Both the position numbers and the translations under genes were made by a program. Below are positions 1 through 64,000 of a stretch of DNA of 64,000 bases, in pieces; position 1 is the first letter of the stretch, and the number at the start of each line of letters is the position of its first letter. The notes under the pieces are model-generated. The model had not been told where the DNA came from, ran no database searches, and worked only from the letters and a program-made list of their open reading frames with translations. The DNA comes from Methanocaldococcus sp. (lineage in GTDB: Archaea > AGJL01 > Methanococci > Methanococcales > Methanocaldococcaceae). The stretch lies in the NCBI RefSeq assembly GCF_024490875.1, contig NZ_JACCLX010000033.1, positions 1-64,000 on the forward strand, in the 5' to 3' direction.

Positions 1-504
1 GTTAATAAAAAACCTTATGTAGCTCCTGCAGATGTAGTTCCAGTAGTCGCTGATATGGGTGTGTTGGTTACTGCTATTGCATTGGCTGGTATTTTAGATT
101 ATTATAGTATAGGTACAAGAGTTATTAAAGCTCCTAAAAAAATGATTGAAAAGCAGGTATTTATGACTTTACAAACAATGGCATCAATTGTTGAAACCTC
201 AGGTATAAAAGGGTTAATAAAAGCATTAAATCCTGAATTGTTAGTACAAAGTGCATATTCAATGAAATTGGAAAACAATCAGAAAGAGTTAGATGCAGCA
301 TTAGAATTATTACCTATCTTTTATAATGAATTAAAAAATGAAGTTGAAAATGTAGAAGTAAAACCAATAAAGTTAATAGCTGCTCAATCACTTGTAGAAA
401 AGATTATGGAAGAACTTAAAAGAATAATTGGAGAAAATGCTGCAAAAGGTATTTTTAAGAGAAGTCTAAAAAGACTTATGGAAAAGTATGGATATAAAAA
501 TTAA
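1..504 (+). CDS. C-terminal part of an unrecognised protein (5' end outside window)
   Basis: The frame is open from the first base, so the true start lies before the window; 167 residues are visible. An internal ATG at 55 is not taken as the start because coding-like sequence ([13 protein letters not shown]) runs through it in frame. A hydrophobic stretch lies near the left end (around [12 protein letters not shown]), followed by a mostly helical, Lys/Glu-rich tail. I do not recognise the family. It converges with the small minus-strand gene next to it and overlaps that gene's 3' end by 4 bases. Confidence 0.7.
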
Positions 505-698
505 GCTCTCATAGAGTATTTATAAGCTTGACAAGCCCAATAATCTAATACTTCTCTTATTGACTTTAATCTTTTTTCTTTTCTTTTTTTGACCCTTGCT
601 AAGTTCCTTAGTATTTTTAAAGTTTTTTCTATTTCATTTTCACTCATTAAGGTGGCGTTAATTAATAAATTTATAGCCTTCTTATCAATGTCATCCAT
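501..698 (-). CDS. Small uncharacterised basic protein, 65 aa
   Basis: The ATG at 698 is preceded on the minus strand by a clear AAAGGTGG ribosome site, which is why this short frame is accepted. The product is predicted to be all-helical and rich in Lys/Arg in the middle (KKRKEKRLK), with no signal peptide or membrane segment and a single Cys near the end. I recognise no catalytic motif. It converges on the partial gene at the left edge. It could be a nucleic-acid-binding small protein, but only its charge suggests that. Confidence 0.6.
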
Positions 699-886
699 AG
701 TACCACCTTTTAATATTATATCCTAAATTAGTATTATTATATATAAAATTTTTGGTTAAAAATATGAAAAATATTCATTATAATCCAAATTAAAATTTAT
801 TTTATTAATATTAAAATTTTTTGTAGTTTTATTAATTCAAATATTCAAAATATACAATTAACATTTTAAAAATAAAAAAATTAATT

Positions 887-1915
887 TTATTTGATTCCCA
901 TAGCCTTATTAGTTTTTTCAATTGATTTAAATTTATCTTCTTCTAATTGAAGCATAGATCTTATACAGTCAATATTCTCTGGAATAACTATACTCTCTTG
1001 ATGAACTGCTTGCATTAAAAATATCTCATTATCTACAACATTAACACTTTCTTCCCAAACAACTAATTCATTTATATCATATCTCAATCTACCTAAATCT
1101 CTTCCATATTCTATTATTTGTGCGGTTGATGTAAATCCATCTTCATATTTAACAGTTATAATTCTTGGAGTTTTCTCAATAGATTCTAAAATATCATCTC
1201 TACTAACATTGTTTTCAACTTCAACCATCAATGTATGCTGATGCATCAAAGTTGTAGGAACAATAACTGCTGATGTTACTATCTTCCCCTCAAATTCAGG
1301 AACTACTGAAACTACATCAGGACCATGATGGGAAGGGACAGTTACAGGATTAGGAACTATGGCATTAATTGGTCCTCTTTTATCATCATTTGGATCTGCC
1401 GCTCTTCTAACTAATACTACTCTCGCCTTTTTAATGTCTGCAACTGAATTTATAGCATATAATATTCTACATAAACCAGTTGTGTTACAAGAGACAACCC
1501 TTACATAATCTTTTCCATAACATCTGTCATAACTCCAAAGAGCGTTAAAATTATCTTCAACATCCTTAGCCTTTTCTCCTCCTTGTAGTATAGCCTTAAC
1601 TTTGTGTGGCTTGTAAATATTTTCTAAATTCTGCTTTCCTATCTTTTTTGGGGCACCATCAACGACAATATCAACATCTTCTATAATATCTAATATTGTT
1701 CCTTCTACAGGGATTCCAGCATCTTCAAATAATTTAACTCTCTCTTTATCTGGAATTGCTACAAATAATTTATAACCTTTCTCAACAGCCAACCTTGCTT
1801 CAAAATCAGGTTTGGTTTTAGTAACTCCTACAACCTTCATATCATCTTGGATTGAAACAGCATCTGCCACTCTTTTACCAATTGACCCATAACCGTTTAT
1901 TAAAACATTAACCAT
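887..1915 (-). CDS. gap: Glyceraldehyde-3-phosphate dehydrogenase, archaeal type II
   Basis: Cytoplasmic enzyme that interconverts glyceraldehyde 3-phosphate and 1,3-bisphosphoglycerate with NAD(P), in glycolysis and gluconeogenesis. The N-terminus has the Rossmann glycine motif ([14 protein letters not shown]), and the nucleophile Cys sits in [10 protein letters not shown], as in archaeal type II enzymes; 342 residues is the usual length. An ATG at 1939 would add eight residues, but the GAGGTGG ribosome site sits just upstream of the ATG at 1915, so that start is used. It lies 80 bases downstream of cobS on the same strand. It resembles MJ1146. Confidence 0.95.
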
Positions 1916-1995
1916 TAAAACCACCTCATAATTTCCCAATTTTTAACAATAATTAGTTTTTATAACATTTATATAATTTATATAATTTTTATTAT

Positions 1996-2769
1996 TTATT
2001 GAATAAAATGAGAGAGCAATAATAAATAGACTTTGATTGAAGCTATTATTGTCAATAATACAACTACCCTTGTTATTTCATTTGATGCTCCTAATATATC
2101 TCCATTTACTCCACCAAAATGATTTTTAGCAATTTTAGCCATACACAGACCAGTAATTATTGAGGATATTATAGCAATTATAACAACTTTTCTATAAATA
2201 CCATCAAATAGAATTATTAATGGTAATGATAAAATAATCCCAACTGTTAAAAATTTTTCATCACTTTTTTTAACGAAGTATCTTCCAGTACCTTCAATTA
2301 ATGGATTTCCAAAAGTTGAACAACTAAGCATTCCCAATTTTGCACAAACCTCTACAACAAGTAAGTATAATATATTTATCTCTAAAATGTAAGATATAGA
2401 AAATATTGCAATCAAATTGATAAATATTGCAAAAACTACACCTCCACATCCTATATATCTATCTTTCATAGCCATTAACTTCTTTTTTTTATCTCCAACA
2501 GCCATATATCCGTCTCCAAAATCAATTAAGCCATCTAAGTGATGGAATCCATTTAAATATTCTACAAAAAACAAAATTAAAATAGCCGTTAAAAGATTAG
2601 GTAAGAAAAAATTAAAAATGTAGCCAATTAACAAACTAAAAATTCCAAAAATATATCCAATAAAAACTATTAAATAAAAGTAACTTGCAACTCTGTCAAA
2701 ATCAAAATCTTCAACATAGATAGGAAATCGTGTAAAAAACGATAATAAAGATTTAAACTCCTTAAACAT
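1996..2769 (-). CDS. cobS: Adenosylcobinamide-GDP ribazoletransferase (cobalamin synthase)
   Basis: Integral membrane enzyme of the last steps of cobalamin synthesis; it joins adenosylcobinamide-GDP to alpha-ribazole (phosphate). The 257-residue protein has several hydrophobic segments and the conserved acidic motif [15 protein letters not shown] with the following [12 protein letters not shown] block typical of CobS. Methanogens need corrinoid for the methyltransferase Mtr. It is the last gene of a tight minus-strand run with the HAD phosphatase (2-base gap) and the 99-residue protein upstream. It resembles MJ1438. Confidence 0.93.
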
Positions 2770-2771
2770 TG

Positions 2772-3461
2772 TTATCCCTTTTGATATTTTAATTTTTTAA
2801 CAATATCTATAAGTTCTTGAATTGAATTTATTTTATAATCACTATAATTATCTTTCATATTCTTATATTTTCCTTTTAATATTCTAACTGTTATCATCCC
2901 TAACTCTTTTGCTGGTTTTATATCTTTATCAACCCTATCTCCAACATATATAGTTTCTTCGGGCTTTAAACCCATTCTATTTAAACCATATTTAAAAAAC
3001 TCTAAGTGAGGTTTTCCTAAGCCAAATTCTTCTGATGTAACGACATCATCAAAAAACATGTGAATTCCTAATCTAATAAGTTTTTCCCACTGCTTTATTG
3101 TTAGTCCATCTGTTATAACCCCTAACTTCAAACCCATAGATTTAAGCTCTATTAAGGTTTTTATTGCATGAGGATATGGTCTTAATAATGCCACTTTAAC
3201 ATTGTGGTAAGTTATAATTCCAGTAGTTATTATTTTTGGGTCATATCTTCCTAATATTGACTTAACTAAATCGTCAAAGTGCTTTCCATAGTTTGAACCC
3301 TTATCTTCAATAATTTTGTTTAATATATCCATTGCTTCTTCAAAACTAACATTTAAGCCAGCATCTATCATTGACTTAACAGCCTCTCTCCTGGCAATTT
3401 TTACGAACTCTGAAGAGTTATATAGAGTATCGTCTAAATCAAATAATATGCCCTTTATCAT
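2772..3461 (-). CDS. HAD-superfamily phosphatase (glyceraldehyde 3-phosphate phosphatase-like)
   Basis: Soluble HAD subfamily IA hydrolase of 229 residues. Motif I is FDLDDTLY at residues 7-14, motif II is the ITDG stretch near 116, and the late motifs are GKPHLEFF and [15 protein letters not shown] enzymes use the first Asp as nucleophile with Mg2+. The closest family I recall is the Methanocaldococcus MJ1437 group, described as acting on glyceraldehyde 3-phosphate; the substrate cannot be read from sequence. It is co-transcribed with cobS and the 99-residue gene (gaps of 1-2 bases), so a corrinoid-related role is also possible. Confidence 0.85.
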
Positions 3462-3462
3462 T

Positions 3463-3762
3463 TTATTCCCTTTTAGTATTATTTGGATTTTTTACTTTCT
3501 CTTTAACTAATTTGAATAAACCCACAAAATCATCATCTTCTGTAACAGGAACTACAATTAATCCTAACTTTCTATGCCTCTCAATCCAACATTCATCATA
3601 GGCTGGAACTTCTATTTTTATAGGTTCATCTGTTGGATTTCCTACAATAACATTTCTATATGGAAATGGCTTTATATCTTCATCATCATAAGGAAAAGTA
3701 GTTTCTCTAATATATCCACCCAAAGCCATCGTCATTTTTGGTAGTAAAACCATCTTTGGCAT
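3463..3762 (-). CDS. Uncharacterised 99-aa protein, first gene of the cobS operon
   Basis: Short soluble protein without signal peptide or membrane helix. A predicted beta-rich middle (NVIVGNPTDEPIKIEVPAY) is followed by CWIERHRKLGLIVVPV and a charged C-terminal helix. I do not recognise a domain. The ATG is followed one base after its stop by the HAD phosphatase gene, so the two are probably translated together. It resembles MJ1436, which is also uncharacterised. Its promoter must lie in the AT-rich gap shared back to back with the SRP RNA promoter. Confidence 0.75.
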   Translation of the reverse strand: MPKMVLLPKMTMALGGYIRETTFPYDDEDIKPFPYRNVIVGNPTDEPIKIEVPAYDECWIERHRKLGLIVVPVTEDDDFVGLFKLVKEKVKNPNNTKRE

Positions 3763-3867
3763 AGTATCACTTACTTTATACTTAACTATTTAATTCCAAT
3801 TTTTACATAGTATATAATGTTTAATATAATTTATTAAAAATTAATTTTAAATCTACAAAATAACCAC

Positions 3868-3880
3868 AAACTATATAAAC
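3868..3880 (+). promoter_or_regulatory. TATA box of the SRP RNA gene
   Basis: A TATATAAA-type box lies about 27 bases before the first paired base of the SRP RNA, the normal archaeal TBP spacing. The window from here to 3903 is AT-rich and abruptly gives way to GC-rich RNA-coding sequence. Confidence 0.6.
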
Positions 3881-3903
3881 CCGTATATACTATAATATAA
3901 AGT

Positions 3904-4230
3904 TGGTGTGCATGGCTAGGCCGGGGGGTTGGGCGTCCCCTGTAACCCGAAATCGTCCTCATGCGGGGGCCGAAAACCTGGGGGCGGTATGCCTTCCAGT
4001 CCTCTCTCCACAGGTCTCTCGATGATGCCTCGTCCCGTGGGGCTCGGCGGTGGGGGAGCACCTTCTGTAAGGAAGGTGTAACCCCCTTTACCTGCCGAAC
4101 CCCGCCAGGCCCGGAAGGGAGCAACGGTAGGCAGGACGTCGGCGCTCACGGGGTAAACGGGGTTGAGAAGAGGCCTGTGGGTAGGAGGGGGCTGGAAGGC
4201 ATACCCACCCCAGGGAAGCCATGCACACCA
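3904..4230 (+). ncRNA. Signal recognition particle 7S RNA
   Basis: RNA scaffold of the archaeal signal recognition particle, which binds SRP19 and SRP54 and targets secreted and membrane proteins. The first 13 bases (3905-3917, GGTGTGCATGGCT) are the exact reverse complement of 4217-4229, giving the terminal helix. The helix 8 region carries the conserved GGAAGGGAGCAACGGTAGGC stretch near 4112-4131. Length (about 327 nt) and very high GC in an AT-rich genome both fit a thermophile's structural RNA. A T-run begins at 4234, a likely terminator. Open frames inside it are shadows. Confidence 0.96.
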
Positions 4231-4303
4231 CTATTTTTTATATATCTTAAATTTTATTTTCTGAATATTCTAATTAATAGAAACTTAAATATGAGGGAAA
4301 ATA

Positions 4304-4780
4304 ATGCTTATTGGTATAATCTCTGACACTCATATTTACGATAGAGCATATGAATTGCCAAAAACTGTTTTTGATGAATTTTCTAATGTTGATTTAATTA
4401 TACACTGTGGAGATGTTACAGATAAAGAAGTTTTAGATTTATTGAGTGATTTAGCAGAAGTTATTGCTGTTAGAGGAAATATGGATTATCTTAATCTTCC
4501 AAAACAACAAATTTTAAATATAAATAAGTTTAAAATAGGGGTTATTCATGGAGATGTTATTTATCCAAGAGGAGATAAACTAAAATTAAGATTATTAGGT
4601 AAGGAGATGGGGGTAGATATATTAATCTCAGGACATACACATACACCATTTATAGATGACTGTGGAGATATTTTATTACTAAATCCCGGCTCTCCAACAG
4701 TTCCAAGGTGTCCTATAAAGTCAATTATGAAATTAAATATTGATGATAATATTAAAGTTAAAATAATTCCAATTGAATAA
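4304..4780 (+). CDS. YfcE/MJ0936-type metallophosphoesterase
   Basis: Calcineurin-like phosphodiesterase of 158 residues with all metal-binding blocks in order: SDTH near residue 8, CGDVTD, RGNMD, HGD, and GHTHTP near 111. These ligate two divalent metals in the active site. Characterised relatives hydrolyse model phosphodiesters; the natural substrate is unknown. The start is chosen by a GAGGG site a few bases upstream. It is followed 18 bases later by a ferredoxin gene. It resembles MJ0623. Confidence 0.88.
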   Translation: MLIGIISDTHIYDRAYELPKTVFDEFSNVDLIIHCGDVTDKEVLDLLSDLAEVIAVRGNMDYLNLPKQQILNINKFKIGVIHGDVIYPRGDKLKLRLLGKEMGVDILISGHTHTPFIDDCGDILLLNPGSPTVPRCPIKSIMKLNIDDNIKVKIIPIE

Positions 4781-4798
4781 TATATCTTTGGGATTAGA

Positions 4799-4960
4799 AT
4801 GGAAATATTAAATAAATGTGTTGGATGTGGAAACTGTGTTGTATTTTGTCCAAAAAAGGCTATAAAAACATATGGAGAGGCGATTGTGAATAAAGATAAA
4901 TGTGTAAATTGTGGTATATGTGTAAAATACTGTCCGATTGATGCAATAGTGATAGAGTGA
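4799..4960 (+). CDS. Small 2[4Fe-4S] ferredoxin, 53 aa
   Basis: Electron carrier with two classical cluster motifs: CVGCGNCVVFCP near residue 7 and CVNCGICVKYCP near residue 35, each CX2CX2CX3CP. At 53 residues it is essentially the minimal clostridial-type ferredoxin. The ATG at 4799 lies 18 bases after the phosphoesterase stop, and a purO gene follows 61 bases downstream. Its redox partner cannot be told from here. It resembles the MJ0624 ferredoxin. Confidence 0.92.
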   Translation: MEILNKCVGCGNCVVFCPKKAIKTYGEAIVNKDKCVNCGICVKYCPIDAIVIE

Positions 4961-5021
4961 AATATTTAAATTTAACTTTAAAATAAAAATTAATAATCCA
5001 ATAATATAAGGAGGTTTAAAA

Positions 5022-5636
5022 ATGTATATAGGAAGGTTTTTAGTGGTTGGTAAAACAAAGGATAGGAAACCCTTTGCCGCTTATAGAGTTTCAAGTAGAA
5101 GTTTTCCAAATAGGGTGGCTAAAAAAATAAACGATAATACAGTGGCAATAATTCCAAAGGACTTAAATGAAATTTTTAAAAATCCTTATATAACCTATAA
5201 CTGCATAAAAGTAGTTAATAATACTGTTGTAGTCACTAATGGTTCCCATACTGATTTTATATGTGAGAAATTACATTTTGGTAAAAGAGATGCTTTAACT
5301 TATGTATTATCTGTTATGGACTATGAGAAAGATGATTACAAAACTCCAAGGATAGCGGCAATATTAGATAAAAATGAATGTTATATGGGATATGTGACTC
5401 ATGAAGAAATTAGAGTTAAAAAGGTTGAATTAAAAGAAGGAAAGGGTTATTATTTAGGAGTATATAACTCCTGCAAAATAGATGAAAATCAAGTTATAGA
5501 GATTAAAGGAAATACTGCTGAAGAGATAGCAGAGTATATTTTAAACTACAAAGAGTTTGAGCATCCAGTAGCATGTGCTGTAGTTGTCATTGACGAAGAT
5601 AAAGTAGAGATAGCAACTAAAAATAAAAATGAATAA
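5022..5636 (+). CDS. purO: Archaeal IMP cyclohydrolase
   Basis: Last step of purine synthesis: closes the ring of FAICAR to give IMP. The 204-residue sequence matches the archaea-specific PurO family (start [30 protein letters not shown]), which replaces the PurH cyclohydrolase domain. The ATG is preceded by a perfect GGAGGT ribosome site (5010-5015). No membrane segments. It heads the plus-strand run that continues with DUF47 and the PiT permease. It resembles MJ0626. Confidence 0.95.
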
Positions 5637-5657
5637 TTATTTTATTGCGTGATTGTT

Positions 5658-6287
5658 ATGTCTATTTTTTTATTTAAAAGAGATAAAGAAAAAAATGTAA
5701 TAAACAATATGAGACTACTTATTAAAATGGCTTTGAATAGTATTAATCTTTTGAAGGAGTATATGCACTCTAAGGATGAAAAACTATTAAAAGAAATTAT
5801 AAAAATAGAAGAAAAAGGGGATGAAATAACCAAAAATATAAGAATAAATTTAGAAAATGCATTTTTACCAAATATGAAAGGAGAATTATCAAGATCTGCA
5901 GAACTATTGGATGAAACCTTAGACAGTTTAAAGCATGCATCTATGCTTTATGAGTTATTAAAATATAAATTAGATAGTTATTTAAAAGAGGAAATAAACC
6001 TCGTTCTAATAATTACTGTTGAAATGTTTAAACACTTAGAAAGGATTTTAGATGTTATTGAAAATGGAGGAGACTTGGATACAATAATTAAAGAAATTAA
6101 AGATAAAGAGAAATTTATTGACGACATCTATCAAAATAAAATTTACAAATATTTAATTAATTTAGAAATCAGATCTTTTTGGGATGGGAAGATACTATGT
6201 GATTTTATTGATAACATAGTGGATATTAGCGACTACATAGAGGATGTTGCAGATGAATTACAGATAATGTATTTCCATATTAAATAA
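5658..6287 (+). CDS. DUF47 (UPF0111) PhoU-like protein
   Basis: All-helical 209-residue cytoplasmic protein of the DUF47 family, which is PhoU-like and usually encoded beside PiT phosphate transporters, as here. Helical blocks with IEEKGDEITKNI and ISDYIEDVADELQIM are typical metal-binding PhoU-like stretches. A GTG at 5649 opens the frame earlier, but GTGAT there is better read as the ribosome site for the ATG at 5658. Its stop is directly followed by the ribosome site of the permease gene, so the two are coupled. It resembles MJ0629. Confidence 0.9.
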   Translation: MSIFLFKRDKEKNVINNMRLLIKMALNSINLLKEYMHSKDEKLLKEIIKIEEKGDEITKNIRINLENAFLPNMKGELSRSAELLDETLDSLKHASMLYELLKYKLDSYLKEEINLVLIITVEMFKHLERILDVIENGGDLDTIIKEIKDKEKFIDDIYQNKIYKYLINLEIRSFWDGKILCDFIDNIVDISDYIEDVADELQIMYFHIK

Positions 6288-6296
6288 GGTGATATT

Positions 6297-7181
6297 ATAA
6301 ATTCTCAAATTTTAAATTTAATTGTAAGTTTTTACTTATTGTTTATCTTAGGTGCTAACAATGTTGGAAATGCTATTGGCACAGCATATGCTTCAAAAGC
6401 GGCATCTTATAAAGGTTTATTAATTTTGTTTAGTGTTAGCGTTATAATTGGATCTATTTTTGCTAAAAATGTTGGTAATACTGTAAATAGTATTTCCTCA
6501 AATGCTTTAATTTCTTTATTAATATCATCCTTAGTTATGACAATATCAACATACAAAAAAGTGCCTATTTCATTACACACTATTATAGTATGCTCATTAA
6601 TTGGCTTAAATTTTAGTTCTTCAAATTTAAAAGTGTTTTTTGAAATTCTATTGAGTTGGATTTTTTCTCCAATTATTGCTATAATTATCGCCTATGTATT
6701 TTATTTAACTTATGAAAAAATAAAAATTCCAATTTTTAAAAAATTATCTATAATTAGAACTTTATTATTGCTAAGTGCTGGAATTGTAGCATTTAACTTG
6801 GGAAGTAACGATTTACCAACAATTTTAGGAACTTTTACGACATCTCAAACAATTTATCTTATTGGAGCAGTTTTTTTGTGCTTAGGAGCTTATTTATATG
6901 GAAACAAAATTTCAGAAACATTTGCTATGATTACCAATTTGAGTGTAACATCTGCATTTATAGCCCAACTATCTGGAGGTTTGGCTGTAATTATATTTAC
7001 TGCATTGGGAATGCCTGTTTCAACAACTCATGCAATAGTTGGAGGTATTTTAGGGGTTGGATTAACCAAAGGAATAAAAACAATAAAGTGGAGTGTATTT
7101 AAAAAAATTATTTTTTGGTGGGTTGTGGCTCCAATAATTGCCTTAATAATTGGGTTTATTATTAAGAAAAAACTAATGTAA
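6297..7181 (+). CDS. PiT-family phosphate permease, apparent AUA start codon
   Basis: Membrane carrier of the PiT family (inorganic phosphate import). Two signature half-repeats are visible: LGANNVGNAIGTA early and LGSNDLPTILGTF in the middle, plus GMPVSTTHAIVGGI near the end; about ten hydrophobic segments. A TTG at 6339 would cut off half of helix 1 and has no ribosome site. The strong GGTGAT at 6288-6293 is followed after three bases by ATA at 6297, exactly where ATG stands in neighbouring genes, and coding continues from there (294 codons). The start codon is therefore inferred to be AUA, or a mutated or misread ATG. It resembles MJ0630. Confidence 0.85.
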   Translation: MNSQILNLIVSFYLLFILGANNVGNAIGTAYASKAASYKGLLILFSVSVIIGSIFAKNVGNTVNSISSNALISLLISSLVMTISTYKKVPISLHTIIVCSLIGLNFSSSNLKVFFEILLSWIFSPIIAIIIAYVFYLTYEKIKIPIFKKLSIIRTLLLLSAGIVAFNLGSNDLPTILGTFTTSQTIYLIGAVFLCLGAYLYGNKISETFAMITNLSVTSAFIAQLSGGLAVIIFTALGMPVSTTHAIVGGILGVGLTKGIKTIKWSVFKKIIFWWVVAPIIALIIGFIIKKKLM

Positions 7182-7195
7182 TTAAGGAGATTATT

Positions 7196-7714
7196 ATGAA
7201 CAATTTATTAGAACTTTTAAAAGGTTGTAAAAAATTAGTAATTATGGGTTTAGGAAATGGATTAAAAGGGGACGATGGTATAGGAGTATATGTGATCAAA
7301 AAATTAATGAATTACTTTATTGAAAATAATAATTTAAATAATGAAATTTTAAAAATAAAAAATCTATATTTAATAAATGCTGGAACTGTCCCTGATTTTT
7401 ATACTGATATTTTGAAAGAGGTAAAGCCTACTCATCTCATAATTATTGACTGTGCTTTGATGAATGAACCTCCTGGCAAAGTTAAAATTATAAAAGAAGA
7501 TGAAATAATAAATTACAGTTTATCAACTCACACATTACCTATATCATTTATAATTAAATATTTAAAGAATTTTGTAAATTTTGATGTAATAATTATAGGA
7601 ATCCAGCCTAAGATTATAGATTTTTGTCCTATGTCTAAGGAGGTTATAGAATCTGGAAATAAATTGATAGAAACTCTTATAAACTGTATAAAAAAATTAA
7701 ATCTAACAGAATAA
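7196..7714 (+). CDS. HycI-type hydrogenase maturation endopeptidase
   Basis: Endopeptidase that trims the C-terminus of a [NiFe]-hydrogenase large subunit after nickel insertion. The family marks are the first metal ligand block LGNGLKGDDGIGVYV, then IIDCALMNEPPG, the His block STHTLPISF and IIGIQPK. It has 172 residues, slightly long for the family, with an N-terminal helix and an Asn-rich loop. It sits 14 bases after the PiT gene with an AAGGAG site. Candidate substrates in such methanogens are the Eha/Ehb or F420-reducing hydrogenases, which are not in this window. It resembles MJ0631. Confidence 0.88.
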   Translation: MNNLLELLKGCKKLVIMGLGNGLKGDDGIGVYVIKKLMNYFIENNNLNNEILKIKNLYLINAGTVPDFYTDILKEVKPTHLIIIDCALMNEPPGKVKIIKEDEIINYSLSTHTLPISFIIKYLKNFVNFDVIIIGIQPKIIDFCPMSKEVIESGNKLIETLINCIKKLNLTE

Positions 7715-7729
7715 AAGGATGTGATTGAT

Positions 7730-10549
7730 ATGATTGACTTTAAAGAAATAGAAAAAAAATGGCAAAAAAAATGGGAAGAGGCAAAGATTTTTGAGGCAGA
7801 TCCTGATGATAGGGAGAAGTTCTTTATAACTGCGGCATTTCCCTACTTAAATGGTGTATTACACGCTGGGCATTTAAGAACATTTACAATTCCTGAAGTT
7901 GTTGCAAGATTCCAAAGAATGAAAAATAGAAATGTTTTATGGACTTTTGGTTATCATGTAACTGGAACTCCAATATTAGGTTTGGCTGAGTTAATAAAAA
8001 ATAGAGATGAAAAAACAATTTGGGCATATACAAATTTACACGGAATTCCTGAAGAAGAACTTTTACAATTAACAACACCAGAGAAAATTGTTGAATACTT
8101 CTCAAAAAAGGCAACTGAAGCATTTAAAAGAATGGGATTCAGTTTAGATTGGAGAAGAAACTTTAAGACGGATGATGAAGTTTTCAATAAGTTTATTGAA
8201 TGGCAATTTCACAAATTAAAAGAAAAAGGTTTAATTGTTAAAGGTTCTCATCCTGTTAGATACTGTCCAAGATGTGATAACCCTGTTGAAGATCACGACA
8301 TATTAGTTGGAGAAAATGCCACTTTGGTAGAGTATATATTAATTAAATTTAGAACAGAGGATGGCTACATAATGCCTATGGCTACTTTAAGACCAGAAAC
8401 TGTTTTTGGAGTTACAAATGTTTGGGTTAATCCTTCTGCTACATATGTAAAGGCAAAAGTTTATTTAGAGATAGAAAAAGAGGAGGGAGTTGAATTAATT
8501 GATAATGGAATTTGGATAATGTCAAAAGAATGTGCTGAGAAATTAAAACATCAAAATAGAAGAATAGAGATTCTTGAGGAGTTTAAAGGAGAGCAACTTA
8601 TTAACAAAAAGGTTATAAATCCAGTAACTGGTAAGGAAGTTCCTATACTACCTGCTAAATTCGTAAAAACTAATATTGGAACTGGTTGCGTTATGAGTGT
8701 TCCAGCACATGCACCTTATGATTATATAGCATTAAGAGATTTAGGATTAGTTGATGAAATAGATTTAATACCATTAATTGATGTTCCCGGATATGGAAAG
8801 TATCCTGCAAAGGAAATTGTAGAAAAAATGGGTATTAAAAGCCAAGAAGATGTTGATAAGTTAGAGGAGGCTACTAAAAAAATTTATAAAGATGAGTTCC
8901 ACAAGGGAGTTTTAAATGAAAATTGTTTAGATTATAAAGGCATTCCAGTTAGAGAAATTAAAGATAAATTAACAAAGGATTTAATAGATAAAGGTCTTGC
9001 TGAGGTTATGTATGAATTTAGTGAAGAAAAAGTTATATGTAGATGTGGAACTCCTTGTATAGTGAAGATGGTTAAAGGACAATGGTTTATAAAATACTCT
9101 GATAAAAAATGGAAGGAATTAGCTCACAAATGTGTAGATAAAATGAAGTTTATCCCTGAACATTTAAGACAAGTATTCCACGAAAAAATTGACTGGATGA
9201 AAGATAAGGCATGTGTAAGAAGAAGAGGATTAGGAACTAAGTTTCCATTTGAGGAAGGTTGGGTTATTGAATCTTTGTCAGATTCAACTATATATCCTGC
9301 ATACTATACAATTGCAAAATATATAAATGAATATAACATAAAACCAGAACAACTAACCTTAGAGTTGTTTGACTATGTATTTTTAGGTAAAGGAGATATT
9401 GAGAAAATTTCCAAAGATACAGGAATTCCAAAGGATATTATTGAAGGTATGAGGAAAGAGTTTATTTATTATTACCCAGTTGATTGGAGATGTTCTGCTA
9501 AGGATTTAATTCCTAATCATTTAACATTTTATATATTTAATCATGTAGCAATCTTTCCAGAAGAGTATTGGCCAAGAGGCATTGTAGTCAATGGGTATGT
9601 TACAATTGAAGGACAAAAGTTGTCTAAGTCAAAGGGGCCATTAGTTCCAATGATAGAAGTGGCTGAAAAGTATGGGGCAGATGTTGGAAGGTTTTATATA
9701 ACAACCTGTGCTGAATTACCACAAGATGCTGATATTAAATTTAAAGAATTGGAAAATACTAAAAAAGTTTTAGAAAGATTGTATTTATTTGCAAAAGACA
9801 TTGCTGAAAGAAAGGATGAAGAAGGATGTGAATATAATTACATTGACAGATGGTTATTAAGTAGATTATATAGATCTGTTAAGTTATACGATGAATATAT
9901 GGAGAACTTTGAACTTAGAAAAGCGGGAATATTACTCTATCAACTGTTAGATGACTTAAAATGGTATAGAAGAAGGGGAGGAAATAATATAAATGTATTG
10001 AGGGAGTTCTTAGAAGTTATAATAAAATTAATGGCTCCATTTACTCCACATCTATGTGAAGAAATGTGGGAAATGTTAGGAAAAGAAGGATTTGTTTCTT
10101 TATCTAAATTGCCAGAAGTTAAAGAGGAGTTTATAGATGACAGTATAGAAAAAGGAGAGGAATATTTAAAATCAGTAATTGATGACATAAAGGAGATAAT
10201 AAATGTTACAAAAGTCCAACCAAAAAGAATTTATCTATATACTGCTGATGAATGGAAATATGATGTCTTAAAAATAATTAAAGAAAATGAAGGAAAGACA
10301 ATTAAAGAATTAATGCCAATTATTATGAAAAATCCAAAGTTCAGAAAGTATGGTAAAGAAATTCCAAAGTTGGTTAATCAACTGTTAAAAGTTAATGCTG
10401 ATATTATTAATGAAGTAGAAATCCTAAAAAATGCCAAAGAATTTATAAAAAGAGAGTTTAATGTAGATGAAGTTATTATCAATGGAGAAGATAAAGGTAA
10501 CAAAAAGAGAGTAGCAATTCCATACAAGCCAGCAATTTATTTAGAATAA
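7730..10549 (+). CDS. leuS: Leucyl-tRNA synthetase
   Basis: Charges tRNA-Leu with leucine; class I synthetase of the archaeal/eukaryotic type, 939 residues. The HIGH-type motif is HAGH at residues 45-48 and the KMSKS-type motif is KLSKS near residue 630. An editing CP1 insertion lies between (around TLRPETVFGVTN), and CPRCDNPVEDHD and CRCGTPC look like zinc-binding knuckles. A GTG at 7721 opens the frame three codons earlier; GTGAT there reads better as the ribosome site for ATG 7730. It is the last core gene before the accessory island. It resembles MJ0633. Confidence 0.97.
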   Translation: MIDFKEIEKKWQKKWEEAKIFEADPDDREKFFITAAFPYLNGVLHAGHLRTFTIPEVVARFQRMKNRNVLWTFGYHVTGTPILGLAELIKNRDEKTIWAYTNLHGIPEEELLQLTTPEKIVEYFSKKATEAFKRMGFSLDWRRNFKTDDEVFNKFIEWQFHKLKEKGLIVKGSHPVRYCPRCDNPVEDHDILVGENATLVEYILIKFRTEDGYIMPMATLRPETVFGVTNVWVNPSATYVKAKVYLEIEKEEGVELIDNGIWIMSKECAEKLKHQNRRIEILEEFKGEQLINKKVINPVTGKEVPILPAKFVKTNIGTGCVMSVPAHAPYDYIALRDLGLVDEIDLIPLIDVPGYGKYPAKEIVEKMGIKSQEDVDKLEEATKKIYKDEFHKGVLNENCLDYKGIPVREIKDKLTKDLIDKGLAEVMYEFSEEKVICRCGTPCIVKMVKGQWFIKYSDKKWKELAHKCVDKMKFIPEHLRQVFHEKIDWMKDKACVRRRGLGTKFPFEEGWVIESLSDSTIYPAYYTIAKYINEYNIKPEQLTLELFDYVFLGKGDIEKISKDTGIPKDIIEGMRKEFIYYYPVDWRCSAKDLIPNHLTFYIFNHVAIFPEEYWPRGIVVNGYVTIEGQKLSKSKGPLVPMIEVAEKYGADVGRFYITTCAELPQDADIKFKELENTKKVLERLYLFAKDIAERKDEEGCEYNYIDRWLLSRLYRSVKLYDEYMENFELRKAGILLYQLLDDLKWYRRRGGNNINVLREFLEVIIKLMAPFTPHLCEEMWEMLGKEGFVSLSKLPEVKEEFIDDSIEKGEEYLKSVIDDIKEIINVTKVQPKRIYLYTADEWKYDVLKIIKENEGKTIKELMPIIMKNPKFRKYGKEIPKLVNQLLKVNADIINEVEILKNAKEFIKREFNVDEVIINGEDKGNKKRVAIPYKPAIYLE

Positions 10550-10590
10550 AACTATTTTTTATTTTTATTAGAAAAATAAAAAAGTAGTTT
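10549..10590. terminator. Bidirectional terminator hairpin between convergent genes
   Basis: The bases AAACTA-T6-A-T5 on the left and A5-T-A6-G-TAGTTT on the right are near-perfect inverted repeats around a short ATTAG loop. The structure lies exactly between the stops of leuS and the convergent wall-protein gene, so it gives T-tracts in both directions. Confidence 0.55.
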
Positions 10591-12127
10591 AATGGCTATT
10601 TACTGGTGCTAAGTTTCCTGCTAAGTTTCCAACATAATTACCAGCTAAGTTTCCTGCAATATTACCGTAGTTTCCAGCCAAGTTTCCATATACTACTTCA
10701 TTTAATTCTGAACTTTCTCCAAGGATTGCATGAATTATACCAATAAACAGTTGAGTAATACTATTCCATAGACCAATTAGCCATCCTTCTATATTTTCTC
10801 CGCTAAGTGTTGCATTTACTGGATATACAGTGTTGTTGTTAGCCATTTCTGTTACATTTACTACATTACTACCTATATTTACTGTTTCATTACCTACATT
10901 TTTTATAATCTCATTTGCTATTTCTGTTTTGTTTCCTGGATTGTAACTTACATTTGCTGTTATTATACCTTCACTTGTATTTAATGTTATTTTACTTCCA
11001 TTAATTGTTGCATTATATAATGTAATATTTACAATTGTTGTTATATTACTTTCATTTGTTGTGTTTAATGATGATGTATTTATTAATGTTACAGTTGTTG
11101 TCTGTGTAGTTGTTGTAGATGTTGGTGGTATGTAATAACCACCTCCAGAACTACCCCCAGACACACTATATGTCATTTCCGTTGCTGTTGATATAGATAC
11201 TTTTGCTTCTTCTGATTTTGCTATTTTAATAATAACATTGACTATTTTATTTATTAATGTTGGAGATTCTCCTAATACTATTATATTAACATTAATTGAA
11301 ATTACTTTACTTACAATATCAGAAACTATATTTTCATTTGTTGTTGTAATAGGTATTATAATTCCAACATATCCTTTTGTGAATTCAAGTATTGCATTTA
11401 TTATTGGATTTTTAGAGTTTTCAAATACTACAATTGCAACTGGTTTTTTTATAATGTCAGGATTTAATCTTTTGACTATACTAATTGATGATTTAATAAC
11501 ATTTTCTGAATTTTTGTCTACATCAACAAGTAATGTTTTACTCATTTTTGAAACGTCATTTACTATTACTTTTGGAACTGATGTTCCAATAATTACTGCG
11601 TCATCAATTTTTACATTTGCTGATTTTAATGCATCAACTACTTCTTTTTCTTTATTTGGAGCATAGTATAATACAGGTGCATCAAAACTTACAGCAACTG
11701 GATATATTTTTTCATTAAATCCTTCTGCAATTACTAGATTTTTCGCAACATTAGGATCTTCTTTAACCCATCTTTCAAACAGTTTTATTGAAGTTTCAAC
11801 TCTTGTTTCTCCCCAAACTCTTTCTGTTTTAATATTTAATTTTGATATTTCATTCTCTACTTTATTACTAACAGCAACAGGACCTCCGACAATTATTACT
11901 TTTTTAATATTATAGATTTCTAATTCTTTTTTAGCTTCATCTGACAACTCATCTGTTGGAGTATATATTAGTTTATAACCCATAGCCTTTGCATATGGTG
12001 CTGCAACAACAGCATCTGCTGGTGTTGATACTATTATAGCTACATTTTCATCTGATGTAGCAAATGTAAGAGGAATTACACTAAATACTATGAGCATCGA
12101 CATTAATATAGAAATTTTAGATTTCAA
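10589..12127 (-). CDS. Secreted CWB2-type cell-wall/S-layer protein with Asn-Leu-Ala-Gly repeat tail
   Basis: Exported surface protein of 512 residues: a Sec signal peptide (first ~23 residues), a region resembling cell-wall-binding repeat 2 (VIIVGGPVAVSNKVENEI, then VWGETRVETSIKLFERW), more alpha/beta repeats to about 300, a Gly/Ser and Thr-rich linker (GGSSGGGYYIPPTST), a sequon-rich beta segment, a hydrophobic helix near 460, and a tail built from NLAGN/NIAGN units. The start is TTG at 12127, chosen because GGAGGTGA lies six bases before it. It is divergent from the next gene. CWB2 domains anchor proteins to wall polymers in bacteria; the ligand here is unknown. Confidence 0.75.
   Translation of the reverse strand: MKSKISILMSMLIVFSVIPLTFATSDENVAIIVSTPADAVVAAPYAKAMGYKLIYTPTDELSDEAKKELEIYNIKKVIIVGGPVAVSNKVENEISKLNIKTERVWGETRVETSIKLFERWVKEDPNVAKNLVIAEGFNEKIYPVAVSFDAPVLYYAPNKEKEVVDALKSANVKIDDAVIIGTSVPKVIVNDVSKMSKTLLVDVDKNSENVIKSSISIVKRLNPDIIKKPVAIVVFENSKNPIINAILEFTKGYVGIIIPITTTNENIVSDIVSKVISINVNIIVLGESPTLINKIVNVIIKIAKSEEAKVSISTATEMTYSVSGGSSGGGYYIPPTSTTTTQTTTVTLINTSSLNTTNESNITTIVNITLYNATINGSKITLNTSEGIITANVSYNPGNKTEIANEIIKNVGNETVNIGSNVVNVTEMANNNTVYPVNATLSGENIEGWLIGLWNSITQLFIGIIHAILGESSELNEVVYGNLAGNYGNIAGNLAGNYVGNLAGNLAPVNSH
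10605..10690 (-). repeat. Tandem short repeats coding the NLAGN tail
   Basis: Variants of CTAAGTTTCC(TGC/AACA) recur about every 15-30 bases on the plus strand and encode NLAGN, NIAGN and NYVGN units at the C-terminus of the wall protein. The repeats are coding, imperfect and confined to this tail. Confidence 0.7.
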
Positions 12128-12247
12128 TTTCCTTCACCTCCTTATAAACGAAATATACAAATATATTTCATTATATTTTTAATTTTATTAAAATATAAAT
12201 ATCTTTCGGATATTTATTTTTAATCTAAATTAAAGAGGTGATTATTT

Positions 12248-12937
12248 ATGAAATTTATAAAAATTTTGAGAATATGTGTTTTATTTCTATTTGGTATACT
12301 TGGGGTATCAATTATAAATGATGTTGGAGGAGTTTATAAATATCTATTAATTTTAATTTTTATACCTTCAATATTACATATCTTATTATTAACTAATACT
12401 TTTAAAAAGTTGGAAAATTTTCTAAATTATTATTGCCTCTCTACATTTATATTGGTATTAATTTTACTTGCAATCAATAATATTCAATATTTTCAAAAGG
12501 CTATATTGTTATTTGCTCTTCCTATATTATTATTACTACCTTCAATTAGGAGATCTCCAAAATTATTTACAAAAATATTTATCTCTACAACATCACTGTG
12601 GATTACTATAATTTATTTTAGAAATATAGGAAATATTGCTGTATTACTTTCAATTTTATCATTTATTTTAGTATATTTGGCATTAAATTGGAATAAAATT
12701 AAAAAAGTTGTTAATGTATCAATATTAAAAGATTTAGAGCCATCAGGAATTTTTATTTTAGGAGCTATATTTTGTTTGTTAGTTTCAGCAATATGTTTAA
12801 TAAAGAATAACGAATATTTGGCAAATAAAATAGCAGAGTATGCATACTTTTTGTTAGTTGTTGGAGTATTAAGAGCACTTTATGAATATGTTAGAGACAT
12901 AAAAGAAAATGAGGATGATAAACATGAAATATATTAA
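12248..12937 (+). CDS. Polytopic membrane protein, 229 aa, unknown function
   Basis: About eight hydrophobic segments separated by short loops and almost no large soluble part; no motif I recognise. It starts at ATG 12248 with a GAGGTGAT site, and its 3' end overlaps the start of the STT3-like gene, so the two are likely translated together. This pairing suggests a role in surface glycosylation, for example an accessory to the transferase, but that rests on position only. Confidence 0.75.
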   Translation: MKFIKILRICVLFLFGILGVSIINDVGGVYKYLLILIFIPSILHILLLTNTFKKLENFLNYYCLSTFILVLILLAINNIQYFQKAILLFALPILLLLPSIRRSPKLFTKIFISTTSLWITIIYFRNIGNIAVLLSILSFILVYLALNWNKIKKVVNVSILKDLEPSGIFILGAIFCLLVSAICLIKNNEYLANKIAEYAYFLLVVGVLRALYEYVRDIKENEDDKHEIY

Positions 12938-14957
12938 TGGATTTAAAAACATCATTTCAAAAAATGTAAAAATTAAACTTTTACTTTTGTTTATTGTAAT
13001 TGTAGCATTTCTCCTTAGAATTCAAACAGCTAAATATGATTTATTATTACTTGCTGATCCCTGGTATCACTATGCAATGATTAAGTTTATTGTAAATAAT
13101 GGCTATTATATTCCATTTAATAATTTATCGAATCATCCCTTTTATGGAATATCTCCAAACCCTCCTGGCCTTTATTGGATTCCAGCAATTTTGTATTGGC
13201 TGGTTTCTAAAGTTTATTCTATAAAATTGTTAAGATTTGTTCAGATTATTCCCTCAATTATTGGTTCTTTAACAGTAATACCAATTTATTTAATTGGAAA
13301 AGAATTAAAAAATAAATATTTGGGAATAACTATGGCTTTTGTTTTTGCAGTATCTCCAATTATTGTTAAAAGTGGTCTTGCTGGATATTATAGAGGAGAG
13401 TTTTGGATGATATTCTTTGGAATGTTTTCAGTATATTATTTTTTAAGATATTTAAATTCGTTAAATTTAAAATATATATTTTATTCCTCGGTTTTTACAG
13501 TATTATGCTCCCTTGTATGGAATGGATGGGTCTATATTCCTGTAATAATTGGAATTATTCATTTTGTTTATGTTATTTATTACAAAAAAGATAGTTTTAT
13601 TAAAGGATTCATAATTTATATGATATTTTCGTCTATCTTTGTGGGTATTTGGAAAATTATATTTTTTTATCACTATCTAAACCATTTATTAGTATTTTTA
13701 ATATTACTTGGAATTTGTTTATTTGAGATAATATACTTAAAATATATAAAAATTAAAAATGTAAATGTTTATTTGGGGATTTTCCTATTGTTTTGGCTTA
13801 TTTTAATTGTAGGTTTAAGAATGTTGGATATAGATTTAGTTTCTAAGATAATTTCTTTAATACTTACTGGCAAGATCAGTAAAGGTCCAGGAATTATTGT
13901 AACAGAAAGTTATTTCAGTTATTGGGATTTGTTATTAGGTTTTAGTGTCTATATATTTTTGATTTTAGTATTTATCTTTAAATTTATCAAGGATCTAATA
14001 AAAAATTCAATAACATTTGAGTATTTATTAGCATTTGCATTATTAGTTTCTTCTATTATGTTATTTCTCAAAGGAATTAGGTTTATATTTGTAAGCTCTT
14101 TAGGGTATATAATTCCAATTGGATTGATTTTTTCAGAGTTTTTAGAAAATCTTATAAAAAGAATAATAAATTTTAAAAATTATTCTACATTATTCTTAAA
14201 ATTAAAAACTATATTTAGTATATTTATATTTTTGATATTGATATCTGTTCCTATAATTAGTTCAGAAAATCAAGTAAGTAAAATCACCCCATATATCTCA
14301 AAAGATTGGTATAAAGCAAGTTTGTGGATGAAAAATAAGGATGGAAAGACAATATTTACATTCTGGGATCAAGCAAATTGGTTTATCGCAATATCTGAAA
14401 AAACTGTTTTTACAGATACACAAACGAATTTTGGTAGTAATCCATATAAAGATGCTTATGTGTTCTGTGCTAACTATTCAACTGGCATTGAGAGATTAAA
14501 AAAGTTGAGAGCAAATTATGTTGCTGTTGATAAGAGGACTTTGTTGATGTGGTATTGGCTACAGTCATTTAATATGAATAAAAATGTCAAATTTAATGAA
14601 TCCTTTCTTTATCATCTCTATTACGAAAATGTCTCTTCTAAGGATTTAAAACTTGTATTTAAATCAGATGATTTAAAGATTTATAGGGTTATATATCATA
14701 AACCAGTTATATACAATGTTTTATGCAATAACTCTAAAATAACGATATATAGTTATTCTCCATATTTATCTAAAATTAACGCCACTTTAAAAATATGTAA
14801 GTTTAATACAACAAAAGTCGTATTTAAGAAAAATTTCTCCTTTAAATGTTACGGAGATTGTAAAAAATCAATAGATGTCAATTTAAGTAATGGAATCTAT
14901 GATGTTTATGTTTCCGATGGAGAGGTTATTATTAAAAAGGTTCTTGTAGTTAGATAA
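12924..14957 (+). CDS. STT3/AglB-like oligosaccharyltransferase with degenerate WWDYG motif
   Basis: GT-C membrane glycosyltransferase of 677 residues, resembling AglB/STT3, which moves lipid-linked glycans to Asn. The N-terminal acidic motif is LLADPWYHY near residue 43; about 12 membrane helices follow, including SGLAGYYRGEF (the second acidic loop). The C-terminal soluble domain has FTFWDQANWF near residue 480 in place of WWDYGxW, so the catalytic signature is altered. It is shorter than typical Methanocaldococcus AglB (over 900 residues), so a paralogue. Starts at ATG 12924 (GAGGATGAT site) rather than ATG 12909. Confidence 0.8.
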   Translation: MKYINGFKNIISKNVKIKLLLLFIVIVAFLLRIQTAKYDLLLLADPWYHYAMIKFIVNNGYYIPFNNLSNHPFYGISPNPPGLYWIPAILYWLVSKVYSIKLLRFVQIIPSIIGSLTVIPIYLIGKELKNKYLGITMAFVFAVSPIIVKSGLAGYYRGEFWMIFFGMFSVYYFLRYLNSLNLKYIFYSSVFTVLCSLVWNGWVYIPVIIGIIHFVYVIYYKKDSFIKGFIIYMIFSSIFVGIWKIIFFYHYLNHLLVFLILLGICLFEIIYLKYIKIKNVNVYLGIFLLFWLILIVGLRMLDIDLVSKIISLILTGKISKGPGIIVTESYFSYWDLLLGFSVYIFLILVFIFKFIKDLIKNSITFEYLLAFALLVSSIMLFLKGIRFIFVSSLGYIIPIGLIFSEFLENLIKRIINFKNYSTLFLKLKTIFSIFIFLILISVPIISSENQVSKITPYISKDWYKASLWMKNKDGKTIFTFWDQANWFIAISEKTVFTDTQTNFGSNPYKDAYVFCANYSTGIERLKKLRANYVAVDKRTLLMWYWLQSFNMNKNVKFNESFLYHLYYENVSSKDLKLVFKSDDLKIYRVIYHKPVIYNVLCNNSKITIYSYSPYLSKINATLKICKFNTTKVVFKKNFSFKCYGDCKKSIDVNLSNGIYDVYVSDGEVIIKKVLVVR

Positions 14958-15019
14958 ATATTTTAATTCATAAATAATCAGTAAAATATTTATAGAGTAA
15001 GATATATATACCTAATACA

Positions 15020-15053
15020 ATTTAATTAAATATCATTAAATATAATTAAGGTG
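15020..15053 (+). promoter_or_regulatory. AT-rich repeat before the RHH gene (possible operator)
   Basis: The 19-base string ATTAAATATAATTAAGGTG at 15035-15053 recurs exactly at 15316-15334 before sat. Here it is preceded by a further TTTAATTAAATAT copy. The last bases are the ribosome site; the AT-rich part could be an operator for the RHH protein encoded between the two copies. Confidence 0.35.
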
Positions 15054-15058
15054 AAAAG

Positions 15059-15286
15059 ATGCCTGATGAAAGAAAATATACAACTGTCTCAATACCTATT
15101 CAACTTTATGAAAAGATTAAAAAAAGAATTGAAGGTACTGGATTTACATCTGTCTCAGATTATGTAACCTATGTTTTAAGGGAAGTATTAGCAAGTCTAG
15201 AAGAGGATGAAAAAGAAGAAGTATTTAGTGAGGAAGAAGAGGAAAAGGTTAAAGAAAGATTAAGAGCATTAGGATATTTGGATTAA
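15059..15286 (+). CDS. Ribbon-helix-helix (CopG-type) regulator, 75 aa
   Basis: Short DNA-binding protein: the N-terminal strand YTTVSIPIQLYEKIKK followed by two helices (TSVSDYVTYVLREVL) is a standard RHH fold, and the rest is a very acidic linker (EEDEKEEVFSEEEEEKVKE) with a conserved-looking LRALGYLD end. It starts at ATG 15059 with AAGGTGA upstream. It is the first gene of the sulfate-activation run, 54 bases before sat. Autoregulation and control of sat is inferred from the shared upstream repeats. Confidence 0.85.
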   Translation: MPDERKYTTVSIPIQLYEKIKKRIEGTGFTSVSDYVTYVLREVLASLEEDEKEEVFSEEEEEKVKERLRALGYLD

Positions 15287-15304
15287 CAAATCTATTTTTT
15301 TAAT

Positions 15305-15334
15305 AATTAAACTTAATTAAATATAATTAAGGTG
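15305..15334 (+). promoter_or_regulatory. Palindromic AT repeat before sat (possible operator)
   Basis: Contains TTAATT-6 bases-AATTAA, a perfect inverted repeat (15313-15330), overlapping the 19-base string shared with the RHH gene's leader and ending in the sat ribosome site AAGGTGG. Confidence 0.35.
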
Positions 15335-15340
15335 GATATA

Positions 15341-16489
15341 ATGGTTTCAAAGCCACATGGTGGTAGATTAGTTAGGAAATTATTATCTGAGAAAATTAAA
15401 GAGAGAATTTTAGAAGAAAAAGATGAATATCAAAAAATAAATATTAGAGAAGGAACTGCGATAGATATTGAAAATATTGCACATGGTATATACTCCCCAC
15501 TTGAAGGTTTTCTTGTAGAAAATAAATTTCAATCAGTTTTAGATGATATGAGATTACCTAATGACTTACCTTGGAGCATTCCAATAGTTTTAGATGTAAA
15601 GGAAAAGGATTTAAAATTTGATGTAGGAGATGAAATCCTTTTATATTATGAAAATATCCCAATAGCTGTTATGAATGTAGATGATATTTACAACTATGAC
15701 AAAAAAGAATTTGCTCAAAAAGTCTTTAAAACTACTGATATAAACCATCCTGGTGTAGCAAAAGTTTATAATATGAATGAATATCTTGTTGGAGGAGAGA
15801 TTAAACTTTTAAATGAATTGCCTAATCCTTTTGAAAAATACACTTTAAGACCAATAGAAACAAGAATTTTATTTAAAGAGAGAAAATTTGAAACTATAGT
15901 AGCATTTCAAACAAGAAATGTTCCTCATTTAGGGCATGAATATTTACAAAAATCTGCATTAACATTTGTTGATGGGTTATTTATAAATCCAGTTTTAGGA
16001 AAGAAAAAGAAAGGAGATTATAAAGATGAAGTTATTTTGAAAGCTTATGAAACATTATTTAAGCACTACTATCCAAAGGATTCAGCAGTTTTAGCAACTG
16101 TTAGATATGAGATGAGATATGCTGGGCCAAGAGAAGCTATTCATCACGCAATAATGAGAAAGAATTTTGGATGTACGCACTTTATTGTTGGAAGAGACCA
16201 TGCAGGGGTTGGAAACTATTATGGACCTTATGAAGCTCAAGAAATATTTAAAAACTTCCCTGATTTGGGAATAACGCCAATGTTCTTTAAGGAATTCTTC
16301 TATTGTAAAAAATGTAAAGGTATAGTAAATGAAAGAATTTGCCCTCATCCTATGGAAGATAGAGAATATTTTAGTGGAACAAAAATAAGAAATATGATTG
16401 CTAATGGGGATGTTCCTCCTGAATACTTCATGAGAAAAGAGGTTTATGAAACAATAATGAGTTTTGAAAATCCATTTGTGGAGGAGTAA
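15341..16489 (+). CDS. sat: Sulfate adenylyltransferase (ATP sulfurylase)
   Basis: Makes adenosine 5'-phosphosulfate (APS) and pyrophosphate from ATP and sulfate. The 382-residue protein has the family motifs QTRNVPHLGHEY near residue 190 (HxGH site), GRDHAGVGNYYGPYEAQ near 283, and the C-terminal block YFSGTKIRNMI. CKKC...CPHP near 322-337 looks like the zinc site of archaeal enzymes. Start ATG 15341 follows AAGGTGG; the upstream in-frame extension lacks a site. It begins a run with the DHH enzyme (1-base gap), an AP-superfamily enzyme, cysC and a permease. M. jannaschii, as I recall, lacks this gene. Confidence 0.95.
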   Translation: MVSKPHGGRLVRKLLSEKIKERILEEKDEYQKINIREGTAIDIENIAHGIYSPLEGFLVENKFQSVLDDMRLPNDLPWSIPIVLDVKEKDLKFDVGDEILLYYENIPIAVMNVDDIYNYDKKEFAQKVFKTTDINHPGVAKVYNMNEYLVGGEIKLLNELPNPFEKYTLRPIETRILFKERKFETIVAFQTRNVPHLGHEYLQKSALTFVDGLFINPVLGKKKKGDYKDEVILKAYETLFKHYYPKDSAVLATVRYEMRYAGPREAIHHAIMRKNFGCTHFIVGRDHAGVGNYYGPYEAQEIFKNFPDLGITPMFFKEFFYCKKCKGIVNERICPHPMEDREYFSGTKIRNMIANGDVPPEYFMRKEVYETIMSFENPFVEE

Positions 16490-16490
16490 T

Positions 16491-17423
16491 ATGCTGATAA
16501 TTCATCATTGGGACACTGATGGAATAACTTCAGCAGCTTTAACAGTTAAAGCCTTAAATTTGGAAGATTTTGTGAATGTCTCCCCTCCAATTGGAGAGTT
16601 TAGATTTGATAAGAGAATTGACAAGTATATTGAAAAATACAATAAAATATATGTCTTGGATTTAAATCTTCCACAAGAAGTAGAAAATATTACCAAGGAA
16701 ACAATATTTATTGATCATCATATACAAAAAAAGATTAAAAATCCTAATGTTAAACAGATAAATCCTGTTTTAGATGGAAAGGATTATCCCTCAGCATCTT
16801 TTGTAGTTTCTGAATATTTTTCCATTTGGAACTATTTATCTACACTAGGGGCTATAGGAGATATTGGGGAAAAAGCATTTAGTATTTCAAAAGTTAAAAA
16901 ACTTCTTGATATTGCTAATATAAATAAAAAAGAAGCATTAAAGTTGGTAAATTTAATCGATTCAAATTATATTGTAATGGAAAGAAACGAGGTTGAAAAT
17001 GCTGTGAAAGTTATTTTAAACTTAGAGCCAAAAGATCTTTTAGAGTATGAAAAATGGAACAAGAATCTTGAAAAAATCAATAATGCAATAGAAGAGGCAA
17101 TTTCAAATATGGAAATTAAAAATAGAATCGCATTTATTGAATTTAAAAGTAAATTCAACATTATTTCAAAAGTTGCAAGGAAAGTTGTTTGGAGAATGGG
17201 ATATGATGGAGCAGTAGTAGTAAATGAAGATTTTAATGGAAAGGCACAGATATATTTCAGAATTTCATCTAATTTAATAAATAAAATCAATATGACTGAA
17301 CTTATTCAAACATTAAAAAACAAAAATTACAATGTAGGAGGAAAAAAGGATGTTTTAGGATGTATTTGCGAAAAAGATGATATTAATGAAGTTTTAAAAA
17401 TTATAAATTCATATTTAAGGTGA
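16491..17423 (+). CDS. DHH-family phosphoesterase, candidate PAP phosphatase
   Basis: DHH/DHHA1 phosphoesterase of 310 residues. Motifs: HHWDTDGITSAA (Asp motif I, residues ~4-15), VLDLN, FIDHH (DHH motif), STLGAIGDIGE, then a C-terminal DHHA1 domain ending in GYDGAVVV and a GGKKDVLG version of the GGH motif. Relatives include NrnA-type nano-RNase/pAp phosphatases and RecJ-like exonucleases. Its place between sat and cysC argues for removing 3'-phosphoadenosine 5'-phosphate (PAP), the by-product of PAPS use; a DHH-type PAP phosphatase works with Sat and APS kinase in Methanothermococcus sulfate assimilation. Start ATG 16491 follows GGAGGAG. Confidence 0.85.
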   Translation: MLIIHHWDTDGITSAALTVKALNLEDFVNVSPPIGEFRFDKRIDKYIEKYNKIYVLDLNLPQEVENITKETIFIDHHIQKKIKNPNVKQINPVLDGKDYPSASFVVSEYFSIWNYLSTLGAIGDIGEKAFSISKVKKLLDIANINKKEALKLVNLIDSNYIVMERNEVENAVKVILNLEPKDLLEYEKWNKNLEKINNAIEEAISNMEIKNRIAFIEFKSKFNIISKVARKVVWRMGYDGAVVVNEDFNGKAQIYFRISSNLINKINMTELIQTLKNKNYNVGGKKDVLGCICEKDDINEVLKIINSYLR

Positions 17424-17427
17424 TATA

Positions 17428-18819
17428 ATGGAAAATGTTAAAAAAGTATTCGTTATTGGTTTGGATTCTGCACCTCCAGAACTTTTATTTGATAAGTTAT
17501 TAGATAAATTGCCAAACATAAAAAAACTTTTGGAAAAATCAATCTATGGGCCTATGAAAAGTTGTATCCCAGCAATTACAATCCCTGCCTGGATGGTAAT
17601 GGCTACTGGTAAAACTCCTGGGGAATTAGGACTTTATGGATTTAGACATAGAAAGAAAGGAACTTATAATGATATCTGGATTGCTCACAGTTTGATGGTT
17701 AAAGAAAAGGCAGTGTGGGATTATTTAGGAGAAGTTGGTAAAAAATCAATATTAGTTGGAGTTCCTCCAAGTTATCCTCCAAAGCCTATTAAAGGGCATT
17801 TAGTCTCTTGCTTTATAACCCCTGATGCATCAGTTGATTACACATATCCAAAATCTCTTAAAAGTGAGATAGAAAACCTCGTTGGAGAGTATATATTTGA
17901 TGTAGTTTTTAGAAAAGATAATAGAGATGAAGTAAAGGAATTACTTTGGGAGATGACAGAAAAAAGATTTGAAGTTATTAGATATTTAATTCAAGAAAAA
18001 GAATGGGACTATTTCCAATTTGTTGAAATTGGTTTGGATAGAGTTCATCATGCATTTTGGAAATATTTTGATGAAAATCATCATTTATATCCTGGAGATA
18101 ATAACCCATACAAAAATGTTATTCCAGATTATTACAAACTCCTTGATAAAGAGATTGGAAAAACTTTAAAACTTTTAGATTTGGATGAAACTGCTATTAT
18201 TATTGTATCCGACCATGGTATAAAGGCGATGAAAGGGGCATTTGTAATAAACCAATGGTTGATTGAGGAAGGTTTACTAAAAATTAAAAATCCAGAGATT
18301 TTAAAATCTGGAAAACAGTTGAGATTTGAGAATTTGGATATTGATTGGAATAAAACAATAGCATGGGCTTGGGGGGGTTATTACGCAAGAATCTTTCTCA
18401 ATGTTGAGGGAAGAGAACCAAATGGCATAATAAAAATGGAAGACTATCATAAAGTCAGAGAGGAAGTAGCAGAACTTATTAAGAGTATTAGGGGACCAAA
18501 TGGAGAAAAATGGGATACTAAAGTTTTTTATCCAGAAGATATTTATCCAATGACAAAAGGAGATAAACCAGATATGATGGTGTATTTAGATAATTTAAGT
18601 TGGAGATCTGCTGGAACATTAGGTTATGAAAGTCCATATCTTTTAGAGAATGATACAGGGCCTGATGATGCGGTTCATTCTGAGTATGGAGTATTTTCTA
18701 TTTATTTACCTGGAATGGATGAAAGTAAGCAAATTACCTCAACTATTTATGACTTTGCTCCTACAGTTTTAAAGATCTTTGGGATAGAAAAAAATCTAAG
18801 GGGGAGAAGTATACTATGA
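17428..18819 (+). CDS. Alkaline-phosphatase-superfamily enzyme (type I phosphodiesterase/nucleotide pyrophosphatase), copy 1
   Basis: 463-residue metal-dependent hydrolase or transferase. Seen: first metal Asp in VIGLDSAP (D13), likely nucleophile T51 in PAITIPAWMVMATGKTP, LDRVHHAFW, SDHGIKAMKG, and a last His in HSEYGVF. No signal peptide, so cytoplasmic. It overlaps cysC by ATGA and follows the DHH gene by 4 bases. A second copy lies at 27554-28966 inside the glycan cluster. Family members cut phosphodiesters, phosphomonoesters or sulfate esters; handling an activated sulfate or sugar compound is inference. Confidence 0.85.
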   Translation: MENVKKVFVIGLDSAPPELLFDKLLDKLPNIKKLLEKSIYGPMKSCIPAITIPAWMVMATGKTPGELGLYGFRHRKKGTYNDIWIAHSLMVKEKAVWDYLGEVGKKSILVGVPPSYPPKPIKGHLVSCFITPDASVDYTYPKSLKSEIENLVGEYIFDVVFRKDNRDEVKELLWEMTEKRFEVIRYLIQEKEWDYFQFVEIGLDRVHHAFWKYFDENHHLYPGDNNPYKNVIPDYYKLLDKEIGKTLKLLDLDETAIIIVSDHGIKAMKGAFVINQWLIEEGLLKIKNPEILKSGKQLRFENLDIDWNKTIAWAWGGYYARIFLNVEGREPNGIIKMEDYHKVREEVAELIKSIRGPNGEKWDTKVFYPEDIYPMTKGDKPDMMVYLDNLSWRSAGTLGYESPYLLENDTGPDDAVHSEYGVFSIYLPGMDESKQITSTIYDFAPTVLKIFGIEKNLRGRSIL

Positions 18820-19352
18820 AGGAAAAATCTGATGTAGGATTTACAATCTGGCTTACAGGTCCGAGTGGGGCGGGAAAAACCACATTAGCAAAGGCATTAA
18901 AGGAAAAACTCAAAGAAATGGGTCATAGAGTTGAGATTTTAGACGGAGATGAAATAAGAAATTCCTTATATCCAAATTTAGGGTTTAGTAAAGAGGCAAG
19001 AGAGATGCACAATAAAGTAGTTATTTACATGGCTAAATTGTTATCAAGAAATGGAGTAATTTCTATAGTCTCTTTAATTTCTCCTTACAAATCTGTTAGG
19101 GAATATGCAAGAAAAGAAATTGGGAGATTTATGGAAGTTTATGTATATGCTCCTTTAAATGTAAGAATTAAGAGAGATCCAAAGGGACTTTATGCTAAGG
19201 CATTGAAAGGAGAAATAAAAGGATTAACTGGCTATGATGGAGTTTATGAAGAGCCAGATAATCCAGAAGTTAAAGTTGATAGTTCCAAAATGAGTGTTGA
19301 TGAGGAAGTTGAAATAGTTATTAAAAAGGCTAAGGAATTAAACTATCTTTAA
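18816..19352 (+). CDS. cysC: Adenylylsulfate (APS) kinase
   Basis: Phosphorylates APS at the 3' position to give PAPS. The P-loop is GPSGAGKT at residues 15-22, followed by LDGDEIRNSLYPNLGFSKEAR, SLISPYKSVREYAR, VYVYAPLNVRIKRDPKGLYAKAL and LTGYDGVYEEPDNPEVKVD, all standard APS kinase blocks over 178 residues. The ATG overlaps the stop of the AP-superfamily gene (ATGA), so translation is coupled. With sat it forms the full route to PAPS. No PAPS reductase or recognisable sulfotransferase is in the window. Confidence 0.96.
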   Translation: MKEKSDVGFTIWLTGPSGAGKTTLAKALKEKLKEMGHRVEILDGDEIRNSLYPNLGFSKEAREMHNKVVIYMAKLLSRNGVISIVSLISPYKSVREYARKEIGRFMEVYVYAPLNVRIKRDPKGLYAKALKGEIKGLTGYDGVYEEPDNPEVKVDSSKMSVDEEVEIVIKKAKELNYL

Positions 19353-19371
19353 AATTTAAAAAGTGAGTTTT

Positions 19372-20121
19372 ATGTCATTATACTTTATATTTATTGGATT
19401 TGTTGTAGGATATCTTGTTGGTTTAACTGGAATTGGTGGGGGCATTTTAATGACCCCTTTATTAATATTTTTGGGAGTAGAACCAATAATAGCGGTTGGG
19501 ACTGATTTACTGTATGCTGCTATAACTAAGATTGTGGGAACTATTTTACATAATAAAAGAAGAAATATAAATTATAATATAGCAATAAAATTATTTTTAG
19601 GAAGTTTACCAGCCATAATAATTGGTTCTATAATTTTGAGATTGGTTAATAGATGTGAAATCAATTATTTTTTAACAATAATATTAGGTGTGATTTTAAT
19701 TATAACTTCTATTATAAATTTGAAAGGACGTTTTGTGAAAAAAATAGGTTTTAATTCTTCTATTTTGGTATTTATTGGATTTATAGTAGGCTTGATAGTA
19801 CAATTTACATCAGTTGGTAGCGGAGTTTTAATAACTCTTGCATTAACGAATTTCACAAAACTTTCTCCAAGATCAGTTGTAGGAACAAGTATTTTCTATG
19901 GTGTATTATTAACTTCGTTAAGTGCTTTGAGCCATATAAGTTTAGGAAATGTTGACTACAAATTAGCTTTATCACTAATTCTTGGAACCATTCCTGGAGT
20001 TTATGTTGGAACTCATATGAATTCTTATATTTCACAAGATAAACTTAGAAAATTTATAAATTTTTTAATATTATTTATGGGAATTTATATTTTAGGGGTT
20101 AATTTGTTAAAATATTTTTAA
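19372..20121 (+). CDS. TauE/SafE-family membrane permease
   Basis: 249-residue protein with about eight hydrophobic segments and the two family half-repeats: VGYLVGLTGIGGGILMTPLLI near the start and IVGLIVQFTSVGSGVLITLAL in the middle. TauE/SafE proteins move sulfite, sulfoacetate or other small sulfur and organic anions; placed last in a sat-cysC run, sulfate or sulfite transport is a fair inference. ATG 19372 is used; GTGAG at 19363 is its weak ribosome site. Its end overlaps the convergent flippase gene by 23 bases. Confidence 0.88.
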   Translation: MSLYFIFIGFVVGYLVGLTGIGGGILMTPLLIFLGVEPIIAVGTDLLYAAITKIVGTILHNKRRNINYNIAIKLFLGSLPAIIIGSIILRLVNRCEINYFLTIILGVILIITSIINLKGRFVKKIGFNSSILVFIGFIVGLIVQFTSVGSGVLITLALTNFTKLSPRSVVGTSIFYGVLLTSLSALSHISLGNVDYKLALSLILGTIPGVYVGTHMNSYISQDKLRKFINFLILFMGIYILGVNLLKYF

Positions 20122-21331
20122 TACTTTTTAAAAATGGGATTTGAACAATTATAGATAATATTGAGGTTATTAAAACGATATCTATTATTTGACTTATATT
20201 TTGATTAAAAAATGTGATTCCTACAATTTCGAATATTAATGTAATTGATAATAAATAAGATACTCTTGTAATTCCTAATGAGAGAAGATAGTTCATAATC
20301 AATCCTGATATTGCAAAGAAGAACATAGCCAATGCATATTTCGCTAAGTATGGAATTGCCTTTAAATATTTTGTTCCAAAGATAGTTTTTATAGTTAATT
20401 CAGGGAAGAATTTGAATAACAACAATATTGGTAACGTTAGGATAATTGTTAATATTAATGCCTTTATAAATAGATTGAAATGATTCAATCCTTTTTCTTT
20501 TAATTCTGATGCTTTTGGGAATAGAACTACTGCAATCCCCCCTGGAGCAAAAAGAATCATTTTTCCTAATACAGATACTGATGAATAAATTCCTGCTAAA
20601 AAATCTGTTAGGTAGTGTTTTGCTAAGATGGTATCTATTGAATAACTTGTTGTGTAAGTTAGTAAAGATAATAGAGTTAAAGTTGAGTATTTATAAAGAT
20701 CTGGAATTTTAAATGGTTCTGGTTTTATTTTTATTAAATCTTTAAGGAAGTAAAATGAGATTATAAAAACAACTATATTTGCAATTAAAAATGGTGCCAA
20801 TGCCCCGCTAACGCTAAATCCTAAATAAACCAATAAAATACCTAATATGAACTTCAAAAATGACCATAGTGTTTGAGTTAGCCCTAATGGAATAAATCTT
20901 TGAAGTCCTCTTAATATGCCTTGATTTGTTGGTAGTGCATAAGCAAATAATATAGATGAAAATAATATTAATGCTGGTAATTGAGATGGTAGATGTAAAT
21001 AGTTTGATAAAAGAGGAGTTATTATAAAAAATAAAATAGTTGTTATTACCCCAAATATAAAGGATTTTTTTAATGCATATCTCCAAAAGTAAGAGAGTTT
21101 ATTAAATTGATTTTTTGCCTTTAATTTGGATGTGTATTTTGTCATTGTAGTTTGGACTGTTGCTGATATAACACTAAAAATATAAAAAATATTTATTAAA
21201 GAAAATAAAATCCCATATTCCTCAGGAGTTAATAATCTCCCCATAAAAAGTTGATAGAGATAGTTAAAAAATGCTCCAGATAAAGTGAAAAATATCATTA
21301 TTATACTATGTTTTGCTAACTTTTGATCCAT
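20099..21331 (-). CDS. Wzx/AglR-type oligosaccharide flippase
   Basis: 410-residue polytopic protein of the MATE-like polysaccharide exporter group. Features: start HSIIMIFFTLSGAFFNYLYQLFMGRLLTPEEYGILFSL, the classic N-terminal block of O-antigen flippases (broken here into pieces for reading), then about 12 hydrophobic segments; LRGLQRFIPLGL and FSVSGALAPFLIANIV are typical. It would turn lipid-linked glycans to the outer face for transfer by an STT3 protein. ATG 21331 has an AAGGAGAT site. It converges on the permease gene and overlaps its last 23 bases. Confidence 0.88.
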   Translation of the reverse strand: MDQKLAKHSIIMIFFTLSGAFFNYLYQLFMGRLLTPEEYGILFSLINIFYIFSVISATVQTTMTKYTSKLKAKNQFNKLSYFWRYALKKSFIFGVITTILFFIITPLLSNYLHLPSQLPALILFSSILFAYALPTNQGILRGLQRFIPLGLTQTLWSFLKFILGILLVYLGFSVSGALAPFLIANIVVFIISFYFLKDLIKIKPEPFKIPDLYKYSTLTLLSLLTYTTSYSIDTILAKHYLTDFLAGIYSSVSVLGKMILFAPGGIAVVLFPKASELKEKGLNHFNLFIKALILTIILTLPILLLFKFFPELTIKTIFGTKYLKAIPYLAKYALAMFFFAISGLIMNYLLSLGITRVSYLLSITLIFEIVGITFFNQNISQIIDIVLITSILSIIVQIPFLKSIKNILTN

Positions 21332-21363
21332 AACTATCTCCTTTTATGATTAATTCGTAAGTC

Positions 21364-21387
21364 GTAGGCATAATTTCACCTTAATAA
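21364..21387 (-). repeat. 24-bp direct repeat, copy 1 (relic of the downstream pair's leader)
   Basis: Exactly identical to 22345-22368. On the minus strand it carries a ribosome site AAGGTGA, an ATG and the codons for Met-Pro-Thr; after that the two copies diverge. The copy here opens a 21-codon frame that runs into the flippase start. Confidence 0.8.
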
Positions 21388-21480
21388 AGATAATAAATTA
21401 AATTCCTCCTCAATAGATTTTTTAAGATATAGATATTGAGAGTTCTTAGTTATTAAATACTCTTCTATTTCACCAAAATT
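21388..21480 (-). pseudogene. In-frame relic after the HEPN-like stop codon
   Basis: Directly after the TAA of the 166-residue gene the same minus-strand frame stays open for 33 codons (NFGEIEEYLITKNSQYLYL, then KKSIEEEFNLLSLLR) and ends in TGA within repeat copy 1. It has no ATG of its own. The amphipathic composition looks coding, so this is probably a remnant of a neighbouring gene, or a tail lost by a stop mutation. Confidence 0.4.
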
Positions 21481-21981
21481 TTAAACTCTTGGGAAGTATT
21501 TATATTTATTACCTTCTTTTTCTCCAATCTTCTTTAAATGTTTTAAAATATTTTCAAAGCCAACTACTCCATCGTATTCTAAATTGTTAAGAGCTTCAAA
21601 GATTTTGTAGGATAGTCTCTTTGCAATTCTAACTTTATTATATTTAACTGACATATCTGTGTTGTAATCTGCCAATTTTCTAATATTATGTAAATTATAT
21701 AAATCCCAAGAAATATTTTTTAAGGTATTTGAATTAAGAATATTTCCAAGTTTTGATAAATAAACTCTAACCAAAAGATGAGCTTTTCCTGTTTTAAAAT
21801 AATCATGGATTTCTTCTCTTTCATCAATTTTTAAAATTATATCTCTTATTTTTAAAAAGGTGTAGTAGTAATATCTTCCTATCGTAGTTCTATATCTTCC
21901 TTCGTATGGAAGAGTTTCAAAATTTGGAAGTTTGTCAGCTATTTCTTTAAACTCTTCAACATTAAATGTCAATCTTATCAC
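21481..21981 (-). CDS. HEPN-like protein, candidate toxin of a two-gene module
   Basis: 166-residue helical protein. The block GRYYYYTFLKIRDIILKID, a later REEIHDYF, and near the C-terminus LYNLHNIRKLADYNTDM and IAKRLSYKIFEAL resemble HEPN-domain proteins, which are often RNA-cleaving toxins or nucleotidyltransferase partners. The classic RX4-6H motif is not exact, so activity is uncertain. Its ATG overlaps the stop of the upstream 124-residue gene (ATGA), the usual toxin-antitoxin order. It lies in the accessory island among decayed sequences. Confidence 0.6.
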   Translation of the reverse strand: MIRLTFNVEEFKEIADKLPNFETLPYEGRYRTTIGRYYYYTFLKIRDIILKIDEREEIHDYFKTGKAHLLVRVYLSKLGNILNSNTLKNISWDLYNLHNIRKLADYNTDMSVKYNKVRIAKRLSYKIFEALNNLEYDGVVGFENILKHLKKIGEKEGNKYKYFPRV

Positions 21982-22352
21982 CTGTAATCAGCAATGATAG
22001 CATTGTAATCTACTAAGCTTTTAAATTTTTTTATTGCGTTTTTTCTAACATCCCACACAGCGGTTAATAAGGTGTCTTCATTGATTGACTCATCGGCTAA
22101 GATTTTAATAATGTTTATATCTTCATCTAAATCATAATCCAATAGAATATCAAATTTTAAATCTTTGTAGTATCTTTTTAAATATCTATCAACATATTCA
22201 GCAATTTCATAGGCAGTGTCTTTATTTTTTGAATATTTTTCAAATAATTTAGTTTTTTTAAATTTCTTTTTTAGTGCCTCTCTTTTTAAAATCTCTATTG
22301 CCTCTTTTTTAGTCAATGATTGGGGAAGTTCTATTGTTATCTTTGTAGGCAT
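21978..22352 (-). CDS. Small protein paired with the HEPN-like gene, candidate antitoxin
   Basis: 124 residues. It begins with an MPTKITIELPQSL strand like that of RHH/AbrB-type antitoxins, then a Lys-rich helical part, then KFDILLDYDLDEDINII, an acidic strand-loop. I do not recognise the family. The start is backed by AAGGTGA upstream, and it overlaps the HEPN-like gene by 4 bases. The leader and first three codons are duplicated exactly at 21364-21387. Assignment as antitoxin is from gene order and size only. Confidence 0.55.
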   Translation of the reverse strand: MPTKITIELPQSLTKKEAIEILKREALKKKFKKTKLFEKYSKNKDTAYEIAEYVDRYLKRYYKDLKFDILLDYDLDEDINIIKILADESINEDTLLTAVWDVRKNAIKKFKSLVDYNAIIADYR

Positions 22353-22368
22353 AATTTCACCTTAATAA
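22345..22368 (-). repeat. 24-bp direct repeat, copy 2 (intact leader of the 124-aa gene)
   Basis: Identical to 21364-21387; contains the ribosome site and first three codons of the 124-residue gene. Confidence 0.8.
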
Positions 22369-22390
22369 GAATTTTATAGAATTTTTCGGG

Positions 22391-22858
22391 TTATTTTCTA
22401 ATTTTTATTTTTGATATTATATTATTTAGTTTTTTATTTAAATTGATTGCCCATTTATCTCCTTTTTCTCTTCTCCAATCGTAGATTAAGTAGAAGATAC
22501 AGCAAATAAATGTTATTCCAGAGATTGCTAAACCAATATCAAACCAATCCTGTGGTTTGTATCTGATAATTATTTTTAGATTTCCTGTTTCATTTATGTA
22601 GAAGCCGTTTATTACTCCATATAATGGAACTGGGGAAACTTTCTCTACCAATTTTCCATCTTTATATACTCTTGCCTCCCATAGTGGATCATAACTTTCA
22701 GCAAATGACAGCATGAAAGGTTTTGTTGCATTTACTTGAACTTCCCATAAGGTTGGATTGATTTTTTTGTATGAAATTATCTTTGCTGGTTTTTCTTTAA
22801 CTTTAAAGAGTTGTTCTATAGTTTCGTTGTTTTTGGTTGAATATAGCCAGATGACATC
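22391..22858 (-). pseudogene. C-terminal remnant of a GT-C-like membrane protein
   Basis: An open minus-strand frame of 155 codons starts right after a TGA at 22859-22861 and reads DVIWLYSTKNNETIEQLF, then ...FMLSFAESYDPLWEARVYKDG..., ending with a membrane helix (IGLAISGITFICCIFYLIY) and a basic tail. Its layout, beta-sandwich then RYKPQDWFDIG then one helix, mirrors the C-terminus of the intact 942-residue neighbour (FYPQDTWNIIY then helix). The N-terminal part is missing, and the internal ATG at 22714 lacks a good site. It is most simply the tail of a truncated homologue. Confidence 0.65.
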
Positions 22859-22965
22859 TCATTTTAAGTAATTGGAAGGTGAGATAGTTAAATATATATG
22901 TGAAATTCAAGGAATTTGTGTTTAGTTCATGTGTTTTTGTAATTATTCTTTGTTGCATTTTAAAG

Positions 22966-25794
22966 TTAACGTTTTTTCCACATCTTCATATCTCTGACTA
23001 GTACGAAGCAGTTTATAAATATAATAGCAAGCACAATAATACCATTCGTTAAATATATGATATTCCATGTATCTTGAGGATAAAATTTTATTTCTATGTG
23101 ATGAAGCCCTGTAGTGTTTGTTTTTATCCAGAAATTATTTACAAATAATTGTGGTATAGGCTTGATAGTTTTTTTTCCATCTACGATAGCTACCCAACCT
23201 CCGTGATATTGTTCAGGAATAGTTATACAAAAACTAACATTTTGTATATGAGTTAATACATCCACAAAGTATTTGCCATTTTTATATTCTAACTTTGATA
23301 CTGTAATAGTTCTTGGAGTGTTATTAAGTTTTTTATTTTCAAAATTTGAAGTATTATTGAACACTTCATCAAAGGATGAGTTTTTAACTAAATTAAATGA
23401 AATTATTTTCTTATGTTTTAAAAGTTCATCAACCTCGTTATAGAGGGTCACAAATTCCTCTTCTGGTATAATAACAACGATATTTATAGCATTTAATCCA
23501 TTGACATTTTTAATCGTCAGAATATGAAATCCTTCAGAGAGTGTTACATTGCCAATAAACCATCTGAATGCATTCTCTTTTCCCTTAGTGGTTATATAGA
23601 ATGTCTTGTTATCTATGGAGACATCTATTTTTCCACCTTTGTCATTTTCAAAATACCTTACTAATAATATATAATTTCCTTCTTTTTTGATGTTTACTGG
23701 GATTTTTAAGAAATCTCCAGGATTTTTAGATCCTACAAATCCCCAACTAAATTTAAAGCTGTGTTCAAAACTTGCATTTGGGAAATTCCAACTGTAGAAT
23801 ATTTCCCATTCTGCATGGTGTGGATTATCTATATAATAAGGATGCCATTTTCCTTTTTCAATGCCTTCCGTAAAGTGTGCCGGTACTATTATGTATTTTT
23901 CTTTTTTATTCGCAATGAGCAAATTTACAAGAAGGTTGAATTTGAGGTTGTCTATAGAGGGAGTAACTATAATCGGTGCTGAGTAGATTACATCTTTTGG
24001 AATGGGTAAGTCAGTAAAGAAGACTGCATAATTGCTATTCAGATTTGAAGATTCTATAAATTGCGATAAAGACTTAAGACCACCATCTATAATAACCGGT
24101 ATAGTGCCTATGTGAATACTCTTAGTGGCCATTAGGTTTTCATATACATATATATGCTTTGTGTGTACTCTGAGTTTAAAGTAAGGGGAACTATCAAGGT
24201 TCTCTTTTATTCGCTTAGCTATCCCTTGTAAGCGATCCCACCAGTAGTCATCGTGAATAACTAAATATTTAACCCCAATATAGGAAAGTATGTAAGCGGC
24301 AGATTTTGTTTTATTGTTCTCTAAGATGTGTAATAGGAATGGGTAGAGATACTCCATTGGTTTTCTATAATAAAAGTATGTGCGAATTTTAAATGATGAT
24401 TCTGGAATTGCCCATCCCTTGGTCTTAAACCATACTGGATTTTCACCTGGGGGATATCTCCCAGTTCTTGGAATCCATAGAGATCTGAAAGAACCTTCAT
24501 TATCTTTTAGCCAGTTTGCTATTTGGGAGTATTCTTGGGGAATTAGTGTAACTTTTTTTTCGTGATTATTAATATATGCAGTCTCATATATCGATCCAAG
24601 CAACAGGAAGAATAATAGAGTTACTACTAGAGACTTTGTTAGTCTGTTTCTATTTATTTGGAATATGCCATACAGGGATATTCCCAGTAGAGATAAAAGT
24701 AATATGATTGCTATGCTCACAAACAATCTTGGAGTTCTAAAAATAACCCCCACATCAATCCATCCAAAAGATAACGTCGTAAGAAGATACTGAATACTTT
24801 TAAGAGGAGAATATTTGAATGTTATTAGAGATAAAAATACGAGAGCAAAAGTCGAGATAATAACGAATTTATTTTTCTTGTATAATAAAAGCGACAAAAA
24901 AGCAATAATTAGAATTGAGAATCCAAAAATTTCTAAATAAGTATTATCTGGGAATGTTATTCCAAATGAATAGAGGTAATTATATGGGCCCACAATAACT
25001 GGTAGGGGTATTCCTCTAGTATTTGAAAGAGAATATAGGTATATACTAAACATATTGGGTATTAATCGTAATATAAAAAAGAAAATAAAAAATACTGTTA
25101 TTAGTAGAATTTTCTCCTTTAGATTTGTTAATAGACTTCTTAGAGATAAAAATCCTAAAGAGTATATGAAAATTAAGGATAAACCAGCTAATATTATTCT
25201 AATATCAAAAAGTGCTGCTAAAAATAAAGCCAAAAGTGAAGTATATGCCACTTTTACAAAAATAGGGCAATCATCATTATTAATACATTCTAAGATTTTT
25301 AATGTTAAAAATGGTACAATAGGAAGCACTGAGAGAAAACCCATTGTCCAAATATCTGTATTTTTTGATAGTAACATTAATTCATAAATTGCACCTACAA
25401 AGATTGAAGATAAATAAATGGAAGTATACCCTTCTTTTTTAGTAATTTTTATTAACATCTTCTTTATTAACAAGAACATGCAAACTGCTCCAATTATCGG
25501 TAATAATACCTCATAGAAAACCCATGCGATTTTTGGATTAAAAAGATACATCACAGATATTAAATTAGACGGTGGTGTTGGTGTTATTAGTATACTTATA
25601 TATTCATCCCATAAAAGCCATGGGACATACGATACTGGCTTCTGGATTGGCATCGAACCATACACATATATTTGCCCTTTGCTAACATTTGTCAATAACC
25701 AAAGATTAGAAGTTATTGAAATGATGAAATATAATACTAAAACGACTATTCCTCTTACAACTTTAGAATTTGTTATTTTTCTCCAACTAACCAT
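22966..25794 (-). CDS. Large polytopic membrane protein with extracellular carbohydrate-binding-like C-terminus (GT-C-like)
   Basis: 942 residues: about 11-13 membrane helices in the first ~440, then a large exported part, and one last helix before a basic tail (RDMKMWKKR). The exported part contains a CBM6-like beta-sandwich (KNPGDFLKIPVNIKKEGNYI, then GKIDVSIDNKTFYI and EGFHILTIKNV). The plan resembles YfhO/arabinosyltransferase-type GT-C proteins that add sugars outside the cell using lipid-linked donors. A clear DxD was not located. Its start overlaps the methyltransferase gene by 22 bases. It is last in the glycan run. Confidence 0.7.
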   Translation of the reverse strand: MVSWRKITNSKVVRGIVVLVLYFIISITSNLWLLTNVSKGQIYVYGSMPIQKPVSYVPWLLWDEYISILITPTPPSNLISVMYLFNPKIAWVFYEVLLPIIGAVCMFLLIKKMLIKITKKEGYTSIYLSSIFVGAIYELMLLSKNTDIWTMGFLSVLPIVPFLTLKILECINNDDCPIFVKVAYTSLLALFLAALFDIRIILAGLSLIFIYSLGFLSLRSLLTNLKEKILLITVFFIFFFILRLIPNMFSIYLYSLSNTRGIPLPVIVGPYNYLYSFGITFPDNTYLEIFGFSILIIAFLSLLLYKKNKFVIISTFALVFLSLITFKYSPLKSIQYLLTTLSFGWIDVGVIFRTPRLFVSIAIILLLSLLGISLYGIFQINRNRLTKSLVVTLLFFLLLGSIYETAYINNHEKKVTLIPQEYSQIANWLKDNEGSFRSLWIPRTGRYPPGENPVWFKTKGWAIPESSFKIRTYFYYRKPMEYLYPFLLHILENNKTKSAAYILSYIGVKYLVIHDDYWWDRLQGIAKRIKENLDSSPYFKLRVHTKHIYVYENLMATKSIHIGTIPVIIDGGLKSLSQFIESSNLNSNYAVFFTDLPIPKDVIYSAPIIVTPSIDNLKFNLLVNLLIANKKEKYIIVPAHFTEGIEKGKWHPYYIDNPHHAEWEIFYSWNFPNASFEHSFKFSWGFVGSKNPGDFLKIPVNIKKEGNYILLVRYFENDKGGKIDVSIDNKTFYITTKGKENAFRWFIGNVTLSEGFHILTIKNVNGLNAINIVVIIPEEEFVTLYNEVDELLKHKKIISFNLVKNSSFDEVFNNTSNFENKKLNNTPRTITVSKLEYKNGKYFVDVLTHIQNVSFCITIPEQYHGGWVAIVDGKKTIKPIPQLFVNNFWIKTNTTGLHHIEIKFYPQDTWNIIYLTNGIIVLAIIFINCFVLVRDMKMWKKR

Positions 25795-26441
25795 ATTTGC
25801 CCACCTAAGCCAGTTTTATTCACTATCTTTTGTAACGGCTTTAGTAATGGATGAAATGGTGTTTCCAGTTTCACTACTTTAAATCCTACCCTCTCGACGA
25901 GAAATCGCAATGAGCTTGGTGTAAATAGATAAAGATGTGTCTTATCCCTAAAACCGTGCCAAGTCTTTTCTTTTCTTAAAACTTTTTTCAAAAATCTATC
26001 TATTGCGTTTAGATTAGGAGTTGTAATAATTATTTTGCCACTAACCTTTAAAACTCTATAAATTTCCTTTAAAACAAAATAAGGAGAATGTAGATGCTCT
26101 ATAACATCAAACATTGTTACCAAATCAAAACTATCGTCTTCAAACATTGGCAATCCTTTGTCTACATCGTGAACAAATAATTTTGCATTGGTCTCCTTTT
26201 TTGCTTGGTTAATAGCATATTCTGAGATATCAATACCATAGGTTTCACATCCAATCTCATCACAACATTTAAGGAAATACCCATAAGCACAACCAATGTC
26301 TAATACTCTAGCTCCCCTAACGTTTACATTTTTAAGAACTTCAGAAAAGTAAATCCCTCTTATTACTTTTTCCCAGTTTTTATATGATCTGTAATTACTT
26401 TGTTTACCTCCTTCAAAATATTCTTTACTAAATGGTTTCAT
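25773..26441 (-). CDS. Class I SAM-dependent methyltransferase
   Basis: 222-residue cytoplasmic enzyme. Motif I is VLDIGCAYGYFLKCC, followed by TYGIDISEYAINQA, then DLVTMFDVIEHLHSPYFVLKEIYRVLKVSGKI (motifs II/III region, shown in pieces by position ~100-135). It starts with ATG overlapping the preceding GT4 gene by 4 bases and overlaps the next gene by 22. In such a cluster it most likely methylates a sugar or lipid carrier; surface glycans of methanococci do contain methylated sugars, but the target is inference. Confidence 0.87.
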   Translation of the reverse strand: MKPFSKEYFEGGKQSNYRSYKNWEKVIRGIYFSEVLKNVNVRGARVLDIGCAYGYFLKCCDEIGCETYGIDISEYAINQAKKETNAKLFVHDVDKGLPMFEDDSFDLVTMFDVIEHLHSPYFVLKEIYRVLKVSGKIIITTPNLNAIDRFLKKVLRKEKTWHGFRDKTHLYLFTPSSLRFLVERVGFKVVKLETPFHPLLKPLQKIVNKTGLGGQIWLVGEK

Positions 26442-27553
26442 TTTACTACCTCCTTACATAATTCTTCTATTCTCTCTTTCATTTCAATCAAGTCTCTAAC
26501 AACAATAACATTCTTGTAATGTTCAAAGCCTCTCGCTCCTATTTCAGTTGAAATTATAGGTTTACCATATTTCAAATAGTCGAACATTTTTACCTCTATC
26601 CCTGTATCTGATGTTATTTTTGGGTTAACAAAGATATCAGCAACAGCTAAATAAGGCTCAATACTTTCTACATATCCAGTAATAATTACATTTGGTGGTA
26701 AATTATTTTTATGCTTAAATTTCTCACCTACAGAACCAACAATAAGGAAAATCACATGTGGTAAAGATTTAGCAATCTCTATAAGATGTTCAACAGCAAG
26801 TACATTTACACTATAATCAGCTCCTAAAAAGCAAACCACAGGCTTACCTTTTATTATATTTCTGATTTTTCTTGGAAGTTGAGAAAAATCCTTATACTTA
26901 GTTATTTGCGGTATGTTAAATTTCCATACCAATATTTTGTTAGATGGAACACCATCATGAATAAGTCTTTGTTTATCTTTTTCATTAAAACAGAGTACCA
27001 GATCAGCATTTTTAGCCGTGGAGAGTTCTATAAACTTAAGAAGAGAAATAAATGGTTTTGATATTTTGCTGTTTAGTTTTTCTAAGTAAAAATAATAGTC
27101 AACATTATGTTCAGAAAGAACAAACATAGAATTCAATTTCTTAGAAATTAAAAAAACTGGGAAAGCTCCAAAAGATCCATTATAGATTACTATATCTGGA
27201 TTAATTCTTTTTAATTTTTGACTAAGTCTTAGATATAATAGAACATCAAACCTTGCTAAAAAATCACCTATTAAAGATATTAATAAAGAAAGGAACCATT
27301 GTATTTTTTCCATTTTTAGAAATTTCCTCCTGCTATATTTCTTTTTTTGTATTCTTAAAAAATACAAGGAAATTGAAGGCACATCATGCAACGAGAGAAC
27401 AGAACACTTAGATCCATTTTCTTCTAATTCTTCTCTAAGCTTTCTCACTAATCTACTACCACCAAATGTAGGATGTTCTATTTCGTCAGGGGGAGAACGA
27501 GTAACTATGATTACATGTTTTCCTCCCCAAATCACCTTTTCAGGATGTTGCAA
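26438..27553 (-). CDS. GT4-family glycosyltransferase
   Basis: GT-B fold enzyme of about 371 residues. N-terminal domain with FGGSRLVRKLREELEENGSKC; the C-terminal donor site has VVCFLGADYSVNV, VIITGYVESIEPYLAVADIFVNPKIT and TGIEVKMFDYLKYGKPIISTEIGARGF (spans of the usual EX7E region). TTG at 27553 is taken as the start because GAGGTGAT lies four bases upstream; no in-frame ATG with a site is present nearby. It adjoins the AP-superfamily gene without a gap and is coupled to the methyltransferase gene. Confidence 0.83.
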   Translation of the reverse strand: MQHPEKVIWGGKHVIIVTRSPPDEIEHPTFGGSRLVRKLREELEENGSKCSVLSLHDVPSISLYFLRIQKKKYSRRKFLKMEKIQWFLSLLISLIGDFLARFDVLLYLRLSQKLKRINPDIVIYNGSFGAFPVFLISKKLNSMFVLSEHNVDYYFYLEKLNSKISKPFISLLKFIELSTAKNADLVLCFNEKDKQRLIHDGVPSNKILVWKFNIPQITKYKDFSQLPRKIRNIIKGKPVVCFLGADYSVNVLAVEHLIEIAKSLPHVIFLIVGSVGEKFKHKNNLPPNVIITGYVESIEPYLAVADIFVNPKITSDTGIEVKMFDYLKYGKPIISTEIGARGFEHYKNVIVVRDLIEMKERIEELCKEVVK

Positions 27554-28966
27554 CTAAATCACCTCTTTTTTTATCAATTTTCCTACATCCCACACACACT
27601 CTACTTTTATTGGAGGTTCAAAATTGCTCATAAATATCCCAAATAAACCATGATCTCCTGGTCTACCATGAACATCTTCAAACAAGTAACCATTCATATT
27701 ATAATCACATATTTCATAGCCTTCGTTTGGTAATAAGATAATTTCTGGAAATTCATAAGAATCTATACCTAAATCCCACTTCAAAAACACATTTCTAAAA
27801 ACTTTTGTTCCTGTAGTAGGATCTACAATTTTTTCTAGTTTTGATTTTATTTCTTCACTTAATTTTACAACATCATTTATATTTACACAACCTTGTGGCT
27901 CCCTCCCCTCTACATTTATCTTTATCAAACCATTTGAACCCCTATAAAAGAACGCCTTTGTTTGACTCCAATCAGCATTAAACAAATACTGATGTGAACT
28001 ACTTGGTAAAATTTTAAGCAAATGTTTTACAAATTTGCTATGTTCTATTTTCCCTACGATTCCTTTTAAGCCAAGTCTTTTCATAAAACCCCTTATTTTT
28101 TCAGCGTCAATGCCAAGTTTTAAAAGAGGATTATGACTTGACTTTAGTTTTAAATATCCCTCTTTTTCTAACCATGTATTCACATAAAATCTTTTATATA
28201 CTTTTCTAAATCCATGATCTGAAGCTATTATGATTTTTATATCTTCCTTACCATTAACAACTTCTTCTAGGATCCTACCTACCAATTTATCAATCCTTTC
28301 ATAATGTTTTTCTACAAACATTTTATTATCAAATGCAAAGTGTTGAATCACATCTAATGATCTTAAAACTATGGCACTAAAATCCCAATCATTATTATTT
28401 AATAAATGAATAAATAAATTAACTAGATCTTCTTCTGTTTTTATAATATTTTTTTCCAATTTATAGATACTGTACCCTTCTTCTAATTTTCCTTCGTTAA
28501 GATCAACATCAAAGTTTGGAAAATTATCAAGAATGAATTTCTTTAAAGATTGTGGATAAACAAAATTGGAATCTTTACCTGGAGAACCCAAACCAGTTAT
28601 CATAATACCATTAATTCGCCCTGGAGGATACGAAAATGGAATATTTACAATGATAGATCTTTTGTTTTTTTCAGTAAGTAAATTCCAAATTGCTTTGTGT
28701 TTTCTATCTTTTGATGTAATGGGTTTATAGAAGTATTCACCCTCTTTTTGCTTTAAAAATCCCCAAATACCATGCTTATGTGGTGGTACTCCAGTAAATA
28801 TTGATGTCCATGCTGCAGGAGATAATGGGGGAATTGTACTTACTAATCTTGAGAAGTAACCATTTTCAGATATACTTGCAAGGTTTTTTAATTTGTTATT
28901 GTTTAATAATTCCCTAACTATATTGAAATCAGCTCCATCTATTCCTATTAGTAAGAGTTTGTCCAT
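27554..28966 (-). CDS. Alkaline-phosphatase-superfamily enzyme, copy 2, in the glycan cluster
   Basis: 470-residue cytoplasmic homologue of the protein at 17428-18819. Seen: IGIDGADF (metal Asp D10), PPLSPAAWTSIFTGVPPHKHGIWGF with S49 where copy 1 has T51, LRSLDVIQHFAFD, ASDHGFRKVYK, and a late GDHGLFGIF. A Ser nucleophile is closer to alkaline phosphatase or phosphoglycerate mutase habits than to typical NPPs. It overlaps the GT2 gene by 19 bases and abuts the GT4 gene, so it is an integral cluster member. It may remove or transfer a phosphate/sulfate group on a glycan precursor. Confidence 0.85.
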   Translation of the reverse strand: MDKLLLIGIDGADFNIVRELLNNNKLKNLASISENGYFSRLVSTIPPLSPAAWTSIFTGVPPHKHGIWGFLKQKEGEYFYKPITSKDRKHKAIWNLLTEKNKRSIIVNIPFSYPPGRINGIMITGLGSPGKDSNFVYPQSLKKFILDNFPNFDVDLNEGKLEEGYSIYKLEKNIIKTEEDLVNLFIHLLNNNDWDFSAIVLRSLDVIQHFAFDNKMFVEKHYERIDKLVGRILEEVVNGKEDIKIIIASDHGFRKVYKRFYVNTWLEKEGYLKLKSSHNPLLKLGIDAEKIRGFMKRLGLKGIVGKIEHSKFVKHLLKILPSSSHQYLFNADWSQTKAFFYRGSNGLIKINVEGREPQGCVNINDVVKLSEEIKSKLEKIVDPTTGTKVFRNVFLKWDLGIDSYEFPEIILLPNEGYEICDYNMNGYLFEDVHGRPGDHGLFGIFMSNFEPPIKVECVWDVGKLIKKEVI

Positions 28967-29883
28967 TTCATTCCCTCCACAACTCCTTTTAAATAAACTT
29001 TTGCTATTTTTAACCTCTCCCTGAAGGGCTTTTTAGATTCAAACAGTATAACTTTTAAATAATATCCAGTTACAAGCCAATTATACACTAAAATAAAAAT
29101 TAAACACTGCCACCATTTTGAGTATTTTTTATGGAAAATAATTCTATTTCTTCCCATATAATATGCTCTCTTTTCGTCATATATGTGGAATTGCCTATCT
29201 TTATCCATTTCTTCTGGAAGGGACATGTCATGATAAATAATGGCATTTTTAACTACTAAACATTTATATCCTTTTTGTCTTACTCTCATTCCAAAATCAG
29301 CTTCATCATACTGAATTGCAAATGTTTTTTCGTCAAATATTCCAACTTTTTCTACCACCTCTCGTTTTACCATAAAAGCATTAGGAAAGTCATCTGTTTC
29401 CCAAACATCCTCATTTGGTAAAGGTAGATCCCTACCAATAAAATAAGTCCTACTTGTTAACATGTTTCTTTTTGTTCCTGCCCACCAGATTCTTTTTTTA
29501 TCTTTCCAATAATACATTATAGGACCAACCATTCCTATTTTATTATCTGAAATTATAACTTTTACTAAATTTTCAATACATTTAGTGTCCAATACATTAT
29601 CATCATCAACTAAAAAAATCAATTCACCTTTTGATAAGTTTATACCTTTATTTCTACTACCTGCAAGCAGTAAATTTTTATCATTTCTTACAATTTTTAA
29701 ATTAGTTAAATCATCAAAATTTTTTTTGATATATTCATAAGTTCCATCAGTTGAAGCATCATCTACTACGATTATTTCAATATTTTTATAAGTATTTTCT
29801 AAAATTGAATTTATTAACCGTTCAACCTGTTTTTTTCTATTATGTGTTGGAATTACTACTGAAACTAAAGGATTTTTATCCAT
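28948..29883 (-). CDS. GT2-family glycosyltransferase
   Basis: 311 residues, GT-A fold: VSVVIPTHNRKKQVERLI at the N-terminus, EIIVVDDASTDGTYEYI, then the nucleotide-sugar site FLVDDDNVLD near residue 93 and NAFMVKREVVEKVGIFDE, DEADFGMRVRQKGY (acceptor/catalytic block). A hydrophobic stretch near the C-terminus (WWQCLIFILVYNWLVTGYYLK) suggests membrane contact. Probably adds one sugar to the lipid-linked glycan on the cytoplasmic face. It overlaps both neighbours in the run (8 and 19 bases). Confidence 0.9.
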   Translation of the reverse strand: MDKNPLVSVVIPTHNRKKQVERLINSILENTYKNIEIIVVDDASTDGTYEYIKKNFDDLTNLKIVRNDKNLLLAGSRNKGINLSKGELIFLVDDDNVLDTKCIENLVKVIISDNKIGMVGPIMYYWKDKKRIWWAGTKRNMLTSRTYFIGRDLPLPNEDVWETDDFPNAFMVKREVVEKVGIFDEKTFAIQYDEADFGMRVRQKGYKCLVVKNAIIYHDMSLPEEMDKDRQFHIYDEKRAYYMGRNRIIFHKKYSKWWQCLIFILVYNWLVTGYYLKVILFESKKPFRERLKIAKVYLKGVVEGMKWTNSY

Positions 29884-30991
29884 TATTCACCACCATTTCC
29901 AAAATTCTCTTAAATTCCTCAGCACTCTTATCCCAACTAAACTGTTTAGCCCATTCAACGGCATTTCTACTTAATTTCATTCTTAAATCATCATCTTTCA
30001 ATAAATTAATAATGGTTTCAGATAATTTCATAATATCTCCATCATCAACCAACAAACCATTATACCCATCTTTAATAGAATCTACCAACCCTGAAACCCT
30101 ATATCCTACAACAGGAGTTCCCAAAGCATTTGCTTCAATAACATTTAATCCCCACCCTTCTTTAACGGAAGTAACTATCAAAATCTGACTTTTTTTAATT
30201 ATTTCATTTCTCTTTTCAAAAGGGACATATCCAAAAAATTTAACATTATTTTTTAACCCTAATTTATCAACTAAAATTTTTAATTTATATAAATAACTTT
30301 CTTTCTTTGGACTTCCCAAAATCCACAACTTTACATTAGGAATCTCTTTTTTAACATAATAAACAGCTTTAATTGCATGTTCAACTCTCTTCATAGGAGT
30401 TAATCTTGAAACAAAACATATAGCATTTTCCTCTTTTTCTTCAAAATTAATCTTTTCTAATGGTTTAACATCGCATCCATTATAAATAACATAAATATTT
30501 TCCTCTTTAAATCCTAAGGTAATTAAATCTTTTTTTGTTGAAGGTGAAACACAAATTGTCGGAATGTTTTTATATAATCTCAAAAAATTCCTCTCTACAA
30601 ATTTACCTATCTTGTTAAGCGGGAATGGCATTTCATAGTCCCAGCATATATCTTCATAATGATGGATAAAAAATATTATTGGTTCTTTTGCATATAATGG
30701 AGTAAAAAATGGTATGCCATTAATTTGATCAATAATAACATCAAACTTTCCTTTAAATTCAGAGTAATATTTTCTCCATGCATTTATATGTATTGTGTAT
30801 ATGTTAAAATCTCTAACAATTTCAATTCCATCAATAATTTCCCTTTCCAAACAACCTTTAAATTTTGGAACAAACCAAACACACTCATGACCTTTCTCTA
30901 CCAACCTTTTTAGATACTCATAAGTAACGAATTCCGCCCCTCCCTTCCAAGGATGTTTTATACACTTCCACGACATCATTAAAATCCTCAT
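29876..30991 (-). CDS. GT4-family glycosyltransferase
   Basis: 371-residue GT-B enzyme. N-terminus RILMMSWKCIKHPWKGGAE, then VRDFNIYTIH and FFIHHYEDICW. The C-terminal half has CVSPSTKKDLITLGF, YVIYNGCDV, AICFVSRLTPMKRVEHAIKA and the EX7E site VTSVKEGWGLNVIEANALGTP. ATG 30991 is the natural start. It is coupled to the GT2 gene downstream by an 8-base overlap and lies 31 bases after the Dpm-like gene. Confidence 0.92.
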   Translation of the reverse strand: MRILMMSWKCIKHPWKGGAEFVTYEYLKRLVEKGHECVWFVPKFKGCLEREIIDGIEIVRDFNIYTIHINAWRKYYSEFKGKFDVIIDQINGIPFFTPLYAKEPIIFFIHHYEDICWDYEMPFPLNKIGKFVERNFLRLYKNIPTICVSPSTKKDLITLGFKEENIYVIYNGCDVKPLEKINFEEKEENAICFVSRLTPMKRVEHAIKAVYYVKKEIPNVKLWILGSPKKESYLYKLKILVDKLGLKNNVKFFGYVPFEKRNEIIKKSQILIVTSVKEGWGLNVIEANALGTPVVGYRVSGLVDSIKDGYNGLLVDDGDIMKLSETIINLLKDDDLRMKLSRNAVEWAKQFSWDKSAEEFKRILEMVVNNG

Positions 30992-31022
30992 TCTACCACA
31001 AATATATGCCTTTTTTGTAAAT

Positions 31023-31754
31023 TTATTCTTTTAATTTCATTTTAAGTAATAAAATATCTCTTCCCATTTTATAAATTGTCTTAATTAATCCTATACTCCC
31101 TTTGATACCAGTAAATTTTTGATTATATATACAGGGAGCATAGGTTATTTTATAACCTCTTTTTCTGGCTAATACTAAAATACATACATCAAAAGAATAA
31201 CCATTAAAAGATTTAAAATCATAAATATTATTAAACAAATCTTTAATTACATCATGTTTAAACATTTTAATACCTGCCTGAGTATCCTTAAGTTTTAACT
31301 CTGGAAACATTAAATTTACATAAAGATTGAAACAATAACTCAAAAATTTTCTAAGTGGTGGATATTCAAATACACTATTTTTATCTCTCCTATTTCCTAT
31401 AACAATATCAGCATTATCATTTTTAATTTTTTCAAGAAACCATTTTAAAGCCTTTGGGTGATAATCTAAATCACTATCTAACAATGCCACATACTTTCCT
31501 TCTACAAATTTTAGGCCATACTTTATCGCATAACCTTTACCTCTATTTTTCTCATATCCAACAACTTTTAAATTATCAAATTCATTTTCTAAATTCTTCG
31601 CAATATCATAAGTTTTATCAACAAATCCATCTACAACCAAAATTATCTCAAAACTTTTGCAAAATTCAGAAACTACCTTCTCAACTGTTATAATAGAATT
31701 CTCAATAAATTTTTCTCCTTTATAACATGGCATAATAATAGATAACTTAACCAT
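31023..31754 (-). CDS. GT2 glycosyltransferase, dolichol-phosphate sugar synthase-like
   Basis: 243 residues, single GT-A domain: KLSIIMPCYKGEKFIENSI, EIILVVDGFVDKTYDIA, NRGKGYAIKYGLKFVEGKY, the metal site LLDSDLDYHP near residue 94, and KDTQAGIKMFKHDV. This pattern is that of Dpm1/AglJ-type enzymes that charge a polyprenyl phosphate with the first sugar. It has no C-terminal membrane domain. It is the first gene of the minus-strand glycan run, so it may start the lipid-linked glycan. Confidence 0.88.
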   Translation of the reverse strand: MVKLSIIMPCYKGEKFIENSIITVEKVVSEFCKSFEIILVVDGFVDKTYDIAKNLENEFDNLKVVGYEKNRGKGYAIKYGLKFVEGKYVALLDSDLDYHPKALKWFLEKIKNDNADIVIGNRRDKNSVFEYPPLRKFLSYCFNLYVNLMFPELKLKDTQAGIKMFKHDVIKDLFNNIYDFKSFNGYSFDVCILVLARKRGYKITYAPCIYNQKFTGIKGSIGLIKTIYKMGRDILLLKMKLKE

Positions 31755-32078
31755 AGTTTCACATTTACAAGAATAGTTATAAAATAAAGCAAAAGTAATA
31801 AAATGGTATATATATTATATAAAGATTATTATTTATTTAATTAATGTTCGAAAACTTTTTATATGATTATTAATATAAATGTCTCACAACTATATTATAA
31901 ATTATATAATTTCTTGTTTTACTTAATAAAACTTAATAAAGTTTCTAAATACAAATGGATTCTATTTTTTACTTGAATGGTCTGTTTAAAATTTTTGTCT
32001 CTACCTTCAATGTTATTTAAAAAACTATAATTAATACATTGAATAATTTAAATTAATAAAATGACATGGAGGGGGAAT
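31755..32078 (+). promoter_or_regulatory. 324-base gap with a strong BRE/TATA-like site and long leader
   Basis: The gap divides the divergent glycan run and the KamA-like gene. On the plus strand TTCGAAAAC-TTTTTATAT (31847-31866) is a good BRE plus TATA pair. If it drives the KamA-like gene, transcription would begin near 31890 and leave a leader of about 190 bases. I see no open frame with a ribosome site, tRNA, repeat array or box C/D motif in it. Confidence 0.45.
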
Positions 32079-33950
32079 ATGATATCTAATTCAACAATTG
32101 ATAAAGAATACAAAATTACAAATAATTATAAATCTTTTTTAGAAATATTTTCTGAAGTTCCAGAGATTGGAGAAATTTTAGAAAAAAGTAAAAGTGTAGA
32201 AGAGGCAAGAGAAAAGTTATTTGAATTTTGTAAAGAGTTAGAGTGGAAAGTTAGAAGTGGAAATATAAAATTTAAAAATGAAATAGATAGATGGTTATCA
32301 TTAAAATCTATTGAAATATTTTTAAATATAATCTCTAAACATAACGAAAAGTTATCTGGATTTAGCACATTGGAATATTTATGGAAAGCATATAAAGGTT
32401 ATGAAGATGCTTTAAAAGAAATAAGGGAGGGATTTATTGAAGAATTTAGACATTTATTTATGGGTATGACAGGAAAGGCTAACTATTCCTTAGGTTTCTT
32501 AGGAGAAAGGTTATTAGATGAAAGCGTAGAATTTATAGATTTTAGTAAGATAAAAGGTAGAGAGGCGGGAATTGCGAGATCCAACTTTTTAGATAAGGTT
32601 TATGAAATTATGAGAGAATACATTAGTAAATATCCAAGTGGATTAGATAAGAGGATTATATTAAAAAGAAAAAAGAATAAAGAAATTTTAGAAGATTTCT
32701 TTGGAATTACTGATGATGAATGGTTTAACTATAAGTGGCAGTTTAAAAATGTAATAAAGGGCAAAAAAGGATTAGAAATTTTAAAAGAACTTAGAGAAGA
32801 GACAAACTTTAAAATATCTGATGAAGATTTAGAACTTATAGAAGAATGTATAAAAAATGGAATACCTTTTGGAATAACTCCTTACTATTTACATTTATTT
32901 GACTTCGAAAATCCTTATGTCGAAGATCTACCAGTTAGAAGACAAGTTATTCCTCCAAAATGGTATGTTAAAAAGATGATTGAGCATAAAGAGGATAGGT
33001 CAACATTCTTTGACTTTATGGGAGAGCATGACACTTCTCCATGTGACTTAATAACAAGAAGGTATGTTACCATTGCAATTATAAAGCCATATGAATCATG
33101 CCCACAAATTTGTGTCTATTGTCAAAGAAACTGGATGGTTCAAGATTTTGACGAAAAGGCATTTAAAGGTTGGGATAAAGTTGAAAAAGCATTAGATTGG
33201 TTTGCTGAGCATGAATCTATGATAGAAATATTAATTACTGGTGGAGATCCATTCAGTTTGAGTGATAAGGCAATTGAGAGAATGTTAAATAGAATCTCTG
33301 AGATGGATCATGTTATTGGAGTAAGATTTGGAACAAGAACAATAGTTACAGCTCCTATGAGAATAACAGATGAATTGGTAGAGATATTAGGCAATTATAA
33401 AAAGAGTTTAATGATTTCTACACATGTTGAAAGTTGTTATGAAATTACACCAGAAGTTAAGGAGGCAGTTAGAAAATTAGGAGAGAAAAATATTAAGGTT
33501 TATAATCAGCATGTATTTCATAGATATGTAAGCAGAAGATTTGAAAATGTAGCTTTAAGAATAGCTTTAAAGAAAGCAGGAATAATTCCATACTACACTT
33601 TTTATCCAAAAGGGAAGATAGAGCATAAAGATTACTTAGTTCCAATAGCAAGAGTAGTTCAAGAAGTTAAAGAAGAAGCGAGATTATTGCCAGGATCATT
33701 TAGAACAGATGAACCAATATTTAATGTTCCAAGAATGGGTAAAAATCATTTAAGAGGTTGGCAGGATAGAGAATTAATTGCAATAAAACCTAATGGAAGT
33801 AGAGTTTATTTAATGCATCCATGGGAAAAAGGGATATATCCTACTAAGCTATACACTTATGAAGATGTACCAATTAAAGAATACTTAGATAGTTTAAAGG
33901 AAATAGGAGAAAATATTGAAGAGTATAAAACAATATGGTATTATTATTAA
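32079..33950 (+). CDS. KamA-family radical SAM protein, long form (623 aa)
   Basis: Radical SAM enzyme of the lysine 2,3-aminomutase family. The [4Fe-4S]-SAM motif CPQICVYC (CX3CX2C) lies in the middle, followed by ILITGGDPFSLSDKAIE and later PLP-type region sequence (YYTFYPKGKIEHKDYLVP). About 300 residues precede the core, helical and of unknown role, making it much longer than standard AblA (~420). ATG 32079 is used because GGAGGGGG lies just upstream; ATG 32061 has no site. It resembles MJ0634. Beta-lysine synthesis is possible but not shown; true AblA usually sits with AblB. Confidence 0.85.
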   Translation: MISNSTIDKEYKITNNYKSFLEIFSEVPEIGEILEKSKSVEEAREKLFEFCKELEWKVRSGNIKFKNEIDRWLSLKSIEIFLNIISKHNEKLSGFSTLEYLWKAYKGYEDALKEIREGFIEEFRHLFMGMTGKANYSLGFLGERLLDESVEFIDFSKIKGREAGIARSNFLDKVYEIMREYISKYPSGLDKRIILKRKKNKEILEDFFGITDDEWFNYKWQFKNVIKGKKGLEILKELREETNFKISDEDLELIEECIKNGIPFGITPYYLHLFDFENPYVEDLPVRRQVIPPKWYVKKMIEHKEDRSTFFDFMGEHDTSPCDLITRRYVTIAIIKPYESCPQICVYCQRNWMVQDFDEKAFKGWDKVEKALDWFAEHESMIEILITGGDPFSLSDKAIERMLNRISEMDHVIGVRFGTRTIVTAPMRITDELVEILGNYKKSLMISTHVESCYEITPEVKEAVRKLGEKNIKVYNQHVFHRYVSRRFENVALRIALKKAGIIPYYTFYPKGKIEHKDYLVPIARVVQEVKEEARLLPGSFRTDEPIFNVPRMGKNHLRGWQDRELIAIKPNGSRVYLMHPWEKGIYPTKLYTYEDVPIKEYLDSLKEIGENIEEYKTIWYYY

Positions 33951-33985
33951 GTTAGGTATTTCTATTTAGAAGAAAATCAAAATCA

Positions 33986-34003
33986 ACCGAAAACCTTAAT
34001 AAC
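33986..34003 (+). promoter_or_regulatory. Predicted promoter of ilvC
   Basis: ACCGAAAACCTTAATAA fits an archaeal BRE followed by a weak TATA box. It would place the transcript start near 34025, about 35 bases before the coding start. Confidence 0.4.
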
Positions 34004-34059
34004 ATTAAAACATTATTCAGTAATTAACTAAAATTATAAATTTTTTATGGGTGATAAAT

Positions 34060-35052
34060 GTGGTTAAAATATTCTACGACAAAGATGTAACCTTTGACGC
34101 AGTTAAAGATAAAACAATTGCAGTTATTGGATATGGAAGTCAGGGGAGAGCACAAGCGTTAAATATGAAGGATAGTGGGCTAAATGTTATAGTTGGTTTG
34201 AGACCTAATGGAGCCTCTTGGAACAAGGCAATTAAAGATGGGCATACAGTTATGACTATTGAAGAAGCTTCAGAAAAAGCAGATATAATTCACATATTGA
34301 TACCAGATGAGGTTCAACCATTAGTTTATAAAAAACAGATTAAACCTTACTTAACAGAAGGAAAAACAATAAGTTTTTCTCATGGTTACAATATACACTA
34401 TGGGTTAATAAGACCACCAGAGAATGTTAATATAACAATGGTAGCCCCTAAAAGTCCAGGGGCAATGGTAAGAAAAACATTTGAGGAAGGTTTTGGAGTT
34501 CCAGGATTAGTGGCTGTTGAAAGAGATTATACAGGGGATGCCTTACAAATTGCATTGGGAATGGCAAAGGGTATTGGATTAACAAGAGTTGGAGTTATAT
34601 TAACAACATTTAGAGAAGAGACAGAGACAGATTTATTTGGAGAGCAGGTTGTTTTATGTGGAGGAGTTACTGAATTAATTAAGGCGGCATTTGAAACATT
34701 AGTTGAGGCTGGCTATGCTCCAGAGATGGCATACTTTGAAACATGCCACGAGTTAAAATTAATAGTAGATTTAATTTATCAAAAAGGTTTAAAAGGTATG
34801 TGGGAAAACGTTTCAAATACTGCTGAATATGGTGGATTAACAAGAAGGTCAAGAGTTATAAATGAAGAATCAAGAAAAGCAATGAAAGAAATATTAAAAG
34901 AAATACAAGAAGGTAAATTTGCAAAAGAGTGGAGTTTAGAGAATATTGTAGGGGCTCCACAGTTAAATGCTTTAAGAAGATTGGAGAGAGAACATCTAAT
35001 TGAAAAAGTTGGTAAAGAATTAAGAAAAATGTGTGGATTAGAAAAAGATTAA
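34060..35052 (+). CDS. ilvC: Ketol-acid reductoisomerase
   Basis: Second common step of valine, leucine and isoleucine synthesis: rearranges and reduces acetolactate or acetohydroxybutyrate with NAD(P)H and Mg2+. 330 residues, class I. Rossmann motif [19 protein letters not shown] near residue 20; [16 protein letters not shown]; metal sites in [10 protein letters not shown] and in the C-terminal knot ([15 protein letters not shown]). The start is GTG 34060, four bases after GGGTGAT; an ATG at 34058 is out of frame and the earlier GTG is inside the ribosome site. It resembles MJ1543. Confidence 0.97.
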
Positions 35053-35208
35053 AATTTTACTTTTTTATTTTTTACTTATTCTTTATAATAATTTCTTTTT
35101 TATTTCAATCTCTATTTTATCTCTAAATTTTGACTTTTTAAGTTTTTTTATTTTTATATTCAACAACTACGACAATTAACAAAATACAATTCAACAAAAA
35201 TCAAAAAT

Positions 35209-35217
35209 TTTATATAA
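35209..35217 (+). promoter_or_regulatory. TATA box of the HTH regulator gene
   Basis: TTTATATAA preceded by A-rich sequence lies about 35 bases before the ATG at 35248, giving a short leader of roughly 10 bases. Confidence 0.4.
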
Positions 35218-35247
35218 TTTTAGAACTATTTTAATTCTGTGATTATT

Positions 35248-35946
35248 ATGGAGAAGGTTATTACCTACATAATTGGAGATATTGTTTTGTCAGAAAATCC
35301 AGGAAATGCTCTAAAAAAATGGAGAAATCTATTCAATATCCAACAAATTGAATTAGCAAAATATTTAAATGTATCTCCTTCTGTTATTAGTGATTATGAA
35401 GTTGGAAGAAGAAAGAATCCTGGAGTTAATATAATAAAGAAATATGTTCTTGCATTGATAGAAATTGATAGAGAGAGAGGAGGACATACTATAAAAGCAT
35501 TGAATAAAATCTTAAATAAAAGTCCTTCTATTAAAGCAATTTTATCAATAAAGGAGTATGAAAATCCAATTCCTTTAAAAGAATTTGTTGATTTAATAGA
35601 TGGAGAATTTGTCGTAAATACTAACAACTTAGATATTCCAATTTATGGGCATACGGTTGTAGATAGTATAAAGGCAATATTAGAGATGAATGGAGATGAC
35701 TTTTATCATCTATATGGTTGGACTACTGAAAGGGCTTTAATCTTTTCAAATGTCTCTACTGGAAGGAGTCCAATGGTCGCAGTTAGAGTTAGTATAATGA
35801 AACCAAGAGTTGTAGTTTTGCAGAGAATAGATAAAACGAAGATAGATAAATTAGCTATAAAATTGGCAGAAATTGATAATATTCCATTAATAACTACACA
35901 ATTAGATTTAAAAGACCTTATAAAAGTATTAAATGAGATAAAATAA
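35248..35946 (+). CDS. HTH (XRE-like) transcriptional regulator with C-terminal ligand-type domain
   Basis: 232 residues. The helix-turn-helix is near residues 20-60: [21 protein letters not shown] then [18 protein letters not shown], a standard XRE fold. The C-terminal half ([30 protein letters not shown] and later [10 protein letters not shown]) is a separate alpha/beta domain. ATG 35248 is used; GTGAT at 35239-35243 is its ribosome site. It resembles MJ1545, an archaeal family encoded just before HMG-CoA synthase. Control of the mevalonate genes, 17 bases downstream, is a positional inference. Confidence 0.88.
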
Positions 35947-35963
35947 AATTTTTCGGTGGAATT

Positions 35964-37001
35964 ATGGTAGGTATAGTTGGCTATGGAGCATACATTCCTA
36001 AGTATAGAATTAAAGTTGATGAAATTGCAAGAGTATGGAACAAAGACCCAGAATCAATAAAAAAAGGTCTTTTAGTTTATGAAAAGGCAGTTCCAAGTTT
36101 GGATGAAGATACAGCAACAATAGCTGTTGAGGCATCAAGAAATGCATTAAAAAGGGCTGAAATTAATCCAAAAGATATTGGAGCAGTGTATGTTGGAAGT
36201 GAAAGCCATCCTTACGCTGTAAAGCCAACTGCCACAATAGTTGCTGAGGCTATTGACGCTACTCCTGATTTAACAGCCGCAGATTTAGAATTTGCGTGTA
36301 AGGCTGGAACTGCTGGAATTCAAATGTGTATGGGATTGGTTGAAAGTGGATTAATTAAATATGGCTTAGCAGTAGGGGCTGATACAGCACAGGGGGCTCC
36401 GGGAGATGCGTTAGAATATACCGCCGCAGCTGGAGGGGCAGCCTATATAATTGGAAAATCTAAGGTTATTGCTGAATTCAATGGAACTTATTCATTTACA
36501 ACAGACACTCCTGACTTTTGGAGAAGGGAGGGAAAACCTTATCCAAGACATGGAGGAAGATTTACCGGAGAACCTGCTTATTTTAGGCATGTTATAAATG
36601 CCGCTAAGGGCTTAATGGAAAAAATGGGAACAAAGCCAGAAGATTATGATTACTGCGTATTTCATCAACCAAATGGGAAATTTTACATTAGAGTTGCCAA
36701 AATATTAGGATTTAAAGAAGAACAGTATAAAATTGGATTACTAACTCCATATATTGGAAATACATATTCAGGAGCTGTTCCTTTGGGATTATCGAATGTT
36801 TTAGACAACTGCGAAGGAGGAGAGAGAATTTTAGCAGTTTCTTATGGTAGTGGAGCAGGAAGTGATGCCTTTGATATAACAGTAACAAATAGAATAAAAG
36901 ATGTTAAAGATAAAGCCCAAAGAACTTCCTATTATATAGAAAGAAAAGAATACATTGACTATGCAATATATGCCAAATTTAGGAAGAAAATTAGAATGTA
37001 A
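35964..37001 (+). CDS. Hydroxymethylglutaryl-CoA synthase
   Basis: Condenses acetoacetyl-CoA with acetyl-CoA to HMG-CoA at the start of the mevalonate pathway to archaeal lipids. 345 residues of the archaeal type: start [21 protein letters not shown], catalytic Cys in [12 protein letters not shown] near residue 112, [17 protein letters not shown], and catalytic His in VFHQPNGKF. It is followed 52 bases later by thiolase and further on by DUF35, which in a related methanogen form one complex that channels the intermediate. It resembles MJ1546. Confidence 0.96.
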
Positions 37002-37026
37002 ATAATAATTCAAAATCAAAATTTAA

Positions 37027-38232
<1,206 letters not shown>

Positions 38233-38244
38233 TAGAGGGAAATT

Positions 38245-38475
38245 ATGGATAAATTTTTAAAACTATTGATTAAATCCTTTGCATTATTTATTGGATTTGT
38301 TATATTAGATTTTATAGTAGAATATTACTTCATTGATGGATTGACAATACTATTGTGGGTTTCTGCAATAATATTTGCATGCCTCTGCATAGTTTTTGGA
38401 TTAATATACGAAAAAATTAAAATAAATATTTCATATTTACCATTTAATAAAGAAGATAAGAATGTGAGAAATTGA
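38245..38475 (+). CDS. Small membrane protein, 76 aa
   Basis: Two hydrophobic helices ([19 protein letters not shown] and [26 protein letters not shown]) with a charged tail; no known motif. AGAGGGAAATT before the ATG serves as ribosome site, and the gene starts 12 bases after thiolase. Its last codons overlap the next small gene. It is conserved in position between thiolase and DUF35 as far as I recall (MJ1550 region). The function is unknown. Confidence 0.7.
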
Positions 38476-38660
38476 TAGAAAAATATTGTCCCTTTATAAA
38501 GGATATATGTAAAAAAGACCGTTGTGTGATGTGGATAGGAGGAGAGTGTAGATTAATATTATTAATAGATTTATTAATTTCTTCAAAAATTAACGAACTT
38601 TATGCATATGAAAATGGAACTATTGATATAGATGTTGAAGAAAACCAAGATGCGAGTTGA
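38472..38660 (+). CDS. Small Cys-rich protein, 62 aa, TTG start
   Basis: Starts [26 protein letters not shown] in short pieces: four Cys at about residues 6, 13, 18 and 26 in a CX6CX4CX7C pattern that could bind zinc or an iron-sulfur cluster, followed by a hydrophobic helix and an acidic tail. The start is TTG overlapping the TGA of the previous gene (TTGA), with GTGAG upstream. The function is unknown; it belongs to the run from thiolase to DUF35. Confidence 0.65.
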
Positions 38661-38666
38661 TGAGTT

Positions 38667-38840
38667 ATGTGCAGTTGCAACTTATACTTTAATGATGAGT
38701 TAATTATGGAAGATGTTATTATTGTAGAAAAAAAAGGAGATAAAATTATAGCCATTGACATATTTGGAGAAAAAAAAGAATTAGTTGGAGAAATAGTAAA
38801 AGTTGATTTAAATGAAAATAAAATTTTTATCAGGGGATAA
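38667..38840 (+). CDS. CooT-like nickel-binding small protein, 57 aa
   Basis: Too short for routine ORF listing but clear: MCSCNLYFNDELIMEDV at the start, then VEKKGDKIIAIDIFGEKKEL and VGEIVKVDLNENKIFI. This is the pattern of the CooT family, in which Cys2 binds nickel and the rest is a small beta-barrel. GATGAG lies a few bases before ATG 38667. It ends 2 bases before the DUF35 gene. A role in nickel supply for hydrogenases or CODH is known only for bacterial CooT; here it is inference. Confidence 0.8.
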   Translation: MCSCNLYFNDELIMEDVIIVEKKGDKIIAIDIFGEKKELVGEIVKVDLNENKIFIRG

Positions 38841-38842
38841 AT

Positions 38843-39238
38843 ATGGTAGTAAGAAGTTGGAGGCATATAAAGGAGAGATACAACTTAATTGGAGTAAGAT
38901 GTAAAAATTGCGGAACAATATATTTCCCAACAAGAAAAATTTGTCCAAAGTGTAGGAGAAAAACAGAGTTTGAAGAAATAAAATTAAGTGGTAAGGGGAA
39001 AGTTTATACTTACTCAGTTGTTCATGTAGCCCCTAAGGACTTTGAAAAACAAACTCCCTATGTAATAGCAATTGTTGAATTGGAGGAAGGACCAAAAATT
39101 ACTGGGCAAATAGTAGATTGCAAGTCAGAGGAGGTATATATAGGTATGCCAGTAGAGGCTGTATTTAGAAGAATCAAAGAAGATGGAGACGATGGAGTTA
39201 TAACCTATGGATACAAATTTAAACCTATTGAGAATTAA
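38843..39238 (+). CDS. DUF35 zinc-ribbon/OB-fold subunit of the thiolase-HMG-CoA synthase complex
   Basis: 131 residues. A zinc ribbon (Cys 20, 23, 34 and 37: CKNC...CPKC) precedes an OB-fold (GKGKVYTYSVVHVAPKDFEKQTPYVIAIVELEEG, read in pieces). In Methanothermococcus the DUF35 protein bridges thiolase and HMG-CoA synthase and helps form a shared CoA site, so the thermodynamically poor first step is pulled forward. The gene order here matches. It resembles MJ1552. Confidence 0.93.
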   Translation: MVVRSWRHIKERYNLIGVRCKNCGTIYFPTRKICPKCRRKTEFEEIKLSGKGKVYTYSVVHVAPKDFEKQTPYVIAIVELEEGPKITGQIVDCKSEEVYIGMPVEAVFRRIKEDGDDGVITYGYKFKPIEN

Positions 39239-39267
39239 AACCTTTAAATCTTTTATATGGTGGTTTT

Positions 39268-39507
39268 ATGGAAGTCATAAACTACATTGTTATAGTAATG
39301 GCTATATTGACGAGTTTAGCCGCTTTATTACAGAAAGATTTAATTAAATGTATAATATTGTCTGGATTTTTTGGATTATGTGTAGCATATCTATATTATG
39401 CTCTATTGGCTCCAGATGTGGCTTTAACAGAGGCAATACTTGGAGGGGCTATTTTACCAGCATTGTTTGCCTTTACCGTTAGAAGGACTCAAAGAATGGA
39501 CGAATAG
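39268..39507 (+). CDS. MbhD-like (DUF4040) antiporter/hydrogenase membrane subunit, 79 aa
   Basis: Three hydrophobic helices with the DUF4040/MbhD pattern: KDLIKCIILSGFFGLCVAYLYY and LAPDVALTEAILGGAILPALF. Proteins of this type are small subunits of Mrp-type antiporters and energy-converting hydrogenases (Mbh, Ehb). Here it stands alone, 30 bases after DUF35, without other antiporter or hydrogenase genes nearby. TGGTGG before the ATG supports the start. Confidence 0.8.
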   Translation: MEVINYIVIVMAILTSLAALLQKDLIKCIILSGFFGLCVAYLYYALLAPDVALTEAILGGAILPALFAFTVRRTQRMDE

Positions 39508-39632
39508 GTAAGAAAATTATAATAATTAAATTTTTTCTAATTTTTTTATCAATAATATTAATATTAAAAAACTATTTTTATAATTTCTAATTTTTATAAA
39601 AACTTTATTAAAAACTTTATTAGGTTGATAAA

Positions 39633-41603
39633 ATGATGACTTTCGAAATTAAAAGTAGAGATGCCATGGGAAGAATTGGAATACTAAATATAAATGGTAA
39701 GAAAATTGAAACTCCTACGATAATGCCAGTAGTTCATCCAAATCCAAAAAAACAAGTTGTAGATATTGACTTAATAAACAAGTTGGCAGATGTTATTATC
39801 ACAAATTCTTATATTATATATAAAACAAAACATTTAAGAGAAATTGCTATAAATAAAGGAGTTCATAAATTGGTAGGATTTGACAAGGTAATAGTTACAG
39901 ATAGTGGTTCTTTTCAGTTGGGAGTTTATGGAGATGTTGATGTAGAACCATTAGAAATTGTAGAGTTTCAAGAGATGATAGGAGTTGATGTTGGAACTAT
40001 TTTAGATATCCCAACTCCCCCAGATGTAGATAAAGAAATAGCAGAAAAAGATTTAGAAGAAACTTTAAGAAGGGCTAAATTGTCAATTGAGTTAAAAAAA
40101 GATAGAGGATTTAAATTATTGCTAAATGGGACTATCCAAGGTTCCACATATTTAGATTTAAGGCAAAAGTCGGCAAAGGAGATGGCTAAATTGAACTTTG
40201 ACATATATCCTATTGGTGCAGTTGTCCCATTGATGGAAGAATATAGATATAGAGATGTAGTTGAAATTATTCTAAATTCAAAGATGTATCTTCCAACAAA
40301 CAAGCCAGTGCATTTATTTGGTTGTGGGCATCCTATGTTTTTTGCTTTGGCTGTTGCATTAGGATGTGATTTGTTTGACTCTGCGGCTTATGTCTTATAT
40401 GCTAAGGATGATAGATATTTAACTGAAAGGGGGACATTACATTTAGATGAAATTAAAGATTTAAAGTCATTTCCATGTTCATGTCCAGTTTGCTCATCTT
40501 ATACTCCAAAAGAATTGGCAAGTTTAAATAAAAAAGATAGAGAGAAACTTTTGGCTGAACATAACTTGTATATAACTTTTGAAGAGATAAATAGAATTAA
40601 AGAGGCTATAAAAGAAGGTAGTTTATGGGAATTGGTTGAAGAAAGATGTAGAAGTCATCCTAAACTTTTAGAGGCATATAGAGTCTTAAAGAATTATATG
40701 GACTACATTGAAAAATTTGACCCTGTAACTAAAAAATCTGCCTTTTTCTATTCTGGCGTTGAATCAATGTTTAGACCAGAAGTTTTAAGACATAAAAAGA
40801 GATTGAAGAGAATTAAATACGAAAAAGTTTATGTTACAACAATATCAAGTTCCGTAGAAAAGCCATATCATGAAAATTTAAATGTAATTGAAACAGACAT
40901 TGACATTTTAATAAAACATCCAGTATTTGGTTTTGTTCCATACTATATAGATTCTATGTATCCTTTATCTCAAAACGAAATTCCTGAACTTTATGAATTT
41001 GAAAAAGAGATAAATAAAAAGTTTTATGATGAATTCATTGATTGGTTAAAGAGAAAAATAGGGGAAGATAATATTTTAGATATAATGACCTATAACTATT
41101 ACACAAGTTATTTCCAAAGTACTAAGAAAGGATTTAATTCAGACAATTTAAGAATTAAGAAAATGTTACAATATCAATATGGCTATGATATTATCGATGA
41201 CGATTTAATTGATAAAATTAAAGTTGTTAGAAGTAAAAACACTGGAAGATTGAGACAGGTTTTAGATGAAAATAACAATATTTTATTTACAGTAAGAAGT
41301 AATGACAACTTATTAATACCCTCAGAAAGAGGGGCTAAACTATTATGGGAAAAAATACCATATCCAAGATATAGAGTTGTTGTAAATAAAGAGGCAGAGG
41401 AATTTATTAGAGAAGGGAGAAATGTCTTCGCTAAATTTGTTGTAAATTGTGATGAAGAGTTAAGGCCTTATGAGGAGGTTTTAGTGGTTAATGAAGATGA
41501 TGAATTATTAGGTTATGGAACTACAATTTTAAATGGCATAGAACTTAAAGAGTTTAATTATGGGTTAGCGGTTAAAGTTAGGGGCGGAATAAAAAAGGTT
41601 TAA
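39633..41603 (+). CDS. tgtA: Archaeosine tRNA-guanine transglycosylase
   Basis: Swaps guanine 15 of archaeal tRNAs for preQ0, first step of archaeosine formation. 656 residues: TIM-barrel catalytic part with ITNSYIIYKTKHLRE and the nucleophile Asp in VTDSGSFQLGVYGDV, zinc site CSCPVC near 285 plus SHPKL, then the archaeal C-terminal extension ending in a PUA RNA-binding domain (AKFVVNCDEELRPYEEVLVVN). The start is Met at 39633 or the next codon. It resembles MJ0436. Confidence 0.96.
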   Translation: MMTFEIKSRDAMGRIGILNINGKKIETPTIMPVVHPNPKKQVVDIDLINKLADVIITNSYIIYKTKHLREIAINKGVHKLVGFDKVIVTDSGSFQLGVYGDVDVEPLEIVEFQEMIGVDVGTILDIPTPPDVDKEIAEKDLEETLRRAKLSIELKKDRGFKLLLNGTIQGSTYLDLRQKSAKEMAKLNFDIYPIGAVVPLMEEYRYRDVVEIILNSKMYLPTNKPVHLFGCGHPMFFALAVALGCDLFDSAAYVLYAKDDRYLTERGTLHLDEIKDLKSFPCSCPVCSSYTPKELASLNKKDREKLLAEHNLYITFEEINRIKEAIKEGSLWELVEERCRSHPKLLEAYRVLKNYMDYIEKFDPVTKKSAFFYSGVESMFRPEVLRHKKRLKRIKYEKVYVTTISSSVEKPYHENLNVIETDIDILIKHPVFGFVPYYIDSMYPLSQNEIPELYEFEKEINKKFYDEFIDWLKRKIGEDNILDIMTYNYYTSYFQSTKKGFNSDNLRIKKMLQYQYGYDIIDDDLIDKIKVVRSKNTGRLRQVLDENNNILFTVRSNDNLLIPSERGAKLLWEKIPYPRYRVVVNKEAEEFIREGRNVFAKFVVNCDEELRPYEEVLVVNEDDELLGYGTTILNGIELKEFNYGLAVKVRGGIKKV

Positions 41604-41613
41604 AGTGAGAATT

Positions 41614-41952
41614 ATGGATTCTTTTGATAAAAATTATTATAATGTATTTGCCTATGGAGAGTTGATGAAAAAAGATGTTCTCTTAAAATTAATAAACAGA
41701 GTTCCAAAAATGATTAAAGGTAGAGTTTATGGATTTAAAAAGTTTTTTGATAAGTCAATTGGATACTATGGGGCTGTAAAAGAGGATGGAAGTTATATTG
41801 ATGGAATTATTTTATTGGGAATTACTGAAAAAGAATTAAAAATTTTTGATGACTATGAGGATTTGGGAATATACTATATAAGGGAAAAAACTATATCTAT
41901 TGGAGAAGATGGAAAAAAATATGATGTTTATATTTATTTGAGATATTTATAA
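41614..41952 (+). CDS. Gamma-glutamylcyclotransferase-like (AIG2) protein
   Basis: 112 residues of the GGCT/AIG2 fold: NVFAYGELMKKDVLLKLINRV is the YGxL signature, with DGIILLGITEKELKIFDDYED carrying the usual acidic residue, and YIREKTISI. Family members form 5-oxoproline or remove gamma-glutamyl groups, but many are uncharacterised. ATG 41614 is used since GTGAG at 41605 serves as the ribosome site. It follows tgtA by 10 bases and converges on nadE. Confidence 0.82.
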   Translation: MDSFDKNYYNVFAYGELMKKDVLLKLINRVPKMIKGRVYGFKKFFDKSIGYYGAVKEDGSYIDGIILLGITEKELKIFDDYEDLGIYYIREKTISIGEDGKKYDVYIYLRYL

Positions 41953-41960
41953 AAAATTTA

Positions 41961-42725
41961 TTATGGAGTTGGAGGAAGTGTTCTCTTATGCTCATTTTTT
42001 TTAATTAAATCAAATACATATTTAACCATATTTATGGAGATATTTAACTCTTTAGAAATTTCATCTGGGTTTTTTCCTTCTTCATACAATTTCAATATTT
42101 TATCTAAAACTTCATATTTAATTCCAAGTTCTCCTTCATCTGTTTGTCCTTCCCAGAGACCTGCTGATGGTGGTTTTTCAATAATTTCCTTAGGAACCCC
42201 AAGATATTTAGCAAGTTCTCTAACCTCTGTTTTAAATAAATTTCCTATAGGTCTTATATCACAGGCAATATCTCCATATTTAGTTCCATATCCTACATAA
42301 ATTTCTGATTTATTAGAAGTTCCTGCAACTAATAGATTATATTTGTTTGCAAAATAATAAAGAATACACATTCTAATTCTTGCTTTTAAATTTCCATCTG
42401 CAATTTTGTCAAATTCTCTTGTAGGAATGTAGCCACCAGCACCAAATGCCTTTAAAACATCTGTTATGTCTGAGATAATATATTTTATATTTAACTTTTC
42501 AGCAACCATTTTTGCATGTTCAACATCTTTAGGATTTGTATTTTTCTCTGGCATTATTATACCTAAAACTTTATCACTTCCAAGGGCTTTGACACATAGA
42601 TAGGCTGTGACTGTGGAATCAATTCCCCCACTTAGTCCAATAACTACACCATTGGCATTGGCTTCTTTAACCTTTTCTCTAATAAAATTTGTTATTTTCT
42701 CAACAACATCATTAATATTATTCAT
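41961..42725 (-). CDS. nadE: NH3-dependent NAD+ synthetase
   Basis: Amidates nicotinate adenine dinucleotide to NAD+ using ammonia and ATP. 254 residues: ATP pyrophosphatase P-loop SGGIDS at residues 32-37, GTSNKSEIYVGYGTKYGD, then CDIRPIGNLFKTEVRELAKYLGVP and PPSAGLWEGQTDEGELG, all NadE signatures. There is no glutaminase domain, as usual in archaea. The start is ATG 42725, after GGTGAT; ATG 42737 lies before that site. It resembles MJ1352. Confidence 0.96.
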   Translation of the reverse strand: MNNINDVVEKITNFIREKVKEANANGVVIGLSGGIDSTVTAYLCVKALGSDKVLGIIMPEKNTNPKDVEHAKMVAEKLNIKYIISDITDVLKAFGAGGYIPTREFDKIADGNLKARIRMCILYYFANKYNLLVAGTSNKSEIYVGYGTKYGDIACDIRPIGNLFKTEVRELAKYLGVPKEIIEKPPSAGLWEGQTDEGELGIKYEVLDKILKLYEEGKNPDEISKELNISINMVKYVFDLIKKNEHKRTLPPTP

Positions 42726-42747
42726 TGTTATCACCACTAATAATTAA

Positions 42748-43782
42748 TTATGATTTTTCTTTTTTTCTTTTAATTAAACTCTCCAAATACTTTAAGTTTT
42801 CTTCGGTTCCAAATGCATATATTATATCCCCAGGTTTTAAAATAAATTCTGGATATGGATTTATATAAAGTTTGTCTCCTCTCTTTATTCCTAAAATTGT
42901 AGCTCCTGTTATTGCCCTTATGTTTGATTCTTTTAATGTTTTATATGCCAATTCCGAATCTTCTTCAATAACATATTTTTTTAAATCAATATCTTCTTTA
43001 TACTCATTTTTAGCCACTTTAATAAATGTGCTTAAAAAATCTAAAACTCCCGGTCTAATAGAGACCTCTGCCATTCTTAATCCACCAATTAAATAAGGAG
43101 ATACTACCCTATTAGCCCCTGCTATTTTTAATTTTTTTATAGCCTCTTTTTCATCTGCCTTTGCAGTTATTAAAATATTTGGATTTAATGATCTTGCAGT
43201 TAGGGTAATAAAAACATTATCAGCATCTGTTGGTAGTGTGGCAATTAAACCCTTAGCCTTATCAATCTTTGCTTTTTTTAATATTTCATCTTTTTTAGCA
43301 TCTCCTACTATATATAAAAACTTATCAGGATGATGCTTTTCATATTCTTCTTTTAAAACATTTTCATTGATATCTATAACTACAAATGGAATATTTTCTT
43401 TAATAAATTTCTCTCCTACAACTTTTCCTAATCTTCCATATCCGCATATTATATAATGATCTTTTAATGTTTTAATTTTATGCATCATCTTTTTCATTTT
43501 CATAAACTCACCAAACTTTCCTTCAACTATAAATTCTGCTATTAAACTAAATAGATACATAACAATTCCAACACCAACACATAAGTAAATTATAGTTAAT
43601 AACCTACCCAAAAAAGTTTTTGGAGTAAAATCTCCATAACCTGTTGTAGTTATTGTAATAACACTGAAATATAGGGCTGTGAAAAAATCAACAGACTCAA
43701 TAATACTTATCAAGTATGCATAAGTTAAAATTAATGCAATTGTAAATATAAGTACAATTATTATCTTTTTTGATGTTTCCAT
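42748..43782 (-). CDS. Two-helix potassium channel with RCK domain
   Basis: 344 residues: membrane helix 1 (KKIIIVLIFTIALILTYAYL), pore loop with the selectivity filter TTTGYGD at residues 45-51, helix 2, then a TrkA-N/RCK domain (YIICGYGRLGKVVGEKF, VVIDINENVL, YIVGDAKKDEILKKA) and a TrkA-C domain near the end (ELAYKTLKESNIRAITGATILGI). This is the MthK plan: a ligand- or Ca2+-gated K+ channel in the cell membrane. It is 10 bases upstream of nadE's start on the same strand. It resembles MJ1357. Confidence 0.92.
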   Translation of the reverse strand: METSKKIIIVLIFTIALILTYAYLISIIESVDFFTALYFSVITITTTGYGDFTPKTFLGRLLTIIYLCVGVGIVMYLFSLIAEFIVEGKFGEFMKMKKMMHKIKTLKDHYIICGYGRLGKVVGEKFIKENIPFVVIDINENVLKEEYEKHHPDKFLYIVGDAKKDEILKKAKIDKAKGLIATLPTDADNVFITLTARSLNPNILITAKADEKEAIKKLKIAGANRVVSPYLIGGLRMAEVSIRPGVLDFLSTFIKVAKNEYKEDIDLKKYVIEEDSELAYKTLKESNIRAITGATILGIKRGDKLYINPYPEFILKPGDIIYAFGTEENLKYLESLIKRKKEKS

Positions 43783-43795
43783 ATTTTCACATTTT

Positions 43796-46231
43796 TTAAG
43801 GATTCTCTATTCTTTCCTTTAATTTATGGACTTTTTCTGCATAATTTTTATTAAATATATTAGAAATTCTCTCTATGGCATCTAATAGATTTAAAAGTTG
43901 CTCTAAATAGTAATAAATATCCCCAGAGTATGTTTGAATCTTATAATCCATATATAGTGCCTTAGAAATTTGTCCGGGCGTTTTTTTATTTAATCTTAAA
44001 TTAACAATTAATTCCAAAATCTTTTCTTCAACTTTTACTCCTTCGAATTCAACAATTATTGAAATTAAATCATCCTTTAATTTTTTGTCACCAATCTTTT
44101 CAATTTTTTGCATATTTTCTCTAATTACTTCCAAAGCGTCAAAGAATCTCGAAGGAATATTTATATTTAAAATTTTTGAAAGTTTTACCTTTAAATTATT
44201 TGATATATAGACATTTTCAAAAGGCATTATTTCTGTTATTAATTCAAGTATTGGTTTATTTTCTAAAACTCCTTCTTTAATTTTTTCAGCTATTTTTGGA
44301 TATAAAAATGAAATAGCAACAGATTTTCCATAATTTGTTAGTTTTACTTTATCCTTGTATATTTTTATCATAGAATAACTCTCTAAATTATTCAAAATTT
44401 TATTCAATTGAAAAACCCTTCCAAGATAAGGAACTCTATCAATATCTTTTATATTTTCAATTCCCGCAGAAATTGTGGCTAATATTTGCTCTTCCTCTTC
44501 ATCTTCACTATACTCAACTTTTACATCTTCTGGAACAGCGTTTAATAATTTAAATGCTACTTCATCCTCAGCATTCTCCATTTTCATGTGATACTTTTTC
44601 CCAATTTCTACCAAAAGATAAACCTTTCCAATTTCGTGCATTCCTTTTCTTCCAGCCCTTCCACACATCTGCTGAAACTCTGCTGGATTTAACCACTCAG
44701 CCCCCATAGCCAAACTTTCCAATATAACTGTTGAGGCTGGAAAATCAACACCCGCTGATAAAGCGGCAGTTGTAACCACACATTGAATTTTTTGATTAGC
44801 AAAATCTTCTTCAACTTTTCTCCTCCTTAAATACTCCATACCTCCGTGATAAAATTCAGCCTTAATCCCCTTAGATTTTAAAGATTTTGCTATATATTCA
44901 GCCCTTTTTCTTGAATAAGTAAAGATTAAACACTGTCCCCTATAACCAAACTTTGAGATTGTTTGCCACTCTCTTTTAACTATATCTCTAATTATACTTA
45001 ATTTAGCAAACTCATTTTTACAGAAAATTATGTGCCTCTCTAATGGAACTGGCCTTCCATTGTATAAAACTAATTTAGCATTTAATTGTTTAGATAACTC
45101 CTTAGGATTTCCAATTGTTGCAGATAAATATATCTTTTGAGCATCTTTAAATAAAAATCTTAATCTACCAATTAATCCATCCAATCTCGCTCCTCTCTCC
45201 TCCATATTCAAAGAATGAATCTCATCAATTACAACAGTTCCAACATCCTTTAATTTTTTAGTTCTAATTAAATAATCTATACCTTCATAAGTTCCTACAA
45301 TAATATCTGCATCTAATGATGTTTCAATATCATCTGACTTTTTTCCTATTCTTCCCAAACCTACTCTTAAACTTACTTTAAATCCTAATTTTTCATATCT
45401 TTCTTTAAATTCTAAATATTTTTGATTAGCCAATGCAACTAATGGGACTAAAAATAAAAACTTTTTTCCCTTCTCTATCAAATTTTTAATTCCTGCCAAT
45501 TCTCCAATTAATGTTTTTCCCGATGATGTGGCTGAGACAATTAATAAATCCTCTCCTTTTAATAAACCTCCTTTAACAGCCAATGTTTGTACTGGCAAAA
45601 GTTCGTAAATTCCTCTACCTTTAATTATATTTTTAAGTTCTTCTGGTATATTTAGTTCATCTATTTTATAATTTCTAATTTTGTCCTCTTTGCTACAAGT
45701 TATTATGTCATATTTTGTTAATTCTGGATTATTGAGTGGATTTCTTATTCTTAATAAGGATAAAACTTTATCAACATCTTTAAATCTCCTTAAAAGTTTT
45801 TCTATAAATTCTTCATTAATTCTAACTTCCTCTCTAATCTCTCTAACTCCACAATCAATACATATTTCTAAATTTCCATATTTGCATCTATTATTTCTTG
45901 TTAATCTCTTATAAATGTTTTTTAATAAACAAAATGGGCATAATTTTATGTAATCAAACTTTAAATTGTAAGATTTTAAGAGTTCTTCAATTTCCTCATT
46001 TCCTTTTAATATAAATATATCTTCTCTTTTTAGCAGTTCTATAACCTTAGATGGCTGAATTAATTTGTCTCCTAATCTACATCTATACAATTTATATTTA
46101 TTACCAATCTTTTTATAGTTTGCAAATATTTTTTGATTATCTTTAATTTCTACTCCTTCTTCTATCTTACCATCAACTTTGACAATTTCAATTTCCTCTT
46201 TCTTCTTTTTTGGTTTCCTAATAATAATCAT
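43796..46231 (-). CDS. Ski2/Hel308-type superfamily 2 helicase with N-terminal zinc region
   Basis: 811-residue ATP-dependent helicase. The N-terminus contains CPFC...CKYGN...CIDC, a likely zinc knuckle. The motor has LLIVSATSSGKTLIGELAG (motif I), VIDEIHSL (II), YLSATIGNP (III), HGGMEYLRRR, TTAALSAGVDFPASTVIL (V) and QMCGRAGRKG (VI). A helical C-terminal part follows. The family resembles MJ1401, distinct from classical Hel308; DNA repair or RNA processing roles are both possible. It is divergent from the prepilin gene. Confidence 0.9.
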   Translation of the reverse strand: MIIIRKPKKKKEEIEIVKVDGKIEEGVEIKDNQKIFANYKKIGNKYKLYRCRLGDKLIQPSKVIELLKREDIFILKGNEEIEELLKSYNLKFDYIKLCPFCLLKNIYKRLTRNNRCKYGNLEICIDCGVREIREEVRINEEFIEKLLRRFKDVDKVLSLLRIRNPLNNPELTKYDIITCSKEDKIRNYKIDELNIPEELKNIIKGRGIYELLPVQTLAVKGGLLKGEDLLIVSATSSGKTLIGELAGIKNLIEKGKKFLFLVPLVALANQKYLEFKERYEKLGFKVSLRVGLGRIGKKSDDIETSLDADIIVGTYEGIDYLIRTKKLKDVGTVVIDEIHSLNMEERGARLDGLIGRLRFLFKDAQKIYLSATIGNPKELSKQLNAKLVLYNGRPVPLERHIIFCKNEFAKLSIIRDIVKREWQTISKFGYRGQCLIFTYSRKRAEYIAKSLKSKGIKAEFYHGGMEYLRRRKVEEDFANQKIQCVVTTAALSAGVDFPASTVILESLAMGAEWLNPAEFQQMCGRAGRKGMHEIGKVYLLVEIGKKYHMKMENAEDEVAFKLLNAVPEDVKVEYSEDEEEEQILATISAGIENIKDIDRVPYLGRVFQLNKILNNLESYSMIKIYKDKVKLTNYGKSVAISFLYPKIAEKIKEGVLENKPILELITEIMPFENVYISNNLKVKLSKILNINIPSRFFDALEVIRENMQKIEKIGDKKLKDDLISIIVEFEGVKVEEKILELIVNLRLNKKTPGQISKALYMDYKIQTYSGDIYYYLEQLLNLLDAIERISNIFNKNYAEKVHKLKERIENP

Positions 46232-46307
46232 AATAAATCACCACTAAAAATTTATATTGAAGATACTAAAATTTTATATTAAATATTGTCAGTTTAGGAG
46301 GAATACT

Positions 46308-46499
46308 ATGAAAATTATAAAATCAAACAGAGGACAAATTTCTTTAGAGTTTTCTTTATTAGTTATGGTTGTTATAGTTTCAGCATTAATTGTTTCATAT
46401 TACTTAATATCTTCTGCTATTGATGTAAGAAAAGCAGAAATAACTACAATCAATGCTACATCTAATGCGGCTAAAGAAGTTTTAAGTACTGTCTCATAA
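46308..46499 (+). CDS. Class III signal peptide prepilin, 63 aa
   Basis: Short type IV pilin-like protein: MKIIKSNRGQISLEFSLLV has the class III signature, with cleavage expected between Gly9 and Gln10 by an EppA-type peptidase, followed at once by a long hydrophobic helix and an Ala/Ser/Thr-rich end. The frame is open from 46257, but AGGAGG before ATG 46308 fixes the start and gives the right leader length. It is an adhesive or minor pilin of the cell surface. It resembles MJ1400. Confidence 0.88.
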   Translation: MKIIKSNRGQISLEFSLLVMVVIVSALIVSYYLISSAIDVRKAEITTINATSNAAKEVLSTVS

Positions 46500-46530
46500 T
46501 TAAAAAATAACCATATAATAAGGGAAAGAT

Positions 46531-47118
46531 ATGTTGCTAATAGGGATTACTGGAATGCCAGGGTCTGGAAAAAGTACAATATATGAAGTGGCAAAAAAAT
46601 ACAACTTGCCAGTAGTGTCTATGGGAGATGTTGTTAGATATGAAACAAAAAAAAGAGGTTTAGAACTAACTCCTGAAAATGTTGGAAACACTGCTATAAA
46701 TTTAAGGAAAGAATATGGAAATGAGGCTATTGCAGTAGTTTGTTTAAAATACATTGAAAATAATTTAAAAGACAAAGATATTATTATAGTTGAAGGTATT
46801 AGAAGTTTATATGAAGTTAATTATTTCAGAAAACATTATCCATTAGTTTTAATAGCAATTCATTCCTCCCCTTTAACACGATTTAATAGATTGGTAAATA
46901 GGAGAAGGGAAGATGATTCAACAAGTTGGGAAGTGTTCGTAGAGAGAGATTTGAGAGAACTTAATTTTAGTATTGGGCATGCAATTGCTTTATCTGATTT
47001 TGTTGTCATAAATGAGAGTAGTATTGAAAATTGTATAAATCAGTTAGATAATATTTTAAAAGAGATTTTAAGTAATACTGAAAAATATAAAAAATATAAT
47101 TTTATTTACGAAAAATAA
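46531..47118 (+). CDS. UPF0200 P-loop nucleotide kinase-like protein
   Basis: 195 residues related to dephospho-CoA and adenylate kinases: P-loop GMPGSGKST at 8-16, then [34 protein letters not shown], and a lid-like [15 protein letters not shown]. The family is archaeal and its substrate is not established; a dephospho-CoA kinase-like role has been considered. It sits 31 bases after the prepilin gene on the same strand. It resembles MJ1399. Confidence 0.88.
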
Positions 47119-47131
47119 TATTTTATTAATA

Positions 47132-47379
47132 TCACTCAACTACTATTGGAGGTATATAGATTATTAAATATATCCCCGTAGCTAAAAAAATTAATGAAAT
47201 AATTAATAATAACAAACCAATATATATACTTGTTTCAAATATTTTAACAAATATAAAAACTGATATTTCTGATAATATAATAGATGTTGATATTAAAAAT
47301 GAACCAATAATTAATCTTTTTTTTTTCTCATATTATTTTTTTTTAATATTTCTAATAATTTTTTATCATTTTCAGCCAT
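47132..47379 (-). pseudogene. Small two-helix membrane protein gene interrupted at an A10 run
   Basis: The ATG at 47379 overlaps the stop of the 484-residue gene (TAATG), with GGAAGGTGA upstream, so it is coupled. The frame reads MAENDKKLLEILKKNNMRKKKD and stops. After the A10 run another frame continues RLIIGSFLISTSIILSEISV and further to VIFTSIYIGLLLL-type helix sequence, ending IPPIVVE at 47132. One extra A (or two fewer) in the run would join the parts into an 82-residue protein with two membrane helices. It may be a real frameshift, slippage-dependent expression, or a read error. Confidence 0.6.
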
Positions 47380-48833
47380 TATTTCACCTTCCCACCTAAA
47401 AAAGGATAAACTTCTAATCCTATTTTTAATGCTATTTCTTGAGCTTTTTCATCACTTAAAAAAACTCTACCTCCATATTTAATACCTAATACAATAGCTT
47501 TTGCAGAATTAAGAGGAATATTATAAGTTTCATGTAAATTTTTTGCAAGATCTTTTTCAATGTCATTAAGTTCTACAATAGTAATACCACCTGGTAGTAT
47601 TTTACCTAATTTGCAACCTTCTGGGACATACACTGTACTATATAACTCTTCAAGATCTTCAATAGTAAAAATTCCATTATCAACAATATCAACAGTTTTT
47701 CTAAATAGGAGTGAAATTAATAGTGTTAATAAGGATGTTACAATAGTTGTTGTAACACCAATAATAGCATATTTTATTTTTTTTTCATTAATACTAATTA
47801 ATAAAGGAACGTTCTCTCTTTTTATTTTTTTATTTTTTGATGTAGTTATATTAGAAGTCTTTTGTTCTAAATTTGATTTCGAGGAAGTATTTTTTATTTC
47901 TTCTTTATTAGCAATACTAATATTTTTTTGAGTATTTTTACTTTTTGTTATTGTACTTATATACATTTTTTTTGATGTAGTAAAATTAATGCCTTCTACT
48001 TTTGCCAATCCAATAATATATGAGTTTCCTACTTTAAGAGCAGGCTTTATTGTTATATTTTCATATATATCTCTCCAATCATAAAATTTTATATAAAATA
48101 TAGGTACATAATTCGAAATTATGCTAAATGTCTTAGTTATATTTTCATTAGGATATAAAATATAAGAGTAATTTCCAAAATTTATTTTTCTATTATTTAC
48201 TTTTGCCCAATAACTAACATTTATATTTAATGGTACTGATTTGGTATTTTTTATTATATAAGTTGCAGTCCATTCTATTGAACCATTAATTAAAATTTTA
48301 TTTGATTTTATTATAGAGAATGGTATTGGTATGGAATATCTTATTTTTACTTTTCCAGGAACATTAAAACTTATGTTATGTTCTCCAAAATGTAAAGTTG
48401 GAGAATTGTCAATTTTTGATAAAGTTATTATTTTGTAGGAATGAGATGGAACTAAAACTGAAATGCTTTTAATATTAAACCCATCTGGAAATGTAACATT
48501 AAATAATATATTATAGGAGTAATTATTTATTATTTTATAATATACTACCCATTTATCATTAATTTTATTTGCAGAAATGAATATAGATATTTTAAATTTT
48601 TTAGGAGGGAGGTTAATGGTTATGTTTTTTGGGTAGGGAATATAAATAGAAATATTCCTATAATATATATAAATGTTAAAAGACTCTGGATTTTCATAGT
48701 TTATATATAATTTAGAAATATCTACATTTTGAGAGCCATTTGGATAAAATACAACTCCTCTATACTCATATATTTCTCCATAGATTAAAGAAAGGAATAG
48801 TATTACTCCTATTATCAAATATACTAATTTCAT
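47379..48833 (-). CDS. Membrane-anchored surface protein with cytoplasmic PIN-like domain
   Basis: 484 residues: signal peptide (VYLIIGVILFLSLIYG), a ~310-residue exported beta-rich part with many Asn sequons, a Lys/Ser/Thr linker, one membrane helix near 352-375 (IIGVTTTIVTSLLTLLISLLF, read in part), then a ~105-residue C-terminal domain inside the cell. That domain reads VDIVDNGIF, LEELYSTVYVPEG, LNSAKAIVLGIKYG and VFLSDEKAQEIALKIGLEVY, the order and spacing of a small PIN (VapC/DUF3368-type) fold. It lies 11 bases after the 1559-residue gene. Confidence 0.72.
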   Translation of the reverse strand: MKLVYLIIGVILFLSLIYGEIYEYRGVVFYPNGSQNVDISKLYINYENPESFNIYIYYRNISIYIPYPKNITINLPPKKFKISIFISANKINDKWVVYYKIINNYSYNILFNVTFPDGFNIKSISVLVPSHSYKIITLSKIDNSPTLHFGEHNISFNVPGKVKIRYSIPIPFSIIKSNKILINGSIEWTATYIIKNTKSVPLNINVSYWAKVNNRKINFGNYSYILYPNENITKTFSIISNYVPIFYIKFYDWRDIYENITIKPALKVGNSYIIGLAKVEGINFTTSKKMYISTITKSKNTQKNISIANKEEIKNTSSKSNLEQKTSNITTSKNKKIKRENVPLLISINEKKIKYAIIGVTTTIVTSLLTLLISLLFRKTVDIVDNGIFTIEDLEELYSTVYVPEGCKLGKILPGGITIVELNDIEKDLAKNLHETYNIPLNSAKAIVLGIKYGGRVFLSDEKAQEIALKIGLEVYPFLGGKVK

Positions 48834-48844
48834 ATTCCCCTAAA

Positions 48845-51800
48845 TTACTTTTGTTTTTTAAAGTATTTAATATTTATAGGTAAATACTCTTTTGGATCTA
48901 TACCTATAATAAGTCCTTCAATTGTAGTAATGTTAGTTATAATTGTAATGTTTTTTGTTTCGTTTGCATTTATTGTATTAAATTCAAACCAATAAACATT
49001 ATTATAAGATCCATTTAAATCAAAGTTTCCAGAAATATTTATTACACCTGTATTATTTGGTTTATACCAAAAAACATAAACATCTGTAGCATTTATAAAA
49101 CTTTTAACAGAAATAAAGTATCTCTGAGGTAACATAGAAATACTTGAAGTTATGTTCATATTCTTAATAGGTGATATTACAGTTATTGTAATATTTTTAT
49201 AATCATCAAAATCCCAATGTACATAATCATTTGTCGTATTTACAATTAGTGTATAATTACCTGGAATCACAGGAGATGTTAATGTAAAGTTTATAGCAAC
49301 TGTTTGATTTGGTAATAGATATGGAATAACTTTATATGTTTCACCACTCCAACCAATTGGAAGTGTTATATTTACAGATACATTTGATAAGTCCATAGTT
49401 CCTGTATTTTTAACATATACTGTCATATTAAATGTTTCTGATATATTAACCAAAGTTTTAGTAGAAACATTAACTATTGATAAATTATATCGTGGATTAC
49501 CTGAGAGAATTCCTGTTTTTGTTGTAGTAGCTATTCTATAAACATTCCCTCCAGTTATATAGTCATCATAATTTCTTATTTCATGAACAAAAATTTTCCA
49601 AACACCATAATTCTGATTAGGGTTAGTAACATTGACTATATAACTATACCAACTTTCATTTCCATATGCTGTAAATTCTTTATATTTTGTTCCATTTGGT
49701 AAGTATATAGAAACATTTATCGCTCCATCTCCATCATATACCGATAGATTAAATGAAGAAAGTCCTTTTGGTGTTGAGATATACCATGTTTTATTTCCTA
49801 AATTAGTTGTATCATCACCAACAATCATTGCATCAGGAGTACCATAGTAAGTAGATCCATTTATAAGATAAGTTTTATTTAATTTCAAAACAGGAGAATT
49901 TATAGTTAATAAAGAGTAATAGTTACCATTAATACTAGGCCAACTGTTTTCAAAAATATCTACAATCCACCAACCATACACATTACTTGTATTAATCAAA
50001 AAGTAATTTGGAGGTTCCCCAGCTTGTGCATTATTTGGTGCTATATATGAACCATACAATGTTCCATTTGGATAAGATACATTGACAATTAATCCATCTC
50101 CATCATAAATACCAACAGTAAAGTTTGATGTTCCATAAGGTACCATTACATAGTATCTATGAACCATGTTAGTTTGATTGTTTCTACATATTGTTGCCGT
50201 TCCTGAATCTGCTGATGATGGAGGTATTGGTATCTTAAACCACAATCCACCTGATAGATTAGTAGCAAGGATTACTTGATTATTTCCAAAACCATCGTCA
50301 TCATAATATTGTTCTTGTGTTAGTTCTATTCTCCACCATCCAGTTTGCCCATGAATAGATATATTTTGAATAACCCATATTGGATTGTCAACTTCATTAA
50401 ATGATGATAAAGTATTATCATATGGATAAAATGAATAATATAATGTGCCATTAGGGTAATAAACACTAACTTTTAATCTATTTTGAATTACTGGTATTGT
50501 TATATTTATTGGTATTGGAATAATACTAGATAAATTTATAGATCCGTTTAAGTTATCCGGATCAAATATTGCTATATTAAAGTCAGATGTTGCATAAACA
50601 TAGAAATCATGATAACTAGAAGTTACTGTACTTCCATAACTCAACAATGTTGCATTAGGAGTGCCATAATATGTAGTTCCATTTATAACATAAGTTGTAT
50701 TTACTTTAAGGTCTAAACTGTTACTACCACTAATATTTAGACCATAAATATTATAGGCAGAAACTGGTGACAAAGTATTATTAATAACAATTTTCCAAAA
50801 TCCAAAAGAGCCATTTGTATATATTAAAGTGTAGTTCCAATTATTATTTGCAGATTCATTTAATGTTGTATATAATGTCCCATTTGGATAATAAATATTT
50901 ACAATAAAACCGTCTCCATCATAAACTCCAAAACTAAAATTATTAATCCCCTTAGGTACATAAAGCCAATAAGTATGTACTTGCTGATTAACATTACTAC
51001 CTATTGCTACATCCCATACATTATAATATCCTACCCATCCAACACCTCCATCATCTTCTATAATTCCATTTGTTTTATTATCATCATCTCCAAATTTTCC
51101 ATCTTCTAATGTTAAATTAACTACAATTTTATTTTTATAAATTTTTATTATTGCAGGATATTTTTTCCACAATAGTGTATTTGGATTGAACTTGTAATAT
51201 ACTAATTTTAAGAAACTTGTATTTATTGTAAAATTATCTAAATAGGAAAGATTAGATCTTCTTATATTCCTGTTGATTATAGAAGATATATTAGAGTATT
51301 GATATACAATAGAAACATTGACTTTTTCTCCCTTGGAAATATTTGATATTTTAAACTTAATTAAATTAAGTGGCAAACTAACATTAATTTTAACTGGTAT
51401 ATCATTTTTATCAACAAATTTTAAATAATCCAATTTTCCTTTATTTGTAGTTACTGTTATGTTATACAGTTCATTTCCTTCTAAATCTTTAACATATAAA
51501 ATTCCTGTTTTATTATTCTTAAATTCAGTTTTTACATTATACTTTGGAATATAAAGTTTAAATGGATCAATTATTATTCCATTTTTTCTTCTATCTTCAT
51601 CTAATTCTCCACCATCTTTTAATTTAAATATTATAGTTCTTCTATCTTTTCCTATGGTGTAATTTATTAATACAGTTTTATTGTTTATTTTTTTCCAATA
51701 ATAGATATACATTCCTTCTGGAATTTTAAAAGGTAATTTAACTGTTAAATTAACAGAATCTCCAACTGATAGGTTATTTATTATTAATAATATTCTTCCT

Positions 51801-53524
51801 TCTATAAATTTTAACTCTTTAAATTTACCTTTGTTGATTGAAATATTTATTTTATAAGTTTTATTTTCATAAGGAATTATAATAGTTTTAGAATCTGAAA
51901 TATTCTCCAACTGTTTTATAGATTTTATCAGGATAGTTTTATTAACATTTCCACAATATATTATTACTTTTTCGGTGTTTTTTGGAAATTTAATAATAAA
52001 ACTGCTATTATTTATTTTTATAGATTTAGTAATATTTTGAGGAATAATTGTATAATTAATGTATTTTGGAGGAATATATTTCCAACTTATATTACCAACA
52101 ATTTTAGAACCATTTAAAGATACATTTATACTATAATTATCAACATAAACTTCTTTCATTATATTATCTACAATAATTTTATAAACTCCTGTATTATTGG
52201 CTTTAAAAGTTGAAACATATTCTTCTTTGTTAAATTTTGAAAAGTTTAAAGTTATGTTTTTATATGATGTAATTAGTTTAGCATTTTTTGGTTTGAAATT
52301 TGCAAATATTCTAATTTTATTACCTACAAATGCAAATTTTGGAACCTTTAATGATAGGTTTTTAATTTTAATCATTATTTTAGTAATAGCATTTCCACAT
52401 TTCAAAATTACAGTATAATTTCCCTCTGTAAGATTTATAGGTATGCAAAAACTTCCGTTCTCAACCGTAACATTTTTACTTATATTTAATGGCATAATCT
52501 TATATTCAACAATCTTTGGCATAATGTAATGATAACTTACATTACCAAATATACAACTATTATTAAATTTAGCATTAATTTTGTAGTAATCTACGATAAA
52601 TGTTTTTTTAATTCCATTAATTAAAACAGAATAATTTCCTAATATAACATTTTTATTTAACTTTGCTGATAGATAGTAATATTTTCCTTTTTTATGAATT
52701 TTTAAATTTATAGTCTTATTATTTGGAGTTATAATGTATGCATTATTTGGTTTAAAATTAGTTTTTATAATTATTTTTTCTGATGGGAAATATACTTTTT
52801 TTAAGATTATCGACATATTTAAATTATTTAAACTATAATTTTCAGAATAATTTAGAAATATTGTCTTATTTAATGTTTCATTATCAAATTTTGAATAAAC
52901 AATTATGGTAGTATTTAATAACAAAGGGTAAATAATATAAATATTTTTCTTTATTTTTTTAAATTTTACATTTAAAGTTAAATTTTTATATTTAACAATT
53001 AGTTTTCCATTTGTTTTGACAATTAATTTAAAGTTATTAAACGAGACATTTAAATAGTGATTTTCTATTTTTGTATAATTTAAAATAATTGTTTTATTTA
53101 GGGTTTCATTACTAAATTTTGCATAGATTTTAATTGGTACATTTAAAATAATTGGTGAAATTACATAAGTTCCATTATTTATTTTAACAAATTTTAGGGA
53201 GATATTATTAGCAAATCCATAAGGCATTCCATTGGTTTTTACAATAACTTTATATCCTTTTACTAAAACAATTAAATAATGTATATCTTTTTTATAACTT
53301 TTATTCTCATCTTTTGTTTTGTTTATTGTATAATTTGTATTATTTTTAAGATTTTTAGTTATATTGTTTAAGTCACTAAAATTAGTTGAGAATTTACTAA
53401 TATTTGAAAAATTTTCAATAGTTGAGTTTGATATATTAAGTGTAGTAATGTTATTTAATGATACTCCTACATTAATATATGAACAAAATAAAATAATAAA
53501 TATAAGTATTAGGATGTTCCTCAT
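48845..53524 (-). CDS. Giant secreted repeat protein (surface adhesin-like), 1559 aa
   Basis: Signal peptide (ILILIFIILFCSYINVGVS), an Asn/Lys-rich N-terminal half containing two copies of a ~70-residue unit (each ending FxNETLNKTIxLNY), then four copies of a ~130-residue beta unit with YDGDG...YPNGTLY...W, separated by TYxINGxTYYGTP linkers, and a C-terminal NEW3-like domain (NITLPIGW). DDD-type loops may bind Ca2+. There are very many N-X-S/T sites. No C-terminal membrane helix is seen; the end carries IIGIDPKEYLP. It resembles the MJ1396-type giant proteins. Confidence 0.8.
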   Translation of the reverse strand: MRNILILIFIILFCSYINVGVSLNNITTLNISNSTIENFSNISKFSTNFSDLNNITKNLKNNTNYTINKTKDENKSYKKDIHYLIVLVKGYKVIVKTNGMPYGFANNISLKFVKINNGTYVISPIILNVPIKIYAKFSNETLNKTIILNYTKIENHYLNVSFNNFKLIVKTNGKLIVKYKNLTLNVKFKKIKKNIYIIYPLLLNTTIIVYSKFDNETLNKTIFLNYSENYSLNNLNMSIILKKVYFPSEKIIIKTNFKPNNAYIITPNNKTINLKIHKKGKYYYLSAKLNKNVILGNYSVLINGIKKTFIVDYYKINAKFNNSCIFGNVSYHYIMPKIVEYKIMPLNISKNVTVENGSFCIPINLTEGNYTVILKCGNAITKIMIKIKNLSLKVPKFAFVGNKIRIFANFKPKNAKLITSYKNITLNFSKFNKEEYVSTFKANNTGVYKIIVDNIMKEVYVDNYSINVSLNGSKIVGNISWKYIPPKYINYTIIPQNITKSIKINNSSFIIKFPKNTEKVIIYCGNVNKTILIKSIKQLENISDSKTIIIPYENKTYKINISINKGKFKELKFIEGRILLIINNLSVGDSVNLTVKLPFKIPEGMYIYYWKKINNKTVLINYTIGKDRRTIIFKLKDGGELDEDRRKNGIIIDPFKLYIPKYNVKTEFKNNKTGILYVKDLEGNELYNITVTTNKGKLDYLKFVDKNDIPVKINVSLPLNLIKFKISNISKGEKVNVSIVYQYSNISSIINRNIRRSNLSYLDNFTINTSFLKLVYYKFNPNTLLWKKYPAIIKIYKNKIVVNLTLEDGKFGDDDNKTNGIIEDDGGVGWVGYYNVWDVAIGSNVNQQVHTYWLYVPKGINNFSFGVYDGDGFIVNIYYPNGTLYTTLNESANNNWNYTLIYTNGSFGFWKIVINNTLSPVSAYNIYGLNISGSNSLDLKVNTTYVINGTTYYGTPNATLLSYGSTVTSSYHDFYVYATSDFNIAIFDPDNLNGSINLSSIIPIPINITIPVIQNRLKVSVYYPNGTLYYSFYPYDNTLSSFNEVDNPIWVIQNISIHGQTGWWRIELTQEQYYDDDGFGNNQVILATNLSGGLWFKIPIPPSSADSGTATICRNNQTNMVHRYYVMVPYGTSNFTVGIYDGDGLIVNVSYPNGTLYGSYIAPNNAQAGEPPNYFLINTSNVYGWWIVDIFENSWPSINGNYYSLLTINSPVLKLNKTYLINGSTYYGTPDAMIVGDDTTNLGNKTWYISTPKGLSSFNLSVYDGDGAINVSIYLPNGTKYKEFTAYGNESWYSYIVNVTNPNQNYGVWKIFVHEIRNYDDYITGGNVYRIATTTKTGILSGNPRYNLSIVNVSTKTLVNISETFNMTVYVKNTGTMDLSNVSVNITLPIGWSGETYKVIPYLLPNQTVAINFTLTSPVIPGNYTLIVNTTNDYVHWDFDDYKNITITVISPIKNMNITSSISMLPQRYFISVKSFINATDVYVFWYKPNNTGVINISGNFDLNGSYNNVYWFEFNTINANETKNITIITNITTIEGLIIGIDPKEYLPINIKYFKKQK

Positions 53525-53568
53525 AATAATCCCTTATTTATAAAACAATTTCTATAATTAAAAATAAT

Positions 53569-54303
53569 TTATTTATTTTCCATTCTTTTTTTATTTTTCA
53601 AACGTAGTTCAATATATACCATCAATATTACAAAGATCATTAAAATTGTAAGCCAGAATAATATATATCCATAAGTTGGTAATCTTGGCAATGGTAGAAT
53701 GGAAAACTCCGCTTTAATTATAAATAATTTATCTTTTGGTATTTGAAAATTTTTTCCATCTGGCTCCAAATAAGTTAAATGATAAGGTGACTTAAAAATT
53801 ATATTAAATTTTTTTATATTTAAATCACATCCTACTGGAATTGAAATAGTTTTGAATAAAATTCCATTATTAACTATATTAGCATCATATTCAATAACTA
53901 AGGTAACATTTTTTCCACTTTCTATTGGTCTCCATATCTGATATTCTATAACTGTATATGTACCCTTATAACTTACATTGACTTCCATTGGATATTTTTT
54001 ATTTCCAATTATATAATACCCTTTTAAATTTTCAATCTTTACAGGTTTTTTTTCATTTTTAGAAGGTATAGGAATTATAAGAATCTTTTTTGGTACTTCT
54101 TTTTGTAGTCTTAATTCTCCAAAACCTGGAACTATTGGATATTTAGCAATATTTTTTATTGTTATTATATTTATTATATGAGGAGGATTTTTAGTTAGAT
54201 CTACTATCATTTTATAGTTTGAAATTTCTTCTACATCTGCAAATACTGGTGACATTAAAACTAAAAATAACATAAAAAATAATAGTAGTAGATTTTTTTT
54301 CAT
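53569..54303 (-). CDS. Membrane-anchored exported protein, 244 aa
   Basis: Signal peptide at the start (LLLLFFMLFLVLMSPVFA), a ~180-residue beta-rich exported domain (IVPGFGELRLQKEVPKKILII, VIEYQIWRPIESGKNVTLVIEY), then one C-terminal helix (YILFWLTILMIFVILMVYI) and a short basic tail. No catalytic motif is recognised. It lies second in the surface operon, 59 bases after the 618-residue gene and 44 before the giant gene; a role in anchoring or assembling the giant protein is possible. Confidence 0.75.
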   Translation of the reverse strand: MKKNLLLLFFMLFLVLMSPVFADVEEISNYKMIVDLTKNPPHIINIITIKNIAKYPIVPGFGELRLQKEVPKKILIIPIPSKNEKKPVKIENLKGYYIIGNKKYPMEVNVSYKGTYTVIEYQIWRPIESGKNVTLVIEYDANIVNNGILFKTISIPVGCDLNIKKFNIIFKSPYHLTYLEPDGKNFQIPKDKLFIIKAEFSILPLPRLPTYGYILFWLTILMIFVILMVYIELRLKNKKRMENK

Positions 54304-54362
54304 TTTCTCCCTTTATTATTTTTGTTATTAAATTTATAAAAAATAATCAAAAAGAGATATAA

Positions 54363-56219
54363 TTAGAGAGCATATTTTTTCAATCTTAATATAGTACCTA
54401 ACCCAACTATTGTTGTTAATAGAGCTAATAACGGCTCATAGTTGTTTTCAATAGCTCCACTTACAGCAGTTATTTTTGGTGATGTCGTAGGTAGTAGAGA
54501 GTTTCTAGGGTCAATCCCTACGATGTATACATAACTTGGATAGAATGTACCAGTTCCATTTAATGTATAATGAATTACTACTGTTTGGTTGTTTTGAATT
54601 TCTATAGCATTCCAATATCCATCTCCATTAGCTCCTGGATAGAGTGAATGTAATGCCCAATAATAACTTACATTATATATTCCAGTTGATACAACTGTAA
54701 ATCCAGTATAATTTATAGATAGATTATTGTTATAGTGTTGTGCTAACATACTTGATTGATTGACCCAAATATCTGATATAGTAAAGTTATATGGAATCAT
54801 GTCATAGACATAGACATAGTCAGGAGTTTTTTGAGAACCTATGTTTTCAACTACTATATATACATCATATGTTCCGTTTCCTTCAGGAATTACATGTTTA
54901 GTTACTTTAAGTAAATATGACCCAATAACATAGATTTTTTCAACTATTATATATGAACTTCCAAACTTTGGAGAATATTCATTATCACTTTCATTTAATA
55001 CTGTTATGTTACTATTGACTACTCTAAATGAACAGTTAGCCCAAACTACTGGGACATCATTAAATATGAATTCATATTTAGAAGTATTCCAAATTTCTCT
55101 TGGACTAAGTAATATTGAACTAATAGAATGCTCTGATCCTGGGATTATGTTAAATGGATTTATACTATTGTTTGCTAAATCAAGAGTACTTATATTTGCT
55201 GCCCAGATTGTTAATTTTGTAATATTAAAGTAATATTTTGTAGCTTTATTGGTTACATTAGCTTGTTCATACCATATGTTATATACCCCAGAAGTTATGT
55301 TTTTAATAGGACCTTCTTTGAATGCACTAATACTAATTAACCCAGATGCATATGCACCATATACTCCTGTTCCAGATTTAGTTCCATTATATTTGAAGAA
55401 TATAACTGCAAATCCATATTGTGCAAGAATATCTGTTCTATTAGCATATGTATAGTTTCCTTGTATTGTAATATTTATAGTTGCATTCTGAGTAGAGTTT
55501 AATATAATTCCTGTCCAATTTAAAGAATCATTTGTATTTCCTGTAAAGTATGGCCCATTCCATAAAACAACAGTACCCTGAGAAGGTGTAGCGTTTGTTA
55601 TATTTAAGAAACTCCAATTACTATCTCCATAATAATTTGAACTGTTACTTAAATATTTTGTTATATTGACATAAACTACTGTATTTGTATTTGGTAATGC
55701 AGAGATATTTCTACTTATATTCAAAGTAACAGTCCAATTAACAATTTTTCTTGCAGGAATTTTTAGTGTATTATAACTTTCCTTAATTATCAATGGAACA
55801 CCAACTTTAGATTCATTAATGTTGATTTTAAACTCTAAATATGTATTATTTGGTAATGTTGGTATATGAATATATGTTAAATTACTGGGTAATTCAGTAT
55901 ATGAAGGGGCTTTATTATAGATAGAGTAGTTTAGATTATATGGATTAATAGGTTCTAAGCCAGATTCATTATTTGATACATTTATTGCAACCCAAACATC
56001 TAAGAGAGTATCATTTGCAGTGTCTCCTGTATTGTTAATTACAAGATATCCAGTTACAGTAATATTTTTTATATATATAACTCCTTCTCCCGTAGTATTT
56101 GCAGTAATATTATATTTTTCATGATATGTAACAAATAAAGGTCCGTTATTTCCCCATCCAAATACGGCTGTTAAAGAAAATAATCCTAGCAATATTAACA
56201 ATAATATAGTTCTCTTCAT
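54363..56219 (-). CDS. Exported surface protein with C-terminal membrane anchor, 618 aa
   Basis: Signal peptide (ILLLILLGLFSLTAVFG), repeated beta-sandwich domains with many Asn sequons, one DUF11-like segment (YLLKVTKHVIPEGNGTYDVYIVVENIGSQKTPDYVYVYD, in pieces), then VGIDPRNSLLP and a final hydrophobic helix (LLALLTTIVGLGTIL) with a RLKKYAL tail. The GIDPRN/K block before the end is shared with the 1559-residue protein. First gene of the surface operon. It resembles MJ1393. Confidence 0.78.
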   Translation of the reverse strand: MKRTILLLILLGLFSLTAVFGWGNNGPLFVTYHEKYNITANTTGEGVIYIKNITVTGYLVINNTGDTANDTLLDVWVAINVSNNESGLEPINPYNLNYSIYNKAPSYTELPSNLTYIHIPTLPNNTYLEFKININESKVGVPLIIKESYNTLKIPARKIVNWTVTLNISRNISALPNTNTVVYVNITKYLSNSSNYYGDSNWSFLNITNATPSQGTVVLWNGPYFTGNTNDSLNWTGIILNSTQNATINITIQGNYTYANRTDILAQYGFAVIFFKYNGTKSGTGVYGAYASGLISISAFKEGPIKNITSGVYNIWYEQANVTNKATKYYFNITKLTIWAANISTLDLANNSINPFNIIPGSEHSISSILLSPREIWNTSKYEFIFNDVPVVWANCSFRVVNSNITVLNESDNEYSPKFGSSYIIVEKIYVIGSYLLKVTKHVIPEGNGTYDVYIVVENIGSQKTPDYVYVYDMIPYNFTISDIWVNQSSMLAQHYNNNLSINYTGFTVVSTGIYNVSYYWALHSLYPGANGDGYWNAIEIQNNQTVVIHYTLNGTGTFYPSYVYIVGIDPRNSLLPTTSPKITAVSGAIENNYEPLLALLTTIVGLGTILRLKKYAL

Positions 56220-56313
56220 ACCTATCCCCTAACCATATTTTTAATAAATTTTTAATAACATTAACAATATATGACAAACAAATATATATAGTTTATTACA
56301 ATAAATAAAAATT

Positions 56314-57792
56314 TTAATTTAATAGCATATTAATTCCTTCCATAACAGCATTTACAGATGCCCTAATAATATCTACATCTGATTTTCTAACTTCTACAAT
56401 TTCAGAACCTTTTCTTAACTTAACTATAACCTCTACTAACGCATCTGTTCCTCCACCAATTGCCTCAACTCTATACTCTTCCAACTTAATATCTGCTACT
56501 CCACTTATAGCCTTTTTTATTGCATTTATTGCCGCATCTACTGGACCTATTCCATAGGCAGTTTCAATTAAGAATATATCCTCCCCTATGTGATGAAGTT
56601 TAACTGAGGCAATTGGAGTTATCTTATTACCAGAAACAACTGTTAATTCATCTAATTTAACTTTTTCTTCTATATCCTTACCTAAAACCTCCCTAATTAT
56701 AGCTAATAAATCAGCATCTGAGATATATTTACCTAAATCTCCCAATTCTTTGATTTTATTGTATATTTGATTTAACTGCTCTTCATTAACCTTTATGCCC
56801 ATTAAGTCAAGTTTATACTTTAAAGCCTTTCTACCAGAATGCTTTCCTAATATAATTCTCCTCCTATTTCCAACCATTTCTGGTTTTATAGGTTCATAAG
56901 TTTCAGTATTCTTTATTAAACCATCAACGTGTATTCCCGCCTCATGAGCAAATGCATTATCTCCAACAATTGCCTTGTTTGGAGGAACAGGAATTTTCAT
57001 CAATCTTGAAACGACTCTTGAAACCTCATACAACTTTTCCATTCTTACATTTGTCTCATATCCATATAATACTTTCAAGGCAGTTACAACCTCTTCCAAT
57101 GAGGCATTTCCTGCTCTTTCTCCAATTCCATTAACCGTTACATGGCATTGAATTGCTCCTCCTAAGATAGCAGAGCATGTATTTGCAGTAGCCATTCCAA
57201 AGTCATTGTGGCAATGAACGGATACTGGCAAATTAACATTTTCAGTTATTTTTTTAAATAATTCTTGGCTTTTTTGAGGAGTTAAAACTCCTACAGTGTC
57301 GCAAACACAAACTCTATCCGCCCCTACCTTTTCCCCCTCATTAAATAACTTTATTAAAAAATTAACATCACTCCTTGTAGCATCTTCTGCAGACAATTCT
57401 ACTATTAATCCGTGATCCTTAGCATATTCAACTGCCTTTAAAGCAGATTCTAAAACCTCATCTTCTGTCTTTCTTAACTTATATTTCATATGGATTGGAG
57501 ATGTAGGAACTACTAAATGAACGCTATCCACATCACACTCTAAGGCGGCATCTATGTCAATTGGCAAAGCTCTAACAAATGAACATATTTCAGCGTCTAA
57601 ACCCTCTTTTGTTATTAATTTTATTGCTTCTCTTTCTCCTTTTGATGTCATTGCAGAACCTGCCTCTATAACATCTACTCTAAGTTCATCCAATTTTTTT
57701 GCTATCTCTAACTTATCATTAGGAGTTAAAGAAACTCCCGGAGTTTGTTCTCCATCTCTAAGTGTTGTATCAAAAATTCTCACTTTCTTCAT
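56314..57792 (-). CDS. cimA: (R)-citramalate synthase
   Basis: Condenses pyruvate and acetyl-CoA to citramalate, the first step of the threonine-independent route to isoleucine. 492 residues: [17 protein letters not shown] near the start, [49 protein letters not shown], and a C-terminal LeuA-type regulatory domain. It could be confused with isopropylmalate or homocitrate synthase; length and context (resembling MJ1392, next to MJ1393-like genes) favour citramalate synthase. ilvB and ilvC act later in the pathway. Confidence 0.88.
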
Positions 57793-57880
57793 AGTAATCC
57801 CTCATAAAAATGATAGACAAACTATAGACACATATTAATTATTGGGATATTTAAGAGTTTAGGATGAAAATAAAATAATG

Positions 57881-59425
57881 TTAATTAGTTTTTGTTCTAA
57901 TTACTTTCCCAGTAATAGATCTTCTACCATAATCTATAACTTCTATATCAACAAATTGTCCTATTTTAAGATTTTTGTCTTTAATTCCTACTAAAATAGG
58001 ATAACTTCCAAACTGTCTTCCAAAATATAAATTTTCTTTATCTTTTAATTCTACAAATACATCCTTTAAAATTGTTCCTTTTGGTATAACTCTTTTAAGC
58101 ATTTTATTATCTATCTCCTCTCTAATTTTTTCTTTAAACCATAAAAATAGTTTTTTTCTTTTTTCTGCCTTTTTTACATCTTTTAGAGTTATATCAGTTC
58201 CAAAAAATGGAACTACTTGCCTTATGTTTATTCTTCTAATCATAAATCCTCTATCATATATCTCTTTTAAGTATTCAAAATTTATAGAAAATGTTCTTTT
58301 ACTCTCTCCTTTTAAGCCAAACAGTAAATTTATTCCCGGTAATAAATAAGGTAATCCTGTCTCTCCTCTTTTTCCTCCAATTTCATTTAAAATTTCTACG
58401 GCCTTTAAAACATCTTCTGGTGTAGTTAATAAATTATTTGCTTTAATTACTTTTTCATCAAAACTTTCAACTCCAAAAGCGGCAACATTTCCAGATGTGC
58501 AATATTTAACCAAAATTTTTGTAATCTCTCTACTTTCATCTTCATGTCTTGCTATTACTGCTGGGTTGGCATTATCTATGTGTAAAACCTTAGGATTTGA
58601 AACATTCCATATTCCTTTAAACAACTTTTCAATTGCTTCAACATTAGGTTTTGGAACCTCTTCCTTTTCAGAATCAATTGCTTTATAGGAATAAATACAT
58701 GGCTGTCTTCCAATTCTAAAATATCTTATTCCTTCATTGTATAATGCCTTAATCTCTTCTATTATAGATTTTTCATCTCTAAATTTTGGAAGTCCAAACC
58801 TTCTTGGCTCTGTACAGAAAGAACATCCTCCTGTTAATGCCCTTGAACATCCTCTATATGTTTCAATCTCTGCAATTATATAAGGATAATTTGGATGTTT
58901 TTTAACAACTTTTGCTCCTCTAATGGCATACTCTCTTAACTCTTCATAACTTCTATGCACATTAAAATCAATATTTTCTATACTTCTATTCTCTAATAAT
59001 TCCTTTAAAACTGCCTCTAAGTCACCTTCAACAACTACATCAAAAAATTCTTTGTATTTTTTTTCATCAACTATCTTTCCACCAATCATAGATGAACCAT
59101 ATTTTGTTGCCGCTGGTCCGCCTAAAATTTTTATTCCGTCATATTTATATAATATGGAAACAAACTCTTTTAAAGTAGCAGGATTAGCATTTAAATACTT
59201 CCCCGGCGTGTGAAAACCGCAAATGCATATTATTGCGTCATATTTATTTAAATCAAAATTATTTCTAATTTCTCTAAATTTATCAATAGTTATATAATCT
59301 ACATTAACATTGTATTTATCTAAGACACCATAGGCATATCTTGGATATAGTCCAATATATGGGGGAACTCCCAAACCTGCTGGCTCATCTGTATATCCAT
59401 CTAAAATTAACGCTCTTTCTATCAT
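57881..59425 (-). CDS. Radical SAM protein with B12-like N-terminus and C-terminal TRAM domain
   Basis: 514 residues. The N-terminal ~190 are a Rossmann-like alpha/beta part as in many B12-binding or UPF0313-type radical SAM proteins. The cluster motif is CSRALTGGCSFC, that is CX7CX2C rather than CX3CX2C, then RYFRIGRQPCIYSYKA. The last ~60 residues (KEN LYFGRQFGSYPILVG..., GQFVDIEVIDYGRRSITGKV) form a TRAM RNA-binding domain, pointing to an RNA substrate or location. The substrate is unknown. It is divergent from the sRNA next door. Confidence 0.82.
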   Translation of the reverse strand: MIERALILDGYTDEPAGLGVPPYIGLYPRYAYGVLDKYNVNVDYITIDKFREIRNNFDLNKYDAIICICGFHTPGKYLNANPATLKEFVSILYKYDGIKILGGPAATKYGSSMIGGKIVDEKKYKEFFDVVVEGDLEAVLKELLENRSIENIDFNVHRSYEELREYAIRGAKVVKKHPNYPYIIAEIETYRGCSRALTGGCSFCTEPRRFGLPKFRDEKSIIEEIKALYNEGIRYFRIGRQPCIYSYKAIDSEKEEVPKPNVEAIEKLFKGIWNVSNPKVLHIDNANPAVIARHEDESREITKILVKYCTSGNVAAFGVESFDEKVIKANNLLTTPEDVLKAVEILNEIGGKRGETGLPYLLPGINLLFGLKGESKRTFSINFEYLKEIYDRGFMIRRINIRQVVPFFGTDITLKDVKKAEKRKKLFLWFKEKIREEIDNKMLKRVIPKGTILKDVFVELKDKENLYFGRQFGSYPILVGIKDKNLKIGQFVDIEVIDYGRRSITGKVIRTKTN

Positions 59426-59429
59426 AATA

Positions 59430-59490
59430 ACCCCGATGATGAGGATTGGCTTTGCTGATTTTGTGATGAGCCGTATGAGCTCTGAGGGGT
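59430..59490 (+). ncRNA. C/D box methylation guide sRNA
   Basis: All boxes are in order: terminal stem ACCCC/GGGGT, C box ATGATGA (59436-59442), 12-base guide GGATTGGCTTTG, D' box CTGA (59455-59458), C' box GTGATGA (59463-59469), 12-base guide GCCGTATGAGCT (59470-59481), D box CTGA (59482-59485). Both guides have the exact archaeal length. By the D-plus-five rule the expected targets are CAAA(G)CCAAUCC and AGCU(C)AUACGGC, the bracketed base being methylated. It lies free between genes, which supports it. Confidence 0.88.
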
Positions 59491-59606
59491 ATATTTTATT
59501 TAAGGTTATTGATTAAGTTTTCTTAGTTTTAGGAACAACAAATAAAGTATATGTAGTAAGTTTTAATAATATTATAATGTTGTTATAAAATATATAAGGT
59601 AAAAAT

Positions 59607-59759
59607 ATGTCAAAGAAAAGGAAATACAAAAAACCTGCATGGCTTATTAAAGCAAAAAGAAGAATAGAAAAGTTAAGTGAGGAAGAGTTAGATGAATTAT
59701 TTGAGGAAATATGTAAAAAATTAGAAAAAGGAGGTTTAAGAGAAGCGTTAGGGATTTAA
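59607..59759 (+). CDS. Tiny basic protein, 50 aa (first of three)
   Basis: Starts MSKKRKYKKPAWLIKAKRRI and ends in an acidic amphipathic helix (EKLSEEELDELFEEICKKLEK, in part). AAGG lies before ATG 59607. The basic N-terminus could bind nucleic acid and the helix could dimerise. It shares a KYxx..P-x-W-(L)IK block with the 28-residue protein that follows 22 bases later. It is not recognised as a known family. Confidence 0.6.
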   Translation: MSKKRKYKKPAWLIKAKRRIEKLSEEELDELFEEICKKLEKGGLREALGI

Positions 59760-59781
59760 TATATTAATTTTGGTGAAGTTA

Positions 59782-59868
59782 ATGAAATATAGAAAAAAGA
59801 AAACAAAATATGTTAATTATAATGAACTACCAATGTGGATTAAAAAAGTAGAGGATAAAATAAAATGA
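59782..59868 (+). CDS. Tiny basic protein, 28 aa (second of three)
   Basis: MKYRKKKTKYVNYNELPMW is followed by a short charged helix. TGGTGA stands before ATG 59782, which makes translation credible. The lysine-rich start and the P-M-W-I-K block echo the preceding 50-residue protein, suggesting a duplication. Its TGA overlaps the next ATG (ATGA). Confidence 0.5.
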   Translation: MKYRKKKTKYVNYNELPMWIKKVEDKIK

Positions 59869-59978
59869 ACCATGAGGAATTTTGTGATGAGATGATAAAA
59901 TTTGGAAAAGAAGCAAAAAAATTTGGTGGAATTTTAAATTTAGTATTTAAAGAGTTTAATTCACTTCAAACAAACTAA
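59865..59978 (+). CDS. Tiny acidic protein, 37 aa (third of three)
   Basis: MNHEEFCDEMIKFGKEAKKF then an amphipathic helix to the end. It overlaps the 28-residue gene by 4 bases and, convergently, the 3' end of the lipoprotein gene by 23. GAGGAT lies 8 bases upstream. Opposite charge to its two neighbours hints at partners, but nothing more can be said. Confidence 0.45.
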   Translation: MNHEEFCDEMIKFGKEAKKFGGILNLVFKEFNSLQTN

Positions 59979-60582
59979 ACACATACTTACTCCAATTAGT
60001 CCAGAGTTCATTAACTTTGTTATTTACTTTATTTGTTTGCATTATTAAATAGTAATTACCTACTTTTCTATAGTAGCAGTAACTAACTGGTAAATCTTTA
60101 TTTTTCGGGATAAATTCATAGTAATAATAGTATCCATAAATATCCTTTTGTAAATATTTTTTTACATTATTGAAAATATATGCGTTAGAGAAATCAATTG
60201 GAGTTAAACTAACTTCAAAGGTAACATTTAAACCATCATTACAATATTTTTTAATAATTAATCCATCATATTTCCATTCTTCAGTATAATTTAAATTTAA
60301 AAACATTTTGTCAATATCGATATTTTTTGAAAAGTTGTATTTTTTTATTTGGGTGAAGTTATTAGTAATATTTTCGCTTATATTTGATTTCATATTAGAT
60401 ATATTATTTTCCTTCAATTTTATAACTGTTATATTATTATTGTGTGAGATATTAGCTCCATTACTATTGTTAATCGCAAACTGACTATTATTTGTAATTA
60501 TAGTAGTATTATTCTCATTATTTAAACATCCGCAACATAATAAAATTAAAACTAAAAACAAAAATATAAATATTTTTTTCAT
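59956..60582 (-). CDS. Exported lipoprotein-like protein, 208 aa
   Basis: Hydrophobic leader ending in a lipobox-like LILLCCGC, so it may be lipid-anchored at the cell surface. A low-complexity Asn/Thr/Ile region follows, rich in N-X-S/T sites, then a compact domain from about residue 95 (FLNLNYTEEWKYDGLIIKKYC) to the end. No family is recognised. GTG at 60591 is replaced by ATG 60582, for which TAGGTGA is the ribosome site. It lies 17-25 bases after korA. Confidence 0.72.
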   Translation of the reverse strand: MKKIFIFLFLVLILLCCGCLNNENNTTIITNNSQFAINNSNGANISHNNNITVIKLKENNISNMKSNISENITNNFTQIKKYNFSKNIDIDKMFLNLNYTEEWKYDGLIIKKYCNDGLNVTFEVSLTPIDFSNAYIFNNVKKYLQKDIYGYYYYYEFIPKNKDLPVSYCYYRKVGNYYLIMQTNKVNNKVNELWTNWSKYVFSLFEVN

Positions 60583-60607
60583 AAATTTCACCTAAAAATA
60601 GTAAAAG

Positions 60608-61708
60608 TTACTCAAAAACAGCCCTTTCTAATTCTTCTGGTCTATGCAACTCTCCACCAATTTTATCAACTAAAATAACTTCATCTGCCTTTTTACAAAC
60701 TCTTTCAACTTCATAATATATCTGCCCTAAGTTCATCTCTGGAACTATAACTTTCTCTGCCTTTAACTTTTTCAACAACTCATCTGGGAATGGATAGACA
60801 GTTATCAACCTTATATATCCTACATCAACTCCTTCATTTCTTAATTTATTTACAGTATGTTTTACAGTTCTTGAAGGGGTTCCATAACAAACAAACATTA
60901 TTTCAGCATCTAAATTATCTCCTTCCCATCTAATTATATCATCCTTATTTTTTCTTATTTTATTTACTAACCTTCTAACTAACTTATCATGAGTTTCTGG
61001 AGAAACATCTGGGTAACCTCTCTCATCATGAGTTAATCCAGTTATATGAACATTATACCCTTCTCCAAATACTGGCATTTCTGGTATTAATTTATCAAAA
61101 GGATATACTATCTTTAAAGGTTTTTCTTTTGGTTTTTCTCTATTTATAATTTCAATATTATCGTGTAATACAACTTTTTCTCTCATGTGTCCAACGATTT
61201 CATCAGCCATAACGAATACAGGAATTCTATATTTTTCAGCATAGTTAAAGGCAATTATAGTAAAATCATACATTTCTTGAACTGAACTTGGGGCTAATGC
61301 AATAACTTCATAATCTCCATGACTACCCCATCTACATTGCATCATGTCTCCTTGACTTGCCATTGTTGGCTGTCCTGTTGAGGGGCCTCCTCTCTGAATA
61401 TTAACTATAACACAAGGCGTTTCTGTCATGTATCCAAATCCAATATTTTCCTGCATTAAACTAAATCCTGGTCCAGAAGTGGCAGTCATTGCCTTTAAAC
61501 CACCCCAACTTGCTCCGATAACTGCTGCAATACTTCCAAGTTCATCCTCCATTTGAACATAATAGCCCCCAACTTTTGGCAACTCTCTTGCCATTATCTC
61601 TGCTATCTCAGTAGATGGTGTTATAGGATAGCCAGCAAAAAATCTACACCCTGCCTTTATAGCACCTAATGCACATGCATGATTACCCTGAATAAAATCT
61701 ACTCTCAT
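60608..61708 (-). CDS. korA: 2-oxoacid:ferredoxin oxidoreductase subunit alpha
   Basis: 366-residue alpha subunit of a ferredoxin-dependent 2-oxoacid oxidoreductase, probably 2-oxoglutarate (KorA), which supplies CoA thioesters in the incomplete reductive TCA path. Marks: GNHACALGAIKAGCRFFAGYPITPSTEIAE at the start (in pieces), MATSGPGFSLMQENIG-like TATSGPGFSLMQ, and CYGTPSRTV. The beta subunit with the thiamine site is not nearby. Start ATG 61708: GGAGGG is too close to ATG 61714. It resembles MJ0276. Confidence 0.9.
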   Translation of the reverse strand: MRVDFIQGNHACALGAIKAGCRFFAGYPITPSTEIAEIMARELPKVGGYYVQMEDELGSIAAVIGASWGGLKAMTATSGPGFSLMQENIGFGYMTETPCVIVNIQRGGPSTGQPTMASQGDMMQCRWGSHGDYEVIALAPSSVQEMYDFTIIAFNYAEKYRIPVFVMADEIVGHMREKVVLHDNIEIINREKPKEKPLKIVYPFDKLIPEMPVFGEGYNVHITGLTHDERGYPDVSPETHDKLVRRLVNKIRKNKDDIIRWEGDNLDAEIMFVCYGTPSRTVKHTVNKLRNEGVDVGYIRLITVYPFPDELLKKLKAEKVIVPEMNLGQIYYEVERVCKKADEVILVDKIGGELHRPEELERAVFE

Positions 61709-61773
61709 TAACATCCCTCCAGAATATTATATTTATTCATCTTTATACAAAAATTTCAATAATAAAACCCTAC

Positions 61774-63549
61774 TTAATACTCTCTAATTGTAGCGATTTC
61801 TCTTATTTTTTTAATCTCTTCAAATGCAGCTCTTTTAATCTTTGGCTCCACTCTAATTGGTTGGACTATATTTGTCAATTTCCCTCCAGGAGGAACCATT
61901 GGTAAAGCCTCAGCAGGATCTATAACAACATCTAAGAGATATGGCTCATTGCTCAATATAGCCTCTTTTAATTTTTCTTTAATTTCATCTGGACTTGTAA
62001 TTCTATCTGCTTTAACACCATAACTCTCAGCCAACTTAACAAAATCAGGACTCTCTCCTAAATGTACCTCACTCTGTCTCTGTCCATAGTATAAATTCTG
62101 CCATTGATAGACCATACCCAATGTTCTATTGTCAAATATGCAAATAACTACTGGAATGTTATATTCTTTAATTGTTGCCAACTCTTGTGAATTCATTAAG
62201 AAGCCGCCATCTCCAGTAATAGAGATAACATTAGCATATGGCTTAGCAACCTTAGCCCCTACTGCCGCAGGAAATCCAAAGCCCATAGTTCCCAAACCAC
62301 CAGAGGCTAAGAAACTTCTTGGCATTTTTGTTTTAAAGAAATGAGCCATCCACATTTGATTTTGTCCTACATCAGTAGTAACAATAGTATTTTTTAATTT
62401 TGAATCTATCTCCTGTAAAACTTCCATTAAATCTTTAACAAATCTTTGTGGCTTTATTGGCTTATCATCAAAGTCCATCATAGGAATAGACATCTTTTTT
62501 AATTCAAAAATTCTCTCTAACCAATCCTCTTTACTCTTTATCTCTAAAGTTGTTAATACTATTAATAAATCTCTTAATATATTTTTGGCATCTCCAACTA
62601 TTGGAATATCTGCCCTAACATTCTTTCCAATTTCTGCTGGATCTATATCTATATGTATTATTTTAGCCTCTGGGGCAAAGTGTCTGACATCTCCAGTAAC
62701 TCTATCGGAAAATCTACATCCAATTGCTATTAAGACATCACATTCTGTAACTGCATAATTTGCAGCTTTGGTTCCATGCATTCCAACCATTCCCAAGGAT
62801 AGAGGATGATCTTCTGGAAAACTACCTTTACCCATTAAAGTTGTACAAACTGGAATTTTAACAAACTCAGATAATTTAATTAACTCTTCTGATGCCCCAC
62901 TAATTATAACTCCTCCTCCTGCTAATATTACTGGTTTTTCTGCCTCTGCTATTAACTTTGCCGCTTTTTTTATCTGTAAGGGATGCCCAACAGTTTTTGG
63001 TTTATATCCTGGTAAATCAACCTTTGCTGGAATTGGATATTTTTCAATATCAATTTCTCCATCTTGAATATCCTTAGGAATGTCTATATGAACTGGTCCA
63101 GGCCTCCCAGTTGTGGCAATTTCAAAGGCTGATCTAAAAATTTCAGGAATTTCTTCTGTCTTTTTTATTTGGAAATTATGTTTTGTTATAGGCATAAATA
63201 AGCCAAGAGCGTCAATTTCTTGAAATGCATCATTACCTATTAATTTGGTTGGAACCTGTCCTGTTAAAGCAATAACTGGAGAAGAATCTGCATAAGCTGT
63301 AGCTATTCCAGTAACTAAGTTAGTAGCCCCTGGTCCAGATGTAGAAACACAAACTCCTGGCTCTCCGCTCGCTCTTGCAAATCCATCTGCTGCATGTGCT
63401 GCAGCCTGTTCATGTCTTGTGAGTATATGAACTAAGTCACTATCATATAGTGCATCGTAAAAAGGTAACATTGCTCCTCCTGGATAACCAAATATAATCT
63501 TAACACCTTCTGCTTCCAATGCTTTTATAATTGCTTCTGAACCTTTCAT
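61774..63549 (-). CDS. ilvB: Acetolactate synthase large subunit
   Basis: Thiamine-diphosphate enzyme that makes acetolactate or acetohydroxybutyrate, the step before ilvC. 591 residues: FGYPGGAMLPFYDAL, the catalytic Glu in LTRHEQAAAHAADGFARASG, GPGATNLVTGIATAYADSSP, and the TPP site ITGDGGFLMNSQELATIKEYN. ATG 63549 follows GGTGAT; the earlier in-frame codons are the leader. No ilvN regulatory subunit is adjacent. It resembles MJ0277. Confidence 0.96.
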   Translation of the reverse strand: MKGSEAIIKALEAEGVKIIFGYPGGAMLPFYDALYDSDLVHILTRHEQAAAHAADGFARASGEPGVCVSTSGPGATNLVTGIATAYADSSPVIALTGQVPTKLIGNDAFQEIDALGLFMPITKHNFQIKKTEEIPEIFRSAFEIATTGRPGPVHIDIPKDIQDGEIDIEKYPIPAKVDLPGYKPKTVGHPLQIKKAAKLIAEAEKPVILAGGGVIISGASEELIKLSEFVKIPVCTTLMGKGSFPEDHPLSLGMVGMHGTKAANYAVTECDVLIAIGCRFSDRVTGDVRHFAPEAKIIHIDIDPAEIGKNVRADIPIVGDAKNILRDLLIVLTTLEIKSKEDWLERIFELKKMSIPMMDFDDKPIKPQRFVKDLMEVLQEIDSKLKNTIVTTDVGQNQMWMAHFFKTKMPRSFLASGGLGTMGFGFPAAVGAKVAKPYANVISITGDGGFLMNSQELATIKEYNIPVVICIFDNRTLGMVYQWQNLYYGQRQSEVHLGESPDFVKLAESYGVKADRITSPDEIKEKLKEAILSNEPYLLDVVIDPAEALPMVPPGGKLTNIVQPIRVEPKIKRAAFEEIKKIREIATIREY

Positions 63550-63743
63550 ATAATCACCAAAAATTGAGTCAATCAAATTATTAAAAATGATAAAATTGAA
63601 ATCCTATATATATTTTATAGATGCAAAATTTAAAAAATTAAATATAGATTAAACTACAAAAAAATACCAAAAATAATTTATAAACAGAAATAAAAAAGAA
63701 ATTTTTAAATTTTAATGATAAGATTTAATTAAAAATAAAAAAT

Positions 63744-64000
63744 CTATTCTTCACTTGGATTTACTTCACACACTTTTATTGTAAATGTTAATTCTTTCCC
63801 AGCCAGTTCATGATTGAAATCCAAGACAACTGTATCGTCAGTAACTTTTATTATCTTTGCAGGAACTCCATTTGCTAAAATTAACATTCCTTCTTCTGGC
63901 TCAAAATCAGCAGTGTCAAACATCTCCTTAGGAATTTCTTGGATTAATCTCTCATCTCTAAATCCATAACCTTTTTCAGGAGGAATTGTAACAGTTTTTT
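63744..64000 (-). CDS. FKBP-type peptidyl-prolyl isomerase, C-terminal part
   Basis: The gene runs off the right edge; about 85 C-terminal residues are visible. [18 protein letters not shown] is the end of the SlyD-like flap domain, and [20 protein letters not shown] is the last strand pair of the FKBP core, with the diagnostic NHELAGK. The tail is short and acidic. It is a protein-folding helper; the long archaeal FKBP (MJ0278-like) is the closest type, in keeping with its place next to ilvB. Confidence 0.93.

Follow-up and report, generated by a model that had tools for sequence, protein, structure and literature searches.

The window, the whole stretch of DNA analysed here, comprises 64 kb of a Methanocaldococcus genome (G000; 1,468,100 bases in 44 contigs). 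On its forward strand, a gene for a DUF47/PhoU-like protein (TIGR00153; 5658–6287) adjoins, on the upstream side, a gene for a PHO4/PiT-type permease (PF01384; 6297–7181), whose product is 294 amino acids long when counted from an ATA codon. The two genes probably form one operon. Read directly, positions 6285–6299 are TAA GGT GAT ATT ATA. TAA (6285–6287) is the stop codon of the DUF47 gene, 9 nt from the ATA and in the same frame. The Shine-Dalgarno (SD) sequence AGGTGAT (6287–6293) matches, over seven bases, the consensus chosen for this analysis, GGAGGTGATC, and the spacer ATT (6294–6296) separates its GGTGAT part (6288–6293) from the ATA at 6297–6299, the putative start codon of the permease. 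The DUF47 gene has a start of its own with the layout GTGAT-TGTT-ATG (5649–5660). Between the preceding stop codon and the TTG at 6339–6341, the permease frame contains no ATG, GTG or TTG; this TTG is the sole standard start codon near the 5′ end, as the initial annotation had pointed out.

The permease product matches PF01384 over residues 19–286 with 156.8 bits against a cut-off of 33.7 (E 9.6e-46), and is homologous to 6l85, described as a phosphate transporter (E 7.1e-26). Its sole NCBIfam match is a sulfate permease model, at 79.8 bits far below the cut-off of 400, and the DUF47 neighbour is only suggestive of phosphate as the substrate. An AlphaFold2 model built with 17 sequences (mean pLDDT 84) places helix 1 at residues 3–25, and TTG 6339 corresponds to residue 15. 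The earlier claim that a start at this TTG would remove half of helix 1 holds in the model.

The spacing of 3 bases between SD and ATA is usual for SD-led translation starts in this genome. Among 253 open reading frames in 455 kb that begin at a standard start and match the SD over 5 bases or more, the spacing is 3 in 97 and 4 in 91, and the bases at the permease are as first described. The further statement that neighbouring genes show GGTGAT-NNN-ATG was loose: although a spacing of 3–4 is the mode, the exact string occurs only twice in the window, at 17419 on the plus strand and at 63547 on the minus strand, and neither site adjoins the permease. The bare SD-ATA motif is no commoner than chance: the window has one match to GGTGATNNNATA, where 0.79 would be expected, and GGTGATN{3,4}ATA has 33 matches in the genome (30 loci, 29 of them read out), compared with 27 when the pattern is reversed as a control. 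The ATA of the permease stands above chance because the gene whose 5′ end it occupies is conserved and because it recurs in all 17 homologues. The EhaA gene also matched the pattern and was considered as a further ATA gene, but was rejected. Only the window's clade, with its four genomes, has this ATA, and there an in-frame GTG that has an SD of its own precedes it; homologues elsewhere have, as judged by eye, ATG or GTG at other places, so that this is not a conserved ATA start.

Homologues of the permease were searched for in 36 genomes of the phylum, 14 of the genus Methanocaldococcus and 22 of the other family, and were found in 17 of them (11 in the genus, 6 in the other family). In every one, ATA follows a GTG-containing SD core, at a distance of 3 bases in G000, G009, G013, G005 and G003 and of 4 bases in the remaining 12. 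The search script looked for ATA near the GTG core, and an unfiltered reading of the same stretches shows the same picture. The position of the ATA is set by the SD and not by an alignment column; the stretch separating the ATA from the first conserved motif is not constant in length, and the 17 ATAs fall in more than one column of a MAFFT alignment. The constancy also exceeds what codon usage gives. The 17 genes contain 763 isoleucine codons, starts counted in (ATA 345, ATT 345, ATC 73), and of the 35 columns that have 10 or more isoleucines none is all ATA, while the start site is ATA in 17 of 17 rows, which are related by descent and do not represent 17 independent events. No standard start can serve the gene in the window's clade (four genomes), whereas the other 13 homologues have GTG or ATG upstream in frame. 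In 12 of the 17, the SD contains a GTG at −9 that is in frame; G003 has an ATG at −12 in frame, and G024 and G028 have further starts upstream. The SD lies one base nearer in G003 and the window's clade; its GTG is out of frame in these genomes, and the ATA is still there. Of the causes originally proposed for the ATA, a rare start codon is the one supported by the suggested comparison with relatives, and a recent start-lowering mutation is contradicted by the same 17 homologues. Neither the conservation of the codon nor its occurrence in other genes was visible to the initial annotation.

The genome-wide search for the SD-ATA pattern also uncovered the gene for ribosomal protein eL41 (L082; PF05162), on the minus strand of contig C8 of G000 (50627–50734). 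This gene, 32–35 codons long, is found in 35 of the 36 genomes, with ATA at the start site in 32 and ATC in three (G021, G025 and G026). The upstream open frame lacks ATG, GTG and TTG in 23 of the 35; an upstream standard start occurs in the other 12, 27–93 nt away in eight, and in four (G018, G019, G022 and G023) it is an ATG at −15 that overlaps the SD. The loci were located by the residues of codons 2–12, which all 35 held, and these codons specify the same residues throughout with many synonymous differences; therefore, the conserved ATG at codon 14 is not where eL41 begins. Four PDB chains of eL41, from organisms that we take to be archaeal and in entries that are presumably initiation complexes, align with the predicted protein residue 2 to residue 2, their first residue falling on the ATA. 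As far as can be told from the genomes, eL41 is an independent case of a near-cognate start. Outside this phylum, eL41 was looked for in 60 genomes of the phylum of G037 without a match, a negative that carries no weight.

Several alternatives to a start at AUA have to be weighed. Translation of the permease might begin by termination-reinitiation from the DUF47 gene, in which case the identity of the codon would hardly matter. We regard this as unlikely as the full account, and it is compatible with an AUA start. The DUF47 gene lies upstream of the permease gene in at least 16 of the 17 homologues, and its stop-to-ATA distance ranges from 4 to 253 nt in the 16 that were measured (it was not found by motif for G015). 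The stop codon ends only 4–13 nt before the ATA in nine of these and overlaps the SD in G003, G020 and G030, as such coupling would have it; in the other seven the distance is 24–253 nt, and the ATA is kept regardless. According to one study, about 20 nt was enough to almost abolish termination-reinitiation coupling in E. coli and in Haloferax (PMC10666635). With gaps of up to 253 nt, coupled re-initiation may contribute in some species but cannot be general.

The main rival to the AUA start takes the GTG inside GGTGAT as the start codon in most homologues (GTG-ATT-NNN-ATA), so that ATA is merely the fourth codon, and supposes that the window's clade lost this start and improvised. The in-frame GTG at −9 in 12 homologues speaks for it, yet that GTG belongs to the SD itself, and the ATA persists in G003 and the window's clade (four genomes), where the GTG is not in frame. 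At the adjoining DUF47 gene, GTG-ATT-GTT is likewise followed by an ATG. The other isoleucine-rich columns of the permease are mixed in codon, except for one that is all ATT, and no in-frame GTG stands upstream of eL41 in the 14 rows of the genus Methanocaldococcus. We give a start at the GTG a small probability.

Translation from TTG 6339, which would yield a protein of 280 amino acids, has in its favour that this is the earliest standard start in frame. It is nevertheless very improbable: the TTG lacks an SD match and would cut helix 1 of the model, the site reads CTC in G004 and G011, and the preceding codons evolve as coding sequence (codons 2–14 of G000 differ from those of G009 or G013 by two synonymous and no non-synonymous changes; G005 differs more). 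Readthrough of the DUF47 stop, giving a DUF47-PiT fusion that needs no start, is suggested by the shared frame in the window but has a negligible chance, since 9 of the 16 measured distances are not multiples of 3 and the frames there disagree. Equally negligible is an ATG-to-ATA base error or a mutation private to this assembly, in favour of which nothing was found; neither can explain the ATA, because the same codon is present in Methanocaldococcus sp. SG1 (G009; LR792634.1), which comes from a separate genome project.

A census was made over 1,181,409 bases (80%) of G000, in which the codon 3–4 bases after an SD was recorded for coding-like frames that have no standard start before this slot or within six bases after it. 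With SDs of at least 6 bases, 138 standard starts (114 ATG, 17 TTG and 7 GTG) stand against 8 other slots, namely ATT 3, ATA 3, AAG 1 and ACG 1; among the codons of long open reading frames, ATA accounts for 4.7% and ATT for 5.0%. When SDs of 5 bases are admitted, the counts become 243 and 17 (ATT 5, ATA 3 and nine single different codons). The near-cognate signal sits in the strong SDs, and the picture dilutes with the 5-base ones. Three candidates were discarded: an ATA slot on C17, judged by eye to be the inside of a broken gene; the AAG slot on C36, by eye the end of an upstream gene; and a GCA candidate on C42, which is antisense inside a longer open reading frame. On C17, a frame without a start at 9546–9956 (L246, L264) is apparently a piece of a broken or frame-shifted gene. 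Applied to 400 kb of G008, the same filter yielded 64 standard starts alongside 5 other slots, of which two are ATT and three resemble wrong frames or fragments. The ATT slots belong to a DUF2209 gene and to one further open reading frame, presumably that of a signal peptidase. On contig C1 of G008 (245711–246370, minus strand; L302), a 219-codon frame has ATT at an SD spacing of 3, and the 48 nt that follow are free of standard starts. The G008 census missed eL41, which is present in that stretch, so this filter misses short genes.

The three ATT genes of the G000 census encode a TPP enzyme (PF02776), a FecCD permease (PF01032) and a DUF2209 protein (PF09974), and all three appear to use ATT as a start codon. 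For the TPP enzyme, the 30 loci read show ATT at the site in 7, ATA one codon earlier in 2, ATG exactly at the site in 15 and GTG there in 3; the remaining 3 are cut or unclear (L168 of G007, unreadable on a short contig, and L177 and L190, unclear). Of three genomes outside these 30 loci, G021 and G026 have an ATG upstream, and G003 gave no output. An ATG lies six codons after the ATT in G008, G001 and G012, and G008 also has a GTG four codons before it; these standard starts could serve the enzyme in the three genomes. Like eL41, the TPP enzyme is a case independent of the permease. The 15 loci of the DUF2209 gene show ATT in 5 and ATA in 3 that no standard codon immediately precedes; in 6 more the ATT comes straight after an ATG or GTG, and 1 has ATG followed by GTT. 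The G000 copy (L191; C8, 9006–9290, minus strand) has 94 codons from the ATT, in an open frame of 97 codons here against 138 in G009 and G013; the 3′ end of the gene may be altered in G000. The FecCD permease was read at 12 loci from 14 genomes searched, with ATT in G000 and G005 and, near the site, TTG in 7 and ATG in 3 of the other 10.

A P-type ATPase gene (PF00690; L280; G000, C40, 13768–16224) has ACG at the ideal SD spacing. The ACG follows GGTGATACT in all four genomes of the window's clade, and the other six members of the genus with a match have ATG. The gene perhaps starts at this ACG. A later ATG (in G000) or GTG (in the other three) could serve as the start instead, because the stretch between is poorly conserved.

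We consider it highly probable that the permease starts at AUA 6297 by means of the initiator Met-tRNA, as one of a small near-cognate class in Methanococcales, and that the permease and eL41 have kept the weak codon. Passages of two papers describe archaeal initiation as involving SD pairing, aIF1, aIF1A and aIF2 with Met-tRNAi, and state that aIF1 destabilises complexes on non-AUG codons (PMC6237735; PMC8211752). Compared with standard SD-led initiation in archaea at AUG, GUG or UUG, the permease has the same SD at the same spacing of 3–4, and only the start codon differs. What is observed for this gene is the codon with its SD and spacing, its conservation and, in the window's clade, the lack of any other start. 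From this we infer that ribosomes use the AUA, with the initiator tRNA as its decoder. The strong SD GGTGAT would place the AUA in the P site of the 30S subunit, where the initiator Met-tRNA (anticodon CAU) would pair with A and U and tolerate the mismatch at the third base, and the permease would still begin with methionine. No tRNA with anticodon UAU was among the 12 tRNAs that came from a scan of 40 genome stretches other than the 64-kb window. A strong SD at ideal spacing may in this way let the initiator tRNA accept AUA, AUU and even ACG at a reduced rate, and the near-cognate class across Methanococcales would comprise AUA, AUU, rarely AUC and possibly ACG. The permease and eL41 most likely keep the weak codon because a low or adjustable initiation rate results. 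Such a reduced rate, and selection for weak initiation, would be the reason why the AUA persists even though one transition gives AUG.

The closest known parallel is infC, the bacterial gene for IF3, whose AUU start codon serves autoregulation. The two cases are alike in that a near-cognate AUH start has been kept over long times behind an SD; here, however, the start is archaeal, the codon is AUA, the genes are a permease and eL41, and no regulator is known. The gene for aIF1, the archaeal start-fidelity factor, was considered as a counterpart of infC and set aside, its first standard start in G000 being an ordinary ATG. It is conceivable that start-codon strength is a conserved control in Methanococcales, the AUA of the permease and of eL41 being kept weak by selection, and that ribosomes without eL41 are less strict and thereby make more eL41, in a loop like that of infC. 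This extension is unlikely; it can be entertained because eL41 is reported as a 30S protein, in the molecule name '30S ribosomal protein aL41' of the 6sw9 row among its PDB matches.

ATT, ATC and ATA are listed as alternative starts in NCBI table 11; an ATA start is allowed there, but the entry is a permission and not evidence of archaeal use. A literature search over open-licence papers (titles, the starts of abstracts and some passages) found no description of conserved AUA starts in methanogens, and the only paper pairing an AUA start codon with archaea, as far as the searched portions go, is on Mycobacterium tuberculosis. The best explanation of the genomic patterns goes beyond the initial annotation: the permease probably has a near-cognate start that is kept across the phylum and is common to a ribosomal protein. 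Annotation tools mostly expect ATG, GTG or TTG, and genes with near-cognate starts are liable to be cut short or overlooked; eL41, with its 32–35 codons, is easily lost. AUA kept in two genes phylum-wide would be a natural test of how strict the archaeal ribosome is about its start codon, and the permease and eL41 together would test whether weak starts serve control in archaea, as AUU does in bacterial infC.

Follow-up and report, generated by a model that had tools for sequence, protein, structure and literature searches.

In the window, which is the whole 64,000-nucleotide stretch of a contig of Methanocaldococcus sp., a heat-loving methanogen, that was analysed, a gene coding for an STT3-like oligosaccharyltransferase (OST) lies in a compact module with a small membrane-protein gene and with a divergently oriented gene coding for a CWB2-domain protein. 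The components of this module are the following:

10589..12127, minus strand: secreted CWB2-domain protein of 512 aa, the proposed substrate, divergent from the operon (PF04122, 45.5 bits)
10592..10687, minus strand: C-terminal Gly-Asn repeat tail of this protein, GNLAGNYGNIAGNLAGNYVGNLAGNLAPVNSH, with 7 Asn residues in GN, 0 of them in a sequon
12128..12247, no strand: intergenic region that separates the divergent CWB2 gene from the membrane-protein/STT3-like pair, by ORF coordinates
12248..12937, plus strand: small multi-helix membrane protein of 229 aa, an ORF that overlaps the start of the STT3-like gene
12909..14957, plus strand: STT3-like OST of 682 aa (PF02516, 72 bits; PDB profile search, E 6e-48)

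Sequence comparisons place the product of 12909-14957 in the STT3/AglB/PglB family and not in another GT-C family. Pfam assigns it to STT3 (PF02516; 72.1 bits, cut-off 24.5) and to no other family, and a PDB search with a profile built from five sequences gave significant matches exclusively to OST catalytic subunits (STT3/AglB/PglB chains), with E-values of 6e-48 for STT3A, 2e-28 for Archaeoglobus fulgidus AglB and 5e-12 for bacterial PglB. No better match to other GT-C families (PMT, ArnT, YfhO-like) was found in Pfam or in the PDB profile search, in agreement with the STT3 assignment made in the first-pass annotation. The frame given there, 12924-14957, is real, but the open frame begins at 12909, and the ATG at 12924 is the second in-frame one and a second start candidate (M6). 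An AlphaFold2 model of the protein made from a two-sequence alignment has a pLDDT of 35, too low for the 13-TM GT-C fold, the C-terminal domain or the active site to be read from it. The same genome (G000) indeed encodes a second, canonical AglB at another location (G000:C6, 935 aa, CWWDNG). An ordinary strong STT3 match is present in 35 of the 36 Methanococcales genomes, the exception being a 54%-complete genome, and among these 36 the window-type second STT3 gene was found only in G000, G005 and G016. The trio of CWB2 protein, membrane protein and STT3-like protein is kept in both G005 and G016.

The Asn-X-Ser/Thr rule is, to our knowledge, nearly universal among OSTs, and its structural basis, the WWD plus DK/MI pocket, is well described. 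The corresponding motifs of the STT3-like protein are these:

13050..13073, plus strand: first acidic (DXD) motif LADPWYHY with D50, matched to the first DXD motif in an alignment with 23 other STT3s
13380..13400, plus strand: second DXD motif AGYYRGE, with D replaced by R162 and E164 kept (alignment; R is common to Pyrococcus-type AglB)
13896..13907, plus strand: TIXE-equivalent I-V-T-E, with E333 kept and the first T replaced by I (alignment)
14361..14381, plus strand: WWDYG-equivalent FWDQANW, F485-W491 (alignments of orthologues and of archaeal STT3s)
14529..14549, plus strand: DKRTLLM, residues 541-547, with M547 at the DK/MI signature column (103-STT3 alignment)

The first acidic motif is present, as noted at first reading, and the Glu of the TIXE/SVSE motif aligns with E333. 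The FWDQANW sequence, previously located near residue 480, lies exactly at F485-W486-D487-Q488-A489-N490-W491. The earlier statement that the protein lacks WWDYG holds for the first Trp and the Gly, but not for the second Trp and the Asp, so that the site, as aligned, is degenerate and not absent; the separate DK/MI residue has changed as well. Column counts were made over 103 archaeal STT3s: the W486 column is Trp in all 103, position 485 is W in 89 and position 489 is G in 100, F at the former and A at the latter being confined to the window clade. In the M547 column, 60 sequences have Lys and 26 have Ile, together 86 of 103, in line with the two published types of Ser/Thr pocket, one with Lys and one with Ile (PMC3703281, PMC8342417). 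As both the WWDYG-site residues (W to F and G to A) and the DK/MI residue (K/I to Met) are altered, the alignments indicate that the two published elements of the Ser/Thr pocket are both changed, which suggests a relaxed or altered +2 preference. FWDQA is fixed in all three orthologues including the window protein, the other two being 94% and 80% identical to it, and none of the close homologues has an intact WWDYG, the sister sequence described below having PWDQG. The canonical AglB signatures from which the STT3-like protein departs are the second DXD Asp, WWDYG and the DK/MI residue. The change of D to R in the second DXD motif, the Met at the DK/MI column and the divergent CWB2 gene with its Gly-Asn tail are features additional to the first-pass annotation.

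That annotation had proposed that the protein may use another acceptor or be inactive. A changed acceptor preference is reasonable, since the pocket is altered, the gene is conserved and a separate AglB is present, whereas inactivity is not supported, given the intact frame, the retention of D50 and E333 and dN/dS values of 0.17 (window/G005) and 0.18 (window/G016). The canonical AglB gives 0.14 and 0.21 for comparison, and the STT3-like protein seems to be maintained by purifying selection in the same way, which argues against decay. A catalytically dead remnant or a regulatory pseudo-enzyme could be imagined from the change of all three signatures (canonical WWDYG, second DXD and DK/MI), but the above values, the retained catalytic acids and the identity of the motif in an orthologue at 80% overall identity make this most improbable. 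Loss of the second DXD Asp was rejected as a mark of inactivity because Arg is common to the Pyrococcus AglB lineage; Arg or Lys occupies this position in 12 of 100 archaeal STT3s outside the window clade, Pyrococcus type included, and in vitro activity of P. furiosus AglB-L has been mentioned (PMC3703281). We also consider it very unlikely that the glycan is transferred to a non-Asn acceptor, such as a hydroxyl amino acid, a lipid or another glycan: neither the second DXD motif nor the +2 pocket follows the A. fulgidus AglB (AfAglB) pattern, but E333 and D50, which correspond to residues for which handling of the Asn amide has been proposed (PMC8342417), are kept, and the R162 variant is found in Pyrococcus-type AglB.

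To place the STT3-like protein among its relatives, a tree of STT3s was made from transmembrane columns only, with the WWDYG and DK/MI region left out. The window clade is sister to an STT3 from a distant archaeon, G057:C27 (bootstrap/SH-aLRT 99/94), and both group with Pyrococcus-type AglB (100/97). The STT3-like proteins of G000 and G016 are about 79-80% identical, whereas their canonical AglBs are just 57% identical, and this difference (79% versus 57%) points to horizontal transfer. From these data, the gene looks to have been horizontally acquired and to belong to the Pyrococcus-type AglB lineage, and not to be the within-lineage copy of methanococcal AglB that the word paralogue had implied. 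Pyrococcus-type AglB-L (PDB 2zag, 3vu1, 3wov), of which one representative (L165) matches PDB 3wov letter for letter in its C-terminal part, falls in the same supported clade as the window protein and shares with it the Arg in the second DXD motif, but has WWDYG and Lys at the DK column where the window protein has FWDQA and Met. Archaeoglobus fulgidus AglB (3waj, 5gmy, 7e9s) belongs to the same family by profile (E 2e-28), and its first DXD Asp and TIXE Glu are also present in the window protein, whereas its metal ligands D161/H163 (PMC8342417) correspond to R162/E164 and its WWD and DK pocket residues differ too. The canonical Methanococcales AglB (G000:C6, L001), although an STT3 family member from the same genome, is just 22% identical to the window protein over about 200 aa, has WWDNG and Ile at the DK/MI column, and is placed elsewhere in the tree. 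The G057:C27 protein (L032) also has an altered first Trp (PWDQG) and neither Lys nor Ile at the DK column, but it is only 493 aa long and is devoid of the C-terminal extension of the window protein. Both STT3 matches in G057, L030:3567-5270 (minus strand) and L032:12995-14476 (plus strand), are without the standard WWD, having WWWYG and PWDQG, respectively, and this genome, 92% complete, yielded no canonical AglB. A departure from WWD at the same site is seen in the E/D-W-S-Y-G paralogues (L090, L091, L116, L117, L027), which fall in a different clade and drop the Asp that the window protein keeps. In the STT3 paralogues L023, L024, L027, L116 and L117 (G037, G059, G079), some of them in tandem, E/D-W-S-Y-G or E-W-N-Y-G replaces WWDYG; they represent another lineage off this motif, with the Asp lost.

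The CWB2 gene lies beside the STT3-like gene in G000, G005 and G016, and also, in another arrangement, in G057, where the STT3-like gene adjoins a gene for a CWB2 protein with GN repeats, as in the window, and a gene for a six-helix membrane protein. The tail of the CWB2 protein is made of Gly-Asn-hydrophobic-small repeats. A DNA pattern for the GN repeat was searched in 394 archaeal genomes and matched in five of them, in coding frame in four (G000, G005, G016 and G057), and all four in-frame matches are the CWB2 gene beside a pocket-altered STT3. The match in G102 lies outside any listed ORF and was taken as chance, and a second pattern search centred on G057 (393 genomes, mostly the same ones) returned no further carrier. 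The window and G057 tails align with a score of 80, compared with 33 +/- 6.4 for shuffled sequences, and 0 of 2000 shuffles reach this value. The N-terminal part of the window CWB2 protein is 42-58% identical to other methanococcal CWB2 proteins, whose ends differ, and the G057 CWB2 protein scores higher with two CWB2 proteins of its own genome than with that of the window. By these comparisons, the element common to the two modules is the tail and not the CWB2 domain, and this is the main reason to link the tail with the enzyme.

It is conceivable, if rather unlikely, that the GN tail has a structural or adhesive role as a beta-repeat and that the adjacency stems from cassette transfer, with the STT3-like enzyme acting elsewhere. 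Gly-Asn-hydrophobic repeats would be plausible as self-associating or beta-roll sequences, and the cassette moved horizontally as a block, as seen from the 79% and 57% identities of the two enzymes between G000 and G016. However, the adjacency persists across STT3s of the window and G057 lineages that are less than 30% identical, and across CWB2 N-terminal parts that seem to share no recent ancestor, suggesting selection on the pairing. This pairing is represented by two independent lineages only, with one transferred cassette within Methanococcales, and convergence or a structural role of the GN repeat is possible.

A stronger contender, although still below even probability, is an active second OST that modifies ordinary N-X-S/T sequons of the CWB2 neighbour and of other surface proteins, perhaps with a different lipid-linked glycan or a weaker Thr/Ser discrimination. 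Two residues of the published Ser/Thr pocket, W486 and D487, are kept, and the window CWB2 protein has 14 ordinary sequons between residues 350 and 438, upstream of the tail, that could be the actual glycosylation sites. The G005 copy has an equal number, but the G016 orthologue has only 5. An island near the module (22966-31754) contains, by sequence inspection, several glycosyltransferase-like genes, making a second glycan conceivable, and paralogues differing in glycan and site preference have been reported in other organisms (PMC3703281). Use of ordinary sequons nevertheless leaves unexplained both the change of the two pocket elements and the GN-tailed neighbours of the two pocket-altered sister enzymes.

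The explanation that we favour, and to which we give about an even chance, is an active, horizontally acquired second OST with a membrane-protein partner, dedicated to its CWB2 neighbour and with a remodelled +2 pocket. Like AglB, the enzyme would act on the outer side of the membrane, moving a lipid-linked glycan onto protein, the small membrane protein from the overlapping gene would work alongside it as a helper, and its dedicated target would be the CWB2 surface protein encoded next door. The replacements W to F, G to A and K/I to M in the +2 pocket would relax or alter the requirement for a Ser/Thr two residues past the acceptor Asn, and the acceptor region might be the sequon-free tail of Gly-Asn-hydrophobic-small repeats. 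Use of the GN repeats as acceptor sites is speculative, and we regard as unlikely the full proposal that an OST with a rebuilt Ser/Thr pocket N-glycosylates non-sequon GN-repeat Asn residues on a dedicated neighbouring surface protein. At this locus, a natural OST-family enzyme with its catalytic acids intact and under purifying selection has both pocket elements altered and is encoded next to a sequon-free candidate substrate region, and the extent to which OST specificity can be rewritten is directly testable with the STT3-like/CWB2 pair. The STT3-like module would also be a further example, in methanogens, of a second glycosylation module that is mobile.

Besides the window's genome, G005 and G016 alone gave full-length orthologues of the partner membrane protein, in the corresponding position of the module. 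Searches of Pfam and NCBIfam gave no match for it. Its low-confidence model (pLDDT 63) has eight long helices, and a fold comparison with the PDB yielded nothing significant (best E 0.2), consistent with the eight-helix protein of no known family described at first for 12248-12937 on the plus strand. No homology with the membrane partner of G057 was detected by profile. Small membrane proteins weakly similar to the window partner in its C-terminal half (L186, L187, L188, L189 and L191) lie near GT-C, flippase-like or sugar-activation/other sugar genes in other archaea, and the window partner may therefore be one of a wider group of small membrane proteins associated with GT-C enzymes.

Further along the contig, one gene appears loosely associated with the module:

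20099..21331, minus strand: flippase-like membrane protein, named from reading of the sequence

This gene directly adjoins the STT3-like gene in G016, where it is 88-89% identical. A role as dedicated flippase of the module was rejected, as copies of 83-85% identity are present in four genomes that do not have the STT3-like gene. A sulfate-activation set occupies the region 15332-20121 of this methanogen, where genes code for an ATP-sulfurylase, a DHH-domain protein, a type I phosphodiesterase, an APS kinase and a TauE-type permease; of 36 Methanococcales genomes, 8 have ATP-sulfurylase. Membership of these genes in the module is unsupported, the G016 ATP-sulfurylase lying on another contig than the module and the flippase-like gene. 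In G016, a gene for a membrane protein of 1239 aa (L029:1-3720) is intact, and a 107-aa frame at 22391-22714 (minus strand) of the window, with 87% identity to a segment of this protein, is apparently what is left of such a larger gene. Finally, an archaeal SRP RNA (RF01857, 253.6 bits) lies at 3909-4225 on the plus strand and accounts for the spurious, G+C-rich ORF at 3961-4326.
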